Source of the DNA: Cycloclasticus sp. symbiont of Bathymodiolus heckerae
Lineage (GTDB): Bacteria > Pseudomonadota > Gammaproteobacteria > Methylococcales > Cycloclasticaceae
Direction of reading: 5' to 3'
NCBI GenBank assembly: GCA_002101235.1
Contig: LWTL01000112.1
Coordinates: forward strand, 1 to 64,000
Length of the DNA: 64,000 nucleotides
In this document: positions 1-64,000 of the stretch, piece after piece
How the letters are laid out: every line of letters begins with the position of its first letter
How positions within the stretch are numbered: position 1 is the first letter of the stretch
The notes under the pieces: model-generated
Seen by the model: only the letters and a program-made list of their open reading frames with translations
Database searches by the model: none
Told to the model about the DNA's origin: nothing
Translations under genes and position numbers: made by a program

Positions 1-55
1 GTGCTGCTTCAAGCCTAAATTCAGGGGTAAATGTTGGTCTGCTTCTTCTCATCAT
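1..55 (-). CDS. IS3-type transposase OrfA, N-terminal fragment (cut by window edge)
   Basis: Only 18 codons are visible, starting MMRRSRPTFTPEFRLEAA, which resembles the opening of IS3-group OrfA proteins that carry a helix-turn-helix DNA-binding domain. The first ATG (55-53) is preceded by AAGGTGA at a suitable distance, which supports this start; a second ATG follows directly. The gene runs out of the window at its 3' side, so it cannot be said whether the transposase is intact or whether an OrfB follows by frameshift. Confidence 0.6.
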   Translation of the reverse strand, partial: MMRRSRPTFTPEFRLEAA

Positions 56-127
56 GCGCTCACCTTTTTATCTTGAGATGAATAATATCACCTCTAATTA
101 GGTGGCCAACTTAACTATGCCACTACA
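1..127 (-). mobile_element. End of an IS3-family-type insertion sequence
   Basis: The leftmost bases hold the beginning of an insertion sequence that continues outside the window. Read on the minus strand, a short non-coding stretch (about 127 to 56) leads to the start of a transposase OrfA-like frame. The inner edge is placed at 127 because the minus strand begins TGTAGTGGC there, consistent with the 5'-TG terminus usual for IS3-family elements, and because recognisable host coding sequence begins just after it. The exact boundary, the second terminal repeat and any target-site duplication cannot be seen. Family assignment is from the OrfA N-terminus and is moderately sure. Confidence 0.6.
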
Positions 128-462
128 ATATAATGTTAGATGCGTTACGCTCTGCACTAGCTATATTTTCATTTAACAATCAATTTGTTGACGCGCTACC
201 AACTGCTTTTATGAAGCCCCTTAGTGGCAGCGGCGCACGCGCTATGATGATTGAAACCATGCATTTACACGGTGCAGATTCATTTGCCGGCCGCCTCTCT
301 TCTATTGTTCAGGGCAGTACGGAAACGACTTTCTATGTACTTGCGGTTTATTTTGGCTCAGTGGGTATTAAAAAAGCCCGCCACGCCGTCGCTTGTGGTT
401 TATTTGCTGATTTTATTGGTATTACCGTCGCCATTTTAATTGGGTACTTATTTTTTGCCTAA
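128..462 (+). pseudogene. 3' fragment of a spore maturation protein B-like (nucleoside-recognition/Gate domain) membrane protein
   Basis: About 110 residues match the C-terminal part of SpmB-type membrane proteins: the conserved stretches PLSGSGARAMMIE, IVQGSTETTFYVLAVYFGS and a final hydrophobic helix are present. The usual protein is considerably longer, and its N-terminal membrane segments are missing. The remnant begins immediately inside the IS3-type end, so the simplest reading is that the element inserted in the gene and cut it. The ATG at 133 lies within the conserved domain and has no convincing ribosome site, so it is probably not a true start. The role of these proteins in non-sporulating bacteria is poorly known. 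The 5' part may lie beyond the IS outside the window. Confidence 0.75.
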
Positions 463-526
463 ATACACGGGCTGCTTTGTTAGAATGTTCAGCATTCTAT
501 AATTCCGTTTCATTACCTCAGCAACC

Positions 527-1405
527 ATGGCTAAAAACAGACAATCCATCATTTCTAAATTTTACCCTTTATTCGGTAAGTTACCGCTTTGTGTACTATA
601 TATATTCGCCTATCCTATTTATATCCTGGGTTACTACCTTGTTGAGAAAAAACGTAATGTGATTTTGTCTAATATGCAGAATTCATTTCCTGATATGCCG
701 CTTAATGAAGTTGAAGCATTAGCTAAATTAAATTTCAAACGCCTTGTTTACGTTATTGTAGAAGCCATCAAAACAGGCACGTTAACAGAAAGTGAAATAC
801 GCAAACGCGTCGTCATTAGAAACCCTGAAGTAATCGAAAAATTCGCTAAAAATAACCAGTCCGTACTTATGTTAGCCGCGCATCACTGCAATTGGGAGTG
901 GATGCTGGCTGGTTGCAGCCTCGGCTTATCATTCCCTATAGATGTGGTCTATAAGCCTCTGCACGACCTCGCGGTTGATGAGCATATGAAAAAGTCACGC
1001 TCACGTTTCGACGCCCGCCCTATTCCCAATAAAAACGCATTGATTGAGATTATGCAACGCCGCAAAGAAGTTCGAGGATTTGCTATGGTAGCTGATCAAT
1101 CGCCTGTGCGAAAAGAAGAAAAATACTGGACTGATTTTTTGAATCAAGACAGTTCTTTTGCCGTCGGAGCTCAGAAAATTGCTCAGCTCACTAAATATCC
1201 CGTTATTTTCGTGGGTATGAAACGACTAAGCCTTGGGCACTACGAAATTTACTTTGAAGAACTAGGCCAAGCGCCTTATGAAAAAGAAGGTTATGCCATC
1301 ACTGAAAAGTACGCGCGAATATTAGAAAAAATGATTCTAGAGAACCCAGAAGATTGGATGTGGTCCAACCGTAAATGGAAACGTAAGCGTGGTGTTTACG
1401 ACTAA
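527..1405 (+). CDS. LpxL/HtrB-family lysophospholipid-type acyltransferase
   Basis: This 292-residue protein belongs to the bacterial lipid A biosynthesis acyltransferase family, which moves acyl chains from acyl-ACP onto lipid A precursors at the inner membrane. Visible: an N-terminal hydrophobic segment (about 19-38), the catalytic HX4E motif (H119 to E124 within AAHHCNWEW), a DQSP motif (190-193), and the C-terminal PEDWMWSNRKWK that typifies the family. Length is close to family norm (about 300). It is convergent with the acyl-AMP ligase gene, only 8 bases away. Because it sits by an acyl-activating gene rather than other lipid A genes, a different acceptor such as an ornithine lipid or a dedicated lipid product is possible. 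Family is sure; substrate is not. Confidence 0.85.
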   Translation: MAKNRQSIISKFYPLFGKLPLCVLYIFAYPIYILGYYLVEKKRNVILSNMQNSFPDMPLNEVEALAKLNFKRLVYVIVEAIKTGTLTESEIRKRVVIRNPEVIEKFAKNNQSVLMLAAHHCNWEWMLAGCSLGLSFPIDVVYKPLHDLAVDEHMKKSRSRFDARPIPNKNALIEIMQRRKEVRGFAMVADQSPVRKEEKYWTDFLNQDSSFAVGAQKIAQLTKYPVIFVGMKRLSLGHYEIYFEELGQAPYEKEGYAITEKYARILEKMILENPEDWMWSNRKWKRKRGVYD

Positions 1406-1413
1406 AGCTTTAT

Positions 1414-3378
1414 CTAAGCTTCAACCTTTGTCGCAATAAATCCGGCCAATGCTTCTATCGTTGGGTAGTCAAAAAAGTCCGTTAACTCCACAACATCAGG
1501 GTAAGCTTCATCAATTTTTTCATGTATCTGCGCAAGCTTTAATGAACTCGTTCCCATTTCAAAAATATTGTCGTTTAAGCTGATTTTCTGGTCTGCCACT
1601 ACGTCATGACAAATTTCTAATAAAGTCCTTTCGACAGGGCTGCCTGCGGCAACAGATTCCGTTGTTCGCGTTTCAGACAACTCAATTAACGCTGCTATCA
1701 CTTCATTAAATTGACCATCAATAAATTGATTAGACAAGGCAAAACGCTGCACTTTACCACTCGTCGTTTTTGGCACTGTTTTGATCGGCAACACGTGCGC
1801 AACGTCTAAACCAGACTTTTCGCTCAGTTCACGCCTTACATCGATTGCAGTTTGATAAAAGGAATCTAGCTCGCCACGATACAACACAAAAACAACCAAA
1901 TCATCCACGGCTTCTTTCGCATCACGAATACCACAAACAATGACTTTGCCTAACTCTATACCGTCAACACTTTCACATACAGACTCAAGGTCTGGCGCAT
2001 AATAATTAAGACCATTAACTATAATCAAATCTTTGGTTCGACCTGTTAATACCAATTGACCTTCATTAATTAACCCTTGATCGCCCGTATCCAACCAGCC
2101 ATCTGCAGTTATAAGATCCTCATTTAACAACGGAGCTTGATAATAACCTTCTGTGACATTTTCGCCTTTAATAAAAACACGCCCTATCACATTGTCCGCA
2201 ACAGGGCTCCCATTGCCATCAACGATAGCTAATTCAGTCCCTGTTATCGCTTTACCTAATCGAACCAACTCTACACTGCCGGCTTCAGCTTCTGTTACAA
2301 CTTGCGCAGGCTGACCTTCACTTAAAGAGTTCCTCATGATGTGCACCGTGGAGAGCTCTTGAGCAAGCTCAGGGAAGCTAACCACTAAACATGCTTCAGC
2401 CAATCCATACACTGTGAACATTGCCCTATCATTCAACCCAAACGGTTTCATAACAGCATTAAATTCCCTGCACAAATCCGCAGAAATAGGCTCAGCTCCA
2501 TTAAATATCAGACGTACTCTTGATAAATTTAGGTCATCCTGATTTTCTGGTTTAAAACGCTTTAAGACATGTTTATACCCAAAGTTCGGTGATGCAATAA
2601 TCGTCGTTTCTTTTTCACTGACCTTTTCAAGCCATAAGTTAGGTCGACGAACGAACAGCTCCGTTGGCATGATGTATTGATCAATATTGACGAATAAAGG
2701 CGTCAAATGAAAACCAATAATCCCCATGTCATGCGTCAACGGCATCCAACCAAAAAAGCTATCGCGCTCATCAAAGGCGCTGCATTCAATGATGCCGTAT
2801 AAATTAGTTACTAAATTTTTATGTGTAAGAACAACCCCTTTAGGATCACCTGTTGAGCCGGATGAAAATTGAATAAAGGCTGTTTGCTCAGGATCGATTT
2901 TTGCAGATAGTCCAAGCGTTTCAAATTCTTCAATGCGATCAAGCATCAGTGCTTTTTTCTGAATTTCGTTGTATATCGATTCTTTGCCTTGTTCCTCAGC
3001 GTACACTTTTAAGCGCTGCAGTGCCTTTCTTGACGTTGCGATGTACGGTGCTTTTAGTTTTTCAAATACATTAAAGACTTTCTGGCGGTGCCCGTCACTT
3101 GTACCAATCGCCAGCGGGACAGCAACGATGCCGCCGTACTGACAAGCCCAAAAGGTATCAATAAACTGTTCATTTTCACCTAAATGAATAATCAGCTCAT
3201 CACCTTCTGTAGCACCTTTTTGTTGAATGTGATGTAACAAACCCAACGCGCGTTGTTTTAAATCGGGGTAGCTAACCGTGCGCTCACTGTCCTTGCCGCT
3301 TATATAGGTAATACATTTGCTGGCATCTTGGTTATTGTCTAGCGCCTCAATGAGCGTTTTAGGAAATTCATTCATCAT
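1414..3378 (-). CDS. Fatty acyl-AMP ligase (FAAL) with C-terminal acyl carrier domain
   Basis: This 654-residue protein activates a fatty acid as acyl-AMP and probably loads it on its own carrier domain. The adenylation domain occupies about residues 1-560: the AMP-binding motif FSSGSTGDPKG is at 171-181 and the hinge motif GRTKDLIIVNG lies near 445. The sequence style matches FAAL enzymes of polyketide and lipopeptide loading modules rather than acyl-CoA synthetases. A carrier domain follows (about 580-654) with the motif MGTSSL; S612 is the expected phosphopantetheine site. A phosphopantetheinyl transferase is encoded upstream on the same strand, 105 bases away, which fits activation of this carrier. 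No polyketide or peptide synthetase is present in the window. No clear ribosome site precedes the start; the second codon is also ATG. Confidence 0.87.
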   Translation of the reverse strand: MMNEFPKTLIEALDNNQDASKCITYISGKDSERTVSYPDLKQRALGLLHHIQQKGATEGDELIIHLGENEQFIDTFWACQYGGIVAVPLAIGTSDGHRQKVFNVFEKLKAPYIATSRKALQRLKVYAEEQGKESIYNEIQKKALMLDRIEEFETLGLSAKIDPEQTAFIQFSSGSTGDPKGVVLTHKNLVTNLYGIIECSAFDERDSFFGWMPLTHDMGIIGFHLTPLFVNIDQYIMPTELFVRRPNLWLEKVSEKETTIIASPNFGYKHVLKRFKPENQDDLNLSRVRLIFNGAEPISADLCREFNAVMKPFGLNDRAMFTVYGLAEACLVVSFPELAQELSTVHIMRNSLSEGQPAQVVTEAEAGSVELVRLGKAITGTELAIVDGNGSPVADNVIGRVFIKGENVTEGYYQAPLLNEDLITADGWLDTGDQGLINEGQLVLTGRTKDLIIVNGLNYYAPDLESVCESVDGIELGKVIVCGIRDAKEAVDDLVVFVLYRGELDSFYQTAIDVRRELSEKSGLDVAHVLPIKTVPKTTSGKVQRFALSNQFIDGQFNEVIAALIELSETRTTESVAAGSPVERTLLEICHDVVADQKISLNDNIFEMGTSSLKLAQIHEKIDEAYPDVVELTDFFDYPTIEALAGFIATKVEA

Positions 3379-3483
3379 AAGGAAAAGTATTTAGTAAGAT
3401 TAATACATCAAATTTACAGTAATGCGCATTCTATACCCAAAGGGCATAAGTTTCATTTAACCGAAAAAATACTTTCAGTTTAT

Positions 3484-4239
3484 TTAGGCTTGAATTTCTA
3501 GCGTTATTTGGGGTGGCTTTTCAGGGTCAAAGCTGTAAGTGGAAAGCTCAAATGATTTCGTCTTCACAATAATGCTTCCGCTAACACGATCACCAACTTC
3601 TAAAGGCCTACACCGCCATGCTGAAGCCTCTCCATATTCTGCTGGGCAGAGTTTTATTTCATGCGGCGGCTCTAGTTCAAAACCACAACGTGAAACGCCC
3701 ATTCCCAAGCCCCTACCTGTTGCCTTTATAAAAGCTTCTTTGCAAGTCCAGAGCCTAAAAAAAACGGCCTCTCGTTGGACATCAGGTAACTCCAACCAAC
3801 ACTTTTTTTCATCATCAGAGAAGTTACGCTGCACTAACGCTTCTAAGTTATCGAGTGTTCGCCAACACTCAATATCTACGCCTAGCTCTTTATGAAAACT
3901 GACTGCCACCAATGCTTGATTATCTGAATGAGACACATTAAAAGATAAATTTGAATTAGTAATGTAAGGCTTACCAAACTCAGCCTTATCAAATACTATG
4001 TCAGCAGCTTCAACATCAAGGTACAGCGCTAACAATTGCCGCAGTTGGATACGCATAGATGCTGCATACGCCCTATGCTTAGGGTTGCGTAGTCGGTTTA
4101 TTTTAGCCAGCTCACTCGCTTTCAATGCGCCTTCACCATCGGTTCCCGCATCGTATTCAAGGTTCACATTCCACACATGCACAGCTTGCTCATTTAAGCG
4201 TGGTATTTGAATAACAGTTTTTGGGGTAAAACTCGACAT
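3484..4239 (-). CDS. Sfp-type 4'-phosphopantetheinyl transferase
   Basis: The protein (251 residues) transfers the phosphopantetheine arm of CoA to a serine of carrier proteins. Diagnostic motifs are present: FNVSHS (100-105), GVDIE (120-124, metal and CoA binding) and WTCKEAFIKATGRGL (164-178, with the catalytic KE pair). The length is typical of the Sfp/EntD/HetI group and longer than AcpS. It lies upstream of the acyl-AMP ligase with a carrier domain, on the same strand, so that domain (S612) is its probable client. It may also serve other carriers, including AcpP, if no acpS exists elsewhere. The gene is divergent from the acyltransferase-hydrolase gene, with a 49-base shared upstream region. 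Confidence 0.92.
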   Translation of the reverse strand: MSSFTPKTVIQIPRLNEQAVHVWNVNLEYDAGTDGEGALKASELAKINRLRNPKHRAYAASMRIQLRQLLALYLDVEAADIVFDKAEFGKPYITNSNLSFNVSHSDNQALVAVSFHKELGVDIECWRTLDNLEALVQRNFSDDEKKCWLELPDVQREAVFFRLWTCKEAFIKATGRGLGMGVSRCGFELEPPHEIKLCPAEYGEASAWRCRPLEVGDRVSGSIIVKTKSFELSTYSFDPEKPPQITLEIQA

Positions 4240-4288
4240 AATGAATTACTATTATTTAAAACAGGTAAGGGTTAATTAAAACACGAGT

Positions 4289-6586
4289 ATGAGCGACGAC
4301 TCAAAAGATATAAATAGCTCTGAGCAATACCAGATAAACCCCGATACGTATCGGTGGACTTATCATGCCATGAAAACTTTATTCAAAGTTTTAAGCTTAA
4401 CAATACGTACCCATGGTAATAAATCCGCTTGGCAAAATGGCAATATATTCTTATTTAATCATTTTGCTCGGTTTGAAGCGCTTATTCCACAGTACTTGAT
4501 TTACGAAAAAACAAAGCTTTATTCGCGTTCTATTGCGTCCAAAGAACTCTTTACAGATAATATTTTTGGCCGCTATTTAAGTGAACTTGGTGGCATTCCC
4601 AATAATGCCGATTCGTTGATGTATCACGTTTCAAAAGATATTTTGCAACAACAAAAACTCGTCGCCTTTCCTGAAGGCGGAATTGTAAAAGATCGCCGCA
4701 TGCTGGATGAAAAAGGACGTTATCGCATCTATTCACGATCTCATGATGAGCGCAGAAAACTACATACAGGCCCTGCTGTTATAGCCCTTGCTATCGCAAT
4801 TTTCAAACAAGCTGTTCGTCAAATAAAGCAAAATAATAATGATAAGTTATTACTACAATGGGCAAACGAATTAGGTTTTGATAGTACCCAAACTCTACTG
4901 CGCGTTTGTGAAACACCGACCATTATTATTCCATGTAACATCACCTTTTACCCGCTACGCATAAGCGGTAATGCGCTAAAAGACAGCGTTCAGTTTTTTG
5001 TCGATAATTTACATAAACGGCTATCGGAAGAGTTACTCATCGAAGGTAATTTTTTGCTAAAAGATACCGATATGGACATACATTTAGGTGAGCCTATTAT
5101 TGCCGAAGACTATTGGACAAAAATTGAATCTTCTATCACTGCATCATTCGTTAAAAATTCCGAGTTATCACTGAATGAAATTTTCAATAAAGTTCAAAAC
5201 GATACAGCATGGAGTAGCTATTTATTCAGGCTTAATTATCAGCGCAATACAAATAAAATTCGTGATGATTATATGCACGCTATTTATAGCAATGTTACGG
5301 TTAATATTGCCCACATTGCCTCAACACTTATTATGCACTTTGTTGACCAGGGCAAGCAGCACGTTAATAAAAGGAAGCTACACCACCTTATTTACTGCAC
5401 CATTAAATTATTACAAAAAGACGAGTCGTTAAATTTTCATCGGACGCTGAAAAACCCTTCTATTTATCGAAATTTATTAATGACGAAAAGTGAAACGTTT
5501 AACCAGTTTCTTAGAGGCGTCTATAAGGCGAAGCTGCTTGAATCGCAGGGTGTTTACTATAACTTCACCTATAACCTTACCTCTAAAACCGATTTTGATA
5601 GTATTCGTTATAAGAACCCTCTGGTTGTTTACGCTAACGAGGTTGCCTCACTTCCACCAATTCAATCCGCAATAAAAACCAGCCTTGCGTTCAAATTCAA
5701 TAAAAAGCTGGAGAAATTTGCAGCTATGCGGTTTGAAGATGAGTTACTTGAATACCATTGGGATTTAGCGCAATTTCAAGAAAAAAAGCATGAAGAAATA
5801 AACCAGCAGCAAAAAATATCAGAGCACTCTGCACTCCCCTACCTTTTAAAACCTGACAATCACAATGGCGAATGCGTTGTTCTCGTTCATGGCCTGCTTT
5901 CATCACCTGCTGAACTGCGACAATTAGGTGATAAATTCTATCGTTTGGGTTACATCGTTGTCGGTTGCCGACTTAAAGGGCATGGCACATCCCCTTGGGA
6001 TTTACACACTAGAACATGGCAAGATTGGCAACAATCCCTTCGTCAAAGCATTAAAATCGCCCAGTGCTACACGAAGCTCATTCACCTTGTTGGGTTCTCA
6101 AGTGGGAGCTTATTAGCCCTAATGGCAGCTTGTAATAAAAACCTTCATATTTCATCGGTTACTGCATGCTCCACTCCCATCATACTTAAAGACCCCATGG
6201 TGCAGCTTGTTAAAGCGGCCGATTTCACCAATAAAATAATCAAAAAAGTGAGTGGTTTCGAAGGCATCATGCCGTTTAAAGAAAACAAGCCAGAGCACCC
6301 TCATATTAATTATCACCACACACCCATTTCGGCCATTAATCAGCTCTTACTGTTAATAAAAAAAACCATGTTACGGATAAAAAAAATACGCTGCCCTACC
6401 CTATTAATACAAGGAAATAATGATCCTGTTGTTGATGCGTCCAGCCTATCTGAAATATCTAGCCGCATCCCGAATGAGCTACTAACTCATCATTGGGTTA
6501 ACTCCAATCGGCACGGCATACTGTACGAAAACACAGACCAGTGCCAACAAAAAGTAATCGACTTTATCTGCCAACAAAGCAAATAG
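4289..6586 (+). CDS. PlsC-like acyltransferase fused to an alpha/beta hydrolase
   Basis: A 765-residue two-domain enzyme. The N-terminal part resembles glycerophospholipid acyltransferases: the sequence FNHFARFE gives an HX4E motif (H58-E63) in place of the usual HX4D, and FPEGG (127-131) matches the acceptor-binding motif. A middle region of about 300 residues has no recognised domain. The C-terminal part is an alpha/beta hydrolase: oxyanion-type HG at 534-535, nucleophile elbow GFSSG with S604, acid D712 in GNNDP, and H742 in NRHG, so the triad looks complete. It resembles esterases/monoacylglycerol lipases. One protein could therefore add and remove acyl groups. It is divergent from the phosphopantetheinyl transferase gene. 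Domain calls are firm; the substrate is unknown. Confidence 0.8.
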   Translation: MSDDSKDINSSEQYQINPDTYRWTYHAMKTLFKVLSLTIRTHGNKSAWQNGNIFLFNHFARFEALIPQYLIYEKTKLYSRSIASKELFTDNIFGRYLSELGGIPNNADSLMYHVSKDILQQQKLVAFPEGGIVKDRRMLDEKGRYRIYSRSHDERRKLHTGPAVIALAIAIFKQAVRQIKQNNNDKLLLQWANELGFDSTQTLLRVCETPTIIIPCNITFYPLRISGNALKDSVQFFVDNLHKRLSEELLIEGNFLLKDTDMDIHLGEPIIAEDYWTKIESSITASFVKNSELSLNEIFNKVQNDTAWSSYLFRLNYQRNTNKIRDDYMHAIYSNVTVNIAHIASTLIMHFVDQGKQHVNKRKLHHLIYCTIKLLQKDESLNFHRTLKNPSIYRNLLMTKSETFNQFLRGVYKAKLLESQGVYYNFTYNLTSKTDFDSIRYKNPLVVYANEVASLPPIQSAIKTSLAFKFNKKLEKFAAMRFEDELLEYHWDLAQFQEKKHEEINQQQKISEHSALPYLLKPDNHNGECVVLVHGLLSSPAELRQLGDKFYRLGYIVVGCRLKGHGTSPWDLHTRTWQDWQQSLRQSIKIAQCYTKLIHLVGFSSGSLLALMAACNKNLHISSVTACSTPIILKDPMVQLVKAADFTNKIIKKVSGFEGIMPFKENKPEHPHINYHHTPISAINQLLLLIKKTMLRIKKIRCPTLLIQGNNDPVVDASSLSEISSRIPNELLTHHWVNSNRHGILYENTDQCQQKVIDFICQQSK

Positions 6587-6622
6587 CGTAAAATACTTTT
6601 TTTATAATTTATAAACCCTTCC

Positions 6623-7915
6623 ATGCGCGTTCATCTTAAAACCTTAGGCTGCCGTCTAAACGAAGCTGAAATTGAATCGTGGGCGAATGATTTTAGCTCC
6701 CGCGGTCATACTCTTGTTGATGAGGACGGCGCGCCCGATATATTAGTGCTCAATACCTGCGCAGTAACACAAGGTGCTGTACGTAAATCCCGTCAACTCG
6801 TCCGGAAAGCGCATAAACAAAACCCTAAGGCTAAACTGGTTGTTAGCGGCTGTTACGCCACCTTAAATAAAGAAGAAACCGTATCGATAGACGGTGTTGA
6901 TTTGCTCATTAACAACCAACAAAAAGAACAATTGGTTGAGTTGACTCTTGAAAACCTAAATGAAGTAAGTATGCCGAGTATTGCAACAGAGCCCAATGAA
7001 GTTGCCCTGTTTTCTAGAGGTCGCCAGCGTGCTTTTATTAAAGTTCAAGATGGTTGCCGATACCGTTGTAGTTTTTGCATTGTGACCATCGCAAGAGGTG
7101 ATGAAAAGAGTCGTCGTATCGATGATATTGTTAATGAAATTAACGCAATTCAACAACAAGGTATCTCTGAAGTTGTTATTACCGGCGTTCATCTCGGCGG
7201 ATACGGCAGTGACATTGATAGCGACCTATTCACCCTTATCAAGTCACTTCTAGAGAAAACTAGCATACCTAGGATACGCATGGGTTCACTTGAACCTTGG
7301 GACCTTCCCAAAGGTTTCTTAAGTTTATTTGAAAACCCAAGGCTAATGCCACATATGCATCTACCAATGCAAAGTGGCTCAGATTCTGTTTTAAAACGAA
7401 TGTCCCGCCGTTGTAAAACCAATGAATTTCGCGTCCTTGTTACTGAAGCTCGAAAACTCATCCCAAACATTAATATCACATCCGATATTATCGTTGGCTT
7501 CCCTGGGGAAAGCGACGCAGAGTGGCAACAAACAATCGATTTTGTAACAGAGATGCAGTTTGGTGATTTGCATATTTTCACCTACTCAATACGCGAAGGA
7601 ACAAAAGCAGCCTCTATGCCCAATCAAGTTAAGAACGAAATAAAGAAGCTGCGCAGTAAAGAACTGCATGTACTATCTAGCTCTATAAAACAGTCCAAGC
7701 TAAACGCGTTAATTGGTTCAACCGTTGATGTTTTGTGGGAAGAAGGCCAGCAACTGAGTGAAGATGGTTCGACCTCTGTTTTAGGGTATAGCCCTAACTA
7801 TTTACGCGTTAAAACGTTAACAAATAACCCAGTAGCATTAACTAACAGCGTTACTTCCTGCAAAATCACTGCTATCGAAAATAATATTTTAATTACTCAA
7901 ATAATAGATGCTTAA
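6623..7915 (+). CDS. mtaB: tRNA (N6-L-threonylcarbamoyladenosine(37)-C2)-methylthiotransferase MtaB
   Basis: A radical SAM methylthiotransferase (430 residues) that converts t6A37 of ANN-decoding tRNAs to ms2t6A. The N-terminal UPF0004 domain carries cysteines 10, 46 and 77 for one [4Fe-4S] cluster. The radical SAM motif CRYRCSFC (C145, C149, C152) binds the second cluster. The sequence start MRVHLKTLGCRLNEAE and the RMGSLEPWDLP segment match MtaB rather than MiaB or RimO. A short C-terminal domain after about residue 365 would be the TRAM RNA-binding domain. The gene follows the acyltransferase-hydrolase gene after 36 bases and overlaps the convergent cysZ by 4 bases. Confidence 0.88.
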   Translation: MRVHLKTLGCRLNEAEIESWANDFSSRGHTLVDEDGAPDILVLNTCAVTQGAVRKSRQLVRKAHKQNPKAKLVVSGCYATLNKEETVSIDGVDLLINNQQKEQLVELTLENLNEVSMPSIATEPNEVALFSRGRQRAFIKVQDGCRYRCSFCIVTIARGDEKSRRIDDIVNEINAIQQQGISEVVITGVHLGGYGSDIDSDLFTLIKSLLEKTSIPRIRMGSLEPWDLPKGFLSLFENPRLMPHMHLPMQSGSDSVLKRMSRRCKTNEFRVLVTEARKLIPNINITSDIIVGFPGESDAEWQQTIDFVTEMQFGDLHIFTYSIREGTKAASMPNQVKNEIKKLRSKELHVLSSSIKQSKLNALIGSTVDVLWEEGQQLSEDGSTSVLGYSPNYLRVKTLTNNPVALTNSVTSCKITAIENNILITQIIDA

Positions 7916-8643
7916 TCAAGCTCTCCTTGTTCGAAAAGCATCTTTGTTGCTCCCGCAACTGCCATAGCCGGTGCAAAGAAATTAAAGATAGGAATGCTCA
8001 TCGCAAATAAATTCATTCCACCAAAAGCCATAGAACTCACTCGTGATTTTTGTAAAATTTGTTTCTGCTCATTAAACAAAACATGATGGTTTTCAAATGT
8101 ATACCCCGTGTATTCAAACGTTAAAAACCATGCGTTAAATATCAACCAAAGCGGTAGGCTAATAACATTAACACCGGGTATTAATGATAATAAAAGCAGT
8201 GGTACTGCTCTAACTAAGTAATACAAAAGCTTCCTTATCTCGGACCCCAGTAATTGAGGTGCTTCTTTAAGCAAAGAACCCTTATTTACGTCTTTCAAAG
8301 GCTCTCCTCGAAGGTGCGCTTCTACACACTTTGCGAGTTGCCCATAAAACGGCGCAGCGATAATATTTGCTAGTAATGTAAAACCATAATAAACAACCGT
8401 TAAAACACTCACCATAAACACAGGTAAAATAAGCCACGACAACCATGCTAACCAGCTAGGTAGCATGGTTTCTACGGTCGTTGTTAAGTAATGCCATAAG
8501 ACCCAACCGGCCACACTAAACAACACTGTATTTATCATTAATGGAATAGCGATAAACCGCCGAAGTCCCCGCTGTCTGATTAAATCAAAGCCTGCCATAA
8601 AACAAGCGATACCATGAAAAGGTGATTGCGATTTATTATTCAT
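7912..8643 (-). CDS. cysZ: CysZ/EI24-family membrane protein, sulfate transporter
   Basis: A 243-residue integral membrane protein of the CysZ (EI24) family, which in other gammaproteobacteria mediates sulfate uptake for cysteine synthesis. Hydrophobic segments are visible around residues 32-52, 65-95 and 145-175, with another near 205-230. The start GIACFMAGFDLIRQRGLRRF and the segment NIIAAPFYGQLAK are characteristic. No other cys genes are adjacent, so its regulation cannot be read from context. It overlaps the 3' end of mtaB by 4 bases (convergent) and is divergent from the MinD-like ATPase gene. Confidence 0.85.
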   Translation of the reverse strand: MNNKSQSPFHGIACFMAGFDLIRQRGLRRFIAIPLMINTVLFSVAGWVLWHYLTTTVETMLPSWLAWLSWLILPVFMVSVLTVVYYGFTLLANIIAAPFYGQLAKCVEAHLRGEPLKDVNKGSLLKEAPQLLGSEIRKLLYYLVRAVPLLLLSLIPGVNVISLPLWLIFNAWFLTFEYTGYTFENHHVLFNEQKQILQKSRVSSMAFGGMNLFAMSIPIFNFFAPAMAVAGATKMLFEQGELD

Positions 8644-8745
8644 TTTTTTTGGATATAATTATTCAACTAATAAGAAGGGTATTTTGGTAAAATTAAAGTA
8701 TCTTAAATTTACGGTTATTGTAATAGCACTTTGGTGACGAATCTA

Positions 8746-10350
8746 ATGGAATTAGCGTACAGCAATACAAGTATAAATAATAAGGAACAACCTAAAGCAA
8801 AAGTTATCACCATTACTAGTGGTAAAGGTGGCGTAGGCAAGTCTAGCACTGCCACTAACTTAGCCCTCTCTCTTTCTGCATTGAATAAAAAAGTTTGTAT
8901 CTTTGATGCTGATGCCAGCTTAGCAAATATCAACATCCTTCTGGGCATTCAACCCGAATACACGCTGCAACATCTTTTAAATGGCGAAAAAACCTTAAAA
9001 GAAATCATAATAAGCGGCCCTCGTGACTTAAAAATAATCCCAGGCGCCACCGGTATTGCTGAATATGCGCACCTATCAGTTGAGCAAAAAACAATTTTAC
9101 TAGCCGCATTAGACAAACTTCAGCAAGAGTTTGATTACCTGATTATCGATACAGCAGCTGGCATCGGTGATGACGTATTAGATTTCATCAAAGCATCACA
9201 GTTTTCTATTGTCATTATTACGCCAGAGCCCACCTCCTTAACAGATTCATTTTCTCTACTCAAAGTATTAAAACGCTCAAATTACGACCGCAGCTCTTAC
9301 GTCATCGTTAACATGGCTATGAATTACGACAACAGCCAGTCCATCTACAAACGTTTTGAATCTGCTGTTAAGAAATACATCGATGTTGATATTTCTTATT
9401 TAGGTTACATCCAAGTAGATGAAACTATGATTTCATCGGTCACTCTTCAGTGCCCTGCAGTTCTCTTAAGCCCTGACTCAATCGCAAGCGAGTGTTTTAA
9501 AAAACTGGCTCTTAATCTTGATAAGAATATAGGCGATCAATCGATTGACTCATTTAGTGAGTTTTGGAGGCAACAAAGTGGGCTTGAAAACAAAGTAACT
9601 GAAAAAACGCCTGTAGAACCATCTACTCCGTTCATCAATAAGGTCATAAAAGAAAAGCATATTCCAACTCCTTTAAACTTCAAGCAAGCTGCCGACTATT
9701 GCATCAAGCAATTATCGCAAGGCAATTTAAGTTCTGATGACACCGCGACATTTTTTACTGCCATCAATCAATACCAAACAATTGCCAAAGCAAAAGAAAC
9801 CGAACCGGTAAACATTGAAGCCACCTCGTCCGTACGTGAGTTTTATAATTATCTAGAACTAAACGCCTTTCCTAAAGAAGACATTCGCGACGTTGTTACA
9901 ACGCTTGAACAGGTTTATTTTGAGAAATACGGTAAAAGCCTACATAGCTTAGATTCAACAGCCCTCAAATTATTCGCCCAATTCACCGGATCAGAAGATG
10001 AATTACGTCATATCAATTCACAATTAACCGACTGTTATCAACGCCAATTCAACAAACCTCTTTATGACGTTATTGAACACATTAAAAACCTCGGCGCATC
10101 AAGTAGCATTGATAAGTCAACGTTTGAAGGAATGTTAAGTGAGTTATTATCTGCCTACCAACAGCGCTTCAATACAAACTATAAAACTAAAGCTGATAAA
10201 GACTTAAGCCTCGCGCATGAAGCTATAAAAGAACTACAGAATAGACATAAGGAATTAGCTGAAGAGTTGGAAGCTACTCATAACTCACTAACCGAACGCA
10301 CCGCTTTATTAGAAAAAATTCAGCAGTTGTTTCCGCCTTCAAATAAATAA
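8746..10350 (+). CDS. MinD/ParA-family (FlhG-like) ATPase with a repeat-bearing C-terminal extension
   Basis: The first 270 residues form a deviant-Walker P-loop ATPase of the MinD/FlhG type: KGGVGKS at 27-33 and a DADASLANINILLG segment. Such proteins place flagella, pili, chemoreceptors or septa. The ATG at 8746 is chosen because GGTGA lies 8 bases upstream; in-frame TTG and GTG codons 15 and 12 bases earlier lack this. About 260 extra residues follow the ATPase. They contain three units spaced exactly 40 residues apart, centred on Y391, Y431 and Y471 with the pattern L-x3-Y-x3-(Y/F)-x-K/N, and end in a predicted coiled coil (about 490-525). No flagellar genes are nearby. What it positions is unknown. 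Confidence 0.8.
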   Translation: MELAYSNTSINNKEQPKAKVITITSGKGGVGKSSTATNLALSLSALNKKVCIFDADASLANINILLGIQPEYTLQHLLNGEKTLKEIIISGPRDLKIIPGATGIAEYAHLSVEQKTILLAALDKLQQEFDYLIIDTAAGIGDDVLDFIKASQFSIVIITPEPTSLTDSFSLLKVLKRSNYDRSSYVIVNMAMNYDNSQSIYKRFESAVKKYIDVDISYLGYIQVDETMISSVTLQCPAVLLSPDSIASECFKKLALNLDKNIGDQSIDSFSEFWRQQSGLENKVTEKTPVEPSTPFINKVIKEKHIPTPLNFKQAADYCIKQLSQGNLSSDDTATFFTAINQYQTIAKAKETEPVNIEATSSVREFYNYLELNAFPKEDIRDVVTTLEQVYFEKYGKSLHSLDSTALKLFAQFTGSEDELRHINSQLTDCYQRQFNKPLYDVIEHIKNLGASSSIDKSTFEGMLSELLSAYQQRFNTNYKTKADKDLSLAHEAIKELQNRHKELAEELEATHNSLTERTALLEKIQQLFPPSNK

Positions 10351-10354
10351 CTTA

Positions 10355-11131
10355 TTAACGATTAAATAGAGTGTTGTAATTTTTAGCGCTGATATCGGCA
10401 ATCTTTTTTAACGGAAACCCTTTTATTTCTGCCATTTTTTCAGCAACATACTTAACGTAGTTTGGGTAATTTTGTTTGCCACGCATCGGCACAGGTGCCA
10501 AATAGGGCGAATCAGTTTCTATCAAAAATCGGTCTTGAGGTACTTTTTGTGCGACTTCCTGAACTTGCTTTGCATTTTTAAACGTCACAATACCAGAGAA
10601 AGAGATATAAAAACCCAAGTCCAGCGCTTTCTTTGCCATCTCCCAATCTTCTGTAAAGCAATGTAAAACGCCGCCTGTTTCCCCCGCCCCTTCTTCATCC
10701 ATGATTCGAATGGTGTCTTCTTTCGCATCACGAGTATGAATAATAATCGGTTTATTTGTTAGCTTTGCGGCAGTGATATGATTTCTAAAACGTTGCTGCT
10801 GACAACTAAGGTGCCCCTCGTCTTCAAGGCGATAATAATCCAAACCAGTCTCGCCGATAGCTATTGCATTATCGCGTATTGCTGTTGCAACTAATTCGTC
10901 CACACTGGGGTCATGCCCTTCTGTCTCATTTGGGTGAACGCCAACGGATATTGATATTTTTTCTTGCCCAGCTACTAAGTCACGCATAGCAGGATATGCC
11001 TCCCAGTCAATCGATACGCAAAGCATATGATCTAGTAAGTCGGCTTGGGTTGCCTCCAAATATTCGCTAACATTATTTGAGTAGGGTGTTAAATCAACGC
11101 GATCTAAATGGCAATGTGAATCTATAAACAT
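10355..11131 (-). CDS. tatD: TatD-family metal-dependent deoxyribonuclease
   Basis: A 258-residue TatD/YcfH hydrolase with a TIM-barrel metal site. Visible motifs: FIDSHCHLD at the N-terminus (H6 and H8), IGETGLDYYR in the middle, IHTRDA, LHCFTEDWE and ETDSPYLAP near the C-terminus. Family members are 3'-5' exonucleases or DNases implicated in DNA repair and degradation. It follows the pilZ-tmk-holB series as in many gammaproteobacteria, though a hairpin terminator lies between pilZ and this gene, so it may depend partly on readthrough or its own promoter. It is convergent with the MinD-like gene, 4 bases away. Confidence 0.93.
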   Translation of the reverse strand: MFIDSHCHLDRVDLTPYSNNVSEYLEATQADLLDHMLCVSIDWEAYPAMRDLVAGQEKISISVGVHPNETEGHDPSVDELVATAIRDNAIAIGETGLDYYRLEDEGHLSCQQQRFRNHITAAKLTNKPIIIHTRDAKEDTIRIMDEEGAGETGGVLHCFTEDWEMAKKALDLGFYISFSGIVTFKNAKQVQEVAQKVPQDRFLIETDSPYLAPVPMRGKQNYPNYVKYVAEKMAEIKGFPLKKIADISAKNYNTLFNR

Positions 11132-11147
11132 AATGCTTTCTCTATAA

Positions 11148-11170
11148 TAAAAAAACGGCCATAAAGGCCG
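11148..11170 (-). terminator. Rho-independent terminator after pilZ
   Basis: On the minus strand, a CGGCC-TTTAT-GGCCG hairpin (11170-11156) is followed by seven or more T residues. It lies between the pilZ stop and the tatD start, so it would end or reduce transcription of the fab-pab-holB-pilZ series before tatD. Confidence 0.75.
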
Positions 11171-11195
11171 CTACTTATCCATCGGCAAAACTATT

Positions 11196-11552
11196 TTACA
11201 TAGTATGCGTAGGTCTTCCTGTTTCGGACGTTCCTGCCAAATATGTTTCTATCTTATTACGAGCAGCGCCACCGTCTTGATCGTTAAACTGTACGCCAAC
11301 ACCGTTTGAGCGTGAACCTTCAGCACCAATAGGTGTAATCCAAATGATTTTACCGGCAACTGGGATACGTTCAGTCTCACCCATTAAACTCAACAGCATA
11401 AAAACCTCATCACCTAAACTGTATTTTTTATGCGTCGGAATAAATAAACCGCCTCCTTCAACATAATCCATATAAGCTGCGTATAAAGCGTTTTTATCCT
11501 TTATCGTTAACGATAAAATTCCCTGACGTGCTTCATTTCCTTGAGTACTCAT
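11196..11552 (-). CDS. pilZ: PilZ-domain protein (type IV pilus PilZ)
   Basis: A 118-residue single-domain PilZ protein placed directly after holB, the position of the founding pilZ of Pseudomonas and Xanthomonas. Members of this subgroup act in type IV pilus biogenesis, through PilB and FimX, and often do not bind cyclic di-GMP. The sequence LSLTIKDKNALYAAYMDYVEGGGLFIPT fits this group; the canonical c-di-GMP signature RxxxR at the N-terminus is not apparent, in line with a non-binding PilZ. It lies 11 bases downstream of holB and is followed by a hairpin terminator. Confidence 0.88.
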   Translation of the reverse strand: MSTQGNEARQGILSLTIKDKNALYAAYMDYVEGGGLFIPTHKKYSLGDEVFMLLSLMGETERIPVAGKIIWITPIGAEGSRSNGVGVQFNDQDGGAARNKIETYLAGTSETGRPTHTM

Positions 11553-11563
11553 ACCTAAACCCT

Positions 11564-12553
11564 TTATTTAATCTTGAGCGAATAACACTGTATCGCAAAA
11601 TCTTCTAATAATAACTGCTGATTTACTTGGCTAGACTCTAAGTTTATTAACTGGCCTAATTTTTCCAACAGCTTATGTATATTACTTAAGTTTAGCGTCT
11701 CTGCCAAAACTTTCAAGTCATCCTTTAAATCCGGGTTCAAAAGCCATGAATCTTCTGGGTTATTTGAACATTTAATAGCGTCGGTTAGCCAAGATGTTAA
11801 CCATGTTAAAACGGGGAACCCCTTTAAACCGACACACTTTCCAGCAAATAACAAAGGATCTAACTGTCCTTTAACCAAGCTCATAAAATCTTTAAAAACC
11901 TCGGTCCTAACAACTAAAGCTTCTTTTTGCCATAATTCATACGCCAAAATAGGCAGGTGATTAGCTAAATTTAAATATTCTTTCGCTTTCTCACAGCCTT
12001 GATTTTTGAGCCAGTTCTCAGCTTCTGATAAATCTATATTCTTTATTGTAATAATCTGGCAACGACTGCGTATTGTTGCAGAAATTTTTGACACCTTATC
12101 TGCAATAAGAATAAGGCACGTGTTCTCACTTGGCTCTTCCAATGTTTTCAATAAACTATTGGCCGCCTGGTGAAGCATAGCCGTTGCAGGGTTGATAACA
12201 ACAACACGCGGCTTTGCGTACTGACTACTCAAAGCTAATGCTTCACTTAACTTCCGAATAGCATCAATCTTAATGCTTGCTTTACCCTCTTCTGGATCAA
12301 GGTGAAAAAAGTCGGGATAATTGCCTGCATTAAACAGCAAGCATGACGCACATTCACCGCAAAGTAATCCATTAGCCTGCGCTGAAAGACAAAACGTACG
12401 ACCAGCAAACGCTGTAGCAAACTCGAGTAAACCCAAGCCCTCAGAACCTACCAACATAATGGCACTAGGTAACCTATCTTGTGCTTGATAGCGTGACAAT
12501 CGCCCCCAATATCCTCGTAGCCACGGATAAACAATAGATGTTTGGCTAGACAT
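11564..12553 (-). CDS. holB: DNA polymerase III subunit delta'
   Basis: HolB (329 residues) is the delta' subunit of the clamp loader that opens the beta clamp during replication. The zinc module cysteines C55, C65, C68 and C71 are seen (CGECASC). As expected of delta', the P-loop is degenerate (GSEGLGLL near 36-43), while HQAANSLLKTLEEP and the SRC motif are conserved. It overlaps tmk by 8 bases and precedes pilZ by 11, so it is very likely co-transcribed with both. Length is normal for the family. Confidence 0.95.
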   Translation of the reverse strand: MSSQTSIVYPWLRGYWGRLSRYQAQDRLPSAIMLVGSEGLGLLEFATAFAGRTFCLSAQANGLLCGECASCLLFNAGNYPDFFHLDPEEGKASIKIDAIRKLSEALALSSQYAKPRVVVINPATAMLHQAANSLLKTLEEPSENTCLILIADKVSKISATIRSRCQIITIKNIDLSEAENWLKNQGCEKAKEYLNLANHLPILAYELWQKEALVVRTEVFKDFMSLVKGQLDPLLFAGKCVGLKGFPVLTWLTSWLTDAIKCSNNPEDSWLLNPDLKDDLKVLAETLNLSNIHKLLEKLGQLINLESSQVNQQLLLEDFAIQCYSLKIK

Positions 12554-13178
12554 TATCGAGTAATAATTCGTCTAAATAACAAGCTATGCTCTGCTGTACT
12601 TGTTCTATCGTTTGAGATGCATCAACAACACAAAAGCGGTTCGGCTCGGCCTTCGCTCTATCTAAATAAACCTGCCTAACATCTTCAAAAAAAGCCTTTT
12701 TTTCTGACTCAAATCGGTCGGGTTCACTTCTACTAGCGGCCCGCTTCAGGCCTACTTCAACAGATAAATCCAACAGAATTGTTTTATTAGGTGCCAGACC
12801 TTTCTGAACAAAATTTTCAATCCAAGAAATATCAGCCATGTTGAAGTGACGTCCACCACCCTGATAGGCATACGTCGCATCGGTGAAGCGATCACAAAGC
12901 ACCCACTTCCCAGCATCCAACGCTGGCTTAATCACTTCTTTTAGGTGCTGTGCGCGTGCTGCAAACATTAATAAAAGTTCACTTTCGTCACAAAGCGACT
13001 CTTCGTTATGGTTTAACAGCAGCCCCCTTATTTGCTCAGCAATCGCGGTTCCACCAGGCTCTCTTGTTGTTACAATTTCTTTGCCTGCTTCTTCTAAATA
13101 ACTCGCTATAAAGTTCAAGTTGGTGGTTTTACCAACTCCTTCAACACCTTCAAGTGTTAAAAATTTTCCTGTTTTCAT
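12546..13178 (-). CDS. tmk: Thymidylate kinase
   Basis: This 210-residue enzyme phosphorylates dTMP to dTDP. The P-loop GVEGVGKT is at 11-18, the DR(Y/F) substrate motif is present as CDRFTDATYAYQGGGR, and TREPGGT marks the dTMP site. It lies between mltG (2-base gap) and holB (8-base overlap), the usual gammaproteobacterial order. Translation of holB may be coupled to it. Confidence 0.96.
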   Translation of the reverse strand: MKTGKFLTLEGVEGVGKTTNLNFIASYLEEAGKEIVTTREPGGTAIAEQIRGLLLNHNEESLCDESELLLMFAARAQHLKEVIKPALDAGKWVLCDRFTDATYAYQGGGRHFNMADISWIENFVQKGLAPNKTILLDLSVEVGLKRAASRSEPDRFESEKKAFFEDVRQVYLDRAKAEPNRFCVVDASQTIEQVQQSIACYLDELLLDNV

Positions 13179-13180
13179 GG

Positions 13181-14179
13181 CTACTTATTCCGCTGATATT
13201 TATCAACTGCTGCATTATGTTGTTTGAGGGTTTCCGAGAAAACATGTGTTCCATCACCATTCGCTACAAAATATAAGCTTTTTGTTTCAACTGGGTGTAA
13301 AACAGCTTCAATAGACGCTTTACCCGGCATCGCAATAGGCGTTGGTGGCAAGCCGTATCGTGTGTACGTATTGTAAGGTGTATCTTGGCGCAGATCTCTA
13401 AATCTTATATTGCCTTTATAAATATCCCCCATACCATAAATCACTGTTGGGTCTGTTTGTAGCTTCATGCCTATCTCTAAGCGGCGTATAAACAAGCCTG
13501 CAATCTTTTTCCTTTCTTCCGCCGCACCTGTTTCTTTTTCAACAATAGCGGCCAATATTAGCGCCTCATACACGTTTTTAATAACCGCTTTACGCTCTCT
13601 GTTTGGCCAAGCTGAATTCACAAACACTTGCATTGAACGGTACGCTCGTTTGATCATTTCGGCGTCTGTCGTGTTTTTAATGAAAAAGTAAGTTTCCGGC
13701 AATAAAAGCCCTTCTAAATGTTGCTCTGAAATATTCATCAGCTCCAAATATGTCGACATCTCCGCTTTCTTTGGAAGTGTTTGCCGAATAGCGGGATGTT
13801 CTTGTATATCCCTAAGCACTTCTTTAAACGTTTGCCCTTCAATAATCGAGATAGCATATTGATTCACCTTGCCTTTAACAAGAAAACCCAATATTTGAAC
13901 GGGCGTTAAGCCCGGAGAGAATTCATATTCTCCCGCTTGAATTTTATTCGCCGCACCTTCAATTCGTACCAGCCATTTAAACCAACGCCCATCAACTACG
14001 CCTTGTTTATCCAAAGTTGAAATAATTTGATTAAGGTTTTCACCCCTCTCTACACTAACAACAACCGAGCCCATTTCATCGGTAATATACGAACTATTAA
14101 TAGAGTCTTGATACAACATCCAAAACCAGCCTACCGATAAGCTAGTAGTAATAATAATTAAGGCGATTAAACGTCTCAT
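13181..14179 (-). CDS. mltG: Endolytic peptidoglycan transglycosylase MltG (YceG)
   Basis: MltG cleaves nascent glycan strands at the outer face of the inner membrane and is thought to set strand length. The 332-residue protein has one N-terminal membrane segment (about 4-23), a LysM-like region, and the catalytic domain with the conserved AAIVEKETG segment carrying the catalytic glutamate. The NPYNTY-type motif appears as TPYNTYTRYGLPPTPIAMPG. It overlaps pabC by 4 bases and ends 2 bases before tmk, the conserved order pabC-mltG-tmk. Confidence 0.95.
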   Translation of the reverse strand: MRRLIALIIITTSLSVGWFWMLYQDSINSSYITDEMGSVVVSVERGENLNQIISTLDKQGVVDGRWFKWLVRIEGAANKIQAGEYEFSPGLTPVQILGFLVKGKVNQYAISIIEGQTFKEVLRDIQEHPAIRQTLPKKAEMSTYLELMNISEQHLEGLLLPETYFFIKNTTDAEMIKRAYRSMQVFVNSAWPNRERKAVIKNVYEALILAAIVEKETGAAEERKKIAGLFIRRLEIGMKLQTDPTVIYGMGDIYKGNIRFRDLRQDTPYNTYTRYGLPPTPIAMPGKASIEAVLHPVETKSLYFVANGDGTHVFSETLKQHNAAVDKYQRNK

Positions 14180-15042
14180 ATACTGTTCTTCAATGTCACA
14201 TTCACTTGCTGCTTAATAGCTGCCAACACAGTGTCTTTTGCCCACACGGCATACGTACTTATTTCTTTATTAACAACGGTTTCACCGAGGATTAATTGTT
14301 TCACTACACGAACAGGCATTAAACTATTGGTCATAAATATTTCATCTGAATTTTTCACGTCATCTAATGATAATTTTTCTACCTTGCACGTTATACCTTC
14401 TTTTTCTGCCTGCTGAAGCAAAGCCTTTCGAATAACACCTTCTACACCACAATTATCAAGCCTCGTCGTTATTAAAAAATCATCTTTCACAATGAATATA
14501 TTACTCATTGTGCCTTCAATGACAGAACCATCCGTATCTAGCATCAAACCTTCAGCATCTGCCACATCTCTTAATTCACTACGGGCCAAAATGCGCTCTA
14601 ATTGATTTAAATGTTTTATCCCCGACAACAAAGGCTGCTTAGCCAAGCACGTTTTGCACAAAACTAAATTTATACTCTTTAATGTTTGGTCAATGCCTGT
14701 TTCGAGATCAGAAAACATAATCACCCGCGTAACATTAATTTTCTCTGGCGGTAAAAAGCCACGCTCCCCAACGCCACGCGTTAGAATGATTTTGATCACG
14801 CCATGCTGTTTGTCCGAAACTAATTGTGATACTTCATCCGTAATCGTTTTTATATCTAAAACTGGAAAACCGAGAACATCACAACCTTTTTGTAATCTAC
14901 ATAAATGTTCTTGTAGAAAAGTAGCACACCCGAATTCAACTAAGATAGTTTCAAAAAGCCCATCGCCATATTGAAGACCTCTATCCAGCGGACTAATTAA
15001 AGCATCCGTTTTTCCGTTAACCAACATATTTTTTTTCAACAT
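14176..15042 (-). CDS. pabC: 4-amino-4-deoxychorismate lyase
   Basis: A fold-type IV PLP enzyme (288 residues) that splits aminodeoxychorismate into p-aminobenzoate and pyruvate for folate synthesis. The start DRGLQYGDGLFET and the segment GIKHLNQLER, with the PLP lysine K143, are characteristic. Branched-chain aminotransferases share the fold but are longer. It overlaps pabB upstream by 7 bases and mltG downstream by 4, so the three are probably translated together. Confidence 0.93.
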   Translation of the reverse strand: MLKKNMLVNGKTDALISPLDRGLQYGDGLFETILVEFGCATFLQEHLCRLQKGCDVLGFPVLDIKTITDEVSQLVSDKQHGVIKIILTRGVGERGFLPPEKINVTRVIMFSDLETGIDQTLKSINLVLCKTCLAKQPLLSGIKHLNQLERILARSELRDVADAEGLMLDTDGSVIEGTMSNIFIVKDDFLITTRLDNCGVEGVIRKALLQQAEKEGITCKVEKLSLDDVKNSDEIFMTNSLMPVRVVKQLILGETVVNKEISTYAVWAKDTVLAAIKQQVNVTLKNSI

Positions 15043-16388
15043 AGCGTTAACGCGTCCAATAGAGCTTTAGCCTTATGCCGTGTTTCTTGCAATTCATTTT
15101 CTGCAATTGAGTCAGCAACAATACCCGCCCCAGTTCTTAAACTAATTTTTTTACCGTTTACCGTAAATGTACGAATCAAAATATTTAAATCTAAATCACC
15201 ATTGTGATTAATGTAACCCATTGACCCCGTATACGCGCCTCTCGGCGTTTGTTCTAATTCTTGAATAATTTCCATGCACCTAACTTTGGGGCAACCTGTA
15301 ATTGTCCCACCGGGAAATACCGCTTTTATAACATCTGAAGGTGTGAGATTTGGTTTCAGTACACCGCTCACATTTGAAACTATATGGTGTACAGCCGCAT
15401 AAGATTCTAATGTCATTTTCTCATCTACAGATACTGTTGCCGTTTGGCAAATACGTCCCAAGTCATTACGAATTAAATCAATGAGCATAATATGCTCGGC
15501 ATTTTCTTTGGTGTTAGCCAACAACTCGTCCGCTAACGTTTTATCTTTTCTGCTGTCTGCATGCCTTGGTCGAGTTCCAGCAATTGGTCGCATTTGCACC
15601 TTATCACCTGAGCAACTCACCAAACGCTCTGGCGACGATGAACAAATAACACTTTCCCCATAACAAGCCAACCCCGAAAATGGCGAAGGATTATGAGATC
15701 TCAAAGACCGATACACATCTAAGTAACTTCCATCATCAAGAATCTTGCCGACCCATTGTCGCGAAAGGTTAACTTGTAAAGTATCCCCTTCTTTTAAATA
15801 AGCTTTAATCTTTTCAACACCGTTAAGAAATAATTCAGGTGTATCTTCTTTCAAAGAAACCTTAGGTGATTTTAAGGGGCTTTTTATGGATGCCTGAATG
15901 TCAGACCAAACTTCCTCTATTCGATGCTCTAAACCTATTTCACAGACGATCCAGCAGGTCTTATTCCTATGATCTTTAATAATAGCAGCAGGAATGCGAA
16001 CAGCACTCGCAATTGGTAAGCTTTCATCTACTTCGAGTGTAGAGAGTTTTTCTTCTATTGAACCAATCAATTCATAGCTCAAAAACACGAACCAGCCGCC
16101 AGTAAATGGTAGGTTGTGTTTAATGGTTTCTACTTTATTTGGTTTAGATGTTTTGAATTTCTGTTCGAGTTCCGTGAAAAAATCAGTATCACCGATACTT
16201 GAGGCACAAATTTGTTCACCTGGGTAAGCAAATAGGATATCAACGCCTTGAACACCATCATCAAAATGGTGACTCTCAAGGAGAAAAGGATAGCGCGCAG
16301 GATTTACAGCGTGACAATCAAGCAGGTCAACACCAAAAGGTATTTCTGCCTTTATAAGGCTGCCACAATTTTGAAGTACCAGCCCCAT
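15036..16388 (-). CDS. pabB: Aminodeoxychorismate synthase component I
   Basis: This chorismate-binding enzyme (450 residues) makes 4-amino-4-deoxychorismate with the PabA amidotransferase. The C-terminal half is the conserved chorismate domain (for example LIRNDLGRIC, GGTITGCPKVRCMEI and GAYTGSMGY). The motif at 268-272 is PIAGT; Escherichia coli PabB has a catalytic lysine in that place (PIKGT) while anthranilate synthase has alanine. PabB proteins with alanine are known, so the assignment rests mainly on the overlap with pabC. It lies 15 bases after fabF; no convincing ribosome site is seen there. Having pabB inside the fab cluster is a less common arrangement. Confidence 0.85.
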   Translation of the reverse strand: MGLVLQNCGSLIKAEIPFGVDLLDCHAVNPARYPFLLESHHFDDGVQGVDILFAYPGEQICASSIGDTDFFTELEQKFKTSKPNKVETIKHNLPFTGGWFVFLSYELIGSIEEKLSTLEVDESLPIASAVRIPAAIIKDHRNKTCWIVCEIGLEHRIEEVWSDIQASIKSPLKSPKVSLKEDTPELFLNGVEKIKAYLKEGDTLQVNLSRQWVGKILDDGSYLDVYRSLRSHNPSPFSGLACYGESVICSSSPERLVSCSGDKVQMRPIAGTRPRHADSRKDKTLADELLANTKENAEHIMLIDLIRNDLGRICQTATVSVDEKMTLESYAAVHHIVSNVSGVLKPNLTPSDVIKAVFPGGTITGCPKVRCMEIIQELEQTPRGAYTGSMGYINHNGDLDLNILIRTFTVNGKKISLRTGAGIVADSIAENELQETRHKAKALLDALTLC

Positions 16389-16403
16389 TGGGATTGGGTA
16401 GGA

Positions 16404-17642
16404 CTAAATACGCTTAAATACTAGCGTACCGTTGGTCCCACCAAAACCAAATGAATTTGAAACAATAACATCCATAGTCATTTGACGCGCTTCATTGGGC
16501 ACATAATCCAAATCGCACTCTGGGTCTGGTGTAAATTGGTTAATGGTGGGTGGTGCCACTTGATCACGAATCGCTAATACTGAAAATACAGCTTCTGCTC
16601 CGCCAGCCGCACCTAACATGTGCCCTGTCATAGATTTTGTTGAACTCATCGGTGTTTTATACGCTAAATCACCTAATAAAGTTTTTGCTGCATGTGTTTC
16701 AGCTAAATCGCCCGCCGGTGTTGATGTACCGTGTGCATTGATATAGCTGATTTGCTCTGGGTTTAAAGACGCGTCTTTTAGTGCATTTCTCATACAACGA
16801 TATGCGCCGTCACCATTTTTTGAAGGCATGGTCATATGGAACGCATCTGAACTCATACCGTAACCAGCAAGTTCCGCATAAATTGTTGCGCCACGCTTTT
16901 TAGCATGCTCATATTCTTCTAACACTAAAACACCCGCACCATCACTTAAAACAAAACCATCACGGTCTTTATCCCAAGGACGACTGGCTGTTTCTGGTGA
17001 GTCATTTCTACGTGAAAGGGCTCGAGCTGATGAAAAACCACCGTAAGATGTTACTGAGGTCGCCATTTCTGCGCCACCGGCAACCATTACGTCAGCATCA
17101 CCATACTGAATAACCCGCATCGCATCACCAATATTGTGCGCGCCAGTTGTGCACGCTGTAACAATAGAGAAGCTTGGGCCTTTCAGTCCACGTAGAATAG
17201 ACAGGTTACCGGCAACCATATTAATAATGCTTGAGGGAACAAAGAAGGGAGAGATCTTTCTCGGACCTCCCTTTTGGAAGCCTTCAAAGCCTGTCTCTAT
17301 GCTCGAAATCCCACCAATACCTGCACCAATTGCAACACCAATACGCTCAGCATTTTCATCAGTTACTTCAAGACCTGAATCATCCAATGCTTGCATGCCT
17401 GCTGCAACGCCATAATGAATGAACGGGGCCATTTTCTTTGCGTCCTTTCGAGACATATAGTCTTCGGCATCAAAGTCTTTCACCGCGCCTGCAAACTTTG
17501 AAGGAAAGTCCGTTGTATCAAATCGAGTAATCAAACCAATACCGCTTTGGCCTTTTAAAATACTTTCCCATGAATCAGAAACATTACCACCTACTGGTGA
17601 AATTAATCCTAACCCTGTTACTACTACTCGACGTTTTGACAC
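16404..17642 (-). CDS. fabF: 3-oxoacyl-[acyl-carrier-protein] synthase II
   Basis: FabF (412 residues) elongates acyl-ACP by condensation with malonyl-ACP. The Cys-His-His triad is visible: C164 in [11 protein letters not shown]304 in [11 protein letters not shown] and H341 in [10 protein letters not shown]. Length and sequence are typical. It is separated from acpP by a strong hairpin that may reduce transcription relative to acpP. pabB follows after 15 bases. Confidence 0.97.
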
Positions 17643-17660
17643 AATACTAACCCTCTAATA

Positions 17661-17696
17661 TAAAACAAGCACGGCCTGCCGAAGCAAGCCGTGCTT
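17661..17696 (-). terminator. Hairpin terminator or attenuator between acpP and fabF
   Basis: An inverted repeat with arms 17667-17679 and 17684-17696 pairs over 13 positions with a single G-T wobble on the minus strand. The loop is TTCG closed by C-G, a very stable tetraloop. On the minus strand it is followed by GTTTTA, a short T-run. This fits partial termination, letting acpP be expressed above the downstream fabF, or an RNA-stabilising hairpin at the 3' end of an acpP transcript. Confidence 0.65.
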
Positions 17697-17712
17697 GAAA
17701 AAAGAAACTGAT

Positions 17713-17946
17713 TTATTCTGCGTTACTATTAACGTAATCAATCGCTTGTTGAACTGTTGTGATACCTTCAGCTTGCTCATCAGGAATTTCACAATCAAAC
17801 TCTTCTTCAAGAGCCATTACTAATTCAACAGTGTCTAATGAATCTGCACCTAGGTCATCGATGAATGAAGCTTCGTTTGTTACTTCTTCTTTTACACCAA
17901 GCTGTTCTGCAACGATTTTTTTGACGCGTTCTTCAATATTACTCAT
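17713..17946 (-). CDS. acpP: Acyl carrier protein
   Basis: A 77-residue acidic carrier protein of fatty acid synthesis. The motif [15 protein letters not shown] carries the phosphopantetheine serine S36. The ATG at 17946 is chosen because AGAGGA lies just upstream and because AcpP homologues begin [10 protein letters not shown]; an in-frame ATG 39 bases earlier would add a non-conserved tail. It lies between fabG and fabF as usual. The preceding 193 bases hold no gene and probably carry its own promoter. Confidence 0.97.
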
Positions 17947-18116
17947 TTTTGTATATCCTCTATATTTGTATGAACCACCAGCCATGCTCGTGGAAGTCCT
18001 ATTATATTGATAAATGACTAAAGATTAAACTTTTCTGTTTATTTAACCCTTACTGATCACCTTCTTACCAACAACTAATTCCATTTAATTTATTTTAATC
18101 AAATGGTTACCGCATC

Positions 18117-18141
18117 AATCTAAACAAAACTTGTTTAGATT
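18117..18141 (-). other. AT-rich hairpin at the end of fabG
   Basis: A perfect 11-base inverted repeat (18117-18127 and 18131-18141) with a three-base loop overlaps the fabG stop codon. No T-run follows on the minus strand, so a classic terminator is not supported. It may mark the 3' end or stabilise the mRNA ahead of the acpP promoter region. Confidence 0.45.
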
Positions 18142-18871
18142 AACCCATGTACATACCGCCATTAACATGCAGTGTTTCACCTGTAATGTACGCTGCTTTA
18201 TCTGAGCATAAAAATGAAACTGCGTGAGCAATTTCTTCCGCATCACCAAGGCGTCCTAATGGAACACCTTTAAGTAATGCTGCACGTTGATCTTCAGCCA
18301 ACGCTTTGGTCATATCCGTATCAATAAAGCCAGGAGCAACTGTATTCACCGTAATATTTCGTGAACCCACTTCTTTAGCTAATGACTTGCTGAAGCCAAT
18401 AATACCAGCCTTCGCTGCCGCATAGTTTGCTTGCCCAGCATTACCAGTAACGCCAACAACTGAAGCAATACTAACAATACGTCCTTTTTTGTTTTTCATC
18501 ATGCCACGCAAACAGCCTTTACTTACGCGGAAGACAGAACTTAAGTTGGTTGAAATAATGTCATCCCACTCATCATCTTTCATTCTAAGCATTAAATTAT
18601 CGCGCGTAATACCGGCATTGTTCACCAATACTGTTGGCGCACCTACACTGCCCACAATGTCTTTTAAAACACTTTTAATCGATTCAGCATCCGTTACATT
18701 CAACTTCATACCGGTACCTGAGTCTGCTAGGTAGCCTGAAATCGCTTCAGCACCATTTTCTGATGTTGCTGTGCCAATAACATAAAAACCATCTGCAACG
18801 AGCTGTTGCGCAATTGCCTTACCAATGCCACGGCTAGCGCCTGTTACTAATGCTATTGTTTTGTCTGTCAT
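18140..18871 (-). CDS. fabG: 3-oxoacyl-[acyl-carrier-protein] reductase
   Basis: An NADPH-dependent short-chain dehydrogenase (243 residues) that reduces 3-oxoacyl-ACP. The nucleotide-binding TGASRGIGKA is at the N-terminus; NNAGITRDNLMLRM and the Ser-Tyr-Lys set (SIASVVGVTGNAGQANYAAAK) are present. It overlaps fabD by 4 bases and precedes acpP, the standard order fabD-fabG-acpP. Confidence 0.97.
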   Translation of the reverse strand: MTDKTIALVTGASRGIGKAIAQQLVADGFYVIGTATSENGAEAISGYLADSGTGMKLNVTDAESIKSVLKDIVGSVGAPTVLVNNAGITRDNLMLRMKDDEWDDIISTNLSSVFRVSKGCLRGMMKNKKGRIVSIASVVGVTGNAGQANYAAAKAGIIGFSKSLAKEVGSRNITVNTVAPGFIDTDMTKALAEDQRAALLKGVPLGRLGDAEEIAHAVSFLCSDKAAYITGETLHVNGGMYMG

Positions 18872-19809
18872 GATAATGCCTCTATCGTTTTGTTTAATGA
18901 GCGCTCATCGCCTGATGAGTACAGCTCTAATGATTTATCAATACGTTTATTAAGCCCTGCTAAAACCTTTCCTGGGCCACACTCAATAATAGTGTCTACA
19001 CCTAAACCAGCGAGTGCTTCAACTGTTTCTATCCAACGCACAGGTGTATGTAACTGTTGAATCAAGGCTTCTTTAATTTCCGCAATCTCAGCGTGCTGCG
19101 CAACATCCGTATTATGTATAACTGGAATACTTGGGCTATTAAAATCAACACCCGACATCACTGCCGCTAATTTATCTGCTGCAGGGCTCATTAATGAACA
19201 ATGTGCTGGAACACTCATTGGAAGTTGCATCGCTCTTTTAGCACCTTTCTCTTTAGCTAATTCAATCGCTCTGCCAACGGCCGCTACGTTACCTGAAATA
19301 ACAACTTGCCCCGGTGCATTAAAGTTAACAGCCGATACCACCTCGCCTTGCGCTGCTTCATCGCAAATAGCGATTAAATCATCAACGCTTAAACCAAGAA
19401 CAGCAGCAATTGCGCCCTCTCCTTCTGGCACGGCTTGTTGCATAAATTTCGCACGCTGTTCAACCAACTTAACGGCATCAACAAAACTTAAGCTGCCGGC
19501 ACAAACAAGTGCGGTGTATTCGCCAAGACTATGACCTGCAAAATAAGCAGGGCTTATATCTAATTTACTTTGTAAAACACGCCATACCGCAATACTTGCC
19601 GTTAATACCAATGGCTGTGTGTTTTGTGTTTTATTGAGCTCTTCTGCAGGACCGTCTTGAGCCAATGCCCATAAGTCTCGTCCTAAGACAGCAGATGCCT
19701 CATCAAAGGTTTCTTTAATTTGAGCGTATGAGTCAGAAAGATCTTTCAGCATACCAACGGCTTGCGAACCTTGCCCTGGAAATACAATTGCTATTTTACG
19801 TGTTGACAT
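18868..19809 (-). CDS. fabD: Malonyl CoA-acyl carrier protein transacylase
   Basis: FabD (313 residues) loads malonyl groups onto ACP. The N-terminal FPGQGSQAVGM oxyanion segment and the nucleophile GHSLGEY with S94 are present, and VPAHCSLM supplies the catalytic histidine region. It lies 43 bases downstream of fabH and overlaps fabG by 4 bases. Confidence 0.97.
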   Translation of the reverse strand: MSTRKIAIVFPGQGSQAVGMLKDLSDSYAQIKETFDEASAVLGRDLWALAQDGPAEELNKTQNTQPLVLTASIAVWRVLQSKLDISPAYFAGHSLGEYTALVCAGSLSFVDAVKLVEQRAKFMQQAVPEGEGAIAAVLGLSVDDLIAICDEAAQGEVVSAVNFNAPGQVVISGNVAAVGRAIELAKEKGAKRAMQLPMSVPAHCSLMSPAADKLAAVMSGVDFNSPSIPVIHNTDVAQHAEIAEIKEALIQQLHTPVRWIETVEALAGLGVDTIIECGPGKVLAGLNKRIDKSLELYSSGDERSLNKTIEALS

Positions 19810-19852
19810 AATTTATTATTCTTTAGTTTATTTTTAATATGCGCGCTAGCTA

Positions 19853-20815
19853 TTACATTCGCACTAATGCGGAACCCCAAACGAAGCCGCCACCAAACGC
19901 TTCCATTAAAATCGTATCGCCTTTTTTAATACGGCCGTCTCTAACAGCTAAATCTAATGCCAAAGGAACCGATGCCGCTGAGGTATTGCCTTGGTTTTCA
20001 ATCGTCAAAACGACCTTTTCCATCGGCATACCCAATTTTTTAGCCACCGAGGAGATGATTCGGATATTTGCTTGATGCGGTATTAGCCAGTCGATGTCGG
20101 ACTTTTTCATGCCGTTGGCTTCAAGGGTTTCGTCAACAATTCGACTTAACGTTTTAACCGCCACTTTATACACATCATTACCGTGCATTGTCATGTGTGC
20201 TTTATCGCCGTCTTGCTGCTGGTCTTTGATTGGGTTGTTTATATATAAAAGGTCTTGATATTGACCGTCTGAATGCATATGCGTTGACATGATCCCTTGT
20301 TCATCAGATGCCTCAACCACAACAGCACCCGCACCATCGCCAAAAATAACGCACGTGCTGCGATCGGTGTAATCTAGAATTCTTGAATTGGCTTCTGCAC
20401 CAATAACTAACGCTTTTGTTGCGCCACCCGATTTAATAAATTGATGGGCAATACCTAAGGCATAAATGAAGCCAGAACATGCTGCCTGCACATCAAATGC
20501 GGCACAATCACCAACACCTAGTTTTTGCTGAAGAATGCACGCTGTACTGGGGAAAACTCGATCGGGAGAGCTGGTGCCTATGATAATTAAATCGATGTCA
20601 GATGCATTAACCCCTGCCGCTTCAAGCGCTTGATTAGCCGCCATCTCCGCCATGCTAGAGGTTGTCTCGTGTTTAGCTATAACGTGGCGTTGCTTTATGC
20701 CTGTTCGCGCATAAATCCATTCATCCGTTGTGTCGATAATGGATTCGAAATCTTTATTCGTAACAATTTTTTCAGGTAAGTAACTACCAGTACCCGTTAT
20801 TTTTGCATTTAACAT
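19853..20815 (-). CDS. fabH: 3-oxoacyl-[acyl-carrier-protein] synthase III
   Basis: FabH (320 residues) starts fatty acid synthesis by condensing acetyl-CoA with malonyl-ACP. The Cys-His-Asn triad is C113 (AACSGFIYAL), H247 (PHQANIRI) and N277 (NQGNTSA). In most gammaproteobacteria plsX sits between rpmF and fabH; here the 110 bases upstream hold only two hairpins and an AAGG ribosome site 9 bases before the ATG. Confidence 0.97.
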   Translation of the reverse strand: MLNAKITGTGSYLPEKIVTNKDFESIIDTTDEWIYARTGIKQRHVIAKHETTSSMAEMAANQALEAAGVNASDIDLIIIGTSSPDRVFPSTACILQQKLGVGDCAAFDVQAACSGFIYALGIAHQFIKSGGATKALVIGAEANSRILDYTDRSTCVIFGDGAGAVVVEASDEQGIMSTHMHSDGQYQDLLYINNPIKDQQQDGDKAHMTMHGNDVYKVAVKTLSRIVDETLEANGMKKSDIDWLIPHQANIRIISSVAKKLGMPMEKVVLTIENQGNTSAASVPLALDLAVRDGRIKKGDTILMEAFGGGFVWGSALVRM

Positions 20816-20855
20816 TCAATATCGCCTTAGTGTATACGTGAAGACTTGTTTTGGA

Positions 20856-20885
20856 ATTTGAAACGGACCTTAGCCCGTTTCAAAT
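20856..20885. repeat. Strong palindrome in the rpmF-fabH spacer
   Basis: Arms 20856-20866 and 20875-20885 form an 11-base perfect inverted repeat around an eight-base loop. Neither strand shows a T-run after it, so it is not a clear terminator. It sits where plsX is usually found and could be an mRNA-processing hairpin or a REP-like unit. Confidence 0.6.
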
Positions 20886-20896
20886 CAACACCAATT

Positions 20897-20915
20897 GACT
20901 CAAAAAGTTTGAGTC
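20897..20915. repeat. Second hairpin just after rpmF
   Basis: GACTCAAA and TTTGAGTC (20897-20904 and 20908-20915) pair perfectly around a three-base loop. The adjoining bases TAAAAACTTTTTA (20916-20928) can form an alternative small hairpin that overlaps the rpmF stop. Possible 3'-end or attenuator structure. Confidence 0.5.
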
Positions 20916-20925
20916 TAAAAACTTT

Positions 20926-21102
20926 TTAGTCTTTATCTGCTACTACTTGTTCGCCACGATAGAAACCGTCGGCACTTACATGGTGACGCAAATGTACTTT
21001 ACCTGTTGTTGGCTCAGTTGACAATGTTTGTGCTGATAACGCATCGTGTGAACGACGCATACCGCGTTTTGAACGTGATTTCTTACTTTTTTGAACTGCC
21101 AT
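20926..21102 (-). CDS. rpmF: 50S ribosomal protein L32
   Basis: A 58-residue basic protein starting [20 protein letters not shown], the usual bacterial L32 opening, and ending in a short acidic tail. It lies between yceD and fabH, as in the conserved yceD-rpmF pair. GGAG lies 8 bases before the ATG. The zinc-binding cysteines of some L32 proteins are absent, which is the zinc-independent form common in proteobacteria. Confidence 0.96.
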
Positions 21103-21120
21103 CTCAAATTCTCCAGAGAA

Positions 21121-21633
21121 TTAATATTTCTTTAATTTTTCTAATGCTTCAAACGGGTTCGTTTTAACCGCCGCTTCGAGCTTAAAATCTTTACTTGTAC
21201 TACTTTTGGGTAACTCTATTGGGCAAACGTCATGCCGTGCGATAGACGGAAGCACCAAAACCACTTCACTTTCGATCACCTCGCTCATCAATAAACGATC
21301 ACCTTCAAACAAATAAGGTTCGTAACCTTCTGGAACCAAACTCAGCCGGTCTTCGTTATTAGTAATAGCTAGTTTAACGTCTATATCGACAGGAAAAACT
21401 GTAGGTTCCAAACAAGCGGCGCATTGTAGCACGAGATCACTATAAATCCGACCGGTTAAAACAACAAATTTTCCTACTTTAGAAAACATCACATCTGCCA
21501 CAATGGGCGCACTAGACGATTCTATATCTTGTTGAATTTGTTGTAGTTCATTGTAATTCAATTCGCCAAAAATGGAACGCTCTTGACTTGCACATAACAC
21601 GGGGTCTACTTCAATCTGTAACGTCTTACTCAT
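21121..21633 (-). CDS. yceD: YceD-family (DUF177) protein, 23S rRNA accumulation protein
   Basis: A 170-residue DUF177 protein encoded just upstream of rpmF (18-base gap), as across bacteria. In Escherichia coli and plants the family affects 23S rRNA accumulation. Conserved CAACLEP and the C-terminal region VLVLPSIARHDVCP fit the family. It is divergent from yceF with a 42-base shared upstream region. Confidence 0.93.
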   Translation of the reverse strand: MSKTLQIEVDPVLCASQERSIFGELNYNELQQIQQDIESSSAPIVADVMFSKVGKFVVLTGRIYSDLVLQCAACLEPTVFPVDIDVKLAITNNEDRLSLVPEGYEPYLFEGDRLLMSEVIESEVVLVLPSIARHDVCPIELPKSSTSKDFKLEAAVKTNPFEALEKLKKY

Positions 21634-21675
21634 ATTTTAGGTAAAATACCAATAAATTTAATTTAATCCTATTAT

Positions 21676-22263
21676 ATGAAAGTTCATCCCAAATTAGTAT
21701 TAGCATCTAGCTCTCCGTTCAGAAAAGAGCTATTACGCAAAATATGCCCACAGTTTGACGCTGCCTCCCCAGACATTGACGAGTCGTGTCATCAAGGCGA
21801 GTCACCCATCGAGCTATCGGCCCGCCTTGCTGTTGAAAAAGCTCAAGCACTCGTTGGCGACTTTCCCGATCATTTGATAATTGGTTCGGATCAAGTCGCC
21901 ATGCTAGGTGAAATTCAGCTCACCAAACCAGGCACGTTTGAAAAATCCATACAACAATTAACGTTATCATCAGGAAAAACCATTACTTTTTATACCAGCG
22001 TTTGCGTTCTCAACTCCAAAACTAGGGCATATGAAAGTGACATGGATATTTGCACTGTGCATATGAGGCAACTATCTACAGCAGAAATAAAATATTATGT
22101 TGGGCAGGATAAGCCCTATGGCTGCGCAGCTGCTTTTAAATCTGAGGGGTTAGGCATAGCCTTATTTGAAAAAATTGAAGGTAGCGACCCCAATGCACTC
22201 GTGGGTCTGCCTTTAATAAAACTAGCTAGAATATTAAAGACAATGGGACATAACGTTTTATAG
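21676..22263 (+). CDS. yceF: Maf-family nucleotide pyrophosphatase, YceF type
   Basis: A 195-residue Maf protein, a house-cleaning pyrophosphatase for non-canonical nucleotides. The start LVLASSSPFRKELLRK, PDIDES and the IIGSDQVA motif match the YceF subgroup, which hydrolyses 7-methyl-GTP, rather than the YhdE subgroup. The position next to yceD-rpmF, divergent, also matches Escherichia coli yceF. It is convergent with a gloA remnant two bases beyond its stop. Confidence 0.9.
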   Translation: MKVHPKLVLASSSPFRKELLRKICPQFDAASPDIDESCHQGESPIELSARLAVEKAQALVGDFPDHLIIGSDQVAMLGEIQLTKPGTFEKSIQQLTLSSGKTITFYTSVCVLNSKTRAYESDMDICTVHMRQLSTAEIKYYVGQDKPYGCAAAFKSEGLGIALFEKIEGSDPNALVGLPLIKLARILKTMGHNVL

Positions 22264-22265
22264 CT

Positions 22266-22477
22266 TTAGTCTAATAACTCTATTGAATAACCATCAGGAC
22301 CTTTAACAAATGCCAAAATGCGATTACTGCCTTTCATTGGCCCTGCCTCGCGGCTAATAACACCGCCCTTCCTCGTAATCTTTTACGGCGTAGCAATTCC
22401 ATACCTAATACCTGCGTATAAAATTTAATTGAACGATCCAAATCACCCACCCGTAACATTGTATGAAGTAAACACAT
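22266..22477 (-). pseudogene. gloA: Lactoylglutathione lyase (gloA) remnant with internal deletion
   Basis: Two pieces of glyoxalase I survive on the minus strand. The 5' piece reads [20 protein letters not shown] and on to LLRRK, where an extra A shifts the frame before DYEEGR. The 3' piece reads [13 protein letters not shown] to SIELLD and a stop, the normal C-terminus. About 57 of some 127 residues between them are missing, including metal ligands; the junction shares GGGCGG, so a deletion by short homology is likely. It cannot make an active enzyme. The neighbouring genes are intact. Confidence 0.9.
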
Positions 22478-22488
22478 AAACCCCTTAA

Positions 22489-23088
22489 TCAGAAAATTGT
22501 TTTGCCGCTTAAATAATGCTCGTAATAGGAAATAACTTTTTTTACATAATTTTGCGTTTCAGGGTAAGGAGGGATTTTATTTCCGTATTTTTTAACTGCT
22601 GACTCCCCTGCGTTATATGCCGCTAAGGTTAGTTTTATATTAAATTTAAATTTCTCTAATAAGTGCCTTAAATAACGCACACCGCCGCGGATATTTTGCG
22701 CCGCATCATTCCTGTTAGTAACACCAAATCGCTTCGCCGTAGCGGGCATTAACTGCATCAACCCGACTGCTCCCGCCCTAGAAATAGCATTTTTATCGTA
22801 CGCAGACTCTGCATGAATAACGGCCATCACTAAAGCAGGGTCAACTTTAAGTTCCCTAGCCTGCCGCTGAATCAAAGGGGCCAGCTTACGGCGGTTTTGC
22901 ATGAAGTTCTTATACTCAACTGTCCCTTTTTTAGGTGTGCGCATAATCAACCGATACCCATGTCCCTCTGGGCTATCGGTAAAAAACACACGCCCCTTAT
23001 CATCCACTTTTTTATACAAATCAGCTTGCGCATGAAATGGAATAAGAATTAATAAAAAACTCAATAAATAGGAAGTTGCTAATGACAT
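22489..23088 (-). CDS. Periplasmic lytic transglycosylase (SLT domain) with DUF4124-like N-terminus
   Basis: A 199-residue secreted protein. A signal peptide covers about 1-22 (cleavage after AQA). Residues 23-50 resemble the DUF4124 module ([17 protein letters not shown]), and about 70-195 form a soluble lytic transglycosylase domain: E94 in [13 protein letters not shown] is the catalytic glutamate, followed by [10 protein letters not shown] and LAAYNAG. It would cleave peptidoglycan between MurNAc and GlcNAc. The gene is alone, next to the gloA remnant and divergent from a diguanylate cyclase. Confidence 0.9.
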
Positions 23089-23333
23089 TAAAGTCTCTGA
23101 ATTTCAGTTGTTAAATACAAATTAGTTCACCTAAGTTTACCTTTAAAACAAAGGATAAGAAACGAATCGACCGAGCTTAATTTAACCGTTACGTAAAGAA
23201 ACTGTGAACAACGTCACAAAACTCTAGAAACTTGTAGCAAACGCGAAATGATGTACTATCATTACTTACCAGACGGAACTGAAAAAAATTCCAGCTTACT
23301 AAACCGCCTACCAGTCGCGAATAAGGGAATACG

Positions 23334-24353
23334 ATGCAACATCAAGACGAACCAAAACAAGCCGCTGAATATCTAAGACAAGTTATTCCTATGCTCTCTC
23401 AGCAGAAACTGGCACCTACACCCATAAATTATTCTGTTTTTTACAGCTATTTATCTGGAAATTCTCAAGCATTGAATGAAGTCGTTGACTCTCATATTAG
23501 TGAAAAGAAAACATTCACCCTCGCTCTCATGCTTGAGCTGTATGAGAAATATATTAATGGTGCCGCCTCTTTAGAACAGCAAGAAAAAATTCAGCATGCT
23601 TTAGAGAAGGCAATGGCTGACGCAAGTGAAGAGATACAGCATGTAAACAGCGGTGCCGACAATTATGGCTGCTCTTTAACTCAACACGCTCAAACACTAT
23701 CATCTACCGATGACCCTCAGGCTGCTGCTATGATTTTAAAGCAGGTAATGCAAGATACACGCGACATGGTTAAAAATAACCAAGAAATTCAAGCGCGGAT
23801 GCAGGAAACAAATACTGAAATTATAAAAATGAAGGCCGAGTTAGAAGCCGTTAAAGCCAGCGCAGAAAAAGACTCCCTAACAGGGCTTAAAAACCGGGGC
23901 GCTTTTGATAAAGCTATCGATAGCGTTGTTTACAATTCAAATAAAGTTAGTTCTGTATTGATCATGCTCGACATCGATCACTTTAAACGTGTCAATGACA
24001 ATTTTGGCCACCTAGTCGGGGATCGTGTTATTCGTTACGTATCCGCACTTCTAACTCAAATTATTGGCAAAGATCACCACATTGCTCGGTATGGTGGCGA
24101 AGAATTTGCCATCATTATAAATAACCAAAAAATCGATGCCGCCCAACAATTTGCAGAAAAAGTACGTATTGCAATGAGCAATAGTAAATTACAGCGCAAA
24201 GACAGTGGCGAAAGTATTGGCAAAGTGACTGTTTCAGCAGGTATTGCGTTACTTAAAACCGACGACAGTGTTGATACATTTATCGACCGCGCCGATACCG
24301 CACTTTATCAAGCCAAAGAAACAGGGCGAAACAAAGTCGTTATCGCAGAGTAA
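23334..24353 (+). CDS. Diguanylate cyclase (GGDEF domain) with N-terminal helical region
   Basis: A 339-residue protein that should synthesise cyclic di-GMP. The C-terminal GGDEF domain spans about 175-338: DIDHFKRVNDNFGH and the active-site RYGGEEF are intact. The N-terminal 170 residues are soluble, mostly helical, ending in a probable coiled coil before the KDSLTGLKNR hallmark; a similar N-terminus is seen in many uncharacterised gammaproteobacterial cyclases. No membrane segment or receiver domain is seen. Its own promoter must lie in the 245 bases upstream, where no other gene is apparent. A hairpin terminator follows. Confidence 0.9.
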   Translation: MQHQDEPKQAAEYLRQVIPMLSQQKLAPTPINYSVFYSYLSGNSQALNEVVDSHISEKKTFTLALMLELYEKYINGAASLEQQEKIQHALEKAMADASEEIQHVNSGADNYGCSLTQHAQTLSSTDDPQAAAMILKQVMQDTRDMVKNNQEIQARMQETNTEIIKMKAELEAVKASAEKDSLTGLKNRGAFDKAIDSVVYNSNKVSSVLIMLDIDHFKRVNDNFGHLVGDRVIRYVSALLTQIIGKDHHIARYGGEEFAIIINNQKIDAAQQFAEKVRIAMSNSKLQRKDSGESIGKVTVSAGIALLKTDDSVDTFIDRADTALYQAKETGRNKVVIAE

Positions 24354-24381
24354 AGCAACGACACTAGAAATACTTTTAACG

Positions 24382-24409
24382 AAAAAGGGCTTATTTAATA
24401 AGCCTTTTT
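24382..24409. terminator. Bidirectional terminator between the diguanylate cyclase and ABC permease genes
   Basis: AAAAAGG-CTTA pairs with TAAG-CCTTTTT (one bulged G) around a short AT loop; both strands then run into Ts. It lies after the diguanylate cyclase stop and overlaps the stop codon of the convergent permease gene. Confidence 0.75.
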
Positions 24410-25182
24410 CTTATTCTGTGAGTAGCTATTCTAGCCGCTACTACACCAAATACAACGAGCACTGACAAGTGCATAAAGACAAATGTAACCTCTCCGCCTG
24501 TCATCAGTGGTCGCACCAAAGAAATAGCATGGTACAGCGGTAACGCTTGAGCTAACCATTGAACCGCTATCGGCAATGTATTTATAGGAAAAAACACTCC
24601 GCTTAGCAAAACCATCGGAGTAATAAACAGCGTTGTGTAATAAAGGAAAAAGTCATAACTTTTAGCGCTCGACGTTACCAGAAGTGCTAATGAAGAAAAA
24701 CACAGACCTATTAAAAAAGCTATAGGTAAGATAAGAATTGCAAACGCATCTTCAACAAGGCCAAGTACTGTAGAAACGATCAGAATAGCACTGACGCTAA
24801 TCAGGCTTTTCGTTGCTGCCCACAGCACCTCACCACACACCACTTCACCGACACTAATCGGCGTGGCCAACATTCCAAGCCATGTTTGCTGTACCTCCAT
24901 TCGCGTATAAGCAGAGTACATACCTTCAAAGCTCGCTGAATTAACGGCGCTGGTACACATAACACCAGATGCTAAAAACGTCATGTAGGTTAGGCCTTCA
25001 ACTTCACCTACAAATTGGCCTAATCCATAGCCAAGCACCAACAGGTATAAAAGAGGTTCGCCAAAATTGCCCATTAGAGAAGGACCAGCAAGCTTACTCC
25101 ATACGCGAATATTTCTAGACCATATCGATAAGCTACGGCATAAAAAAAGCTGGTAGTTGGATAGTTTATTCACGTAAATCAC
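24391..25182 (-). CDS. ABC-2 type transporter permease, NodJ-like
   Basis: A 263-residue six-helix permease of the ABC-2 family. Hydrophobic segments are visible at roughly 40-60, 65-85, 115-140, 145-170, 175-200 and 230-250. The sequence resembles NodJ and related exporters of lipo-oligosaccharides or drugs. It overlaps the ATPase gene by 17 bases and would form the membrane half of that exporter. A GTG three codons into the frame is an alternative start. The transported substrate is unknown. Confidence 0.87.
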   Translation of the reverse strand: MIYVNKLSNYQLFLCRSLSIWSRNIRVWSKLAGPSLMGNFGEPLLYLLVLGYGLGQFVGEVEGLTYMTFLASGVMCTSAVNSASFEGMYSAYTRMEVQQTWLGMLATPISVGEVVCGEVLWAATKSLISVSAILIVSTVLGLVEDAFAILILPIAFLIGLCFSSLALLVTSSAKSYDFFLYYTTLFITPMVLLSGVFFPINTLPIAVQWLAQALPLYHAISLVRPLMTGGEVTFVFMHLSVLVVFGVVAARIATHRIRKRLIK

Positions 25183-26098
25183 GCCCTGTTAGCTTAATAA
25201 ACACATCTTCTAAATTTGCGGGACGAAACAAATAGTCATCGTGCGAGCTTCGCTCAAGAACGTCTAGCGCATGACTTAATTTTTCACCATAAAAGAAGCA
25301 AATATCACCCGAATGCTCGAAACGAGCCATACTTTTATCTTGCTTAAGCTCTTCAATAAGAAACTCATTCGCCGCATGAACTTCAAGCACATGCGCTTCA
25401 ATCTCACTTTTTATCAATTGCTTTGGTGGCGCGTCTGCCATCACTTCACCATGATCCATCACAATAACGCGGTCGCATAAACGCTCCGCCTCTTCCATAT
25501 AATGCGTTGTAAGAATCAACGTTAAACCTTGTTTTTTTAATTCTCGAAGCTTTTGCCAAATCGCTTGCCGTGCTTGTGGGTCTAAACCTGTTGTTGGCTC
25601 ATCTAAAATTAAAAGTTTGGGTTTATTAATTAATGCACGAGCCAACGTAAGACGTCGTCTCATACCGCCGGACAACTCTGATATTTTACTGTTCGCCTTC
25701 TCTTCTAGCGATGAAAATTCAAGCAACTCTTTAATTCTGTCTTTTAATTCTAACGAGCCAAGACCAAAGAACTTACCGTAAACGTGTAAGTTTTCTTCTA
25801 CTGTAAAATCAGGATCCAAATTATCCATTTGCGGGACAACGCCAACTGATGCTCTGATTTTTGAAGCATTATCAAACACCGACAGACCAAAAACTGAAAG
25901 CTCACCACTATCGATAGGGCAATGGCCAATTAACATTCTTAGCGTCGTCGTTTTGCCTGCTCCATTAGGCCCTAGAATTCCACAAAAAACTCCAGGAGAT
26001 ATAGCAATATTTAACTTGTTAACAACTGCTTTTCCGTCATAGACCTTTGAAAGGTTAACTAACTTTACAATCGCTTCTTGAGAATTAACTGCTTTCAT
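25166..26098 (-). CDS. ABC transporter ATP-binding protein, NodI/CcmA-like
   Basis: A 310-residue ATPase with Walker A GPNGAGKTT, signature LSGGMRRRLTLARAL, Walker B LLILDEPTTGLDP and the H-loop TTHYMEEAERLCDRV. The C-terminal 80 residues carry the DUF4162-like region common in drug and lipo-oligosaccharide exporters. It is translationally coupled to the ABC-2 permease (17-base overlap). The pair forms a complete two-gene exporter. Confidence 0.92.
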   Translation of the reverse strand: MKAVNSQEAIVKLVNLSKVYDGKAVVNKLNIAISPGVFCGILGPNGAGKTTTLRMLIGHCPIDSGELSVFGLSVFDNASKIRASVGVVPQMDNLDPDFTVEENLHVYGKFFGLGSLELKDRIKELLEFSSLEEKANSKISELSGGMRRRLTLARALINKPKLLILDEPTTGLDPQARQAIWQKLRELKKQGLTLILTTHYMEEAERLCDRVIVMDHGEVMADAPPKQLIKSEIEAHVLEVHAANEFLIEELKQDKSMARFEHSGDICFFYGEKLSHALDVLERSSHDDYLFRPANLEDVFIKLTGRDLRE

Positions 26099-26270
26099 TT
26101 ACAGACACATTACAAATATTAATTATTTTGCACATTATAACAACCCATAGTTCAGATCATTAAGTTATTTAACATACGCCCAGCTGGTCAATAAAAGTAC
26201 TTAAGCAACCACTATATGCTTTTAAAATAGGTTTATACTGGCGATCAAACTCCAACCATTTTTACAAACC

Positions 26271-26645
26271 ATGAACTACTCTCTCGTCTTTGCTGCGGCA
26301 ATCCTTCTGCTCCTCGTCCTTTATTACGGACAAATTTATTTAAGCCGTTACAAACTCATTGGTGAGCTCAACCCACTTAAAAAAGAATCTGACAATGCAT
26401 GGCAACTTTACTATTTTCATAGCCCTCACTCTGGCGCATGCAAAAGTTTAACGCCTGTTATCATTGCGGATCACCAGCAAGTAAATATTATTGATATTTC
26501 AAGTAGCCTAGATATCGCTAGAAAATTCAATATTAGAGCAACCCCTACTGTTGTATTTATTGAAGGCGACATTGTGACAAATGTTCACTTAGGCACTGAT
26601 GCTATCCAACATATCAAAGAGTTCATCCAAAAGCATGAATCTTAA
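26271..26645 (+). CDS. Membrane-anchored thioredoxin-fold protein lacking the CxxC pair
   Basis: A 124-residue protein with an N-terminal membrane segment (about 5-24) and a thioredoxin-like domain. The active-site region reads HSPHSGACKSL, so only the second cysteine of a CxxC is kept. The cis-proline motif RATPTVVFIEG is present. It therefore cannot work as a normal dithiol oxidoreductase; it might act through mixed disulfides, as a chaperone, or as a scaffold. Its last codons overlap the start of a 34-residue membrane peptide by 11 bases, so the two look linked. Confidence 0.75.
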   Translation: MNYSLVFAAAILLLLVLYYGQIYLSRYKLIGELNPLKKESDNAWQLYYFHSPHSGACKSLTPVIIADHQQVNIIDISSSLDIARKFNIRATPTVVFIEGDIVTNVHLGTDAIQHIKEFIQKHES

Positions 26646-26739
26646 AGAGTGGCCACTTGGCTTTAAACTACTTGCTATTTGCGGTATTTGTATGAGTGTC
26701 GTTATCGGTATTGGCTTATTAATTGAGTACCTCGCTTAA
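26635..26739 (+). CDS. Small single-span membrane protein (34 residues)
   Basis: Starts MNLKEWPLGFKLLAICGICM and ends in IEYLA, with one hydrophobic helix of about 22 residues. The ATG overlaps the end of the thioredoxin-like gene by 11 bases in another frame, which suggests translational coupling. It ends 4 bases inside the convergent DUF2064 gene. No family is recognised. Because it is so short, it could be chance, but the coupling and clean membrane helix favour a real gene. Confidence 0.5.
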   Translation: MNLKEWPLGFKLLAICGICMSVVIGIGLLIEYLA

Positions 26740-27335
26740 GATACACGCCAACGTTTAAGGTCATCGATGACATCTACGTCCCATAATGTTGCTAACCGAT
26801 GTGACGACAAACCTAAGTTATCTGTTAATCGCAACGCCTCAGCGAGCACATCCGTCCCACTCCACGTCATATCATTAAACAAGTTTGATGGCGCTTTCCT
26901 ACAGCCAACCAACACAAAACCACCATCCTCAGCTGGACCAAATACAACATCCACGCTGCTCAACGTCTCGAAAGCTGACATTAAATAAGTCATGCTGAAA
27001 ACAGGGCAATCTGCGCCAATTAAAACCACATTAGAGTACTGATTTAGACCTGCACTCAATGCATACTGCATACGCTCACCTAAGTCGCCCCCACATTGGT
27101 TTCGAAGCTCAACGTCATATTTATTCACGCATTGCTGAAAAAACTCATGGTTGTCATCAGGCGCACACCAAAGCTCCACTTTAAACTCGCTGCCTTCAAC
27201 CAAGCCTAACGTCTTATTCAATAACTCTAGATAAACATCACAAGCTGCTTGAGCACCTATATCTCGTATCAAACGCGTTTTTACATTCCCAATAACGGGC
27301 GCTTTAGCGAATATTTGCAGTAACTTTTTAGCCAT
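26736..27335 (-). CDS. DUF2064/TIGR04282-family glycosyltransferase-like protein
   Basis: A 199-residue protein of the TIGR04282 family, related to nucleotidyl- and glycosyltransferase folds and named after a member implicated in arsenosugar synthesis. Conserved segments are FAKAPVIGNVKTRL, VLIGADCPVFS and GPAEDGGFVLVGC. The usual partner genes (a radical SAM protein or TIGR04283 transferase) are not adjacent. Function in this organism is unknown. Confidence 0.85.
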   Translation of the reverse strand: MAKKLLQIFAKAPVIGNVKTRLIRDIGAQAACDVYLELLNKTLGLVEGSEFKVELWCAPDDNHEFFQQCVNKYDVELRNQCGGDLGERMQYALSAGLNQYSNVVLIGADCPVFSMTYLMSAFETLSSVDVVFGPAEDGGFVLVGCRKAPSNLFNDMTWSGTDVLAEALRLTDNLGLSSHRLATLWDVDVIDDLKRWRVS

Positions 27336-27431
27336 AAATTAACACTGAGGTTATTTCCTATTTTCTTTTAATTTTAACCCGTCGGCTAATAATTTATACT
27401 ACCCCATCTTCCTCATTTACTATTTGGCATC

Positions 27432-28628
27432 ATGAATCCCGACTTGGCATTATTAAACCCTTACCCTTTTGAAAAACTAGCTCAGTTAAAAAGCTGCGTA
27501 TCGCCTCCTGCACATCTTAAGCATATTGCTTTGTCCGTTGGTGAGCCAAAACACCCTACACCAAAAATCATTACGGATGCCTTATTAAATAATTTAAACA
27601 CATTAGGTCAATACCCGACCACACGTGGGTTAGATGCCTTAAGGGAAAGCATTGCAGCATGGTTATGCAAACGTTTTAGCATTCAAACAAATGACATCAA
27701 CCCGCACACCCATATTCTGCCGGTCAGCGGAACACGTGAAGCGCTATTCTCATTCGCCCAATGCATCGTTGATAAACAACAAGGCAGCACAGTGGTGGTG
27801 CCAAACCCTTTTTATCAAATTTATGAAGGAGCTGCGCTTTTAGCTGGCGCTAAACCGTTCTTTATCAATTGCGATGAAAGTACAAACTACCTACCCGATT
27901 ACGATTCTGTGCCGGCAGACATTTGGAAGAAATGCCAATTACTTTATATTTGCAATCCTGGCAACCCCAGTGGAGCGGTTCATAGCTCGGCCTTATTACG
28001 CCAGTTAATCAAACTAGCACACCGCTATAATTTTGTTATTGCTGCGGACGAATGCTATTCAGAAATTTATTTCAAAAACAGCATTAAACCAACTGGGCTA
28101 TTACAAGCAAGTGCAGCTATGGGCAATAGAGATTTCGCTCGTTGCGTTGTATTTCATAGCTTATCCAAACGTTCAAACGCACCAGGGTTACGCTCTGGTT
28201 TCGTCGCAGGCGACCCCGGTATCATTAACGAGTATTTCCGTTATCGTACCTACCACGGTTGCACAATGCCGGTCCCTACACAACACGCTAGTACTGCTGC
28301 ATGGTCAGATGAACAACACGTTGAAGACAACCGTACCCTTTACCAAGAGAAGTTCACCCGTGTTATTGATATTGTCGGCAATAGCTTACCCCTGCAATTT
28401 CCAGACGCTGGTTTTTACCTCTGGACTAAAACACCTATAGCAGACGACCTCTTCACACAGAAGCTGTTTGAACAGCAACACATTACTGTGCTACCGGGGC
28501 AATATTTGTCTCGTGATACCGAAAGTGGCAACCCCGGCAAAAACCATGTACGCATGGCGCTTGTTGCCTCGGTTGAAGAATGCGAAGATGCCGCTCATCG
28601 ACTTAAAAAGTTTGCAGATAGCCTTTAA
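27432..28628 (+). CDS. dapC: Succinyldiaminopimelate transaminase
   Basis: A fold-type I PLP aminotransferase (398 residues) for the DapC step of lysine and meso-diaminopimelate synthesis. The start MNPDLALLNPYPFEKLAQL and the segment SLSKRSNAPGLRSGFVAG, containing the PLP lysine, match DapC. It lies 44 bases before dapD and heads the series dapC-dapD-(arsC-like)-dapE. Confidence 0.93.
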   Translation: MNPDLALLNPYPFEKLAQLKSCVSPPAHLKHIALSVGEPKHPTPKIITDALLNNLNTLGQYPTTRGLDALRESIAAWLCKRFSIQTNDINPHTHILPVSGTREALFSFAQCIVDKQQGSTVVVPNPFYQIYEGAALLAGAKPFFINCDESTNYLPDYDSVPADIWKKCQLLYICNPGNPSGAVHSSALLRQLIKLAHRYNFVIAADECYSEIYFKNSIKPTGLLQASAAMGNRDFARCVVFHSLSKRSNAPGLRSGFVAGDPGIINEYFRYRTYHGCTMPVPTQHASTAAWSDEQHVEDNRTLYQEKFTRVIDIVGNSLPLQFPDAGFYLWTKTPIADDLFTQKLFEQQHITVLPGQYLSRDTESGNPGKNHVRMALVASVEECEDAAHRLKKFADSL

Positions 28629-28672
28629 GCAAACCATATTCATTTATAAACTTTTAAAATTTAGGACAAACC

Positions 28673-29491
28673 ATGCAAAATCTTGAAAACATCATTAACG
28701 ACGCGTTTGATAACCGCGCTGACTTCAACTCTAAAACAGTTTCAGCTGATATTCGCTCAGCCGTAGAAAGCGCTCTTGCTCTACTCGACAGCGGTGAAGG
28801 CCGCGTTGCCGAAAAGAAAGACGGCGAATGGGTGGTAAACCAGTGGTTGAAGAAAGCCGTTCTTCTATCATTTAAAATTAACGATAACCGCGTAATGGAC
28901 GGTGACAACAACGGTTACTACGACAAAGTAGAAACAAAATTCGCTAACTACACAGAAGAAGACTTCAAAAAAGGCGGTATGCGCGCAGTACCGGGTTCAG
29001 TTGTTCGTGCTGGTTCGTACATTGGCCCTAACGTTGTATTAATGCCTTCTTTCGTTAACATCGGCGCGTTTGTTGATAGTGGCACAATGGTAGATGGCTG
29101 GGCAACAGTAGGCTCATGCGCACAAATTGGTAAAAACGTCCATTTATCAGGTGGCGTAGGCATTGGTGGTGTTTTAGAGCCTCTACAAGCAGGCCCAACC
29201 ATTATTGAAGACAACTGCTTTATCGGCGCACGTTCAGAAGTTGTTGAAGGCGTTATAGTTGGCGAAGGTTCTGTTATTTCGATGGGCGTTTACATTGGCC
29301 AAAGCACTAAAATTTATAACCGCGAAACAGGCGAAACAATGTACGGTCGCGTTCCTCCATACTCTGTTGTTGTACCGGGTAACTTGCCATCAAAAGACGG
29401 CACACACAGCTTGTATGCCGCAATTATCATCAAAACAGTTGATGCTAAAACACGGAGCAAAACAGGCTTAAACGACCTTCTAAGAGATTAA
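28673..29491 (+). CDS. dapD: 2,3,4,5-tetrahydropyridine-2,6-dicarboxylate N-succinyltransferase
   Basis: DapD (272 residues, close to the 274 of Escherichia coli) succinylates tetrahydrodipicolinate. It has an N-terminal helical domain, then left-handed beta-helix hexapeptide repeats (about 105-230; for example [20 protein letters not shown]) and a C-terminal [11 protein letters not shown] segment. It is one base from the following arsC-like gene. Confidence 0.96.
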
Positions 29492-29492
29492 T

Positions 29493-29837
29493 ATGCCAGT
29501 TGTTTTATATGGCATTAAGAATTGTGACACCATTAAAAAAGCCAAAAACTGGTTGGTTGATAATGGTGTCGAATTCACCTTTCATGATTACCGCAAAGAC
29601 GGCTTAAGCACTCAGCTAGTTAATACGCTAGAAGATTCCTTAGGCTGGGAAGTCATGGTCAATAAACGCGGCACAACGTGGCGTAAATTGCCTGATGATG
29701 TTAAAGCCAATATCAATAAAGAAAGCGCTTTAGCACTCATGCTGGAAAACCCAGCCATTATTAAACGGCCTATTCTTAACACCGGTAAAACCCTGTTAAT
29801 TGGATTCTCCACAACCGACTACAAAGAACACTTATAA
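29493..29837 (+). CDS. yffB: ArsC/Spx-family (YffB-like) protein
   Basis: A 114-residue thioredoxin-fold protein of the ArsC/Spx family; YffB is found next to dapE in Escherichia coli too. The start VLYGIKNCDTIKKAKNWL carries the single cysteine of the family, and KRPIL near the C-terminus is conserved. Arsenate reductase activity is not established for YffB members. It sits between dapD and dapE with almost no gaps, so it is co-transcribed with them, but its role there is unclear. Confidence 0.9.
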   Translation: MPVVLYGIKNCDTIKKAKNWLVDNGVEFTFHDYRKDGLSTQLVNTLEDSLGWEVMVNKRGTTWRKLPDDVKANINKESALALMLENPAIIKRPILNTGKTLLIGFSTTDYKEHL

Positions 29838-29841
29838 AAAT

Positions 29842-30969
29842 ATGAGCGAAACGTTAGACCTAGCCATAGCGCTTTTAAAGCAGCCGTCCTTAACACCCGA
29901 AGATGCAGGCTGCATGGACATCATGGTTGATTACCTGCAACAACGCGGGTTTAATATTGAATGGATGAACTTTGGTGAAACCCGCAACCTTTGGGCGCGC
30001 CGTGGCACCGAAGCACCTTTATTTTGTTTCGCTGGTCATACCGATGTTGTGCCAACAGGCCCACTAGACGAATGGAACACCTCGCCGTTTGAACCGACCA
30101 TTAAAGGCGACTTGCTCTACGCACGTGGCGCAGCCGATATGAAAGGCAGCCTTGCCGCCATGCTAACCGCTTGTGACAGCTTTATTGCACAACACAGTAA
30201 CCACAATGGCTCTATTGCCTTTCTCATCACCAGTGACGAAGAAGGCCCAGCCATTAATGGCACCGTTAAAGTTATAGAGGCGCTCGATAAGCGTAATGAG
30301 AAAATTGATTTTTGCATTGTTGGCGAACCGTCAAGCCATAAAACATTTGGCGACATGGTGCGCGTTGGCCGCCGTGGTTCTATCAACGGTTATTTAAAGC
30401 TTATCGGCAAACAAGGGCACGTTGCTTACCCAGAATTGGTTAAAAACCCTATTCACGCGCTTGCGCCTATTTTATCGCTTTTAACGGCTGAAAAATGGGA
30501 TGAAGGAAACGACTATTTCCCACCTACTAGCTTTCAAATATCTAATTTAAACTCGGGTACAGGCGTTACAAATGTTGTGCCAGGCCATGCGGATATGATC
30601 TTCAATTTGCGCTTCTCAAGTGAACTAACGCCCGAGGAAATTAAGCGCCGCGTTACCTACATTGTCGATCAAAATTCTGACGATTATGAGCTCACTTGGA
30701 ACGTGTCTGGCCTTCCCTTCATAACCGAAAAAGGAACCCTCACAAACGCTGTTGAAAAAGCCATTCAGGATGTCACCGGAATAAGCACTGTTTTATCAAC
30801 TGGCGGCGGCACATCCGATGGGCGATTTATCGCACCCAGTGGCGCACAGCTGATTGAGCTAGGCCCTATTAACGAAACCATTCATAAAATAAATGAGTGT
30901 GTAAGCGTTAAAGATTTAGATGCTTTATCCATTACTTACAGCAAAGTTTTAGAAAACACTTTACTTTAA
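29842..30969 (+). CDS. dapE: Succinyl-diaminopimelate desuccinylase
   Basis: A dinuclear zinc peptidase-family enzyme (375 residues) releasing succinate from N-succinyl-LL-diaminopimelate. Metal and catalytic motifs: [36 protein letters not shown] and GGGTSDGRF. The ATG at 29842 is chosen because homologues begin MSETLxLA; an upstream in-frame ATG at 29800 overlaps the arsC-like gene and adds non-conserved residues. No strong ribosome site precedes it, so coupling to the upstream gene is probable. Confidence 0.94.
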
Positions 30970-30995
30970 GAACAACAGCTAATAGGTTGAATTAT

Positions 30996-32345
30996 ATGAC
31001 TTACGACTACGACTTAATATCCATAGGCGGCGGCAGCGGCGGTATTGCAGGCGCAAATAGAGCGGCTTCTTATGGCGCTAAATGCGCCGTTATTGAACAA
31101 GCTCGTTTAGGCGGCACTTGCGTTAATGTGGGTTGCGTGCCGAAAAAAGTTATGTGGTTTGCAGCCGCAACAGCAGACGCCATTGGCGCTGCTAAAAACT
31201 ACGGATTTGATGTTTCCTTAAACGGTTTTAACTGGACAGAACTTAAGCAAAAAAGAGACGCTTATATCGAGCGACTTAACGGCATTTACGCCAACAATTT
31301 AAACAACAATAAGGTCGATTTTTTTGAAGGCGCTGCCTCATTTATAGACCCGCATACCATTCAAGTTGGCGATAAAAAAATAACCGCAAAACGCTTTTTA
31401 ATAGCAACCGGCGGCATGCCTTCTGTTCCAGAAATGCCGGGTGCTGAATACGGCATTACATCTGATGGTTTTTTTGAACTTGAAAAACAGCCAGAAAAAG
31501 TAGCCGTTATTGGTGCAGGGTTTATTGCCGTTGAATTAGCCGGCGTGTTCCAAGCACTCGGCACACAAACCAGCCTTCTTATTCGCGGTGAACAAACCCT
31601 TAGGCAGTTCGACAGCATGCTAGGCAAAGAGCTATCTAAAGCCATGCAACACCAAGGCATTACACTTAAAACAAACACCTCCCCTACTTCTATAGAAAAA
31701 ACAGCACGTGGTACCTTTATTATCCATACCAAAGATGGAACCGTAGACGGTGAGTTTGACCAAGTACTTTGGGCTATAGGCCGCCACGCCAACACCCAAG
31801 GTTTAAACCTACAAAACGCCGGTATTGAAACAGACAAACGCGGCTTTATCCCTACTGATGAGTGGCAAAAAACCACACAAGACCATATCTTTTCTGTAGG
31901 TGATGTCACCGGACAAATCGCGCTAACACCCGTTGCTATTGCTGCTGCAAGGCGTTTAAGTGACCGTTTATTCAATGACCAAACCGATAGAAAGTTAGAC
32001 TACAACTTAGTGCCTAGCGTTATCTTCTCGCACCCACCTATAGGCACCATTGGCTTAACTGAACAGCAAGCCAATGAGCAATATGGCGACACGGTTAAAA
32101 TTTACAGCTCAACCTTTAACCCAATGACTCAAGCTTTGTCCGAAAGCAAACAACCCACTACAATGAAACTAGTGACTGTTGGAAAAGACGAAAAAATTGT
32201 TGGCTGTCATCTCTTTGGAGAAAGCTCCGATGAAATGCTACAAGGCTTTGCTGTTGCAATAAAGATGGGCGCAACCAAGAAAGATTTCGATGACACCGTC
32301 GCTATTCACCCGACTAATTCAGAAGAGTTAGTCACCATGACATAG
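30996..32345 (+). CDS. gor: Glutathione-disulfide reductase
   Basis: An FAD- and NADPH-dependent oxidoreductase (449 residues, family norm about 450) that keeps glutathione reduced. FAD motif [14 protein letters not shown] is at 11-24; the redox pair C42-x4-C47 lies in [13 protein letters not shown]; the C-terminal [10 protein letters not shown] has the catalytic histidine. The ATG at 30996 has AGG upstream; an in-frame TTG three codons earlier is less likely. It follows dapE by 26 bases. Confidence 0.94.
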
Positions 32346-32377
32346 CACTCTACCCAATCATATAGCTCAGTGCTTTT
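32344..32377 (+). terminator. Possible weak terminator after gor
   Basis: AGCACT and AGTGCT (32344-32349 and 32369-32374) can pair across a long loop and are followed by TTT. The loop is large and the T-run short, so support is modest. Confidence 0.35.
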
Positions 32378-32382
32378 CAGAC

Positions 32383-33687
32383 CTATTCCGCTTCATGGTC
32401 ATAGAACTTAAACTTATTTTTCCCTGACTGTTTAGCGTAGTACATAGCTGTATCGGCCTGATTCAATAATTCATCGAGCGGCATCAAGTGACCAGGGCTG
32501 ATAGATGCACCGCAAGATGCTGTTATATTGTGTGACGTACTATCAACAATGTAAGGTTGCGACAATGAATCAAGCATTCGCTCTAAAATTTGCTCTGCCT
32601 GCACACTGTGCTCAAGCCCACCTAACAGCAAAGTAAATTCATCTCCGCCTTGTCGCGACACAGTATCCCCTTCTCTTAAACACAGCTTAATTCGCCCTGA
32701 GACTTCAATTAAAACTTTATCGCCAATATGGTGACCATGGTTATCATTAACGGGTTTAAAGTCATCTAAATCTAGAAAACAAACAGCCAACAATGTTTTA
32801 GTACGCTTACTATGGGCGACGGCTTGTTTAAAACGATCTACAAATAACGCTCTATTCGGTAATTTCGTTAGCACATCATAATGCGCTAAACGCTTCAATT
32901 CTTTTTCTTTACCTTTATGGTGAGTAAGGTCTTTCCATGTAATATGAAGCCCATCACCATCGTCAATGGGAACAGCCGTTAACAACACTTCAACTGGGAA
33001 TACCTCTCCACATTTTCGCTTATGATTCCACTCAAAACGATGGCTGCCTTGCTCAAATGCTAAAGACGTTATTCTTTCCGATTTTTCGCATGATAATTCA
33101 CCATCACCTTGCTTATGAGCTGAAAATGCCGATGGCCCTGCTTTGAGTACTTCCGCTTTACTCTCACAACCCAGCATCGTCACCGCTGCTTGATTACAAT
33201 CGATATACTTACCATTTTTGTATAACAAAAAAGCATCCGCAGACTCTTCAAATAACCGCTTATAATCTGTAACATTGCTGTCTGCCGCACTTAAGTCGTC
33301 GTTAACTTCTTTTCTCTCTTGAAGTTTTTGAACGCCTACACCTAAGCGGAGGTGAAGCTCATCTTTATCGATCGGCTTTAACATATAATCGTTAGCGCCT
33401 GTACTCAAGCCCTCAACGATATCATCAATATGATCACGCCCCGTTAATATAATTATATACGGTGACTGACCCTTACTTTTTCCCCGAATTTGCTCGCAAA
33501 CTTCAATGCCCGTCATGTTTGGCATTCCCCAGTCTAGCAATAACAAACAAGGCGCATCTTCTTACTGCATAACATCCCATGCTGCCGCGCCATCTTTCAC
33601 AGCCACCACATCATAACCCCACTGCATTGCCAACTGTGTCAGCAACAACCGCGTTGTATTGTCATCTTCCGCTATAAGTAGTTTCAT
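32383..33687 (-). pseudogene. Response regulator-PAS-diguanylate cyclase interrupted by an in-frame stop codon
   Basis: Read from the ATG at 33687, the frame encodes MKLLIAEDDNTTRLL, a receiver-domain start, then meets TAA at codon 42 (33564-33562) and continues in the same frame with EDAPCLLLLDWGMPN. D52 would be the phosphorylated aspartate; TGRDHIDD and LKPID complete the receiver (to about 120). A PAS domain (about 140-260) and an intact GGDEF domain (RQGGDEF) follow. A single base change, such as CAA to TAA, explains the break. There is no good internal start, so the cyclase is probably not made unless the stop is a sequence error. The ANTAR gene lies 41 bases upstream on the same strand. 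Confidence 0.85.
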
Positions 33688-33728
33688 AAAATCACCAAAC
33701 CCTCACCCTAGTGAAGCCATTATGTTAT

Positions 33729-34367
33729 TTATGTTCTATGTGAAACCGTTAATAGGAGCCACTCTTCCAAGAGGTCTACAGAGTCTAAAGAAAGTTCGTT
33801 TGATTTGTGAATGTTTTCAATAATTTCACAGGACGCATCTACCATTCGACGCTGCTTACTACGACTAGTCGATTTTAAACAGTTCAGCACGTCCTCTTCT
33901 ACCAATCCACTTTTGTGCATCAGCATGCCAACAGCAATGCCCGTCATACGATTATTTCTTATCTTCTCATCAATATCTTGCCCGCGACGAGAAAAGTGCT
34001 CTCGCTCTTTATGCCACAGCAAGCCTAACCTGATATTCACACAAATATCTGAAACCGACGGAGCCCCATTAATGAAGCCAACCGAGTGTTCAAGTGCGTC
34101 TGAAGAAGCGGTGTGATTATTGTGGAAATTTACGCCTGATACCAAATACGGTTTATCCAAAGACCTTAGTACATCATGACTCTCGTCTAATTTAGAGAGT
34201 TCAACGATGCAAACATCTGGAATATTTTGGGGGGATGCAAAAGAAGCTAAATCATTACAAAATCGAAACGCATAACCTAGTGATAGAAGGTCTTCTTTTG
34301 ATTGCTTAAAAACTGAAATTTCATCGCTATACACATCAACTTGTATAGCCTTACCAACACCCTTCAT
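33729..34367 (-). CDS. ANTAR-domain RNA-binding regulator with degenerate receiver-like N-terminus
   Basis: A 212-residue protein. The C-terminal part (about 130-190), with IRNNRMTGIAVGMLMHKSGL and a following helical stretch, is an ANTAR domain, which binds paired RNA hairpins to prevent transcription termination. The N-terminal 120 residues look like a receiver-type fold without the acidic pocket and phosphoacceptor pattern. It lies upstream of the broken response regulator-cyclase. ANTAR proteins often control nitrogen or amide metabolism; the nitrate genes of this window are 19 kb away, and no classic tandem hairpin leader was found there. Confidence 0.8.
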   Translation of the reverse strand: MKGVGKAIQVDVYSDEISVFKQSKEDLLSLGYAFRFCNDLASFASPQNIPDVCIVELSKLDESHDVLRSLDKPYLVSGVNFHNNHTASSDALEHSVGFINGAPSVSDICVNIRLGLLWHKEREHFSRRGQDIDEKIRNNRMTGIAVGMLMHKSGLVEEDVLNCLKSTSRSKQRRMVDASCEIIENIHKSNELSLDSVDLLEEWLLLTVSHRT

Positions 34368-34580
34368 AGCCTTCCTTTTACAGTCTTATTATTTTCAGTA
34401 GGTAGGCGGAAGCGTAGGCCGTTACTTTTACGATATTGTTACGCTATTACATGTTAATTACAAGGCATTATTAACCAATCGTTTTATTTAAACGTAGAAC
34501 CCTCCTTTGTATCTCTAGGCTTCGCATACAATCAGCGAAAGCACTTTTTTAACTATTAAGTATTAAGTATTATTAATACA

Positions 34581-34892
34581 TTAATCTGAAGCATTTTCAC
34601 GCCTCTTTTGCCCTTCTTCAAACGCTGCCAACTGTTCTGGCGTAGCCGATTTTTGATACTTACTTTTCCATTCTGAAAAAGCCATGCCATATACTATTTC
34701 GCGCGCGGCATCATAATCAATATTTTCGCCACGTTCTTCAGCCGCCGCTACATACCACTTTGAGAAACAATTACGGCAAAAGTCCGCTAAATTCATTAAG
34801 TCTATATTTTGCACATCCGTATGGGTTTGAAAGTGCTTGATAATGCGCCTAAAAGCAGCCGCTTCAATCTCTGTTTGCGTTTGTTTATCCAT
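34581..34892 (-). CDS. DUF1244-family protein
   Basis: A 103-residue conserved protein of the DUF1244 family (LADFCRNCFSKWY with a CxxC, and AREIVYGMAFSEWKSKYQ). The function is unknown. It follows zapE by 13 bases on the same strand and is probably co-transcribed. The 213 bases between it and the ANTAR gene show no further gene. Confidence 0.88.
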   Translation of the reverse strand: MDKQTQTEIEAAAFRRIIKHFQTHTDVQNIDLMNLADFCRNCFSKWYVAAAEERGENIDYDAAREIVYGMAFSEWKSKYQKSATPEQLAAFEEGQKRRENASD

Positions 34893-34905
34893 AATAATCT
34901 CCGGT

Positions 34906-36012
34906 TTACGGTAAATGAGGGCGTTCTAAATAATCGTGTGACTGCATTTCTAATAGCCTGCTTGTAGTTCGTTCAAACTGAAATGCCAACTTCGTACCTT
35001 GATAGAGTTGTTCAACAGGAACCTCGGCAGATATAATTAATTTGACATTGTGATCGTACAGCTCGTCCACTAAGTTTATAAAACGATTGGCTATGTCGTT
35101 CGTCATATCATTCATAACCGTGACATTGGAGACGAAAACTGTATGAAACAGCCGCGAAATTTCAATGTAATCAGCGGCTCCTCGTGGAATATCGCAAATG
35201 GTTTTATATTCAAACCAAACAACCCCTTCTGCGCAATGTTCCACGCCCACTTGTCGCCCTTCTATTTCAAGGTTTGATTCAGGCTCTACATCCGCTGCTG
35301 TCATATGTTCAAACAATTCTGACAACACAATATCGGCTTGATCATCTAAGGGGGAATGATAAATTTCAGCTTGTTCTAATTCACGTAGCCGGTAATCAGT
35401 TCCACTGTCTAGCTTAAGCACATCACAATTCGCTTTCAACGCTTCAATGGCTGGCAAAAAACGCGCACGCTGTAAGCCGCCTTTGTATAAACCATCGGGT
35501 TCTATATTAGATGTGGCTACCAAACAAATACCTCGTTTAAATAATGCCTCAAACAGTCTACCTAATAACATTGCATCGGTAATATCTGAAACAAAAAACT
35601 CATCAAAGCACAGTACCCTGCTATCGCTGGCTATTTGGTCAGCAACTATCTGCAGAGGGTCTTCCACATTTTTTATGCCGTTCAATTGTTGATGAACTTT
35701 CTGCATAAAACGATGGAAATGTGTACGTTGCTTTTCTTTAAACGGTAATGAATCGTAGAAAATATCCATAAGGTAGGTTTTACCTTGTCCTACACCACCC
35801 CATAAATATAACCCTTTAGGCGCATTCAATATAGAGGGCTCTATAGACTTGAATTTTGAGAAAAAGCCCTTCTTTGCCACTGTTTTTTGTACGCTAGGTG
35901 CTTCTAAGCCTTCGTAAAGTTCCGTTAGCCGCTGTATCACTGCCAACTGAGCATCATCTTCAATAAATCCGTGCTGCGCTTGATCAGATAGGTAGCGTTC
36001 TAATGGGCTCAT
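34906..36012 (-). CDS. zapE: Cell division protein ZapE (AFG1-like ATPase)
   Basis: A 368-residue AAA-type ATPase of the AFG1 family. Walker A is GGVGQGKT (in GLYLWGGVGQGKTYLMD) and Walker B is VLCFDEFFVSD; the tail SRLLEMQSHDYL is also conserved. In Escherichia coli ZapE associates with the Z-ring during late division and stress. DUF1244 follows after 13 bases. Confidence 0.93.
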   Translation of the reverse strand: MSPLERYLSDQAQHGFIEDDAQLAVIQRLTELYEGLEAPSVQKTVAKKGFFSKFKSIEPSILNAPKGLYLWGGVGQGKTYLMDIFYDSLPFKEKQRTHFHRFMQKVHQQLNGIKNVEDPLQIVADQIASDSRVLCFDEFFVSDITDAMLLGRLFEALFKRGICLVATSNIEPDGLYKGGLQRARFLPAIEALKANCDVLKLDSGTDYRLRELEQAEIYHSPLDDQADIVLSELFEHMTAADVEPESNLEIEGRQVGVEHCAEGVVWFEYKTICDIPRGAADYIEISRLFHTVFVSNVTVMNDMTNDIANRFINLVDELYDHNVKLIISAEVPVEQLYQGTKLAFQFERTTSRLLEMQSHDYLERPHLP

Positions 36013-36106
36013 AGTGAAATTAGGTTAATTGTGTTAAATTAGCTGTCTTAACAAACCGCCCGAGAACTCGAGACTCGTTATTGGCTCATTATAGCAATTA
36101 TCACAC

Positions 36107-36439
36107 ATGATCATTCAAGCAAATTTACCTAATGTCAGCTTAGCTACTGCGCCTAAGAAAGTTCTTAGCAAAGAGCCTACACCAAATGATGATGCCGCGA
36201 GCAAACGTTCTGAGAACAACCAAACGAACGGTCAATCAACACCAACTAACGCTGAACGTACTGAGTTATTTGAACAAGTTGAATCATTAAATAACAACGA
36301 AAAAGCTAATTTTCGCACCAGTGATGTTGAAAACAGAAATCAAAAATTAATCCAATCATACCTAGACAATAAAGCCCTAGAAAACCAAGACATACGTGAC
36401 GAGCTTCATGAGCAACTTGGTATAGACGCGCTAGCTTAA
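36107..36439 (+). CDS. Conserved hypothetical protein, low-complexity N-terminus
   Basis: A 110-residue hydrophilic protein with no signal peptide or membrane span. The first 50 residues are rich in Asn, Thr and Ser and look disordered; the last 45 are helical and end in the pattern DELHEQLGIDALA, a type of tail seen in small gammaproteobacterial proteins of unknown function. It precedes yciB by 18 bases on the same strand. Confidence 0.6.
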   Translation: MIIQANLPNVSLATAPKKVLSKEPTPNDDAASKRSENNQTNGQSTPTNAERTELFEQVESLNNNEKANFRTSDVENRNQKLIQSYLDNKALENQDIRDELHEQLGIDALA

Positions 36440-36457
36440 AACTTGCTTTAACCTCCC

Positions 36458-37021
36458 ATGAAGTTCTTAACTGATTTTTTCCCCATACTACTATTTTTTA
36501 TTGCCTACAAGTGGCAAGGTATTTATGCGGCTACCGTTGTTGCTATTGCCGCTTCTAGCGTACAAGTAAGCTTATATTGGTTAAAAAACCGCCGCTTTGA
36601 CTCTAGCCACTTGATGACGTTCTTCATCATCCTTATTTTCGGCGGCGCTACACTTTACTTGCAAGACGAAACTTTTATAAAGTGGAAACCAACCGTCATC
36701 AATTGGCTCTTTGCACTCGCCTGCTTACTTACTCACTCATTTTATTGGCAAAACACCGCTTATTAAACGAATGATGAGTAGCGGCCTCACATTACCCGAC
36801 AATATTTGGACAAAGCTAAACGGTATTTGGGCGCTTTTTTTATTATTCAAGGCGGCCTAAACCTTTACGTTATGTACAATTTTGATACCGACACGTGGGT
36901 TAACTTTAAATTATTTGGCATGATGGGGATGACTGTTCTATTCATTATTGCTCAAGGCTTTTATTTAATGAAATACATCTCCGAGCCTGTAGAAATCACT
37001 AACGACAATTCAACTGAGTAA
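36458..37021 (+). pseudogene. yciB: Intracellular septation protein A (yciB/ispZ) with two compensating frameshifts
   Basis: The reading frame opens as a normal YciB (MKFLTDFFPILLFFIAYKW to FALACLLTHSF), then an extra T in the T-run at 36740-36743 shifts the frame and gives a stop. The next frame continues the protein ([14 protein letters not shown] to GIWALF). A missing T in the run 36835-36841 shifts it again, and the C-terminus ([21 protein letters not shown]) resumes in the first frame. The total of 188 codons matches the family length. Both changes are in T homopolymers, so sequence error is a real possibility. YciB is an inner-membrane protein of cell envelope synthesis. bolA follows after 8 bases. 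Confidence 0.85.
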
Positions 37022-37029
37022 ATAAAAAC

Positions 37030-37317
37030 ATGACAAACCGTACCGATATTATAAAAGAAACACTTACCGAAGCACTTCAGCCTACATTCATCCAGGTGCT
37101 TGATGATAGTCAAGCACATGCCGGTCATGAAGGCGCTAAATCAGGCGGAGGACATTTTTATCTTACAATCGTATCCGACGAATTTGATAACAAATCTCGC
37201 ATACAGCGACACCAACTTGTTTACAAAGCTTTAGGCGACATGATGAAGAGTGACATTCATGCATTAAGCATCAAAGCATTCACACCGGAAGAACAACCTC
37301 AACAACAAGGAATTTAA
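37030..37317 (+). CDS. bolA: BolA-family protein
   Basis: A 95-residue BolA protein (class II KH-like fold) with the conserved DDSQAHAGHEGAKSGGGHFYLTIVS-type region, shown here as HAGHEGAKSGGGHF, and the RHQLVYKALGDMM helix. BolA proteins act with monothiol glutaredoxins in iron-sulfur trafficking and affect morphology. It is directly followed by the parvulin gene (no gap) and preceded by yciB. Confidence 0.92.
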   Translation: MTNRTDIIKETLTEALQPTFIQVLDDSQAHAGHEGAKSGGGHFYLTIVSDEFDNKSRIQRHQLVYKALGDMMKSDIHALSIKAFTPEEQPQQQGI

Positions 37318-38109
37318 ATGAAAGCCACATCAGGTTTTATCGCATCAGTACTGCTTGTCGCTGCATCGCATACGGCTTTTGCCGAAGCAGACAAGACCAT
37401 TGCTATTGTTAATGGCAGTGAGTTAAAACAGTCTGCCCTACAGTTTTATGCGCTTGAGCGTCGTCAAAACGACCCTAAAAACAAAATGCCAGCTAGCCAA
37501 TTAATTGATGACATTGTCAACATGCAGTTACTCAAAGAAGAGGCCATTAAAAAGAAGTTAAATAAAGGTACTGAGTTTAGCGCACGTATGGATTTCATCA
37601 AATTAAGTATGCTATCCCAAGTAGCAATGATTAACTTTCTTGACAACAACCCCATTCCAGAGGCTCGCTTAAAACAAGAGTACGACGCCAGAATTGGCGA
37701 TATGAAAATCGTTGAACTTAAAGCCAGTCACATTTTATTAGACGATGGCGCTAAGGCTAAAGAGGTTATAAATAAACTAAATAACGGCGGTGACTTTGCT
37801 AAATTAGCTAAAGAATATTCAACTGGCCCTACCGGCCCTAAGGGTGGCGATTTAGGCTGGTTTACACCTCAACGTATGGTGCCAGAATTCTCTGAAGCCG
37901 TGCTTGAGCTAAAAAATGGCGAATTTACGAAAAAAGCCGTACGTACTCAATTCGGTTGGCACATCATTTTACGCTCTGGCAAACGCAATGGCTCCCCGCC
38001 TTCTTTTGAAACAGTTAAACCTAATATTGCTGCTGCTCTTGAGCAGGAGCATATTCAAAAACATATTCAAACCTTAAGAAAAAACGCGAATATTAAAATT
38101 ATTAAATAA
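37318..38109 (+). CDS. Periplasmic peptidyl-prolyl cis-trans isomerase, parvulin type
   Basis: A 263-residue secreted foldase. A signal peptide spans 1-22 (cleavage after AFA). An N-terminal SurA-like helical domain (about 25-135) is followed by one rotamase domain (about 138-232: LKASHILLDD, GGDLGWFTPQRMVPEFSEA, FGWHIILRSG). PpiC/PpiD-type relatives help outer-membrane protein folding. It abuts bolA, and a strong terminator follows, ending the yciB-bolA-parvulin unit. Confidence 0.92.
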   Translation: MKATSGFIASVLLVAASHTAFAEADKTIAIVNGSELKQSALQFYALERRQNDPKNKMPASQLIDDIVNMQLLKEEAIKKKLNKGTEFSARMDFIKLSMLSQVAMINFLDNNPIPEARLKQEYDARIGDMKIVELKASHILLDDGAKAKEVINKLNNGGDFAKLAKEYSTGPTGPKGGDLGWFTPQRMVPEFSEAVLELKNGEFTKKAVRTQFGWHIILRSGKRNGSPPSFETVKPNIAAALEQEHIQKHIQTLRKNANIKIIK

Positions 38110-38133
38110 ATCACCAGGTAAAGCCCGTATGAG

Positions 38134-38163
38134 CAAAGGCCCTTCACTTAGGGCCTTTGTTTT
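38134..38163 (+). terminator. Rho-independent terminator after the parvulin gene
   Basis: CAAAGGCCC pairs with GGGCCTTTG around an eight-base loop, followed by TTTTC. The stem is nine perfect pairs. Confidence 0.85.
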
Positions 38164-38260
38164 CAATTCAAAACACTCAACAAGCAAAGTTGTGAACCCA
38201 TTCTCAACTATTTAAATCACCTTCATTACTATATCTCTTACCCACTACGGAGATATATCT

Positions 38261-39640
38261 ATGATGCAGTACAACTCACTCATCAGTCTTTTAAAAGCGA
38301 ACACGATTAGCTACCGGATTATTAGTGTTGCACCATCAAAAACATTAGAACAAAACGCCAAACAATTAAGCACTCAACAAGCAATCGTTCTACGTTCTGT
38401 CTTTTTACAGTCAGATAAAGGCTCTGTATTAGCGACCCTTCCTCACGATGAGCTGATTGACTTTAAAAAAGTCACCTCTGCAACTGGATATAAAACAAAC
38501 CTTATTCCACAAAAAAGTAGCGTTCGAATTGTGCCAATACCTACCAACAACACTCAAAAGTCATTTATTTCAAAATCGATAGAAAACTATGAAACAGTTA
38601 TTTTTGAGTCTGGGAAATCTGGAGAGCTGGTGCAAATTTCATCACACCAATTAAGGAAACTTATTCCTTCGCACGATTATTTTTCATTTACTACAAAAAC
38701 AACGGCCATACCGTTAACTACAACAGACCTTAAGCAACAAGAAGCCTTCACACCCGATGTTGAAAAACGCACAAAACTCGAACGCTTATACAAACTACCC
38801 GCGATGCCACAAATGGCAAGCGAGCTCATTCGTTTAAAAAATAGCGATGGTGCCCACGCTAATGATCTAGCTCGCCTTATACAAGGCGACCCCAGCCTAA
38901 CGGCGCAAATTATTCGCTATGCAAAATCTGCATTCTTTAACTATCAAGGTGACATAAACTCCGTTAGCGAAGCCATAGCACGTGTTATTGGTTTTGAATC
39001 CGTTATTAATATTGCGCTAGGGCTGTCCGTTGGCAAACGTTTGAAAAATCCACCTGATGGGCCGTTAGGTTTAAATGAGTTCTGGAAGCATGCGGTATAT
39101 AGCGCCACACTTGCGCAAGCATTATCAAAAAAGATACCCAAAGAAAACCGTCCGAAACAGGACTTAGCTTATTTAGCCGGCTTACTTCACAACTTTGGTT
39201 TCTTGCTACTTGGTCACCTATTTCAACCAGAGTTTTTCTTACTGAATAGGCTCTATGCTGCCAACCTTTCAAGGTGCATAACATGTATTGAAAAGCATGC
39301 TTTAGGTATGGGTGCTGGGCAAAATGCCGTCAACATGGGGCACGCAGAGCTTGGCTCATGGTTACTGGAAAAGTGGCACTTACCTAATGAAATAGTTATT
39401 GTTGCTCGTGAACACCATAATAGAGCCTACAAAGGCGAGCATGAAAACTACTCTACCCTTATTGCTCTTGTAAATAATGCGCTCGGGTTGCACGACTTAG
39501 GAGATCACCGAGAAGAGCACTTAAGTTTGGCCTTATGCGCACAACTCAATCTAAGCTCTTCAGTCGTCCACGAGGAATTAGATAAAGTGTTAGCTCAAAG
39601 CGATCAAATTGACTTGATGATAAAACAATTTGCAGCTTAA
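38261..39640 (+). CDS. HDOD-domain signalling protein with N-terminal YbaK/aminoacyl-tRNA-deacylase-like region
   Basis: A 459-residue protein. The N-terminal 150 residues resemble the YbaK/ProX editing fold (for example VLRSVFLQSDKGSVLATLPHDE). After a linker, an HDOD domain (about 170-375) is clear: LYKLPAMPQMASELIRLKN, DPSLTAQIIRYAKSAFF and LAGLLHNFG. HDOD proteins are signalling modules without consistent phosphohydrolase residues, often linked to cyclic di-GMP. GGAG lies 8 bases before the first of two adjacent ATGs. It stands alone between terminator and adk. Confidence 0.82.
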   Translation: MMQYNSLISLLKANTISYRIISVAPSKTLEQNAKQLSTQQAIVLRSVFLQSDKGSVLATLPHDELIDFKKVTSATGYKTNLIPQKSSVRIVPIPTNNTQKSFISKSIENYETVIFESGKSGELVQISSHQLRKLIPSHDYFSFTTKTTAIPLTTTDLKQQEAFTPDVEKRTKLERLYKLPAMPQMASELIRLKNSDGAHANDLARLIQGDPSLTAQIIRYAKSAFFNYQGDINSVSEAIARVIGFESVINIALGLSVGKRLKNPPDGPLGLNEFWKHAVYSATLAQALSKKIPKENRPKQDLAYLAGLLHNFGFLLLGHLFQPEFFLLNRLYAANLSRCITCIEKHALGMGAGQNAVNMGHAELGSWLLEKWHLPNEIVIVAREHHNRAYKGEHENYSTLIALVNNALGLHDLGDHREEHLSLALCAQLNLSSSVVHEELDKVLAQSDQIDLMIKQFAA

Positions 39641-39691
39641 ATTACCCAAAAAGCTTTTGCGTTTCACTACGCCTTACTAGATAAAAAAACA

Positions 39692-39727
39692 GTATTGTGT
39701 TATTTTTCGCGATCGAAAAAACAATAC
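39692..39727 (+). promoter_or_regulatory. Hairpin in the adk leader
   Basis: GTATTGT (39692-39698) pairs with ACAATAC (39721-39727), and TTTTTCG (39703-39709) pairs with CGAAAAA (39714-39720) around CGAT; a four-base bulge separates the stems. It sits a few bases before the adk ribosome site AAGGG. No T-run follows, so regulation of adk is more likely than termination. Confidence 0.45.
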
Positions 39728-39743
39728 TTATAAGGGAAAATAA

Positions 39744-40391
<648 letters not shown>

Positions 40392-40438
40392 ACATTTGCA
40401 ATAACCAGGTAACACTCTATCTGGCTAACAATATATAT

Positions 40439-40481
40439 AACGTCATCTCATTTAGTTAAAGTGTGATGACGTTTTTAATTT
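40439..40481 (+). terminator. Rho-independent terminator after adk
   Basis: AACGTCATC (40439-40447) pairs with GATGACGTT (40465-40473), nine perfect pairs, and a T-rich run (TTTAATTTT) follows. The loop of 17 bases is long. Confidence 0.75.
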
Positions 40482-40514
40482 TAATAAATAATTTTTTAGT
40501 AGGAATACATACAA

Positions 40515-41534
40515 ATGAAAACATATGATGTTGCTGTTGTAGGCGCCACAGGTGCGGTTGGTGAAACCATGCTATCCATCCTTGAACAACGAAATTTCCC
40601 CATTGGGAACCTATATCCTCTAGCGAGCAGTCGCTCAGCTGGTGGCAGTATTCAATTCAACGGTAAAAGTGTAAAGATTGGCAATCTTGCCGATTTTGAC
40701 TTTAGCAAAGCCCAAATTGGTTTATTCTCAGCGGGTGGTTCCGTCTCTGCTGAGTACGCACCAAAAGCAGCTGCTGCAGGTTGTATCGTTATTGATAACA
40801 CCTCTCACTTTCGTTATGACGATGACATCCCACTTGTCATTCCAGAAGTGAACCCTGAAGCCATCGCGCAACATACAAATAAAGGTATCATTGCTAACCC
40901 TAATTGCTCCACCATTCAAATGTTAGTGGCCCTTAAACCAATCTACGATGCCGTTGGCATTGAACGAATTAACGTAGCCACATACCAAGCTGTATCTGGA
41001 ACAGGCAAAGACGCCATTGAGGAGCTCGCAGGACAAACCGCTAAATTGCTTAACGGAAAAAAAGCTGAAGCCAAGGTTTATCCTAAACAGATCGCTTTTA
41101 ATGTATTGCCTCAGATTGATGTCTTCCTAGAAAATGGCTACACCAAAGAAGAAATGAAAATGGTTTGGGAAACTAACAAAATTTTCAATGATGACTCCAT
41201 TAAAGTAAATCCAACTGCAGTTCGTGTCCCTGTTTTTTATGGGCATTCAGAAGCATTACACATTGAAACAAAAGAAAAAATCAGCGTTCAACAGGCTCGT
41301 GAACTCATGGAAAACTTCGATGGCATCACCCTTATCGATGACCGTGTTGATGGCGGCTACCCCACAGCTGTTACCGAGTCCGCAGGTAATGACGATGTTT
41401 ACGTTAGTCGTATTCGAGAAGACATTTCTCACCCAAATGGACTTAACATGTGGGTCGTTGCTGATAACGTTCGCAAAGGTGCTGCGCTAAATAGTATACA
41501 AATCGCAGAAGTACTAGTAAAAAAATATCTTTAG
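40515..41534 (+). CDS. asd: Aspartate-semialdehyde dehydrogenase
   Basis: A 339-residue NADPH enzyme making aspartate semialdehyde for lysine, threonine and methionine. NADP motif GATGAVGETM is at 10-19; C131 in NPNCSTIQM is catalytic; the EALHIETKE segment carries the histidine. It precedes fimV, as in Pseudomonas. It has its own 123-base upstream region containing the adk terminator. Confidence 0.96.
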   Translation: MKTYDVAVVGATGAVGETMLSILEQRNFPIGNLYPLASSRSAGGSIQFNGKSVKIGNLADFDFSKAQIGLFSAGGSVSAEYAPKAAAAGCIVIDNTSHFRYDDDIPLVIPEVNPEAIAQHTNKGIIANPNCSTIQMLVALKPIYDAVGIERINVATYQAVSGTGKDAIEELAGQTAKLLNGKKAEAKVYPKQIAFNVLPQIDVFLENGYTKEEMKMVWETNKIFNDDSIKVNPTAVRVPVFYGHSEALHIETKEKISVQQARELMENFDGITLIDDRVDGGYPTAVTESAGNDDVYVSRIREDISHPNGLNMWVVADNVRKGAALNSIQIAEVLVKKYL

Positions 41535-41615
41535 ACTATAGTTATTTATAATTATTTAATTCAACACCTTGTGTTTTTAAGGAATAAAAACTATCGCTAG
41601 TTTAGGAGCAATAAA

Positions 41616-43754
41616 ATGAAGAAATCATCTAAGGCAGTTGCCGCATTCTGTTTACTGAATTCAGTTAGTGCTTTTGCATTAGGCGTTGGTGAAATAAAAA
41701 CACATTCGGCGTTGAACCAGGTTTTAAATGCACAGATACCCCTTATTAGCTCTAAAAATGAGGACCCTAGCAATATTATTATAGGTATAGCTTCAAGAGA
41801 AACATTTAAGAAGGCGGGTATCGACCGTCCCCACTATTTAACCCAACTAAAGTTCACGCCTGTTATTGGAAAGAACGGTGAGGTTGTTATTGATATCCGC
41901 TCTGCCGCAACTATAAAAGAACCTTTTGTAAATTTCATATTGGAAGTTGAGTGGCCTCAGGGACGCACTCTAAAGGAATTCACGATTCTTTTAGATCCGC
42001 CAATCACCATGTCTGATGTTAGAACAACACCAATTGCATTAGCTAAAAGCCCAACAATCACACCCGTTGCAACAACAAGCAATCAAGTAACGGCCTATAT
42101 AGCGCCTGTTTCTCAGGCAGCACCTGCTAAAGAGTATGGCCCGACTAAAAGTAGAGATACTGTCTGGGGCATTGCTAAAAAACTAGTCGCTAACGACCGC
42201 ACAGTGACTCATCAACAAATGATGCTCGCTCTATACGACAATAATCCTAAGGCATTCTACAAAAAAAATATTAACGCTCTAAAAAAAGGCGCCATTCTCC
42301 AAGTTCCAAATAATGAGCAAGTAAACAGTCGCTCGGCCATGCAGGCGAATAACGAATATCATGATCAAAACGTTCTTTGGTCGTCTTCAACTAAAGCAGC
42401 AACTCCAACAACCGTTATTGCTGAAGCAAAAAACGAAACTCAGCAAGCCGCGGCAACAAATAATATTAAAAAAAAACTTGAAAATAACGTAGAGGAAGCA
42501 AAGTTATCTCTTCTTACCCCTAAGCAAGAGGAAAATACTGGCGTCACTGTTGAAGGGAATTCTATTGATACACCAGTTGGGTCAAATAGCCCGAAAGACA
42601 CAGCCAATATGGCTATTGAAATGGCAACAACGCTTGAAGAAGAAAACAAAGAGGTCAAATCACGCCTTAATGACCTAGAGTCACAAGTCGATAAGTTACA
42701 ACGTTTGCTTGCTTTAAAAAATGAACAACTAGCGCAGCTACAAACCACTAAAACAACAGAAATAACGCCTGCACCAAAACCTGCTCCCGTTCAACAGCCT
42801 GCCGAAGACACCGACAACAACCTCCCTCTTTATGGTGGTGGGTTAGTTATCGCCCTGCTTGGCTTGTTTTTAGCTCGCCGTAAAAAGAAAGAACAATCTG
42901 CAGAAAATGACTTCTCTGTTTCTGAGAACCCTGTATTCACACCAAACGTTACAGAAGAAACCCCTAGTGAAAACATAGAGGAAGCTGAAACTAGTACCAC
43001 CTCTACTTTTATCGAAGAAGAGCCACTGTTAAGTGAATTCACTCCCAGTGAATTTGACAGTAATATTCAAAGCCAAGAGGCTGACCCTATTACAGAGTGC
43101 GATGTATATATTGCTTATGGCAGGTACCAGCAAGCAGAGGATCTAATCAATAAAGCCCTATCGAATGACCCTGAAAACTTAGGCTATAAGCTTAAGTTAG
43201 TGGACGTCCATTTTTCATCGGGTAATGCAGATGCATTTGAAGAACTCGCCGCATCACTATCGTCTTTACAAGACTCGGATCCTAATACTTGGAACAATAT
43301 TGCTGATATGGGTGCTGAGATTTGCCCAGAATCCTCTCTTTTCCTTGCGCCCCTACATGAAAACACGTCTAAAAATGACACGGCTGATTTCGATGAAGTT
43401 ATCGATTTAGAAGCAGCCGAAGAAGATGCCAACGACCCCGAATTACAAGAGAGTGCAGATACTGAAGAAAGTAGTGAGTTTGAGTTTGATTTTGGTCTCA
43501 TCAAAAATGAAACACCTATCGACAATAACGAAACCGTTGACGACGAACCAAAAACCAACGAAATTGAGTTAGAGCTTGATGAAAGCGAGCCATCTAAAAC
43601 TGATGAATCGAACGCCGATACTCAACTTGGACTGGCACAAGCTTACATTGAAATGGAAGATCTTGAATCAGCCCGTGAAGCATTAAACGTGGTATTAGAA
43701 ACCGGCACAGAGGCTGAAAAAAACCAAGCGCAAGAAATGCTCAATAAAATGTAA
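41616..43754 (+). CDS. fimV: FimV/HubP-family polar hub protein
   Basis: A 712-residue protein. A signal peptide (about 1-22) is followed by the conserved FimV N-terminal domain (LGVGEIKTHSALNQVLNAQIPL), a LysM-like peptidoglycan-binding segment (about 178-230, DTVWGIAKKLVANDR), a coiled coil (about 338-375), one membrane span (about 404-420, then RRKKK), a long acidic cytoplasmic region, and the C-terminal FimV domain (LGLAQAYIEMEDLESAR). FimV/HubP proteins organise the cell pole and type IV pili. The asd-fimV order is conserved; truA, its usual next neighbour, is absent and the sox cluster starts instead. Confidence 0.9.
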   Translation: MKKSSKAVAAFCLLNSVSAFALGVGEIKTHSALNQVLNAQIPLISSKNEDPSNIIIGIASRETFKKAGIDRPHYLTQLKFTPVIGKNGEVVIDIRSAATIKEPFVNFILEVEWPQGRTLKEFTILLDPPITMSDVRTTPIALAKSPTITPVATTSNQVTAYIAPVSQAAPAKEYGPTKSRDTVWGIAKKLVANDRTVTHQQMMLALYDNNPKAFYKKNINALKKGAILQVPNNEQVNSRSAMQANNEYHDQNVLWSSSTKAATPTTVIAEAKNETQQAAATNNIKKKLENNVEEAKLSLLTPKQEENTGVTVEGNSIDTPVGSNSPKDTANMAIEMATTLEEENKEVKSRLNDLESQVDKLQRLLALKNEQLAQLQTTKTTEITPAPKPAPVQQPAEDTDNNLPLYGGGLVIALLGLFLARRKKKEQSAENDFSVSENPVFTPNVTEETPSENIEEAETSTTSTFIEEEPLLSEFTPSEFDSNIQSQEADPITECDVYIAYGRYQQAEDLINKALSNDPENLGYKLKLVDVHFSSGNADAFEELAASLSSLQDSDPNTWNNIADMGAEICPESSLFLAPLHENTSKNDTADFDEVIDLEAAEEDANDPELQESADTEESSEFEFDFGLIKNETPIDNNETVDDEPKTNEIELELDESEPSKTDESNADTQLGLAQAYIEMEDLESAREALNVVLETGTEAEKNQAQEMLNKM

Positions 43755-43839
43755 AACAAAGAATCTTTATTCTTATTTGCTATATGTATATTATTTTCTT
43801 TGTTATAGAATTAATTAAAATAAATTACACAGAAGAGAT

Positions 43840-45150
43840 ATGTCGAACTCAAAGAAACCTGAAAGTTCCAAAGCATACCTTGCTGGATTAGCGAACCAAG
43901 TTCCTTCTTCTTCACGAAGGGACTTTTTAAAGAAAGGCATTAAATTCAGTACCGGTCTCGCTGCGACTGCTGCAACGAGCGCCGCTATTTCAGATAACCT
44001 CCCGCCAAACATTCCTAGTTGGAGCAAAACATTAGGAAGCGGTGTTGTCTCAACACCTTACGGAATACCATCAAAGTTCGAAAAAAACGTTATCCGTCGA
44101 ACCGTTCCATGGTTAACAGCCGATAAGATTTCATCTATCAGCATGTCTCCCATCCAAGAGCTCAAAGGGATTATTACACCTAACGGCCTCGTATTTGAAC
44201 GCTACCATGCGGGTGCGCCAATCGTTAACCCTGAAGAACACAGGTTAATGATTCATGGCTTAGTCGATAACCCTTTGATTTTTACGATGGACGACTTAAT
44301 GCGTTTCCCATCTGAGTCCGTCATTAATTTCTTAGAATGTCCAGCAAATGGCGGCATGGAATGGCGCGGCCCACAAATGGAAGCACTTCAGTTTACACAT
44401 GGCATGATCAGCTGTTGCGAATGGACCGGTGTCCGTTTATCAACCCTTTTAGCTGAGGTTGGCGTACAAACCAAAGGCAAGTGGATATTAGCTGAAGGTG
44501 CCGATGGTGCAGCCATGAGTCGCAGCATCCCAATGGACAAAGCATTAGACGACGCGTTAATTGTCTATGCGCAAAATGGTGAAATGCTTCGCCCTGAACA
44601 AGGTTACCCCGTACGTTTATTCAACCCTGGCTGGGAAGGAAACACCTCCGTTAAATGGCTACGTCGTTTAGAAATTGGTGACAAGCCTTGGCATCATCGC
44701 GAAGAGACATCCAAATATACCGATTTAATGCCTGATGGGCGCTCACGTCGCTTCTCATACGAACAGGAAGCTAACTCTGTTATCACATCACCTTGCCCAG
44801 AAAACCCATGGGGGCAAAAAGGCGCTTATGAAATTGAAGGTTTAGCATGGAGTGGTCGCGGCAAAATAAAGCATGTTGATGTCTCAATTGATGGTGGCGT
44901 TACTTGGCGCCCCGCTCGTTTAAAAGGTTTAGTTTTATCGAAAGCATTAACTCGCTTTTCACTCCCGTTCAAATGGAGCGGCGCGCCTCTTCTATTACAA
45001 AGCCGAGCCATTGATGAAACCGGTTATGTGCAACCAACACTGAACCAACTACGTGACATTCGTGGAACAAATTCCATTTACCATAAGAATTCTATCCACA
45101 CATGGCAATTACAAAGCAACGGGAAGATTAAAAATGTTCAGCTTAAATAA
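43840..45150 (+). CDS. soxC: Sulfite dehydrogenase molybdopterin subunit SoxC
   Basis: SoxC (436 residues) with SoxD forms the sulfur dehydrogenase that oxidises SoxY-bound sulfur in the periplasm. A Tat signal RRDFLKK is at 26-32. The Mo ligand is C167 in LECPANGG, and the C-terminal dimerisation domain follows. It opens the cluster soxCDXYZAKB; a GAAGAG ribosome site precedes the ATG. soxD starts inside its last 17 bases. Confidence 0.93.
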   Translation: MSNSKKPESSKAYLAGLANQVPSSSRRDFLKKGIKFSTGLAATAATSAAISDNLPPNIPSWSKTLGSGVVSTPYGIPSKFEKNVIRRTVPWLTADKISSISMSPIQELKGIITPNGLVFERYHAGAPIVNPEEHRLMIHGLVDNPLIFTMDDLMRFPSESVINFLECPANGGMEWRGPQMEALQFTHGMISCCEWTGVRLSTLLAEVGVQTKGKWILAEGADGAAMSRSIPMDKALDDALIVYAQNGEMLRPEQGYPVRLFNPGWEGNTSVKWLRRLEIGDKPWHHREETSKYTDLMPDGRSRRFSYEQEANSVITSPCPENPWGQKGAYEIEGLAWSGRGKIKHVDVSIDGGVTWRPARLKGLVLSKALTRFSLPFKWSGAPLLLQSRAIDETGYVQPTLNQLRDIRGTNSIYHKNSIHTWQLQSNGKIKNVQLK

Positions 45151-46063
45151 GTTATTAGTTTGCCTTAGCTTTCTAGTCGCTATTACCTTTTCAAGTATTG
45201 CGCTTGCCGAGGATATAAGCCACTTTGGTATTGGAAAAACTGCAACACCCGAAGAAATAGCTGGCTGGGATATTGACGTACGCCCTGACGGCAAAGGTTT
45301 GCCAAAAGGACAAGGATCTATCTCTGTAGGTGAAGAATTATACGAAGCAAAGTGTGCTTCTTGCCACGGCTCATTTGGCGAAGGTGTAGGACGTTGGCCT
45401 CCTCTAGCGGGCGGCGAAGATTCATTACGAGAAGACCGTCCAGAAAAGACCGTCGGTAGCTACTGGCCATACGCATCAACCTTATGGGATTATATAAACA
45501 GAGCAATGCCGTTCCCTGCACCACAATCATTAAAGCCTGATGAAGTTTATGCCATTACGGCTTACGTTTTGTATTTAAACGACCTCGTCGAAGATGATTT
45601 TGTTTTAACACAAGACAATTTAGCATCCATAAAAATGCCAAACGAAGACAATTTCTATATCGATGATAGACCCGATACAAATAACACTCGTTGCATGAAA
45701 AAATGTAAAGATCCTAGTAAAATCGTGGTTATTCAATCACTCAGCGGCATAACGCCTGATCAAGAAAAAGAAGAATCAACGACTGAACAAAACAACAGCC
45801 TTAGCGAAACGGCCATTGCAGGCAAAGCAATTTACACTTCAAGCTGCTTAGTCTGTCATGGCAGCGGTGTTGCTGGTGCTCCAACGTTAACTGATAAAGA
45901 AAGTTGGGCAAAAAGACTTGAGCAAGGCATGGATACTGTTGTAAAACATGCTATCGGTGGATTCCTTGGTGAAAAAGGCATGATGCCCCCTAAAGGTGGA
46001 AATATGTCCCTTACCGATGAAGATGTTAAAAATGCCGTTCATTACATGGTTGAGGCTGAATAA
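45134..46063 (+). CDS. soxD: Diheme cytochrome c subunit SoxD
   Basis: A 309-residue periplasmic cytochrome that takes electrons from SoxC. A signal peptide covers about 1-25 (ends SIALA). Two haem sites are present: C74-C77-H78 (CASCH) and C238-C241-H242 (CLVCH). The ATG at 45134 is chosen because it starts the signal peptide; an upstream in-frame start adds a non-hydrophobic tail inside soxC. It overlaps soxC by 17 bases and soxX follows after 2 bases. Confidence 0.9.
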   Translation: MFSLNKLLVCLSFLVAITFSSIALAEDISHFGIGKTATPEEIAGWDIDVRPDGKGLPKGQGSISVGEELYEAKCASCHGSFGEGVGRWPPLAGGEDSLREDRPEKTVGSYWPYASTLWDYINRAMPFPAPQSLKPDEVYAITAYVLYLNDLVEDDFVLTQDNLASIKMPNEDNFYIDDRPDTNNTRCMKKCKDPSKIVVIQSLSGITPDQEKEESTTEQNNSLSETAIAGKAIYTSSCLVCHGSGVAGAPTLTDKESWAKRLEQGMDTVVKHAIGGFLGEKGMMPPKGGNMSLTDEDVKNAVHYMVEAE

Positions 46064-46065
46064 AT

Positions 46066-46413
46066 ATGTTATCCATAAAAATCCCTTTCAAGTTCCTTTT
46101 TATAATCGTCGCGTTATCTATTATCTCAAACATAGCATTAGCTAGCGAAATGGACGGTAAAAAGATAGCTTTCGATAGAAAGAAAGGCAACTGCCTAGCT
46201 TGTCACGCGATGGATGACGGCGATATGCCCGGTAACATAGGCCCACCTTTAATCGTAATGAAAACAAGATTCCCAGACCGTGCCATACTTAAAGCACAAA
46301 TTTGGGATGCAACCATAAAAAACCCTATTTCAATCATGCCTCCTTTTGGAAAACACCACATTCTAAGCGACGCTGAGATTGAAAAATTACTCGATTACCT
46401 CTATACCCTTTAA
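46066..46413 (+). CDS. soxX: Cytochrome c subunit SoxX
   Basis: A 115-residue monohaem cytochrome with an N-terminal signal peptide (about 1-27) and haem motif CLACH (C43, C46, H47). The segment GNIGPPL, followed by the FPD and IMPPFG regions, matches SoxX, which pairs with SoxA to attach thiosulfate to SoxY. It lies 2 bases after soxD. Confidence 0.9.
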   Translation: MLSIKIPFKFLFIIVALSIISNIALASEMDGKKIAFDRKKGNCLACHAMDDGDMPGNIGPPLIVMKTRFPDRAILKAQIWDATIKNPISIMPPFGKHHILSDAEIEKLLDYLYTL

Positions 46414-46434
46414 CTTACTAGTAACGGAGAAAAC

Positions 46435-46893
46435 ATGGCTATTTCACGTAGAAAATTCTTAAACATGCTAACAGTCGGTTCTACCGCTTGTTTAGCTTTA
46501 ATGACACCTATCACCTCATGGGCCGCTTGGGCGAGCGACGCCTTTAATGCAGAAAAGCCAGAAGATGCTTACAAAAGTCTATTTGGCTCTAACGAACTAA
46601 TTGAAAGCGATGAAGTTAAATTAAAAGTACCAAAAATTGCAGAAAATGGCGGTGCTGTACCTGTTTCAGTTAAAACAGATATGAAAAATGTTGAGTCAAT
46701 CAGTATTTTTGTAAAAGACAACCCACAGCCATTAACAGCAACATTCCAAATACCTGTTGGCACAATAGCCGATATCTCTACACGCATTCGGTTAGCTCAA
46801 ACAAGTACCGTTACTGCTGTTATAAAAGCAGATGGCAACCTTTACAGCAAAAGCCAAGAAGTAAAAGTAACGATCGGCGGCTGCGGCGGTTAA
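46435..46893 (+). CDS. soxY: Thiosulfate-carrier protein SoxY
   Basis: SoxY (152 residues) carries sulfur intermediates on the cysteine of its C-terminal swinging arm GGCGG (C150). The N-terminus has a Tat signal (SRRKFL at 4-9), allowing export of the folded SoxYZ pair. A ribosome site (ACGGAG) precedes the ATG. Confidence 0.95.
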   Translation: MAISRRKFLNMLTVGSTACLALMTPITSWAAWASDAFNAEKPEDAYKSLFGSNELIESDEVKLKVPKIAENGGAVPVSVKTDMKNVESISIFVKDNPQPLTATFQIPVGTIADISTRIRLAQTSTVTAVIKADGNLYSKSQEVKVTIGGCGG

Positions 46894-46953
46894 ACAAAAT
46901 CAAATTAATTATGCCTAAAGCGTAATTCAATTTCATCCTATTTGGAGATAACA

Positions 46954-47256
46954 ATGAAAGTTAAAGCAAAATTTAAAAATGACATTACTAAAGTTCGCGT
47001 ATTAGCAAAACACCCTATGGAAACAGGTCGTCGTATTAACAAAGAAACCGGCGAAAAAATACCCGCAAAATACATACAAGAATTAACCTGCGAATATGAC
47101 GGAAAAGTTGTTTTTGTTGCTCAATTCGGCACAGCTGTATCACAAAACCCTTATCTTGCCTTTTCATTTGAAGGCGGAAAGAAAGGCTATACTCTAGAAC
47201 TACGCTGGAATGACAACACGGGTGATGTAGAAAAAACGGAAGCTAAAATCAAATAA
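46954..47256 (+). CDS. soxZ: Sulfur-oxidation protein SoxZ
   Basis: A 100-residue all-beta partner of SoxY, exported with it by hitch-hiking on the SoxY Tat signal. The ATG at 46954 has GGAG 7 bases upstream, and homologues begin at this point; an in-frame TTG four codons earlier overlaps that ribosome site. The LAKHPMETGRR segment is characteristic. Confidence 0.94.
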   Translation: MKVKAKFKNDITKVRVLAKHPMETGRRINKETGEKIPAKYIQELTCEYDGKVVFVAQFGTAVSQNPYLAFSFEGGKKGYTLELRWNDNTGDVEKTEAKIK

Positions 47257-47263
47257 CCTACGC

Positions 47264-48094
47264 ATGAAAAACCTTCTTAATATACTAGTCATCTTTACTT
47301 CTTTGGGCTGTATCAATATCGCCAATGCAACTCCAGAGCAAGATAAAGAAACTTTCCAGCGTTTCTATATGGAACGTTTCCCTGATGTATCTAAAGAAGA
47401 TTTTGGCAACGGTGTGTACGCGCTTGACCAAGATGCACGAGACCAATGGGAGTCTATGAGTGACTTCCCTCCTTATGAAGATGACTTGGAGGCTGGCGAA
47501 GAACTCTTTAACAACCCATTTAAAAATGGCAAAAACTACGCCAATTGTTTTAAAAATGGCGGTGAAAACATTCGTCAGAATTATCCTAAATTTGATACTG
47601 AGCGAAATAGTGTTATCACCTTAGAATTAGCTATTAACGAATGCCGTATGAAAAATGGCGAATCTGCTCTGCCTTATCAAAAAGGGGATATTGCAAAAAT
47701 TTCAGCCTATATGGCATCCACATCGGAAGGCTCTTTAATTGAAATTAAAGTCCCTAATGATAATGCGCTTATAGCTTACGAAGAAGGTAAGCAATACTTT
47801 TACTCTAAACGCGGGCAATTAAACTTTTCATGCGCCAACTGTCATATTCAAAATGTAGGTCGAAAAGCACGTTCAGAAACGCTAAGTCCTGCACTAGGCC
47901 ATCCTACTCACTTTCCTGTTTATAGAATGGCTTGGCAAAACTTTGGCACCTTACATCGTCGATTTGCGTCTTGTAACAAACAAGTACGTGCACAACCGCT
48001 CGCCGGGCAAAGTGAGGATTACCGAAACTTAGAATATTTCTTAACATACATGAGCAACGGCTTACCTATTAATGGCCCCGCTTCGAGAAAATAG
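47264..48094 (+). CDS. soxA: Cytochrome c subunit SoxA (single haem type)
   Basis: SoxA (276 residues) is the catalytic part of the SoxAX thiosulfate-conjugating cytochrome. A signal peptide (1-22) is followed by two cytochrome-like domains, of which only the second keeps a CxxCH motif (C190-C193-H194). C237 in RFASCNKQ is the expected cysteine haem ligand. Single-haem SoxA proteins are known, so this is a normal variant. soxK follows 15 bases on. Confidence 0.92.
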   Translation: MKNLLNILVIFTSLGCINIANATPEQDKETFQRFYMERFPDVSKEDFGNGVYALDQDARDQWESMSDFPPYEDDLEAGEELFNNPFKNGKNYANCFKNGGENIRQNYPKFDTERNSVITLELAINECRMKNGESALPYQKGDIAKISAYMASTSEGSLIEIKVPNDNALIAYEEGKQYFYSKRGQLNFSCANCHIQNVGRKARSETLSPALGHPTHFPVYRMAWQNFGTLHRRFASCNKQVRAQPLAGQSEDYRNLEYFLTYMSNGLPINGPASRK

Positions 48095-48109
48095 ACAAGG
48101 CATTTATCT

Positions 48110-48421
48110 ATGAAAATAAAATCATTATTACTGTCTTTCTTAATTTTCCTATCTTGTTTAACAACTACTGTTCAAGCAGCAACACAATCACAAGCTAAGG
48201 AAGCCATCCTCACTGCACACAACTTATGGGACAAAACTAAAACAGCCGGTCACGAGTGGAACACTATTAAGCCGCTTATGGCTCAAGCAACACAGGCCCT
48301 ACAAGAAAATGACTACATAACGGCTATAGCACTTGCAAAGAAAGCCTCCACACAATCAAAATTGGCTTTAGTTCAGGCCGAGCGTGAAAAAACAAACTGG
48401 TTAAATAACCTACCAAAATAA
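48110..48421 (+). CDS. soxK: SoxXA-binding protein SoxK (SAXB)
   Basis: A 103-residue secreted helical protein: signal peptide about 1-23 (ends VQA), then the pattern EWNTIKPLMAQATQAL with repeated Ala-rich helices and LVQAEREK. This matches the small SoxAX-binding protein described in Chlorobaculum and found in many sox clusters between soxA and soxB, where it stabilises SoxAX. The location here is exactly that. Sequence identity of this small family is low, so position counts heavily. Confidence 0.75.
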   Translation: MKIKSLLLSFLIFLSCLTTTVQAATQSQAKEAILTAHNLWDKTKTAGHEWNTIKPLMAQATQALQENDYITAIALAKKASTQSKLALVQAEREKTNWLNNLPK

Positions 48422-48440
48422 TTCACTTCAAGGTACTAAA

Positions 48441-50192
48441 ATGAATCGTAGAGAATTTAATCGCCTTCTAACAGCAGGTGCGATTGCTGGTATTTTACCT
48501 AAAACAAGTTTAGCTTTTTCTAGCATTCAACCAAACTACGAGTTACCCCAAAAGGGTAACGCACGCCTACTCCATATTACAGATTGTCATGCGCAGTTGA
48601 ACCCTATTTACTTCAGAGAACCCAACGTCAACATTGGTTTACACGAAGCGCTAGGCAAAACACCGCATATTGTTGGCGAGGCTTTCTTAAAAAAAAATGC
48701 TCTTTCTCAAAACTCTATTGAAGCGCATGCTTTTACGTATCTAAACTTCAATGCTGGTGCGAAAGAATTCGGTAAGGTTGGCGGTTTCGCCCATTTAAGT
48801 ACACTAATAAAATCACTTAGGAGCTCAGCTGGTGGTAATGAAAACTCATTACTACTTGACGGTGGCGACACTTGGCAAGGCTCTGCCACAGCCTACTGGT
48901 CACGAGGTAAGGACATGGTTCAGGCTGCTAATTTACTCGGTGTTGATGTTATGACCGGACATTGGGAGTTTACATATAAAGATGAAGAAGTATTCTCAAA
49001 TATTGATGATTTTAACGGGGAATTTCTGGCCCAAAACATTAAGCTAACAGAAGATGCCCTATTCGAAGGAAAAAGAGCCCACGATGAAGATTCGGGGCAT
49101 GTTTTCATGCCTTACAGTATCAAAGAAATTAATGGTCATCGCGTCGCTATTATTGGCCAAGCCTTCCCTTACACGCCTGTTGCTAATCCTAAACGTTTTA
49201 TTCCCGACTGGAGCTTTGGCATTCAGAACCAAGAGTTACAGGAACTTGTCGACGAAATAAAAGAAAACGAAAAGCCCAGTGCCGTTATCCTTTTATCGCA
49301 CAATGGGATGGATGTAGACTTGAAACTTGCCTCTGTTGTCACTGGTATTGATTTCATTCTTGGCGGCCATACTCATGATGGTGTACCCAGACCTGTTACT
49401 GTTAAAAATAGTAGCGGAAAAACCGTTGTAACAAATGCCGGCTCTAACGGAAAGTTTGTTGGTGTCCTCGACTTAAACATTCAAAATGGTGTTGTTAAAG
49501 GATATGAATACCGCCTTTTACCCGTGTTTTCTAATTTCATTAAAGCCGACGCCGAAATGGCGGCATTGATTGAGAGCATTCGTAAACCTCATTTAGATAC
49601 ATTGAGCGAAGAACTTGCTGTCTCCGAGTCCCTTTTATACCGTCGAGGAAATTTTAACGGTACGTTTGATCAATTAATTTGTGACGCATTACGTCATGAA
49701 TTAAATGCAGAAATATCTCTGTCACCTGGTTTTAGATGGGGAACGACTGTACTACCTGGTCAAGCCATCACTTTCGAACATGTTATGGATCAAACCTGCA
49801 TCACTTACCCAGAAACATACGCAAGAGATATGCAAGGTAAGGAGATTAAGGCGATTTTAGAAGACGTTGCCGATAACCTATTTCACCCAGACCCTTTTTA
49901 CCAACAAGGCGGTGACATGGTTCGTGTCGGCGGTATGAACTACACCTGCGAGCCCACCGCAGCTACTGGCCAACGTATTACCAATATGACATTGGATAAC
50001 GGTAAGTCTATCGAGGCAAATAAGTATTATAAAGTTGCAGGTTGGGCTACTGTTGGGTCAAAAGCCCATGGTAAGCCCATCTGGGAAGTTGTTTCACGTT
50101 ACTTACGCGATCAAAAAACTATCAATATAACGACAATTAACTCACCTAAATTAAAGAACCTTGGCAGCAATTTAGGTAATATTATCTTGTAG
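48441..50192 (+). CDS. soxB: Thiosulfohydrolase SoxB
   Basis: SoxB (583 residues) hydrolyses SoxY-bound sulfonate to sulfate using a dimanganese site of the 5'-nucleotidase fold. A Tat signal RREFNRLL is at 3-10. Metal motifs are present: D48 and H50 (TDCHAQLNP), DGGDTWQG, GHWEFTY, LLSHNG and GGHTHDG. It closes the cluster. A small GGAGC/GCTCC hairpin (50193-50205) follows the stop, before the convergent kinase gene. Confidence 0.95.
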   Translation: MNRREFNRLLTAGAIAGILPKTSLAFSSIQPNYELPQKGNARLLHITDCHAQLNPIYFREPNVNIGLHEALGKTPHIVGEAFLKKNALSQNSIEAHAFTYLNFNAGAKEFGKVGGFAHLSTLIKSLRSSAGGNENSLLLDGGDTWQGSATAYWSRGKDMVQAANLLGVDVMTGHWEFTYKDEEVFSNIDDFNGEFLAQNIKLTEDALFEGKRAHDEDSGHVFMPYSIKEINGHRVAIIGQAFPYTPVANPKRFIPDWSFGIQNQELQELVDEIKENEKPSAVILLSHNGMDVDLKLASVVTGIDFILGGHTHDGVPRPVTVKNSSGKTVVTNAGSNGKFVGVLDLNIQNGVVKGYEYRLLPVFSNFIKADAEMAALIESIRKPHLDTLSEELAVSESLLYRRGNFNGTFDQLICDALRHELNAEISLSPGFRWGTTVLPGQAITFEHVMDQTCITYPETYARDMQGKEIKAILEDVADNLFHPDPFYQQGGDMVRVGGMNYTCEPTAATGQRITNMTLDNGKSIEANKYYKVAGWATVGSKAHGKPIWEVVSRYLRDQKTINITTINSPKLKNLGSNLGNIIL

Positions 50193-50209
50193 GAGCCTAG
50201 CTCCCTGAA

Positions 50210-51916
50210 TTACCTATAAAGCAGTAAAGTAATATTTACTAGCACACTCAATAAAGCAATGCCTTTCCAGAAAATCATTGGGTTACGTTCCATCAATGGA
50301 ATATCTTTCATCTCGGTGAACTCTTTATTCGGATGGGCTAGATCATGAATAAATTCTGAAATCTCCTCATAGCGATGAGATGACTTTTTGGAAAGAACCT
50401 TCTTTAAAGCACCATCAACCCACACAGGTACATCTTCATTATGTTCCCGTGCAGAAATATAATTCAACTTACTAACACCCTTCTCACCATACTTATCACC
50501 GTATGGAAATGCACCTGTTAACATTTCATAACACAACACACCTAACGAAAATGCATCAGAACGTTGGCTTGATGACGTACCCATAAAGTATTCTGGCGCG
50601 GTATAGTGTTGCGTCCCTAATAAACTTAAGCGCTCCAATGGCGTTGTGATTTCTTCAACACCAGCAATTTTAGTTGAACCAAAATCAATGATTTTCACCG
50701 TGTCGTGCATATCAATAATCACATTTTCAGGTTTTAAGTCCTGATGAATCATTTCTTTACGGTGAAAAGCCCTTAGCCCCCTAGCAAGCTGGCGAACAAT
50801 CGCACGCACTTCATGTGCTGTTGGGCTTGGATTATCATTCATCCAATGGCGCAATGTTTGCCCTTCTATATACTCAGTTACATAGTATAAAAACCGACGT
50901 GGCCTGGTTTGCTCAACAATTTTTAGTACATGGTTATTATCAATGAGCTTGCCGACCCACTCCTCATGTACAAACATATCTAAGTAGTTTGCATCGTCCG
51001 CATAATTAGCCGATGGCGTTTTAATAACAACCTTTTGCCCAGACTCTTCATCCGTTGCTAAATATACTTGCGTACGGTTACTGGCATGCAGTTCACGCTC
51101 AATACGATACCCATCTAGTCTCATTCCTGCAGTAAGATCTGGCGGGAAAGGCAACTCCGTTAATTTACGGTAAACCTCTTCTTCGTCAATTTGTGGTAAT
51201 TCATTAAACCGAATAATTTGACACGTTACATTATCTAAACTGCCATTTTCTAATGCTAATGTAGTTATCGATCTTGCCGCACGGTCTAAATTATCGGGGC
51301 TCTCTTCGATAAACATTATCATTTTTTCATCACTAACAAACTCATGAACACCGTCTGTCGTCATTAAAAAGATATCGCCCTTTTCTACCAAGAAGTTTCG
51401 GTAGTCGATATCCACATGTAAATCGATACCCATTGCTCGCGTTAAGTAATTCTTTTCTTCAGAAACCCAAAATCGATGATCCTTTGTGCATTGCATAAGT
51501 TCACCGTTTCTTAATCTGTATATGCGCGTGTCACCAATATGAAAAAGATGAACCGTTGAAGATTTCACTACCAATGCACTTAATGTTGTCGCCAAGCCCT
51601 TATGCTCATCTTGACTGGCAACGCCCTGCCCGTACATCCAACGGTTTGTTGCGAGTAATACTTTTTGGACCGATGTTTTCACCGTCCATGAGTCAGGTGT
51701 ACAGTAATAATCCATCAATAAGCTTTTTGCGCAAGTTTCACTCGCCAACTTACCTTCTGCACAACCACTTACGCCATCAGCAATAACCGCCACAATACCT
51801 TTATGGTTTAAAGCAGACTCTTCCGGCAATAACACGCCAAAGCTGTCTTGATTTTCCTCTTTAATCCCTTTATCAGTCGATTGCCCAATACTGATTAATG
51901 CTGTTGATTCACTCAT
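50210..51916 (-). CDS. Bifunctional PP2C phosphatase-protein kinase with C-terminal membrane anchor
   Basis: A 568-residue protein. Residues 1-238 are a PP2C-type phosphatase (ADGVSG with D47, TTDGV with D189, SLDN with D229). Residues 270-535 are a Ser/Thr kinase: K299 in VVIKT, HQDLKPEN with D393, and DFGS at 411-414; the glycine-rich loop (ERELHASNRTQVYLA) has lost its glycines. One membrane helix ends the protein. A similar fusion gene lies next to the nitrate transporter and nirB in Pseudomonas, so a role in nitrate assimilation is inferred. It follows the transporter by 25 bases on the same strand. Confidence 0.88.
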   Translation of the reverse strand: MSESTALISIGQSTDKGIKEENQDSFGVLLPEESALNHKGIVAVIADGVSGCAEGKLASETCAKSLLMDYYCTPDSWTVKTSVQKVLLATNRWMYGQGVASQDEHKGLATTLSALVVKSSTVHLFHIGDTRIYRLRNGELMQCTKDHRFWVSEEKNYLTRAMGIDLHVDIDYRNFLVEKGDIFLMTTDGVHEFVSDEKMIMFIEESPDNLDRAARSITTLALENGSLDNVTCQIIRFNELPQIDEEEVYRKLTELPFPPDLTAGMRLDGYRIERELHASNRTQVYLATDEESGQKVVIKTPSANYADDANYLDMFVHEEWVGKLIDNNHVLKIVEQTRPRRFLYYVTEYIEGQTLRHWMNDNPSPTAHEVRAIVRQLARGLRAFHRKEMIHQDLKPENVIIDMHDTVKIIDFGSTKIAGVEEITTPLERLSLLGTQHYTAPEYFMGTSSSQRSDAFSLGVLCYEMLTGAFPYGDKYGEKGVSKLNYISAREHNEDVPVWVDGALKKVLSKKSSHRYEEISEFIHDLAHPNKEFTEMKDIPLMERNPMIFWKGIALLSVLVNITLLLYR

Positions 51917-51941
51917 TTGAAATAACCTTTTGAACCTTGCT

Positions 51942-53408
51942 TTACGTTACATCAATTAATTCTACAGTCCCATCTTCAAGCACTTCAGCTGTTTGTCCGC
52001 TAGGCTCTCTTAGGAAGATGAGCATTAACAACAAAACAACGCCAGCTGTTCCGCCAATGACCATGAAGAAGATTTGAGGCGATACGAAAGACAGCACAGT
52101 TAAAAACACAAGGCCACCGACATTACCGTAAGCGCCAACCATACCGGCTATCTGCCCTGTCATTCTGCGTTGAATAAGCGGCACCATGGCATAAACAGCA
52201 CCTGACGCTCCTTTAGCAAAAAGACCACAAACAATCGTAGCGCATACCATTGTTGTAATAGCCCATTCTTCGGTCACTTGCCCTAAAACAAAGAAACTAA
52301 TCGTAATACCTGTAAACAAAACCACCAATGTGCGTTTACGGCCAAATTTATCACTCATTAAGCCACCACCCGGGCGCGCTATTAAATTCATTACAGGATA
52401 AATACCTGCAAGCAAGCCTGCCGTGATAGGTGATAAGCCGAACATATCTATATAAAGCAATGGCAACATAGAAACCAACGCCAGCTCTGAACCAAATGTC
52501 ACCATGTAACCTAAGTCTAACAGTGCTACTTGTCTAAACTGGTAACGAAACATTTCTGGGGTTTCTTTCGTCAATACATCTTTATTCACTCTCACAATAT
52601 GCATCGCTTGATATAAGTAAACCGCACTAACCGCAACATAAGCCCCAATCGTTAGTTCACTACTGATCCAACCCATTCCAGACGGTGAAAGCTTCCAAGC
52701 CAATAAAGCTAACGCACCATATATGGGCATACTCATAATAAGGTATAACGCAAGGTCAGCTTTCGTACTCACTTCCATGCCACCTACCTTTTTAGGCTTA
52801 AAGTACGTCGAACCCTGCGGCGTATCTGTTACTGAAAAGTAATAAACAACACCATAAACAATCGCTAATACAGCAGTCGTCGTAACAGCATATCGCCAGC
52901 CATCATCACCACCAAACCATAAGGCTAAACCTGGTAGTAACATGGCAGCACCGGCTGAACCAAAGTTACCCCAACCGCCATAAATGCCTTGTGCCACACC
53001 TGTTTGTTTAGCTGGAAACCACTCGCCTATCATACGAATACCAACAACGAATCCAGCGCCGACAAAACCCAGTAAAAACCGTGCTAAAGCTAGCTGCTGA
53101 AAGGTTTGAGCCCATGCAAAAAACAAACAAAGAAAGCCAGAGACAATCAGAATGCCTGAAAATAATCGGCGGGGTCCATAACTATCGACCAACATGCCAA
53201 CAATGATTCTGGCAGGAATCGTTAAAGCAACATTCAGTATCAATAGAACAGATACTTCCTGATTCGTTAAGTTAAACACTTCTCGAATAATTGACATCAA
53301 GGGTGCATGGTTAAACCACACCATGAAGCTTATAAAGAAAGCAAACCATGTTGTATGCAGTATTCTGATGTTACCTTTAAAAGAAAACAGATTAAGACGT
53401 GTTGACAC
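51942..53408 (-). CDS. Nitrate/nitrite transporter of the NarK/NasA major facilitator family
   Basis: A 488-residue, 12-helix MFS protein importing nitrate. Family features include the glycine-rich segments GFVGAGFVVGIRMIGEWFP and GLFAKGASGAVYAMVP. Start is GTG at 53408 with AGAGGT 7 bases upstream. It is divergent from nirB and precedes the phosphatase-kinase gene, so imported nitrate would feed the reductases of the opposite operon. A sigma-54-like promoter lies 40 bases upstream. Confidence 0.9.
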   Translation of the reverse strand: MSTRLNLFSFKGNIRILHTTWFAFFISFMVWFNHAPLMSIIREVFNLTNQEVSVLLILNVALTIPARIIVGMLVDSYGPRRLFSGILIVSGFLCLFFAWAQTFQQLALARFLLGFVGAGFVVGIRMIGEWFPAKQTGVAQGIYGGWGNFGSAGAAMLLPGLALWFGGDDGWRYAVTTTAVLAIVYGVVYYFSVTDTPQGSTYFKPKKVGGMEVSTKADLALYLIMSMPIYGALALLAWKLSPSGMGWISSELTIGAYVAVSAVYLYQAMHIVRVNKDVLTKETPEMFRYQFRQVALLDLGYMVTFGSELALVSMLPLLYIDMFGLSPITAGLLAGIYPVMNLIARPGGGLMSDKFGRKRTLVVLFTGITISFFVLGQVTEEWAITTMVCATIVCGLFAKGASGAVYAMVPLIQRRMTGQIAGMVGAYGNVGGLVFLTVLSFVSPQIFFMVIGGTAGVVLLLMLIFLREPSGQTAEVLEDGTVELIDVT

Positions 53409-53449
53409 TAAAAGTACCTCTATTTTAAATAACAGTTAAGGGTACTTTT

Positions 53450-53464
53450 GCAACACTTGTGCCA
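53450..53464 (-). promoter_or_regulatory. Sigma-54-type promoter of the nitrate transporter gene
   Basis: On the minus strand the sequence TGGCACA-AGTG-TTGC matches the sigma-54 consensus TGGCACG-N4-TTGC at all but one position. The -24 GG is at 53463-53462 and the -12 GC at 53451-53450, giving a start near 53438, about 30 bases before the GTG. It points to RpoN and an activator such as NtrC. Confidence 0.75.
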
Positions 53465-53529
53465 AAAAGCTAAGTTATTGATTTTAAATGCTGCACATGC
53501 ACATCACCAGCATAATACGCTATATTAAG

Positions 53530-53640
53530 TTAATTTTGGTGCGCCGCATCACCGCTTACGCACCAATAATGTGCATCAATAAAACGGCCTTAATTTTTTT
53601 GTGCGCCACATGAACTACAAATTTATTGCAATCAATAACT
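53530..53640. repeat. Diverged tandem duplication in the nitrate control region
   Basis: Two blocks (about 53530-53585 and 53590-53640) share TTAATTTT followed by GTGCGCC(G/A)CAT and later ATCAATAA in the same order. The GTGCGCC-containing 15-mers at 53539-53553 and 53601-53615 agree at 12 positions. TTGGTGCG (53536-53543) and CGCACCAA (53559-53566) also form an inverted repeat. The copies could give a second, weaker regulator site. Confidence 0.5.
53559..53575. promoter_or_regulatory. NtrC-like binding site shared by the divergent promoters
   Basis: CGCACC-AATAA-TGTGCA matches the NtrC palindrome TGCACC-N5-GGTGCA at 10 of 12 specified positions. It lies about 100 bases upstream of both opposed -24 elements (53463 on the minus strand, 53661 on the plus strand), the usual enhancer distance. 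Confidence 0.7.
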
Positions 53641-53659
53641 TAACCCTATTTATACAAAC

Positions 53660-53674
53660 TGGCATGATTGCTGC
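53660..53674 (+). promoter_or_regulatory. Sigma-54-type promoter of the nirB operon
   Basis: TGGCATG-ATTG-CTGC differs from TGGCACG-N4-TTGC at two positions and keeps the invariant GG (53661-53662) and GC (53673-53674) at correct spacing, followed by TTT. Transcription would start near 53686, about 27 bases before the nirB ATG. Confidence 0.7.
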
Positions 53675-53712
53675 TTTAGCGTAAGAACTTACAATAAATC
53701 ACTATAAAGATA

Positions 53713-56250
53713 ATGGCGCAAAAAAAGAAGTTAGTAGTAATCGGTAATGGTATGGTTGGGCATAAATTCATGCAAGCTATTGCAGAATTAAACGGTCAAG
53801 ATGGAGCAGAAGAATATGAACTGATCACCTTCTGTGAAGAGAGCAGGCTCGCTTATGATCGTGTGCAACTTTCATCATACTTCAGCGGTAAAACAGCCGA
53901 AGACTTATCGTTGGTAGAACCAGGTTTCTACGAAGATAATAACATCACTGTATATATTGGTGATCGCGCTAATCATATTGACCGCGAAAAACAAATCATC
54001 ACGTCAGATAACGGCATATCAGTTGAATACGACAAACTTGTTTTAGCAACAGGTTCATATCCTTTCGTGCCGCCTATTCCAGGCCACGAACGTGAAAACT
54101 GTTTTGTATACAGAACGATTGATGATCTTGAAAAAATCAGTGCTGCCGGTAAAACAGCAAAGTCTGGCGCAGTTATTGGCGGCGGCTTGCTCGGCCTTGA
54201 AGCTGCAAAAGCGCTTAAAGATATGAACCTTGAAACACATGTTATTGAATTTAGCCCGCGCTTAATGAGCGTGCAAATCGATGATGGTGCTGGCACGGTA
54301 TTAAGAGAAAAAATGGAAGAGATGAATGTCAAAATTCATACTGGCAAAAACACATCTCTTATCGAACAAGGCAAAGACGCTGTACATAAATTAAATTTTG
54401 CTGATGGCGAATCCATTGAAGCAGATATCATTCTGTTCTCACCGGGCATCCGTCCTCGTGATGAATTAGCACGCGACAGCGGCATAGAAATGGGCGAACG
54501 CGGCGGTATCGTTATTAACGACCAATGCCTTACCTCAGATGAAAACATCTACGCTATTGGCGAGTGTGCTTTATGGGGTGGAATGATCTACGGTCTTGTT
54601 GCGCCGGGCTATCAAATGGCTAAAGTTGCGGCTGACCATATTGCCGGCAAAGAAAATGCCTTTAAAGGTGCTGACATGAGCACTAAATTAAAGTTAATGG
54701 GTGTTGATGTTGCCAGTATTGGTGATGCACACGCTACAACGAAAGGCGCAAAGGTTTTCACTTATATAAACGGCCCTGAGCAAGTTTACAAGAAAATCGT
54801 TGTGAATGAAGATTCAACTCGTCTATTAGGCGCAGTGCTTATTGGCGATGCTAACGATTACGGCAATTTATTACAGTTAAAACTTAACGACATCCCATTA
54901 CCTGAAACACCTGACGCATTGATACTACCTCAACGTGATGGCGCAGTAGCAGGCATAGGCGTTGAAGCTTTACCTGATACGGCTCAAATTTGTTCTTGTT
55001 TTGATATCAGCAAAGGTGATTTATGTACTGCCGTTGCCGACGGCGCAACAACCATGAGCGCGATTAAAGAATGTACTAAAGCCAGCACAGGTTGCGGTGG
55101 TTGTACTGCATTGGTTGGGCAAGTATTAAACAAAGAATTAGAAAAAATGGGTGTTGATGTAAACACCGATCTTTGTGAGCATTTCCCGTACACACGTCAG
55201 GGTTTGTACTCTCTTATTCGTGTTAACGAAATTAAATCGTTTGACGACTTAATCGAAAAGCATGGCACAGGTCACGGTTGCGAAATTTGTAAACCAACAG
55301 CGGCTTCTATTTTCGCTTCGTGCTGGAATGATTATATTCTTGAAAAAGAGCATGCCGGTTTACAAGATACCAACGATCGTTACTTAGGTAACATCCAAAA
55401 TAACGGCACATACTCCATCGTGCCTAGAATTGCCGGCGGTGAAATCACACCTGACAAACTGATTGTTTTAGGCCAAGTTGCTAAAAAATATAATTTGTAT
55501 ACAAAAATCACGGGCGGCCAACGTGTCGATTTATTCGGCGCACGTTTAGAAGAGCTTCCTGATATTTGGAAAGAGTTGGTTGATGCCGGATTTGAAACAG
55601 GCCACGCCTACGGTAAATCACTACGTACTGTTAAGTCTTGTGTTGGTAGCACATGGTGTCGCTACGGTGTAGATGACAGTGTAGGCACAGCCATTGAGCT
55701 TGAAAATCGCTACAAAGGCTTACGTTCACCACATAAAATTAAGTTTGCTGTTTCAGGCTGTACGCGTGAATGTGCTGAAGCACAAAGCAAAGACGTAGGC
55801 ATTATCGCCACCGAGAACGGCTGGAACCTTTATGTATGTGGTAACGGCGGCATGAAACCTCGCCATGCGGATTTACTCGCCACTGATTTAGACCGTGAAA
55901 CACTCATTAAATACATCGATCGCTTCCTTATGTTCTATGTTAAAACAGCCGATCGTTTAGAACGTACTGCTACATGGATGAACAATTTAGAAGGCGGTTT
56001 GGATTACTTACGTGAAGTAGTTATTGATGATTCGCTTGGTCTTGCTGAACAGCTAGAAAAAGAAATGGAATCAGTTGTTGGCACCTACCAATGTGAGTGG
56101 AAAACGACCATTGAAGACCCTGATAAATTAAAGGCATTTAAACCGTTTGTGAATGCAAACGCTGCCGATAGCAACATCGTATTTGTTGAAGAGCGCGAAC
56201 AAATTCGCCCAGCAAATGAAGACGAACGCAAACAATTGGCTAACGCCTAG
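53713..56250 (+). CDS. nirB: Assimilatory nitrite reductase [NAD(P)H] large subunit
   Basis: NirB (845 residues) reduces nitrite to ammonium in the cytoplasm. It has an N-terminal FAD/NAD(P)H domain (about 1-410; IGNGMVGHKFMQAI), a BFD-like [2Fe-2S] domain (about 425-490; CSCFDISKGDLC and GCGGC), and the C-terminal sirohaem-[4Fe-4S] half with cluster cysteines C643, C649, C683 and C687. It heads the operon nirB-nirD-phzF-like-nitrate reductase-FeS/anchor, whose control region shows sigma-54 and NtrC-like elements. Confidence 0.95.
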   Translation: MAQKKKLVVIGNGMVGHKFMQAIAELNGQDGAEEYELITFCEESRLAYDRVQLSSYFSGKTAEDLSLVEPGFYEDNNITVYIGDRANHIDREKQIITSDNGISVEYDKLVLATGSYPFVPPIPGHERENCFVYRTIDDLEKISAAGKTAKSGAVIGGGLLGLEAAKALKDMNLETHVIEFSPRLMSVQIDDGAGTVLREKMEEMNVKIHTGKNTSLIEQGKDAVHKLNFADGESIEADIILFSPGIRPRDELARDSGIEMGERGGIVINDQCLTSDENIYAIGECALWGGMIYGLVAPGYQMAKVAADHIAGKENAFKGADMSTKLKLMGVDVASIGDAHATTKGAKVFTYINGPEQVYKKIVVNEDSTRLLGAVLIGDANDYGNLLQLKLNDIPLPETPDALILPQRDGAVAGIGVEALPDTAQICSCFDISKGDLCTAVADGATTMSAIKECTKASTGCGGCTALVGQVLNKELEKMGVDVNTDLCEHFPYTRQGLYSLIRVNEIKSFDDLIEKHGTGHGCEICKPTAASIFASCWNDYILEKEHAGLQDTNDRYLGNIQNNGTYSIVPRIAGGEITPDKLIVLGQVAKKYNLYTKITGGQRVDLFGARLEELPDIWKELVDAGFETGHAYGKSLRTVKSCVGSTWCRYGVDDSVGTAIELENRYKGLRSPHKIKFAVSGCTRECAEAQSKDVGIIATENGWNLYVCGNGGMKPRHADLLATDLDRETLIKYIDRFLMFYVKTADRLERTATWMNNLEGGLDYLREVVIDDSLGLAEQLEKEMESVVGTYQCEWKTTIEDPDKLKAFKPFVNANAADSNIVFVEEREQIRPANEDERKQLANA

Positions 56251-56259
56251 GACATCATC

Positions 56260-56613
56260 ATGCAAACAGCACAACAACAAGATATGACATGGCACGACAT
56301 CTGCGCGCTGAACGACATTCCTAAAAACTCCGGTGTTGCAGCCTTAGTGGGTGACCAACAAATAGCGCTTTTTTCAATTGGTAAAGAAGCTCAAGTGTTT
56401 GCCATTGGTAACTATGACCCGTTCAGCAATGCGAACGTTTTAGCACGTGGTATTGTAGGAAGCATTGGCGATACAATCGTTGTTGCTTCGCCGATTTATA
56501 AGCAGCATTTCGAGTTAGCCACAGGGCAATGCGTAGAAGACGAAACTGTCTCAGTCGAGTCATATGCCATTCGCATAGACAATAATCGCGTATTCATTGG
56601 TTTAACAGCTTAA
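56260..56613 (+). CDS. nirD: Nitrite reductase [NAD(P)H] small subunit
   Basis: A 117-residue Rieske-fold protein without the Rieske cysteines and histidines, as is normal for NirD. The segments WHDICALNDIPKNSGVAALV, FAIGNYDPFSNANVLARGI and SPIYKQHFEL are conserved. It lies 9 bases after nirB and completes the nitrite reductase. Confidence 0.94.
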   Translation: MQTAQQQDMTWHDICALNDIPKNSGVAALVGDQQIALFSIGKEAQVFAIGNYDPFSNANVLARGIVGSIGDTIVVASPIYKQHFELATGQCVEDETVSVESYAIRIDNNRVFIGLTA

Positions 56614-56628
56614 ATAACGGGGAATATC

Positions 56629-57540
56629 ATGAGCCATACTTATTACACATTAGATGTTTTCACCGACACACCTTTCCAAGGTGCACAAATTGCTGTATTT
56701 CCCAATGCGCAAGATATCGACGAAAACTTATTACCTGTTATTGCTAAAGAAATAAATTTATCAGAAACAGTCTTTATCTTTCCAGCAGACTCTGGCGCTT
56801 TTCAATTAAGAACCTTTTCTGTACACGGTGAAATTGATTTTGCAGGACACCCTGTTTTAGCCGCTGGCCACATATTAGTAGAAACAGGTCAAGTAACGTT
56901 AACGGATAAAAATACTGCGGTTACCTTAAAGCAAAACTCACAAGACCTAACTGTCAATATCAGTAAAACTGATGACAATACCTGCCCTGTTCAATTTACC
57001 TTACAAAGCAACCCTATCGTTGATCGCTTCACGCCGACTAAAAAAGAACTGGCTAGCATTTTGTCATTGGACGAGTCTGAAATAAATCACAGTGACTTCC
57101 AAACATTGCTTGTTTCATGTGGCTTACCGTACTTAGTTGTACCAGTAGCATCTCAAGAAGTTGTCCGCAAAGCACGCTTTAATATTGATGCTTGGAGCCA
57201 ATCTAGTGCGCCGGCAATGGCCGCTCAAGAAATTATTTTACTCACCAGTAAAACCATTTCTAGTGAAACTAACTTCCACGCGCGCATTTTAGGCCCAAAA
57301 ATTGGCTTACACGAAGACCCACCTATTGGCTCTAGCCTCCCCTCATTAACAGGTTACTTAGCATGGCATGACCATCTACGTGACGGAACATATACTTTTG
57401 CTATAGATCGTGGAACTAAAGAAACGCGACGCAGTCTGCTAAACGTTGAAATGGATAAACACGTTGATCGCCCTTTAACACTTCGTGTTGAAGGACAATC
57501 TGTTCTTATTAGCAAAAATACACTTTTACCGAAAAAATAG
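56629..57540 (+). CDS. PhzF-family isomerase-like protein
   Basis: A 303-residue protein with the diaminopimelate epimerase-like fold of PhzF. The catalytic glutamate is E46 in NLSETVF, and the FAGHPVLAA segment (71-79) is present. PhzF makes the phenazine precursor by isomerisation, but most family members have no known substrate and no phenazine genes are here. It lies between nirD (15 bases) and the nitrate reductase gene (11 bases), so it is part of the nitrate operon. What it contributes is unknown; it might act on a metabolite or cofactor. Confidence 0.85.
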   Translation: MSHTYYTLDVFTDTPFQGAQIAVFPNAQDIDENLLPVIAKEINLSETVFIFPADSGAFQLRTFSVHGEIDFAGHPVLAAGHILVETGQVTLTDKNTAVTLKQNSQDLTVNISKTDDNTCPVQFTLQSNPIVDRFTPTKKELASILSLDESEINHSDFQTLLVSCGLPYLVVPVASQEVVRKARFNIDAWSQSSAPAMAAQEIILLTSKTISSETNFHARILGPKIGLHEDPPIGSSLPSLTGYLAWHDHLRDGTYTFAIDRGTKETRRSLLNVEMDKHVDRPLTLRVEGQSVLISKNTLLPKK

Positions 57541-57551
57541 AGAGTTAAGCA

Positions 57552-59756
57552 ATGTTATTTGGCCGAAAGCAAAAGAACCCTATAAAAATTGCCGACAAAA
57601 AAATCACCAGCTGGACATACGCCACTTGCGGCTATTGCTCAACCGGTTGTGCTATTGAAATTGGCAAAAATGAAAACGATGAAGTGGTCGGAACACGCGG
57701 CGTAGGCGGCGCAGATGTTAACCGTGGAAAACTTTGCGTTAAAGGGATTTTTGAGCACGAATTATTCGATGCTGCTGGCCGTGGCGATACGCCTCTGATG
57801 CGCGAACAAACAAACCAAGATTTTAAAAAAACCAGTTGGGATGATGCTTTAGATCACACCGCTTCTGAGATTAAACGCATTCAAGAAAAATACGGGCGTG
57901 ATTCGTTTGCCATCGTTTCTACAGGGCAAATTTTTACCGAAGAATTTTATACGCTTGGAAAACTCACTCGTGGACTGATTGGTACAAATAATTACGACGG
58001 GAACACTACCTTGTGCATGGCTTCAGCCGTATCGGGTTATAAGCGCTCCTTTGGCCTAGATGGCCCTCCAGGCTGCTACGAAGATTTCAGTCATACCGAT
58101 TGCCTCATGGCGTGGGGTTCAAACTTACCTGAACAGCACCCTATTATTTATTGGCGTATGAAAGAAGCCAAAGAACAGCGTGATTTTCCACTGATTGTTA
58201 TTGACCCTCGCGTTACCATGCTCGCTCAATTTGCGGACATTCACTTAGCCGTTAACCCCGGCACAGATGTTGTTCTTCAAAATGCACTCATGCATGTTAT
58301 TTTTGACGAAGGCTTGGAAGATAAAGCTTATATCAAAGCTAATACGAAGGGCATCAAAGCACTAAGAGAAGAAGTAGCAAAATACGATCCAACGACTGCT
58401 TATAAAATATGTGGCATTGATGAAGACACCATCCGTAATGTTGCAAGGCTGTATGCCAATGCAGGTACGGCGATGAATATTTGGACCATGGGTATTAACC
58501 AAAGTACGCACGGTTCCGATGGCGTTGTTGGCTTAAATAACCTAAGTCTTATCACAGGCAATATTGGCAAACCCGGCGGTACAAGCTTGTCCATTACAGG
58601 CCAGTGTAATGCAATGGGCACACGTGAATGGTCATCTTGTTCTGGCCTACCCGGTTACCGTTATTTAGAAAACGCCGATGAACGTCAAGAAATTGCTGAT
58701 TTTTGGGGTATTGAAGAAAGCTTTTTTCCTAAAAAGCGCGGTATGGCGCAAACCGATATTTTTCCTGCTATCGAAACAGGCGAAATCAAAGGCTTATGGC
58801 TAGTTGCAACAAACCCTATGACCTCAATGGCAAACACGCCGCGTATTCGTAAAATTCTTGATAAATTAGAATTTCTCGTTGTACAAGATGCTTACGTTGA
58901 TATGGAATGTGTTGAATACGCACACACCTTCTTACCTGCTGCTGTATGGGCTGAAAAAGAAGGCGTTATGACCAACACTGAACGTCGTGTCAATATGATT
59001 CGTAAAGTAACCGAACCGGTTGGCGAAAGTAAATCGGATTTCGATATCTTCAATGAACTGGCGACTCGTTTCAATTCAGAAAAGAAAATCGTTTTCCCAG
59101 AAACACCCGCTGGTGCGTTTGAGGAAATGCGTGAATTATCTAAAGGCCGTTTATTGGACATTTCTGGCATGTCGCACGAATTGATTGAAAAAAGTCGCGG
59201 TATCCAATGGCCCTATACAGAAGAACAACTTGCAAATGGCGAAGCTCCTCCTAAAGGCGGCAAACGTCTTTATACCGAACCTGCGACCTTCTCTTTTGCA
59301 GACGGTTTAGCGAAGCTTATCCCTTTACCATTTATCGATAATAATGAGCGCCCAGATGCAGCTTTTCCATTTTGGCTGAATTCTGGTCGTTTAGTCGAAC
59401 ATTTTCATACAAGAACACGAACAGGCAAAGTGGGTAACAACAATAAATACAGCCCTATTCCGTTTATGGAAATAAGCCCCGATGCTGCTAAAGAGCTGGG
59501 TATTGAGCATCAATCCTACGTACGCTGTGTTTCGCGCCGTGGTGATGCGGTTGTTATGGCAATGTTAACGCACCGTGTTGCTAAAGACGCTGTCTTTATC
59601 CCATTCCATTTCTTTGACTGTGTAAACCGTTTAACACTGGGTTTACTCGACCCTCATTCACGGCAACCAGCCTTTAAACAAGGTGCCATTCGTATCGAAA
59701 AGATCGAAGACCAAGAAGCCGCCGCTCGAATGAATAAAGAAATGAGAACGTACTAA
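57552..59756 (+). CDS. Assimilatory-type nitrate reductase, molybdopterin catalytic subunit
   Basis: A 734-residue Mo-bisMGD enzyme reducing nitrate to nitrite. The N-terminal [4Fe-4S] cysteines are C26, C29, C33 and C62 (CGYCSTGC, KLCVKG). C155 in LCMASAVSGYKR is the expected Mo ligand, typical of NasA/NapA nitrate reductases. There is no Tat signal, so it should stay in the cytoplasm. It lacks the C-terminal [2Fe-2S] BFD domain of Klebsiella NasA, so electrons must come from another protein. The next gene encodes an iron-sulfur/membrane anchor fusion. The operon position after nirBD supports an assimilatory role. Confidence 0.88.
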   Translation: MLFGRKQKNPIKIADKKITSWTYATCGYCSTGCAIEIGKNENDEVVGTRGVGGADVNRGKLCVKGIFEHELFDAAGRGDTPLMREQTNQDFKKTSWDDALDHTASEIKRIQEKYGRDSFAIVSTGQIFTEEFYTLGKLTRGLIGTNNYDGNTTLCMASAVSGYKRSFGLDGPPGCYEDFSHTDCLMAWGSNLPEQHPIIYWRMKEAKEQRDFPLIVIDPRVTMLAQFADIHLAVNPGTDVVLQNALMHVIFDEGLEDKAYIKANTKGIKALREEVAKYDPTTAYKICGIDEDTIRNVARLYANAGTAMNIWTMGINQSTHGSDGVVGLNNLSLITGNIGKPGGTSLSITGQCNAMGTREWSSCSGLPGYRYLENADERQEIADFWGIEESFFPKKRGMAQTDIFPAIETGEIKGLWLVATNPMTSMANTPRIRKILDKLEFLVVQDAYVDMECVEYAHTFLPAAVWAEKEGVMTNTERRVNMIRKVTEPVGESKSDFDIFNELATRFNSEKKIVFPETPAGAFEEMRELSKGRLLDISGMSHELIEKSRGIQWPYTEEQLANGEAPPKGGKRLYTEPATFSFADGLAKLIPLPFIDNNERPDAAFPFWLNSGRLVEHFHTRTRTGKVGNNNKYSPIPFMEISPDAAKELGIEHQSYVRCVSRRGDAVVMAMLTHRVAKDAVFIPFHFFDCVNRLTLGLLDPHSRQPAFKQGAIRIEKIEDQEAAARMNKEMRTY

Positions 59757-59780
59757 ATTAAAGTTTAAGGACCCTATACA

Positions 59781-61679
59781 ATGTTTGAAGTACGCAGTGA
59801 CGAACCAAAATATGCTTTTTTATGGGACAAAGAAACCCGTCAAAAAAATCGTTACGGTCAAGATATTGAACTAACACAAGACGACGATTCATTAAGAAAC
59901 GTTAGCCTTAATATTAATGATGACTGCGGTATTGGTGAAAACCCGAACCGTTACAAACAGCACGGTTTTTACTTCAACGCGGACAACTGCATTGGTTGCC
60001 ATGCTTGCGAAGCGGCCTGTAGTGAAAAAAACGACAATCCTGCCCATATTTCATTCCGTTCAGTAGGTTATGTCGAAGGCGGAACCTACCCCGACTATCA
60101 ACGCTTAAATATTTCAATGGCGTGTAACCATTGTGATGACCCTGTTTGTTTAAAGGGTTGCCCTACGCGTGCTTATACCAAATTTGCTGAATACGGCGCA
60201 GTATTACAAGATCCCGATATTTGCTTTGGCTGTGGCTATTGCACATGGGTTTGCCCATACAACGCACCACAATTAGACCCTGTTGCAGGTGAAGTGAGCA
60301 AATGTAATATGTGTGTTGACCGGCTAGAAGTTGGTCTAAAGCCTTCTTGCGTCAGCGCATGTTTAGGCAATGCACTCGAATTTGGCGTAATAGAAAATAT
60401 TCCAGAAAACCGCGTAGAGGCTAAAGCTGAAATACCAGGCTTTCCAACAACTGATATTACGCAACCCAATATTCGTTTCCAACAAACTGTGCCTACTCAT
60501 CGTGAAATGACACGAACTGATGGCATGCCATTAAAGTACCACCGTGATGATGAAGCAGGAATATTCAAACCTGAATTGGATGCAAAGCATGGTCAAGCGA
60601 AACATTGGAATTGGAAAAAATTACTGACCTCACACGAAAGTGCCCACGTTATCTTTACCTTGAGCGCACAAGCCGTACTGGGTGCTTTTTTACTCCTCGT
60701 ACTGAGCTCTATTCTTGGCTTAGAGGCATTATCAGCGGTTAAAGAAAGCGCTTTATTCAGCCCTGTTTTAGTTGTTATGTTTGTCGTATTAACGATAGGT
60801 TTGTTTAAACTGAATATGCACCTCGGAAAACCACACCGTTTTTATCGTGGCTTTAACAATCTTAAACACTCTCCGCTTAGTCGAGAAATTGCCGGCGTGT
60901 CCGCTTTTTACACCTTCTTTATGGGGTATGTTGCCTTATCGTTTTTCGATCATGGCTTCATGCAAATATTAGCATCTATTTGCGCCGTATTAGGCAGCAT
61001 CAGTGGCGCATTGGGTGTGTACTACATGGTTAAGCTATACCAAATAAAAGCTCGCCCTTTCTGGAATCATTGGCAAACAGCCACATCGTTTTATGGCAGT
61101 TTATTCAGCTTAGGCGGCGTTCTATTGGGTTTATTAACCATTCCGTTCACAGATTCTGCTTTATTAATCCGTACGCTCGCCAGCGTTACCTTTATTGGCT
61201 TAGCCGCTGAGATTATTGGACATATCTTCCACACATCAGATATGCGTAAAACAAGCAGTGAAGGTGTTGCCTCTTGGTATATTCAAAACACACGCTTTGG
61301 CAAATCATGGATATTAAGGAATGTCCTACTGGGTTCTGCATTAGCCATAACACTGGCCACTATTCTCACTGCGCCTGAACACCTCATCGCAAGCTACCTA
61401 TGGGTAGGTTTATTCCTAATCATTACCAGCGCTGCTGCTATTAGTCGTTCATTGTTCTTTGTTACTGTTATTCCAACGACTATGCCGGGTGCATTCTTCT
61501 GGAAAAACAAGCAGTTCTCAGAGCATGCTTTAGAAACAGGCTTGGCAGAAATGGAACAAGTAGGTGTAGAACAAGAAGTGCATCACCCATTTAAATTTGA
61601 TGAGTTATTAGAAACTATTAAAACGACACCACTTAAAGAAATGATTCGTCAAACAAAAGATATTATTTTCTTTAAATAA
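59781..61679 (+). CDS. DmsB-like four-cluster ferredoxin fused to a DmsC-like quinol-oxidising membrane anchor
   Basis: A 632-residue fusion. Residues 62-200 carry 16 cysteines for four [4Fe-4S] clusters (C70/73/76/80, C115/118/123/127, C148/151/154/158, C175/178/190/194), as in DmsB. From about 278 to 610 there are roughly eight membrane helices resembling DmsC/YnfH, which oxidises menaquinol or ubiquinol. A 60-residue hydrophilic N-terminal extension is extra. No Tat or Sec signal precedes the ferredoxin, so it should face the cytoplasm with the nitrate reductase encoded 24 bases upstream. The pair would form a quinol-nitrate oxidoreductase; this is inference from architecture. A strong terminator follows. 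Confidence 0.82.
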   Translation: MFEVRSDEPKYAFLWDKETRQKNRYGQDIELTQDDDSLRNVSLNINDDCGIGENPNRYKQHGFYFNADNCIGCHACEAACSEKNDNPAHISFRSVGYVEGGTYPDYQRLNISMACNHCDDPVCLKGCPTRAYTKFAEYGAVLQDPDICFGCGYCTWVCPYNAPQLDPVAGEVSKCNMCVDRLEVGLKPSCVSACLGNALEFGVIENIPENRVEAKAEIPGFPTTDITQPNIRFQQTVPTHREMTRTDGMPLKYHRDDEAGIFKPELDAKHGQAKHWNWKKLLTSHESAHVIFTLSAQAVLGAFLLLVLSSILGLEALSAVKESALFSPVLVVMFVVLTIGLFKLNMHLGKPHRFYRGFNNLKHSPLSREIAGVSAFYTFFMGYVALSFFDHGFMQILASICAVLGSISGALGVYYMVKLYQIKARPFWNHWQTATSFYGSLFSLGGVLLGLLTIPFTDSALLIRTLASVTFIGLAAEIIGHIFHTSDMRKTSSEGVASWYIQNTRFGKSWILRNVLLGSALAITLATILTAPEHLIASYLWVGLFLIITSAAAISRSLFFVTVIPTTMPGAFFWKNKQFSEHALETGLAEMEQVGVEQEVHHPFKFDELLETIKTTPLKEMIRQTKDIIFFK

Positions 61680-61712
61680 ACAGCGCTAAAATTTAATACC
61701 GTTGAAACAAAA

Positions 61713-61740
61713 AAAACGCCGTGTAACAACACGGCGTTTT
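61713..61740. terminator. Bidirectional terminator between the nitrate operon and peroxiredoxin
   Basis: AAAACGCCGTGT (61713-61724) pairs perfectly with ACACGGCGTTTT (61729-61740) around AACA. Both strands have T-runs, so it ends the nitrate operon and the convergent peroxiredoxin gene. Confidence 0.92.
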
Positions 61741-61763
61741 CATTTGCAACTTAACGTATAGCC

Positions 61764-62366
61764 TTATAATTTATCAGCATTCTCTGACAAATAAGAGGCT
61801 ACACCAGCAGGACTTGCATCCATGCCGCTATCACCCTGCGTCCAACCTGCTGGGCAAACTTCGCCATGCTCTTCGTGGAATTGTAGGGCATCAATCATAC
61901 GTAGCATTTCGTCAACATTACGACCTAGTGGTAAATCGTTAACCACTTGATGCCGAACATTACCTTTTTGGTCGATAAGGAATGAACCACGATAAGCCAT
62001 ACCACCGTCAGACTCAACATCGTAGTCTTTACAAATTGAATGCGTCATATCTGCAATCAATGCATAACCAATTTGGCCAATACCACCGTCATTAATCGCT
62101 GTGTTACGCCATGCGTTATGTGTCAAATGTGAATCAATAGACACGCCAATCACTTCCACGCCACGTTTTTTAAAGTCTTCTAAACGGTGATCAAAAGCAA
62201 TCAATTCAGATGGACAAACAAAGGTAAAATCTAATGGATAAAAGAAAACAACAGCATACTTTCCTTTAATTTCTTCAGAAAGCGTATATGAATCAACAAT
62301 TTCACCATTGCCCAGAACTGCTGGTGCAGTAAAGTCCGGGGCTTTTTTTCCTACTAAAACGCTCAT
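61764..62366 (-). CDS. Typical 2-Cys peroxiredoxin (AhpC/TSA family)
   Basis: A 200-residue thiol peroxidase that removes peroxides. The peroxidatic cysteine is C51 in FTFVCPSE and the resolving cysteine is C171 in EVCPAGW. The ATG at 62366 has AGGAGA upstream, and homologues start here (MSVLVGKKAPDF); a longer in-frame opening is not conserved. It is a single gene, bounded by the bidirectional terminator. The 279 bases upstream to xseB show no gene. Confidence 0.95.
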   Translation of the reverse strand: MSVLVGKKAPDFTAPAVLGNGEIVDSYTLSEEIKGKYAVVFFYPLDFTFVCPSELIAFDHRLEDFKKRGVEVIGVSIDSHLTHNAWRNTAINDGGIGQIGYALIADMTHSICKDYDVESDGGMAYRGSFLIDQKGNVRHQVVNDLPLGRNVDEMLRMIDALQFHEEHGEVCPAGWTQGDSGMDASPAGVASYLSENADKL

Positions 62367-62645
62367 GTAAATCTCCTGTATCTTAAAATAATATGTATCA
62401 ATAAAATTTCTAAAATTTGCTGAGTAAAACAACTCATCAGCCGACCTTAAGAAGGTAAAAAATAATACCATTATTCAACATCAATTACTCAGGGATTTAT
62501 AATCTCCAACTGAAACCACTTCGTCATATTTAAACCAATAAAAACTTATCTACTTCATTCAGATTAATACCTAAAACACGTATAATCATGCCTTTGTTGA
62601 TACGATGACACTTCACCCCTCTTTTACCAACTAGCAAAAACAGCT

Positions 62646-62870
62646 ATGGCCAAATCGAAAAAACTTGATTTAGAATCCTCACTTCAATCGCTCGAAGACC
62701 TTGTAGATCGGATGGAGAATGGCGGTCTAACGCTAGAAGAATCATTAAAAGAGTTTGAGCAAGGTATTAAGCTCATTCAGACGTGCCAAAAATCTCTCAC
62801 AGAAGCTGAACAAAAGGTTGAGATTTTGCTCAGTAAATCAGCCTTAGCAAAACCCGTTGATTTTGATTAA
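62646..62870 (+). CDS. xseB: Exodeoxyribonuclease VII small subunit
   Basis: A 74-residue helical protein (LESSLQSLEDLVDRMENGGLT, LEESLKEFEQGIKL) that joins XseA to form the single-strand exonuclease VII. It starts the conserved xseB-ispA-dxs series, with ispA 26 bases on. Confidence 0.95.
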   Translation: MAKSKKLDLESSLQSLEDLVDRMENGGLTLEESLKEFEQGIKLIQTCQKSLTEAEQKVEILLSKSALAKPVDFD

Positions 62871-62896
62871 TCATTGCTACCTATAAAAAGCTACGC

Positions 62897-63781
62897 ATGA
62901 CTTCATTCGCTCAATTCCAACAAGTAAAAACACAGCAAATTGAAACTGCGTTAGGTAACCTACTACCCTCAAATTCCATTGAACCTAAGCGTTTGCATGA
63001 TGCAATGCGTTATTCAACGTTAAACGGTGGTAAACGCATTAGAGCCTTGCTCGTTTATGCTACTGGACATTTACTGAACCTACCCGACTCTGTACTCAAC
63101 AGCCTCGCCTGTTCACTTGAATTAATTCATGCTTATTCACTCATTCATGACGACTTACCAGCCATGGACAATGATGACTTGCGTCGAGGCAAACCTAGTT
63201 GCCACAAAGCTTTTGATGATGCCACGGCTATTTTAGCGGGCGATGCTTTATTAACCCTTGCCTTCAACGTGCTTTCTAATGCTGATTGTACAGCCGAACA
63301 AAAAGTTCATTGCATTAAACTTTTATCACAAGCATCTGGCTCACGCGGTATGGTTGGTGGCCAAGCCATTGATTTGGATAATGAAGGGAAAAACATTTCT
63401 GTTGCAGAAGTTGAGAATATGCACCTTCATAAAACTGGCGCGCTCATCTGTAGCTGCATCACGTTAACCGCTAGTCTAAAATTCAAATCAACTGACAAGC
63501 AATATCGCCAATTAAAACATTATGCTGAATGCGTAGGCCTTGCTTTCCAGGTTCAGGACGATATTCTCGACGAAACATCATCCACAAAAATGCTTGGAAA
63601 AACTCAAGGCAAAGATCGTCAAGCCAACAAATCAACCTATCCTGCTTTGTTGGGCTTAAAAACATCAATGCAATTGAGTAAAGATTTACATGTCGATGCC
63701 ATTGCCAGCTTATCTGAATTTGACTCTCAAGCTGACTATTTACGCAATATCGCAGAGTTTACCGTCTCTCGTTTATCTTAA
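62897..63781 (+). CDS. ispA: Farnesyl diphosphate synthase (short-chain polyprenyl synthase)
   Basis: A 294-residue trans-prenyltransferase making C15 diphosphate from IPP and DMAPP. The first aspartate-rich motif is in HDDLPAMDNDD and the second in QDDILD; GGKRIR is present near residue 45. The position between xseB and dxs identifies it as IspA. Length is normal. Confidence 0.95.
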   Translation: MTSFAQFQQVKTQQIETALGNLLPSNSIEPKRLHDAMRYSTLNGGKRIRALLVYATGHLLNLPDSVLNSLACSLELIHAYSLIHDDLPAMDNDDLRRGKPSCHKAFDDATAILAGDALLTLAFNVLSNADCTAEQKVHCIKLLSQASGSRGMVGGQAIDLDNEGKNISVAEVENMHLHKTGALICSCITLTASLKFKSTDKQYRQLKHYAECVGLAFQVQDDILDETSSTKMLGKTQGKDRQANKSTYPALLGLKTSMQLSKDLHVDAIASLSEFDSQADYLRNIAEFTVSRLS

Positions 63782-63875
63782 AGTAGTCTCTTATTAGGCA
63801 TACTATTATCTTGCAACGCGCCTATTAGCAAACGATAATATGCAACCTTAAATAACCACGTTTAATTGGCATTAA

Positions 63876-64000
63876 GTGACCTCTTTAGAAAATCATCCAC
63901 TGCTTGATAACATCAACCTTCCTAGCGACTTACGTCTGCTACCAGAGGAAGAGCTTGTTTCTTTAGCGCATGAGTTACGTGATTTTTTAATTTCTTCTGT
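63876..64000 (+). CDS. dxs: 1-deoxy-D-xylulose-5-phosphate synthase, N-terminal fragment (cut by window edge)
   Basis: Starting from GTG at 63876 the 41 visible codons read MTSLENHPLLDNINLPSDLR and on through LLPEEELVSLAHELRDFL, the conserved opening of DXS, the first enzyme of the MEP isoprenoid pathway. It follows ispA by 94 bases, as expected for xseB-ispA-dxs. No clear ribosome site is visible, so a different start is possible. The rest of the gene lies outside the window. Confidence 0.9.
   Translation, partial: MTSLENHPLLDNINLPSDLRLLPEEELVSLAHELRDFLISS

Follow-up and report, generated by a model that had tools for sequence, protein, structure and literature searches.

The window analyzed here is a 64,000-nucleotide stretch of DNA from Cycloclasticus sp. 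symbiont of Bathymodiolus heckerae (contig LWTL01000112.1). It contains two open reading frames on the plus strand, separated by 24 bases, that encode a predicted Nas-type nitrate reductase catalytic subunit and a DmsB–DmsC fusion protein (Table 1). Both were found where an earlier sequence-only reading had placed them, and the nirBD genes and the transporter gene that it had named as neighbors were also present. The PhzF-family gene and the gene of the PP2C phosphatase–protein kinase fusion, which is possibly regulatory, often neighbor the pair.

Table 1 Features at the locus, with positions in the window
Feature	Position	Strand	Basis
Predicted Nas-type Mo-bisPGD nitrate reductase catalytic subunit, 734 aa	57552..59756	+	ORF, domains, motifs
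DmsB–DmsC fusion, 632 aa; putative membrane-bound quinol dehydrogenase and subunit for electron transfer	59781..61679	+	ORF, domains
N-terminal extension of the fusion, 60 residues, partly conserved, no known domain	59781..59960	+	
DmsB-like ferredoxin domain for four clusters; 16 cysteines, all invariant	59961..60398	+	
DmsC-like eight-helix anchor; putative quinol-site residues His347, Ser364, Glu369	60633..61481	+	
nirB, assimilatory nitrite reductase large subunit	53713..56250	+	
nirD, nitrite reductase small (Rieske-like) subunit	56260..56613	+	
NarK-family nitrate/nitrite transporter	51942..53408	-	
PhzF-family protein; gene flanked by nirD and the nitrate reductase gene	56629..57540	+	
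PP2C phosphatase–protein kinase fusion, adjoining narK	50210..51916	-	

The catalytic subunit

The 734-aa protein contained the Pfam domains Molybdop_Fe4S4, Molybdopterin and Molydop_binding. No Pfam domain was found beyond residue 710, and hence no BFD domain. A Tat-like RRx[FLIVMW] motif was found in the first 45 residues of 0 of 68 family members. The sequence-only reading had described the enzyme as lacking both a Tat signal and a BFD domain, and this was confirmed. The N-terminal [4Fe-4S] site is Cys26/29/33/62, and the putative Mo ligand is Cys155, followed by Met156. Nas/Nap-type motifs were present at residues 154–159 (LCMASA), 314–318 (GINQS), and 349–356 (TGQCNAMG).

NCBIfam models were used to score the protein. 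It obtained 506 bits with the NasC model (cut-off 1100) and 459 bits with the halobacterial NasA model (cut-off 1000), both below the cut-offs; these two models are narrow, and a Pseudomonas-type Nas used as a control was below them too. The dmsA_ynfE model gave 129 of 778 bits, compared with the 506 bits obtained with NasC, and the narG model gave 55 of 1084 bits, indicating that the protein was not NarG-type. The top structural match was NapA (2nap, Z 43.7 over 689 residues, rmsd 2.7), and formate dehydrogenase gave Z 42.0, too close for the structures to decide between the two.

In a phylogenetic tree, built without B. subtilis NasC and cyanobacterial NarB, the clade of the catalytic subunit was split together with Nas and NapA from formate dehydrogenases with 100% SH-aLRT support. 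The comparison with NasA, NarB and NapA proposed in the sequence-only reading thus placed the subunit on the nitrate-reductase side. It formed a separate deep branch there, and its branching order relative to Nas and NapA was not settled by the tree. Identity to the window enzyme was about 67–87% inside the clade and at most about 40% for any other enzyme compared. The model scores, the Nas motifs and the tree identified the subunit as Nas-type rather than as a member of the DmsA/PsrA/NarG clade. The Nas/Nap active-site motifs and the tree position support nitrate as its predicted substrate.

The DmsB–DmsC fusion and its orientation

In the fusion, DmsB/Fer4_11 homology covered residues ~60–207, and residues 285–560 matched PF04976 (DmsC) above the cut-off. 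With the TIGR02951 DmsB model the score was 161 bits, below the cut-off of 214. The ligand cysteines fall into four groups (residues 70, 73, 76, 80; 115, 118, 123, 127; 148, 151, 154, 158; and 175, 178, 190, 194), and all 16 were invariant in 57 homologues. Thus, a 16-cysteine ferredoxin is fused to a DmsC-like anchor, as first read from the sequence. The N-terminal extension of ~60 residues was also real, and part of it was conserved in the 57-homologue alignment.

The structure of the fusion was modeled using AlphaFold2. The anchor had eight long membrane helices, most of them of high confidence, in agreement with the estimate of about eight. Its fold matched PsrC (Z 18.9 over 240 residues) and ActC (Z 23.1 over 283 residues). 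The ferredoxin part was modeled poorly, and a plain Foldseek search with the whole fusion gave no match at E < 0.001; therefore, what we say of the ferredoxin domain rests on sequence.

In E. coli DmsC, His65 and Glu87, plus Ser82, are important in quinol oxidation (PMC8076601). The equivalent residues were the same in all 57 fusion anchors, and this invariance supports predicted quinol use by the anchor. A profile search of the genome found ubiA above the cut-off but not menD. The quinol oxidized by the anchor is most likely ubiquinol.

The predicted positive-inside charge bias of the anchors ranged from +5 to +14 in the fusions versus −9 to −4 in exported DmsC (n = 9 proteins), with no overlap. 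Fusion anchors and Soe-like anchors had mean biases of the same sign (+10.1 and +12.05, respectively). Because the positive-inside signal is reversed relative to exported DmsC, the catalytic side is predicted to lie toward the cytoplasm. With the opposite charge bias and no Tat motif in the 68 family members, the fusion and the catalytic subunit are not of the Tat-exported, outward-facing DmsABC type. The cytoplasm-facing, quinol-fed enzyme suggested in the sequence-only reading is therefore supported, as a prediction, by the reversed charge signal and the conserved quinol site.

Gene pairing, proposed function and alternatives

The sequence-only reading had called for a search for the same pair in other genomes. 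The adjacent pair recurred in scores of them and therefore far beyond chance; the median gap between the two genes was 58 bases (75 loci). Among 398 Pseudomonadota genomes, the catalytic gene and the fusion gene were found in an identical 6, and among 143 gammaproteobacterial genomes in an identical 22, each of a different genus. Neither gene occurred alone in any genome of the two samples. In one genome (G409), both genes were kept though unlinked. Hosts of the pair included Thioglobus, Thiotrichaceae, tubeworm symbionts, and Methylococcales methanotrophs. A distant DNA search in E. coli gave no match. The window's genome contained one DmsC copy and only one other PF00384 molybdoenzyme, an NAD-type formate dehydrogenase. 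The perfect co-occurrence and the adjacency indicate that the fusion serves the Nas-type enzyme. A profile search of the genome found no NarG and no NapA, which does not alone choose between an assimilatory and a dissimilatory role.

We consider it likely that the pair is a cytoplasm-facing ubiquinol:nitrate oxidoreductase, composed of a Nas-type subunit and an inverted DmsBC module, that works in assimilation with NarK and NirBD. We infer that the two proteins form a complex with quinol as the physiological donor. The anchor would oxidize quinol at a DmsC-type site close to the cytoplasmic face. Electrons would pass through the four [4Fe-4S] clusters of the fused DmsB domain to the Nas-type [4Fe-4S] cluster and on to Mo-bisPGD, where the Nas-type subunit would reduce nitrate to nitrite. 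NarK would import the nitrate, and NirBD would reduce nitrite to ammonium with NADH. Protons from quinol would be set free on the same side of the membrane on which nitrate reduction takes them up, so that the step would be electroneutral, unlike that of NarGHI. NADH or ferredoxin would be spared in organisms that make quinol cheaply. With somewhat less confidence, we think that this wiring is probably widespread, replacing Nas linked to NADH or ferredoxin in many Gammaproteobacteria that oxidize methane, hydrocarbons or sulfur, and that its DmsBC module was flipped independently of SoeBC. The interpretation in the sequence-only reading is on the whole supported, not proven.

The same quinol-linked complex might instead be mainly dissimilatory or an electron sink, in anaerobic respiration or redox balancing. 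Some carriers of the pair (Thioglobus, Thiotrichaceae, tubeworm symbionts) live at low oxygen, and a link to quinol is typical of respiratory nitrate reduction. However, nirBD and NarK cluster with the pair, the Methylococcales methanotrophs that also carry it are aerobes, and an enzyme in the predicted orientation would not conserve energy, so we regard this role as unlikely. It appears less probable still that the Nas subunit receives its electrons from a soluble donor, either NADH through NirB or ferredoxin/flavodoxin, with the fusion as an auxiliary quinone-reducing or membrane-docking partner. This arrangement would agree with the soluble donors of characterized Nas enzymes and with the adjacent nirB, but the catalytic subunit has no BFD tail and its gene is strictly co-retained with the fusion. 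The invariance of the 16 cysteines and the quinol-site residues also argues against it, and electrons run downhill from quinol to nitrate.

It is very improbable that the fusion serves another molybdoenzyme, e.g., a sulfite- or DMSO-type one, and lies beside the Nas gene incidentally. No genome of the 398 and 143 had the fusion and another molybdoenzyme without a Nas clade member, and co-occurrence with the Nas gene was perfect in both samples. DmsBC modules do usually pair with DmsA-type or SoeA-type subunits, and a SoxC-like molybdoenzyme is encoded ~12 kb upstream of the nas gene; SoxC-type enzymes, however, are members of another family, which has no ferredoxin partner of this kind. The only further PF00384 enzyme in the genome is the NAD-type formate dehydrogenase, and the unlinked fusions (G409 and L052) had no such molybdoenzyme beside them. 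This partner, which the sequence-only reading had named as a possible objection, was rejected on co-occurrence and the lack of a rival partner. The catalytic subunit is just as improbably a formate dehydrogenase or other oxidase. Its top NCBIfam score was with TIGR01591 (Fdh-alpha), though below the cut-off, but Pseudomonas-type Nas and S. meliloti NarB gave the same pattern. Aligned formate dehydrogenases mostly have Cys-His where this subunit has Cys-Met in the active site, and its Nas motifs also set it apart from them, as does the tree. A formate dehydrogenase identity was rejected because the controls ranked alike and the motifs differed.

Should the ubiquinol-linked assimilatory reading be true, textbook accounts, which give assimilatory nitrate reductase soluble donors, would be incomplete for a considerable fraction of Gammaproteobacteria (22/143 sampled genomes), including methanotrophs, sulfur oxidizers and animal symbionts. 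Quinol electrons would cut the NADH cost of nitrate use where reverse electron transport makes NADH dear, and yield and flux models would change. The fusion would join SoeC as a second inverted DmsC-type anchor, and it would contradict the published claim that modules of this kind do not occur with Nas/Nap/Aio/Fdh enzymes (PMC7331816). The two genes can serve directly as a marker set, and their role is open to direct testing in cultivable Methylomonas and Methylomicrobium relatives.

Comparison with known systems

NarGHI resembles the proposed complex in that it faces the cytoplasm, passes electrons from quinol to nitrate and has a four-cluster subunit. NarGHI oxidizes quinol on the outer side and hence conserves energy. 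It differs in its NarG-clade catalytic subunit and haem-b NarI, whereas the anchor in the fusion is DmsC-type. NarGHI has been proposed for nitrate assimilation in the Riftia symbiont (PMC11636981), in a paper that cites Malm 2009 on M. tuberculosis. The novelty that the sequence-only reading saw against the known donor types therefore holds for the combination of a Nas-type subunit with a DmsBC module, but not for quinol-fed nitrate assimilation, which is already proposed. We found no description of the pair in the open-license literature, and published surveys there listed no such complex.

The window enzyme resembles NasA, NasC and NarB in its Nas-type cytoplasmic subunit, its active-site motifs, and its nirBD and nitrate transporter neighbors. 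To our knowledge, all characterized Nas enzymes use soluble donors. NasA, NasC and NarB use NADH, ferredoxin or flavodoxin, whereas the window enzyme, at most about 40% identical to them, is predicted to use quinol. Most proteobacterial Nas compared were ~900 aa with a C-terminal extension, versus 734 aa here. The donor of Paracoccus NasC is NADH (PMC6618116). Wells et al. 2020 stated that the Nas-containing clade is never associated with a four-cluster subunit or membrane anchor (PMC7331816).

The fusion shares with E. coli DmsABC the four-cluster ferredoxin, the eight-helix anchor and the conserved His65/Ser82/Glu87, and its B domain groups with exported DmsB in a tree. DmsA, however, belongs to another catalytic clade and is Tat-exported, the anchor charge bias is opposite, and DmsB and DmsC are separate proteins. 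SoeABC has been described as the inverted case of an NrfD-like anchor (PMC8076601). Its DmsBC-type module faces the cytoplasm, its catalytic subunit has no Tat signal, and its anchor shares the charge bias of the fusion, but it oxidizes sulfite, its catalytic subunit is of another clade, its B and C subunits are unfused, and its B subunit lies on a branch separate from that of the fusion. Soe-like A subunits are 950–985 aa and only ~22–27% identical to the window subunit in partial alignments.

Co-occurrence of the reductase and fusion genes

Species genomes were scanned for relatives of the DmsB–DmsC fusion. The scan gave 515 stretches, and the best 80 were kept. In nearly all of these best 80 of 515 that had sufficient upstream sequence, the nas-like gene was located immediately upstream of the fusion gene. 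The gap was 24 bases in the window, and its median was 58 bases for 75 loci. The few wider gaps inspected held ORFs like toxin–antitoxin or transposase genes. Judged from sequence only, small toxin–antitoxin-like ORFs lay between the two genes at L034 and L062, and a transposase-like ORF did so at L081.

Two genome samples were analyzed, an even sample of 398 Pseudomonadota and one of 143 gammaproteobacterial genomes. The fusion was found in 6 of the 398 Pseudomonadota genomes, and the clade of close relatives of the reductase (nas clade) was found in exactly those 6. Its members were 67–71% identical to the window's protein, and the next matches were at most 40%. Both genes were present in the identical 22 of the 143 gammaproteobacterial genomes, one of which had two copies of both. 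Thus, the pair noticed in the sequence-only reading recurred in other genomes. The chance of such overlap under independent occurrence was about 1e-25, which is a guide only, because the genomes are related and the genes linked. More telling was the sampled genome G409, where the pair was split over different contigs and both genes were retained, the nas gene still with nirBD and apparent transporter genes.

The earlier reading had named service to another molybdoenzyme as the evidence that would speak against its proposal. No molybdoenzyme was found beside the unlinked fusion in G409, and no such enzyme was found on the short contig carrying the fusion at locus L052. In the window's genome, the sole other PF00384 gene encoded a NAD-type formate dehydrogenase, split across two contigs; one DmsC domain was counted, and no alternative partner molybdoenzyme was found. 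The SoxC-like enzyme was rejected as the partner, as it belongs to a different molybdoenzyme family. The nas-like gene and the fusion form one unit.

Genomic surroundings of the pair

The window belongs to a 2.13 Mb gammaproteobacterial genome. Among the matches listed, its nearest relatives were Cycloclasticus loci, with 84–87% identity for the two proteins of the pair and 90–91% for NirB.

Features of the window and examples from related loci
Feature	Coordinates	Strand	Remark
SoxC-type molybdoenzyme	43840-45150		sox-like cluster
SoxA/TsdA-like cytochrome	47264-48094		sox-like cluster
SoxB-looking protein	48441-50192		583 aa, Tat signal; identity read from sequence alone
PP2C phosphatase–protein kinase fusion	50210-51916	-	beside narK
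NarK-family transporter	51942-53408	-	before nirB
nirB	53713-56250	+
nirD	56260-56613	+
PhzF-family gene	56629-57540	+	between nirD and nitrate reductase
Nitrate reductase (nas-like)	57552-59756	+	734 aa
DmsB–DmsC fusion	59781-61679	+	632 aa
MoxR-type ATPase/VWA-domain genes	L056:11960-13498		downstream of fusion
MoxR-type ATPase/VWA-domain genes	L014:13526-15268		downstream of fusion

Loci from several families, about 17 or more, had a PP2C–kinase fusion close to the nitrate cluster; it may regulate the uptake or assimilation of nitrate. The PhzF-family gene was kept in about 32 related loci, with no obvious link to nitrate assimilation seen. A sox-like thiosulfate oxidation cluster (43840-50192) adjoined the nitrate cluster, which was surprising in a Cycloclasticus-like hydrocarbon degrader. 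Downstream of the fusion, a MoxR-type ATPase was observed in 16 loci and a VWA-domain protein in 12. By analogy with RavA/ViaA, they may serve maturation or quality control of iron–sulfur membrane complexes. In Thiotrichaceae-like and other genomes (L055, L057, L061, L064–L067, L081–L083, L187, and L199), the pair adjoined another NirB type, about 35–38% identical to the window's, and the NirD-like Rieske protein was often different too. The pair thus occurs with nitrite reductases of two lineages.

Probable substrate, predicted orientation and putative quinol site

The top NCBIfam match of the catalytic subunit was formate dehydrogenase alpha, with a score under the cut-off. These scores were not decisive, because Pseudomonas-type Nas and S. 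meliloti NarB, used as controls, gave the same pattern. The predicted structure best matched NapA (Z 43.7, 689 residues), which does not decide alone, because formate dehydrogenases were close (42.0). The active-site motifs LCMASA, GINQS, and TGQCNAMG were of the nitrate reductase type; most of the formate dehydrogenases aligned alongside had Cys-His and RGxxNVQG. In a maximum-likelihood tree, whose references were without B. subtilis NasC and cyanobacterial NarB, formate dehydrogenases were split from the nas clade, Nas, and NapA as one set (100% SH-aLRT). The nas clade was monophyletic (100%) on a long branch. The proposed phylogeny against NasA, NarB, and NapA set the enzyme apart from formate dehydrogenases, on the side of Nas and NapA, with no firm branching order among these three groups. 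Given the motifs, the tree, and the adjacency of nirBD and narK, nitrate is the best-supported substrate.

The anatomy described from the sequence held up. The Tat motif was present in 0 of 68 family members, and the reductase had no BFD tail. The fusion had about 60 extra residues at its N-terminus, a ferredoxin whose 16 ligand cysteines were all invariant in 57 homologues, and a DmsC-like anchor with eight predicted membrane helices. The ferredoxin part of its structure model was weak.

Charge bias was calculated as Lys+Arg in ferredoxin-side loops minus the other side, with helix limits mapped from the model onto all anchors. It was +10.1 on average for the fusions (5 to 14, n=57), +12.05 for Soe-like anchors with Tat-less catalytic subunits (8 to 17, n=19), and -5.7 for the small set of DmsC/YnfH-type anchors with Tat-bearing catalytic subunits (-9 to -4, n=9). 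The first two ranges never overlapped the exported one. The positive-inside rule predicts a cytoplasmic location for the fusion's ferredoxin and catalytic side, opposite to exported anchors and as earlier proposed. Docking charge alone does not account for the bias, as the sign is opposite in exported anchors, which bind a ferredoxin of this same type. "Soe-like" was defined by architecture (Tat-less 950–985-aa A subunit, separate B and C) rather than by a curated family; one such locus adjoined xsc, a further basis for the label. In a tree of the ferredoxin part, with long branches, the fusion grouped with exported DmsB (99/99), apart from Soe-like B, tentatively suggesting that the module was inverted independently of the Soe-like case.

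In fold, the predicted anchor matched ActC from alternative complex III (Z 23.1 over 283 residues) and menaquinone-bound PsrC from polysulfide reductase (Z 18.9 over 240 residues). In E. coli DmsC, quinol oxidation is blocked when His65 is replaced, and Glu87 matters for quinol coordination, as described by Calisto and Pereira 2021 (PMC8076601), who also note that the serine at Ser82 is common to all quinone-binding NrfD-like subunits. The equivalents of these residues in the window's fusion, His347, Glu369, and Ser364, were invariant in 57/57 fusions, 19/19 Soe-like anchors, and 9/9 exported DmsC. The window's genome had ubiA over the cut-off and no menD over the cut-off, pointing to ubiquinol as the likely donor, with the menaquinone side judged by menD alone.

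Proposed electron route and known systems

We infer that the two proteins form a complex with an assimilatory role. The anchor would oxidize quinol close to the cytoplasmic face, electrons would travel via four [4Fe-4S] clusters to the Nas subunit, first its own [4Fe-4S] cluster and then molybdenum, for reduction of nitrate in the cytoplasm. The DmsC-type quinol site is on the ferredoxin side (PMC8076601), so protons would be released and taken up on one side and no charge would be moved. This predicted electroneutral step differs from the charge movement of NarGHI.

According to Wells et al. 2020 (PMC7331816), no member of the clade uniting Nas, AioA, NapA, and related formate dehydrogenases occurs with the four-cluster subunit or membrane anchor. 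The catalogue of NrfD-like complexes by Calisto and Pereira (PMC8076601) has SoeC as the inverted case, and no nitrate reductase complex was found in the passages covered. Paracoccus NasC uses NADH as the donor (PMC6618116). Quinol-fed nitrate assimilation has been proposed for a Riftia symbiont, with NarGHI (PMC11636981). The comparison covered open-licence papers, and an earlier description is possible elsewhere. On this evidence, the pair joins two known modules in a new way. It would function as a cytoplasm-facing Dms-type quinol oxidoreductase, and it belongs to none of DmsABC, SoeABC, and NarGHI.
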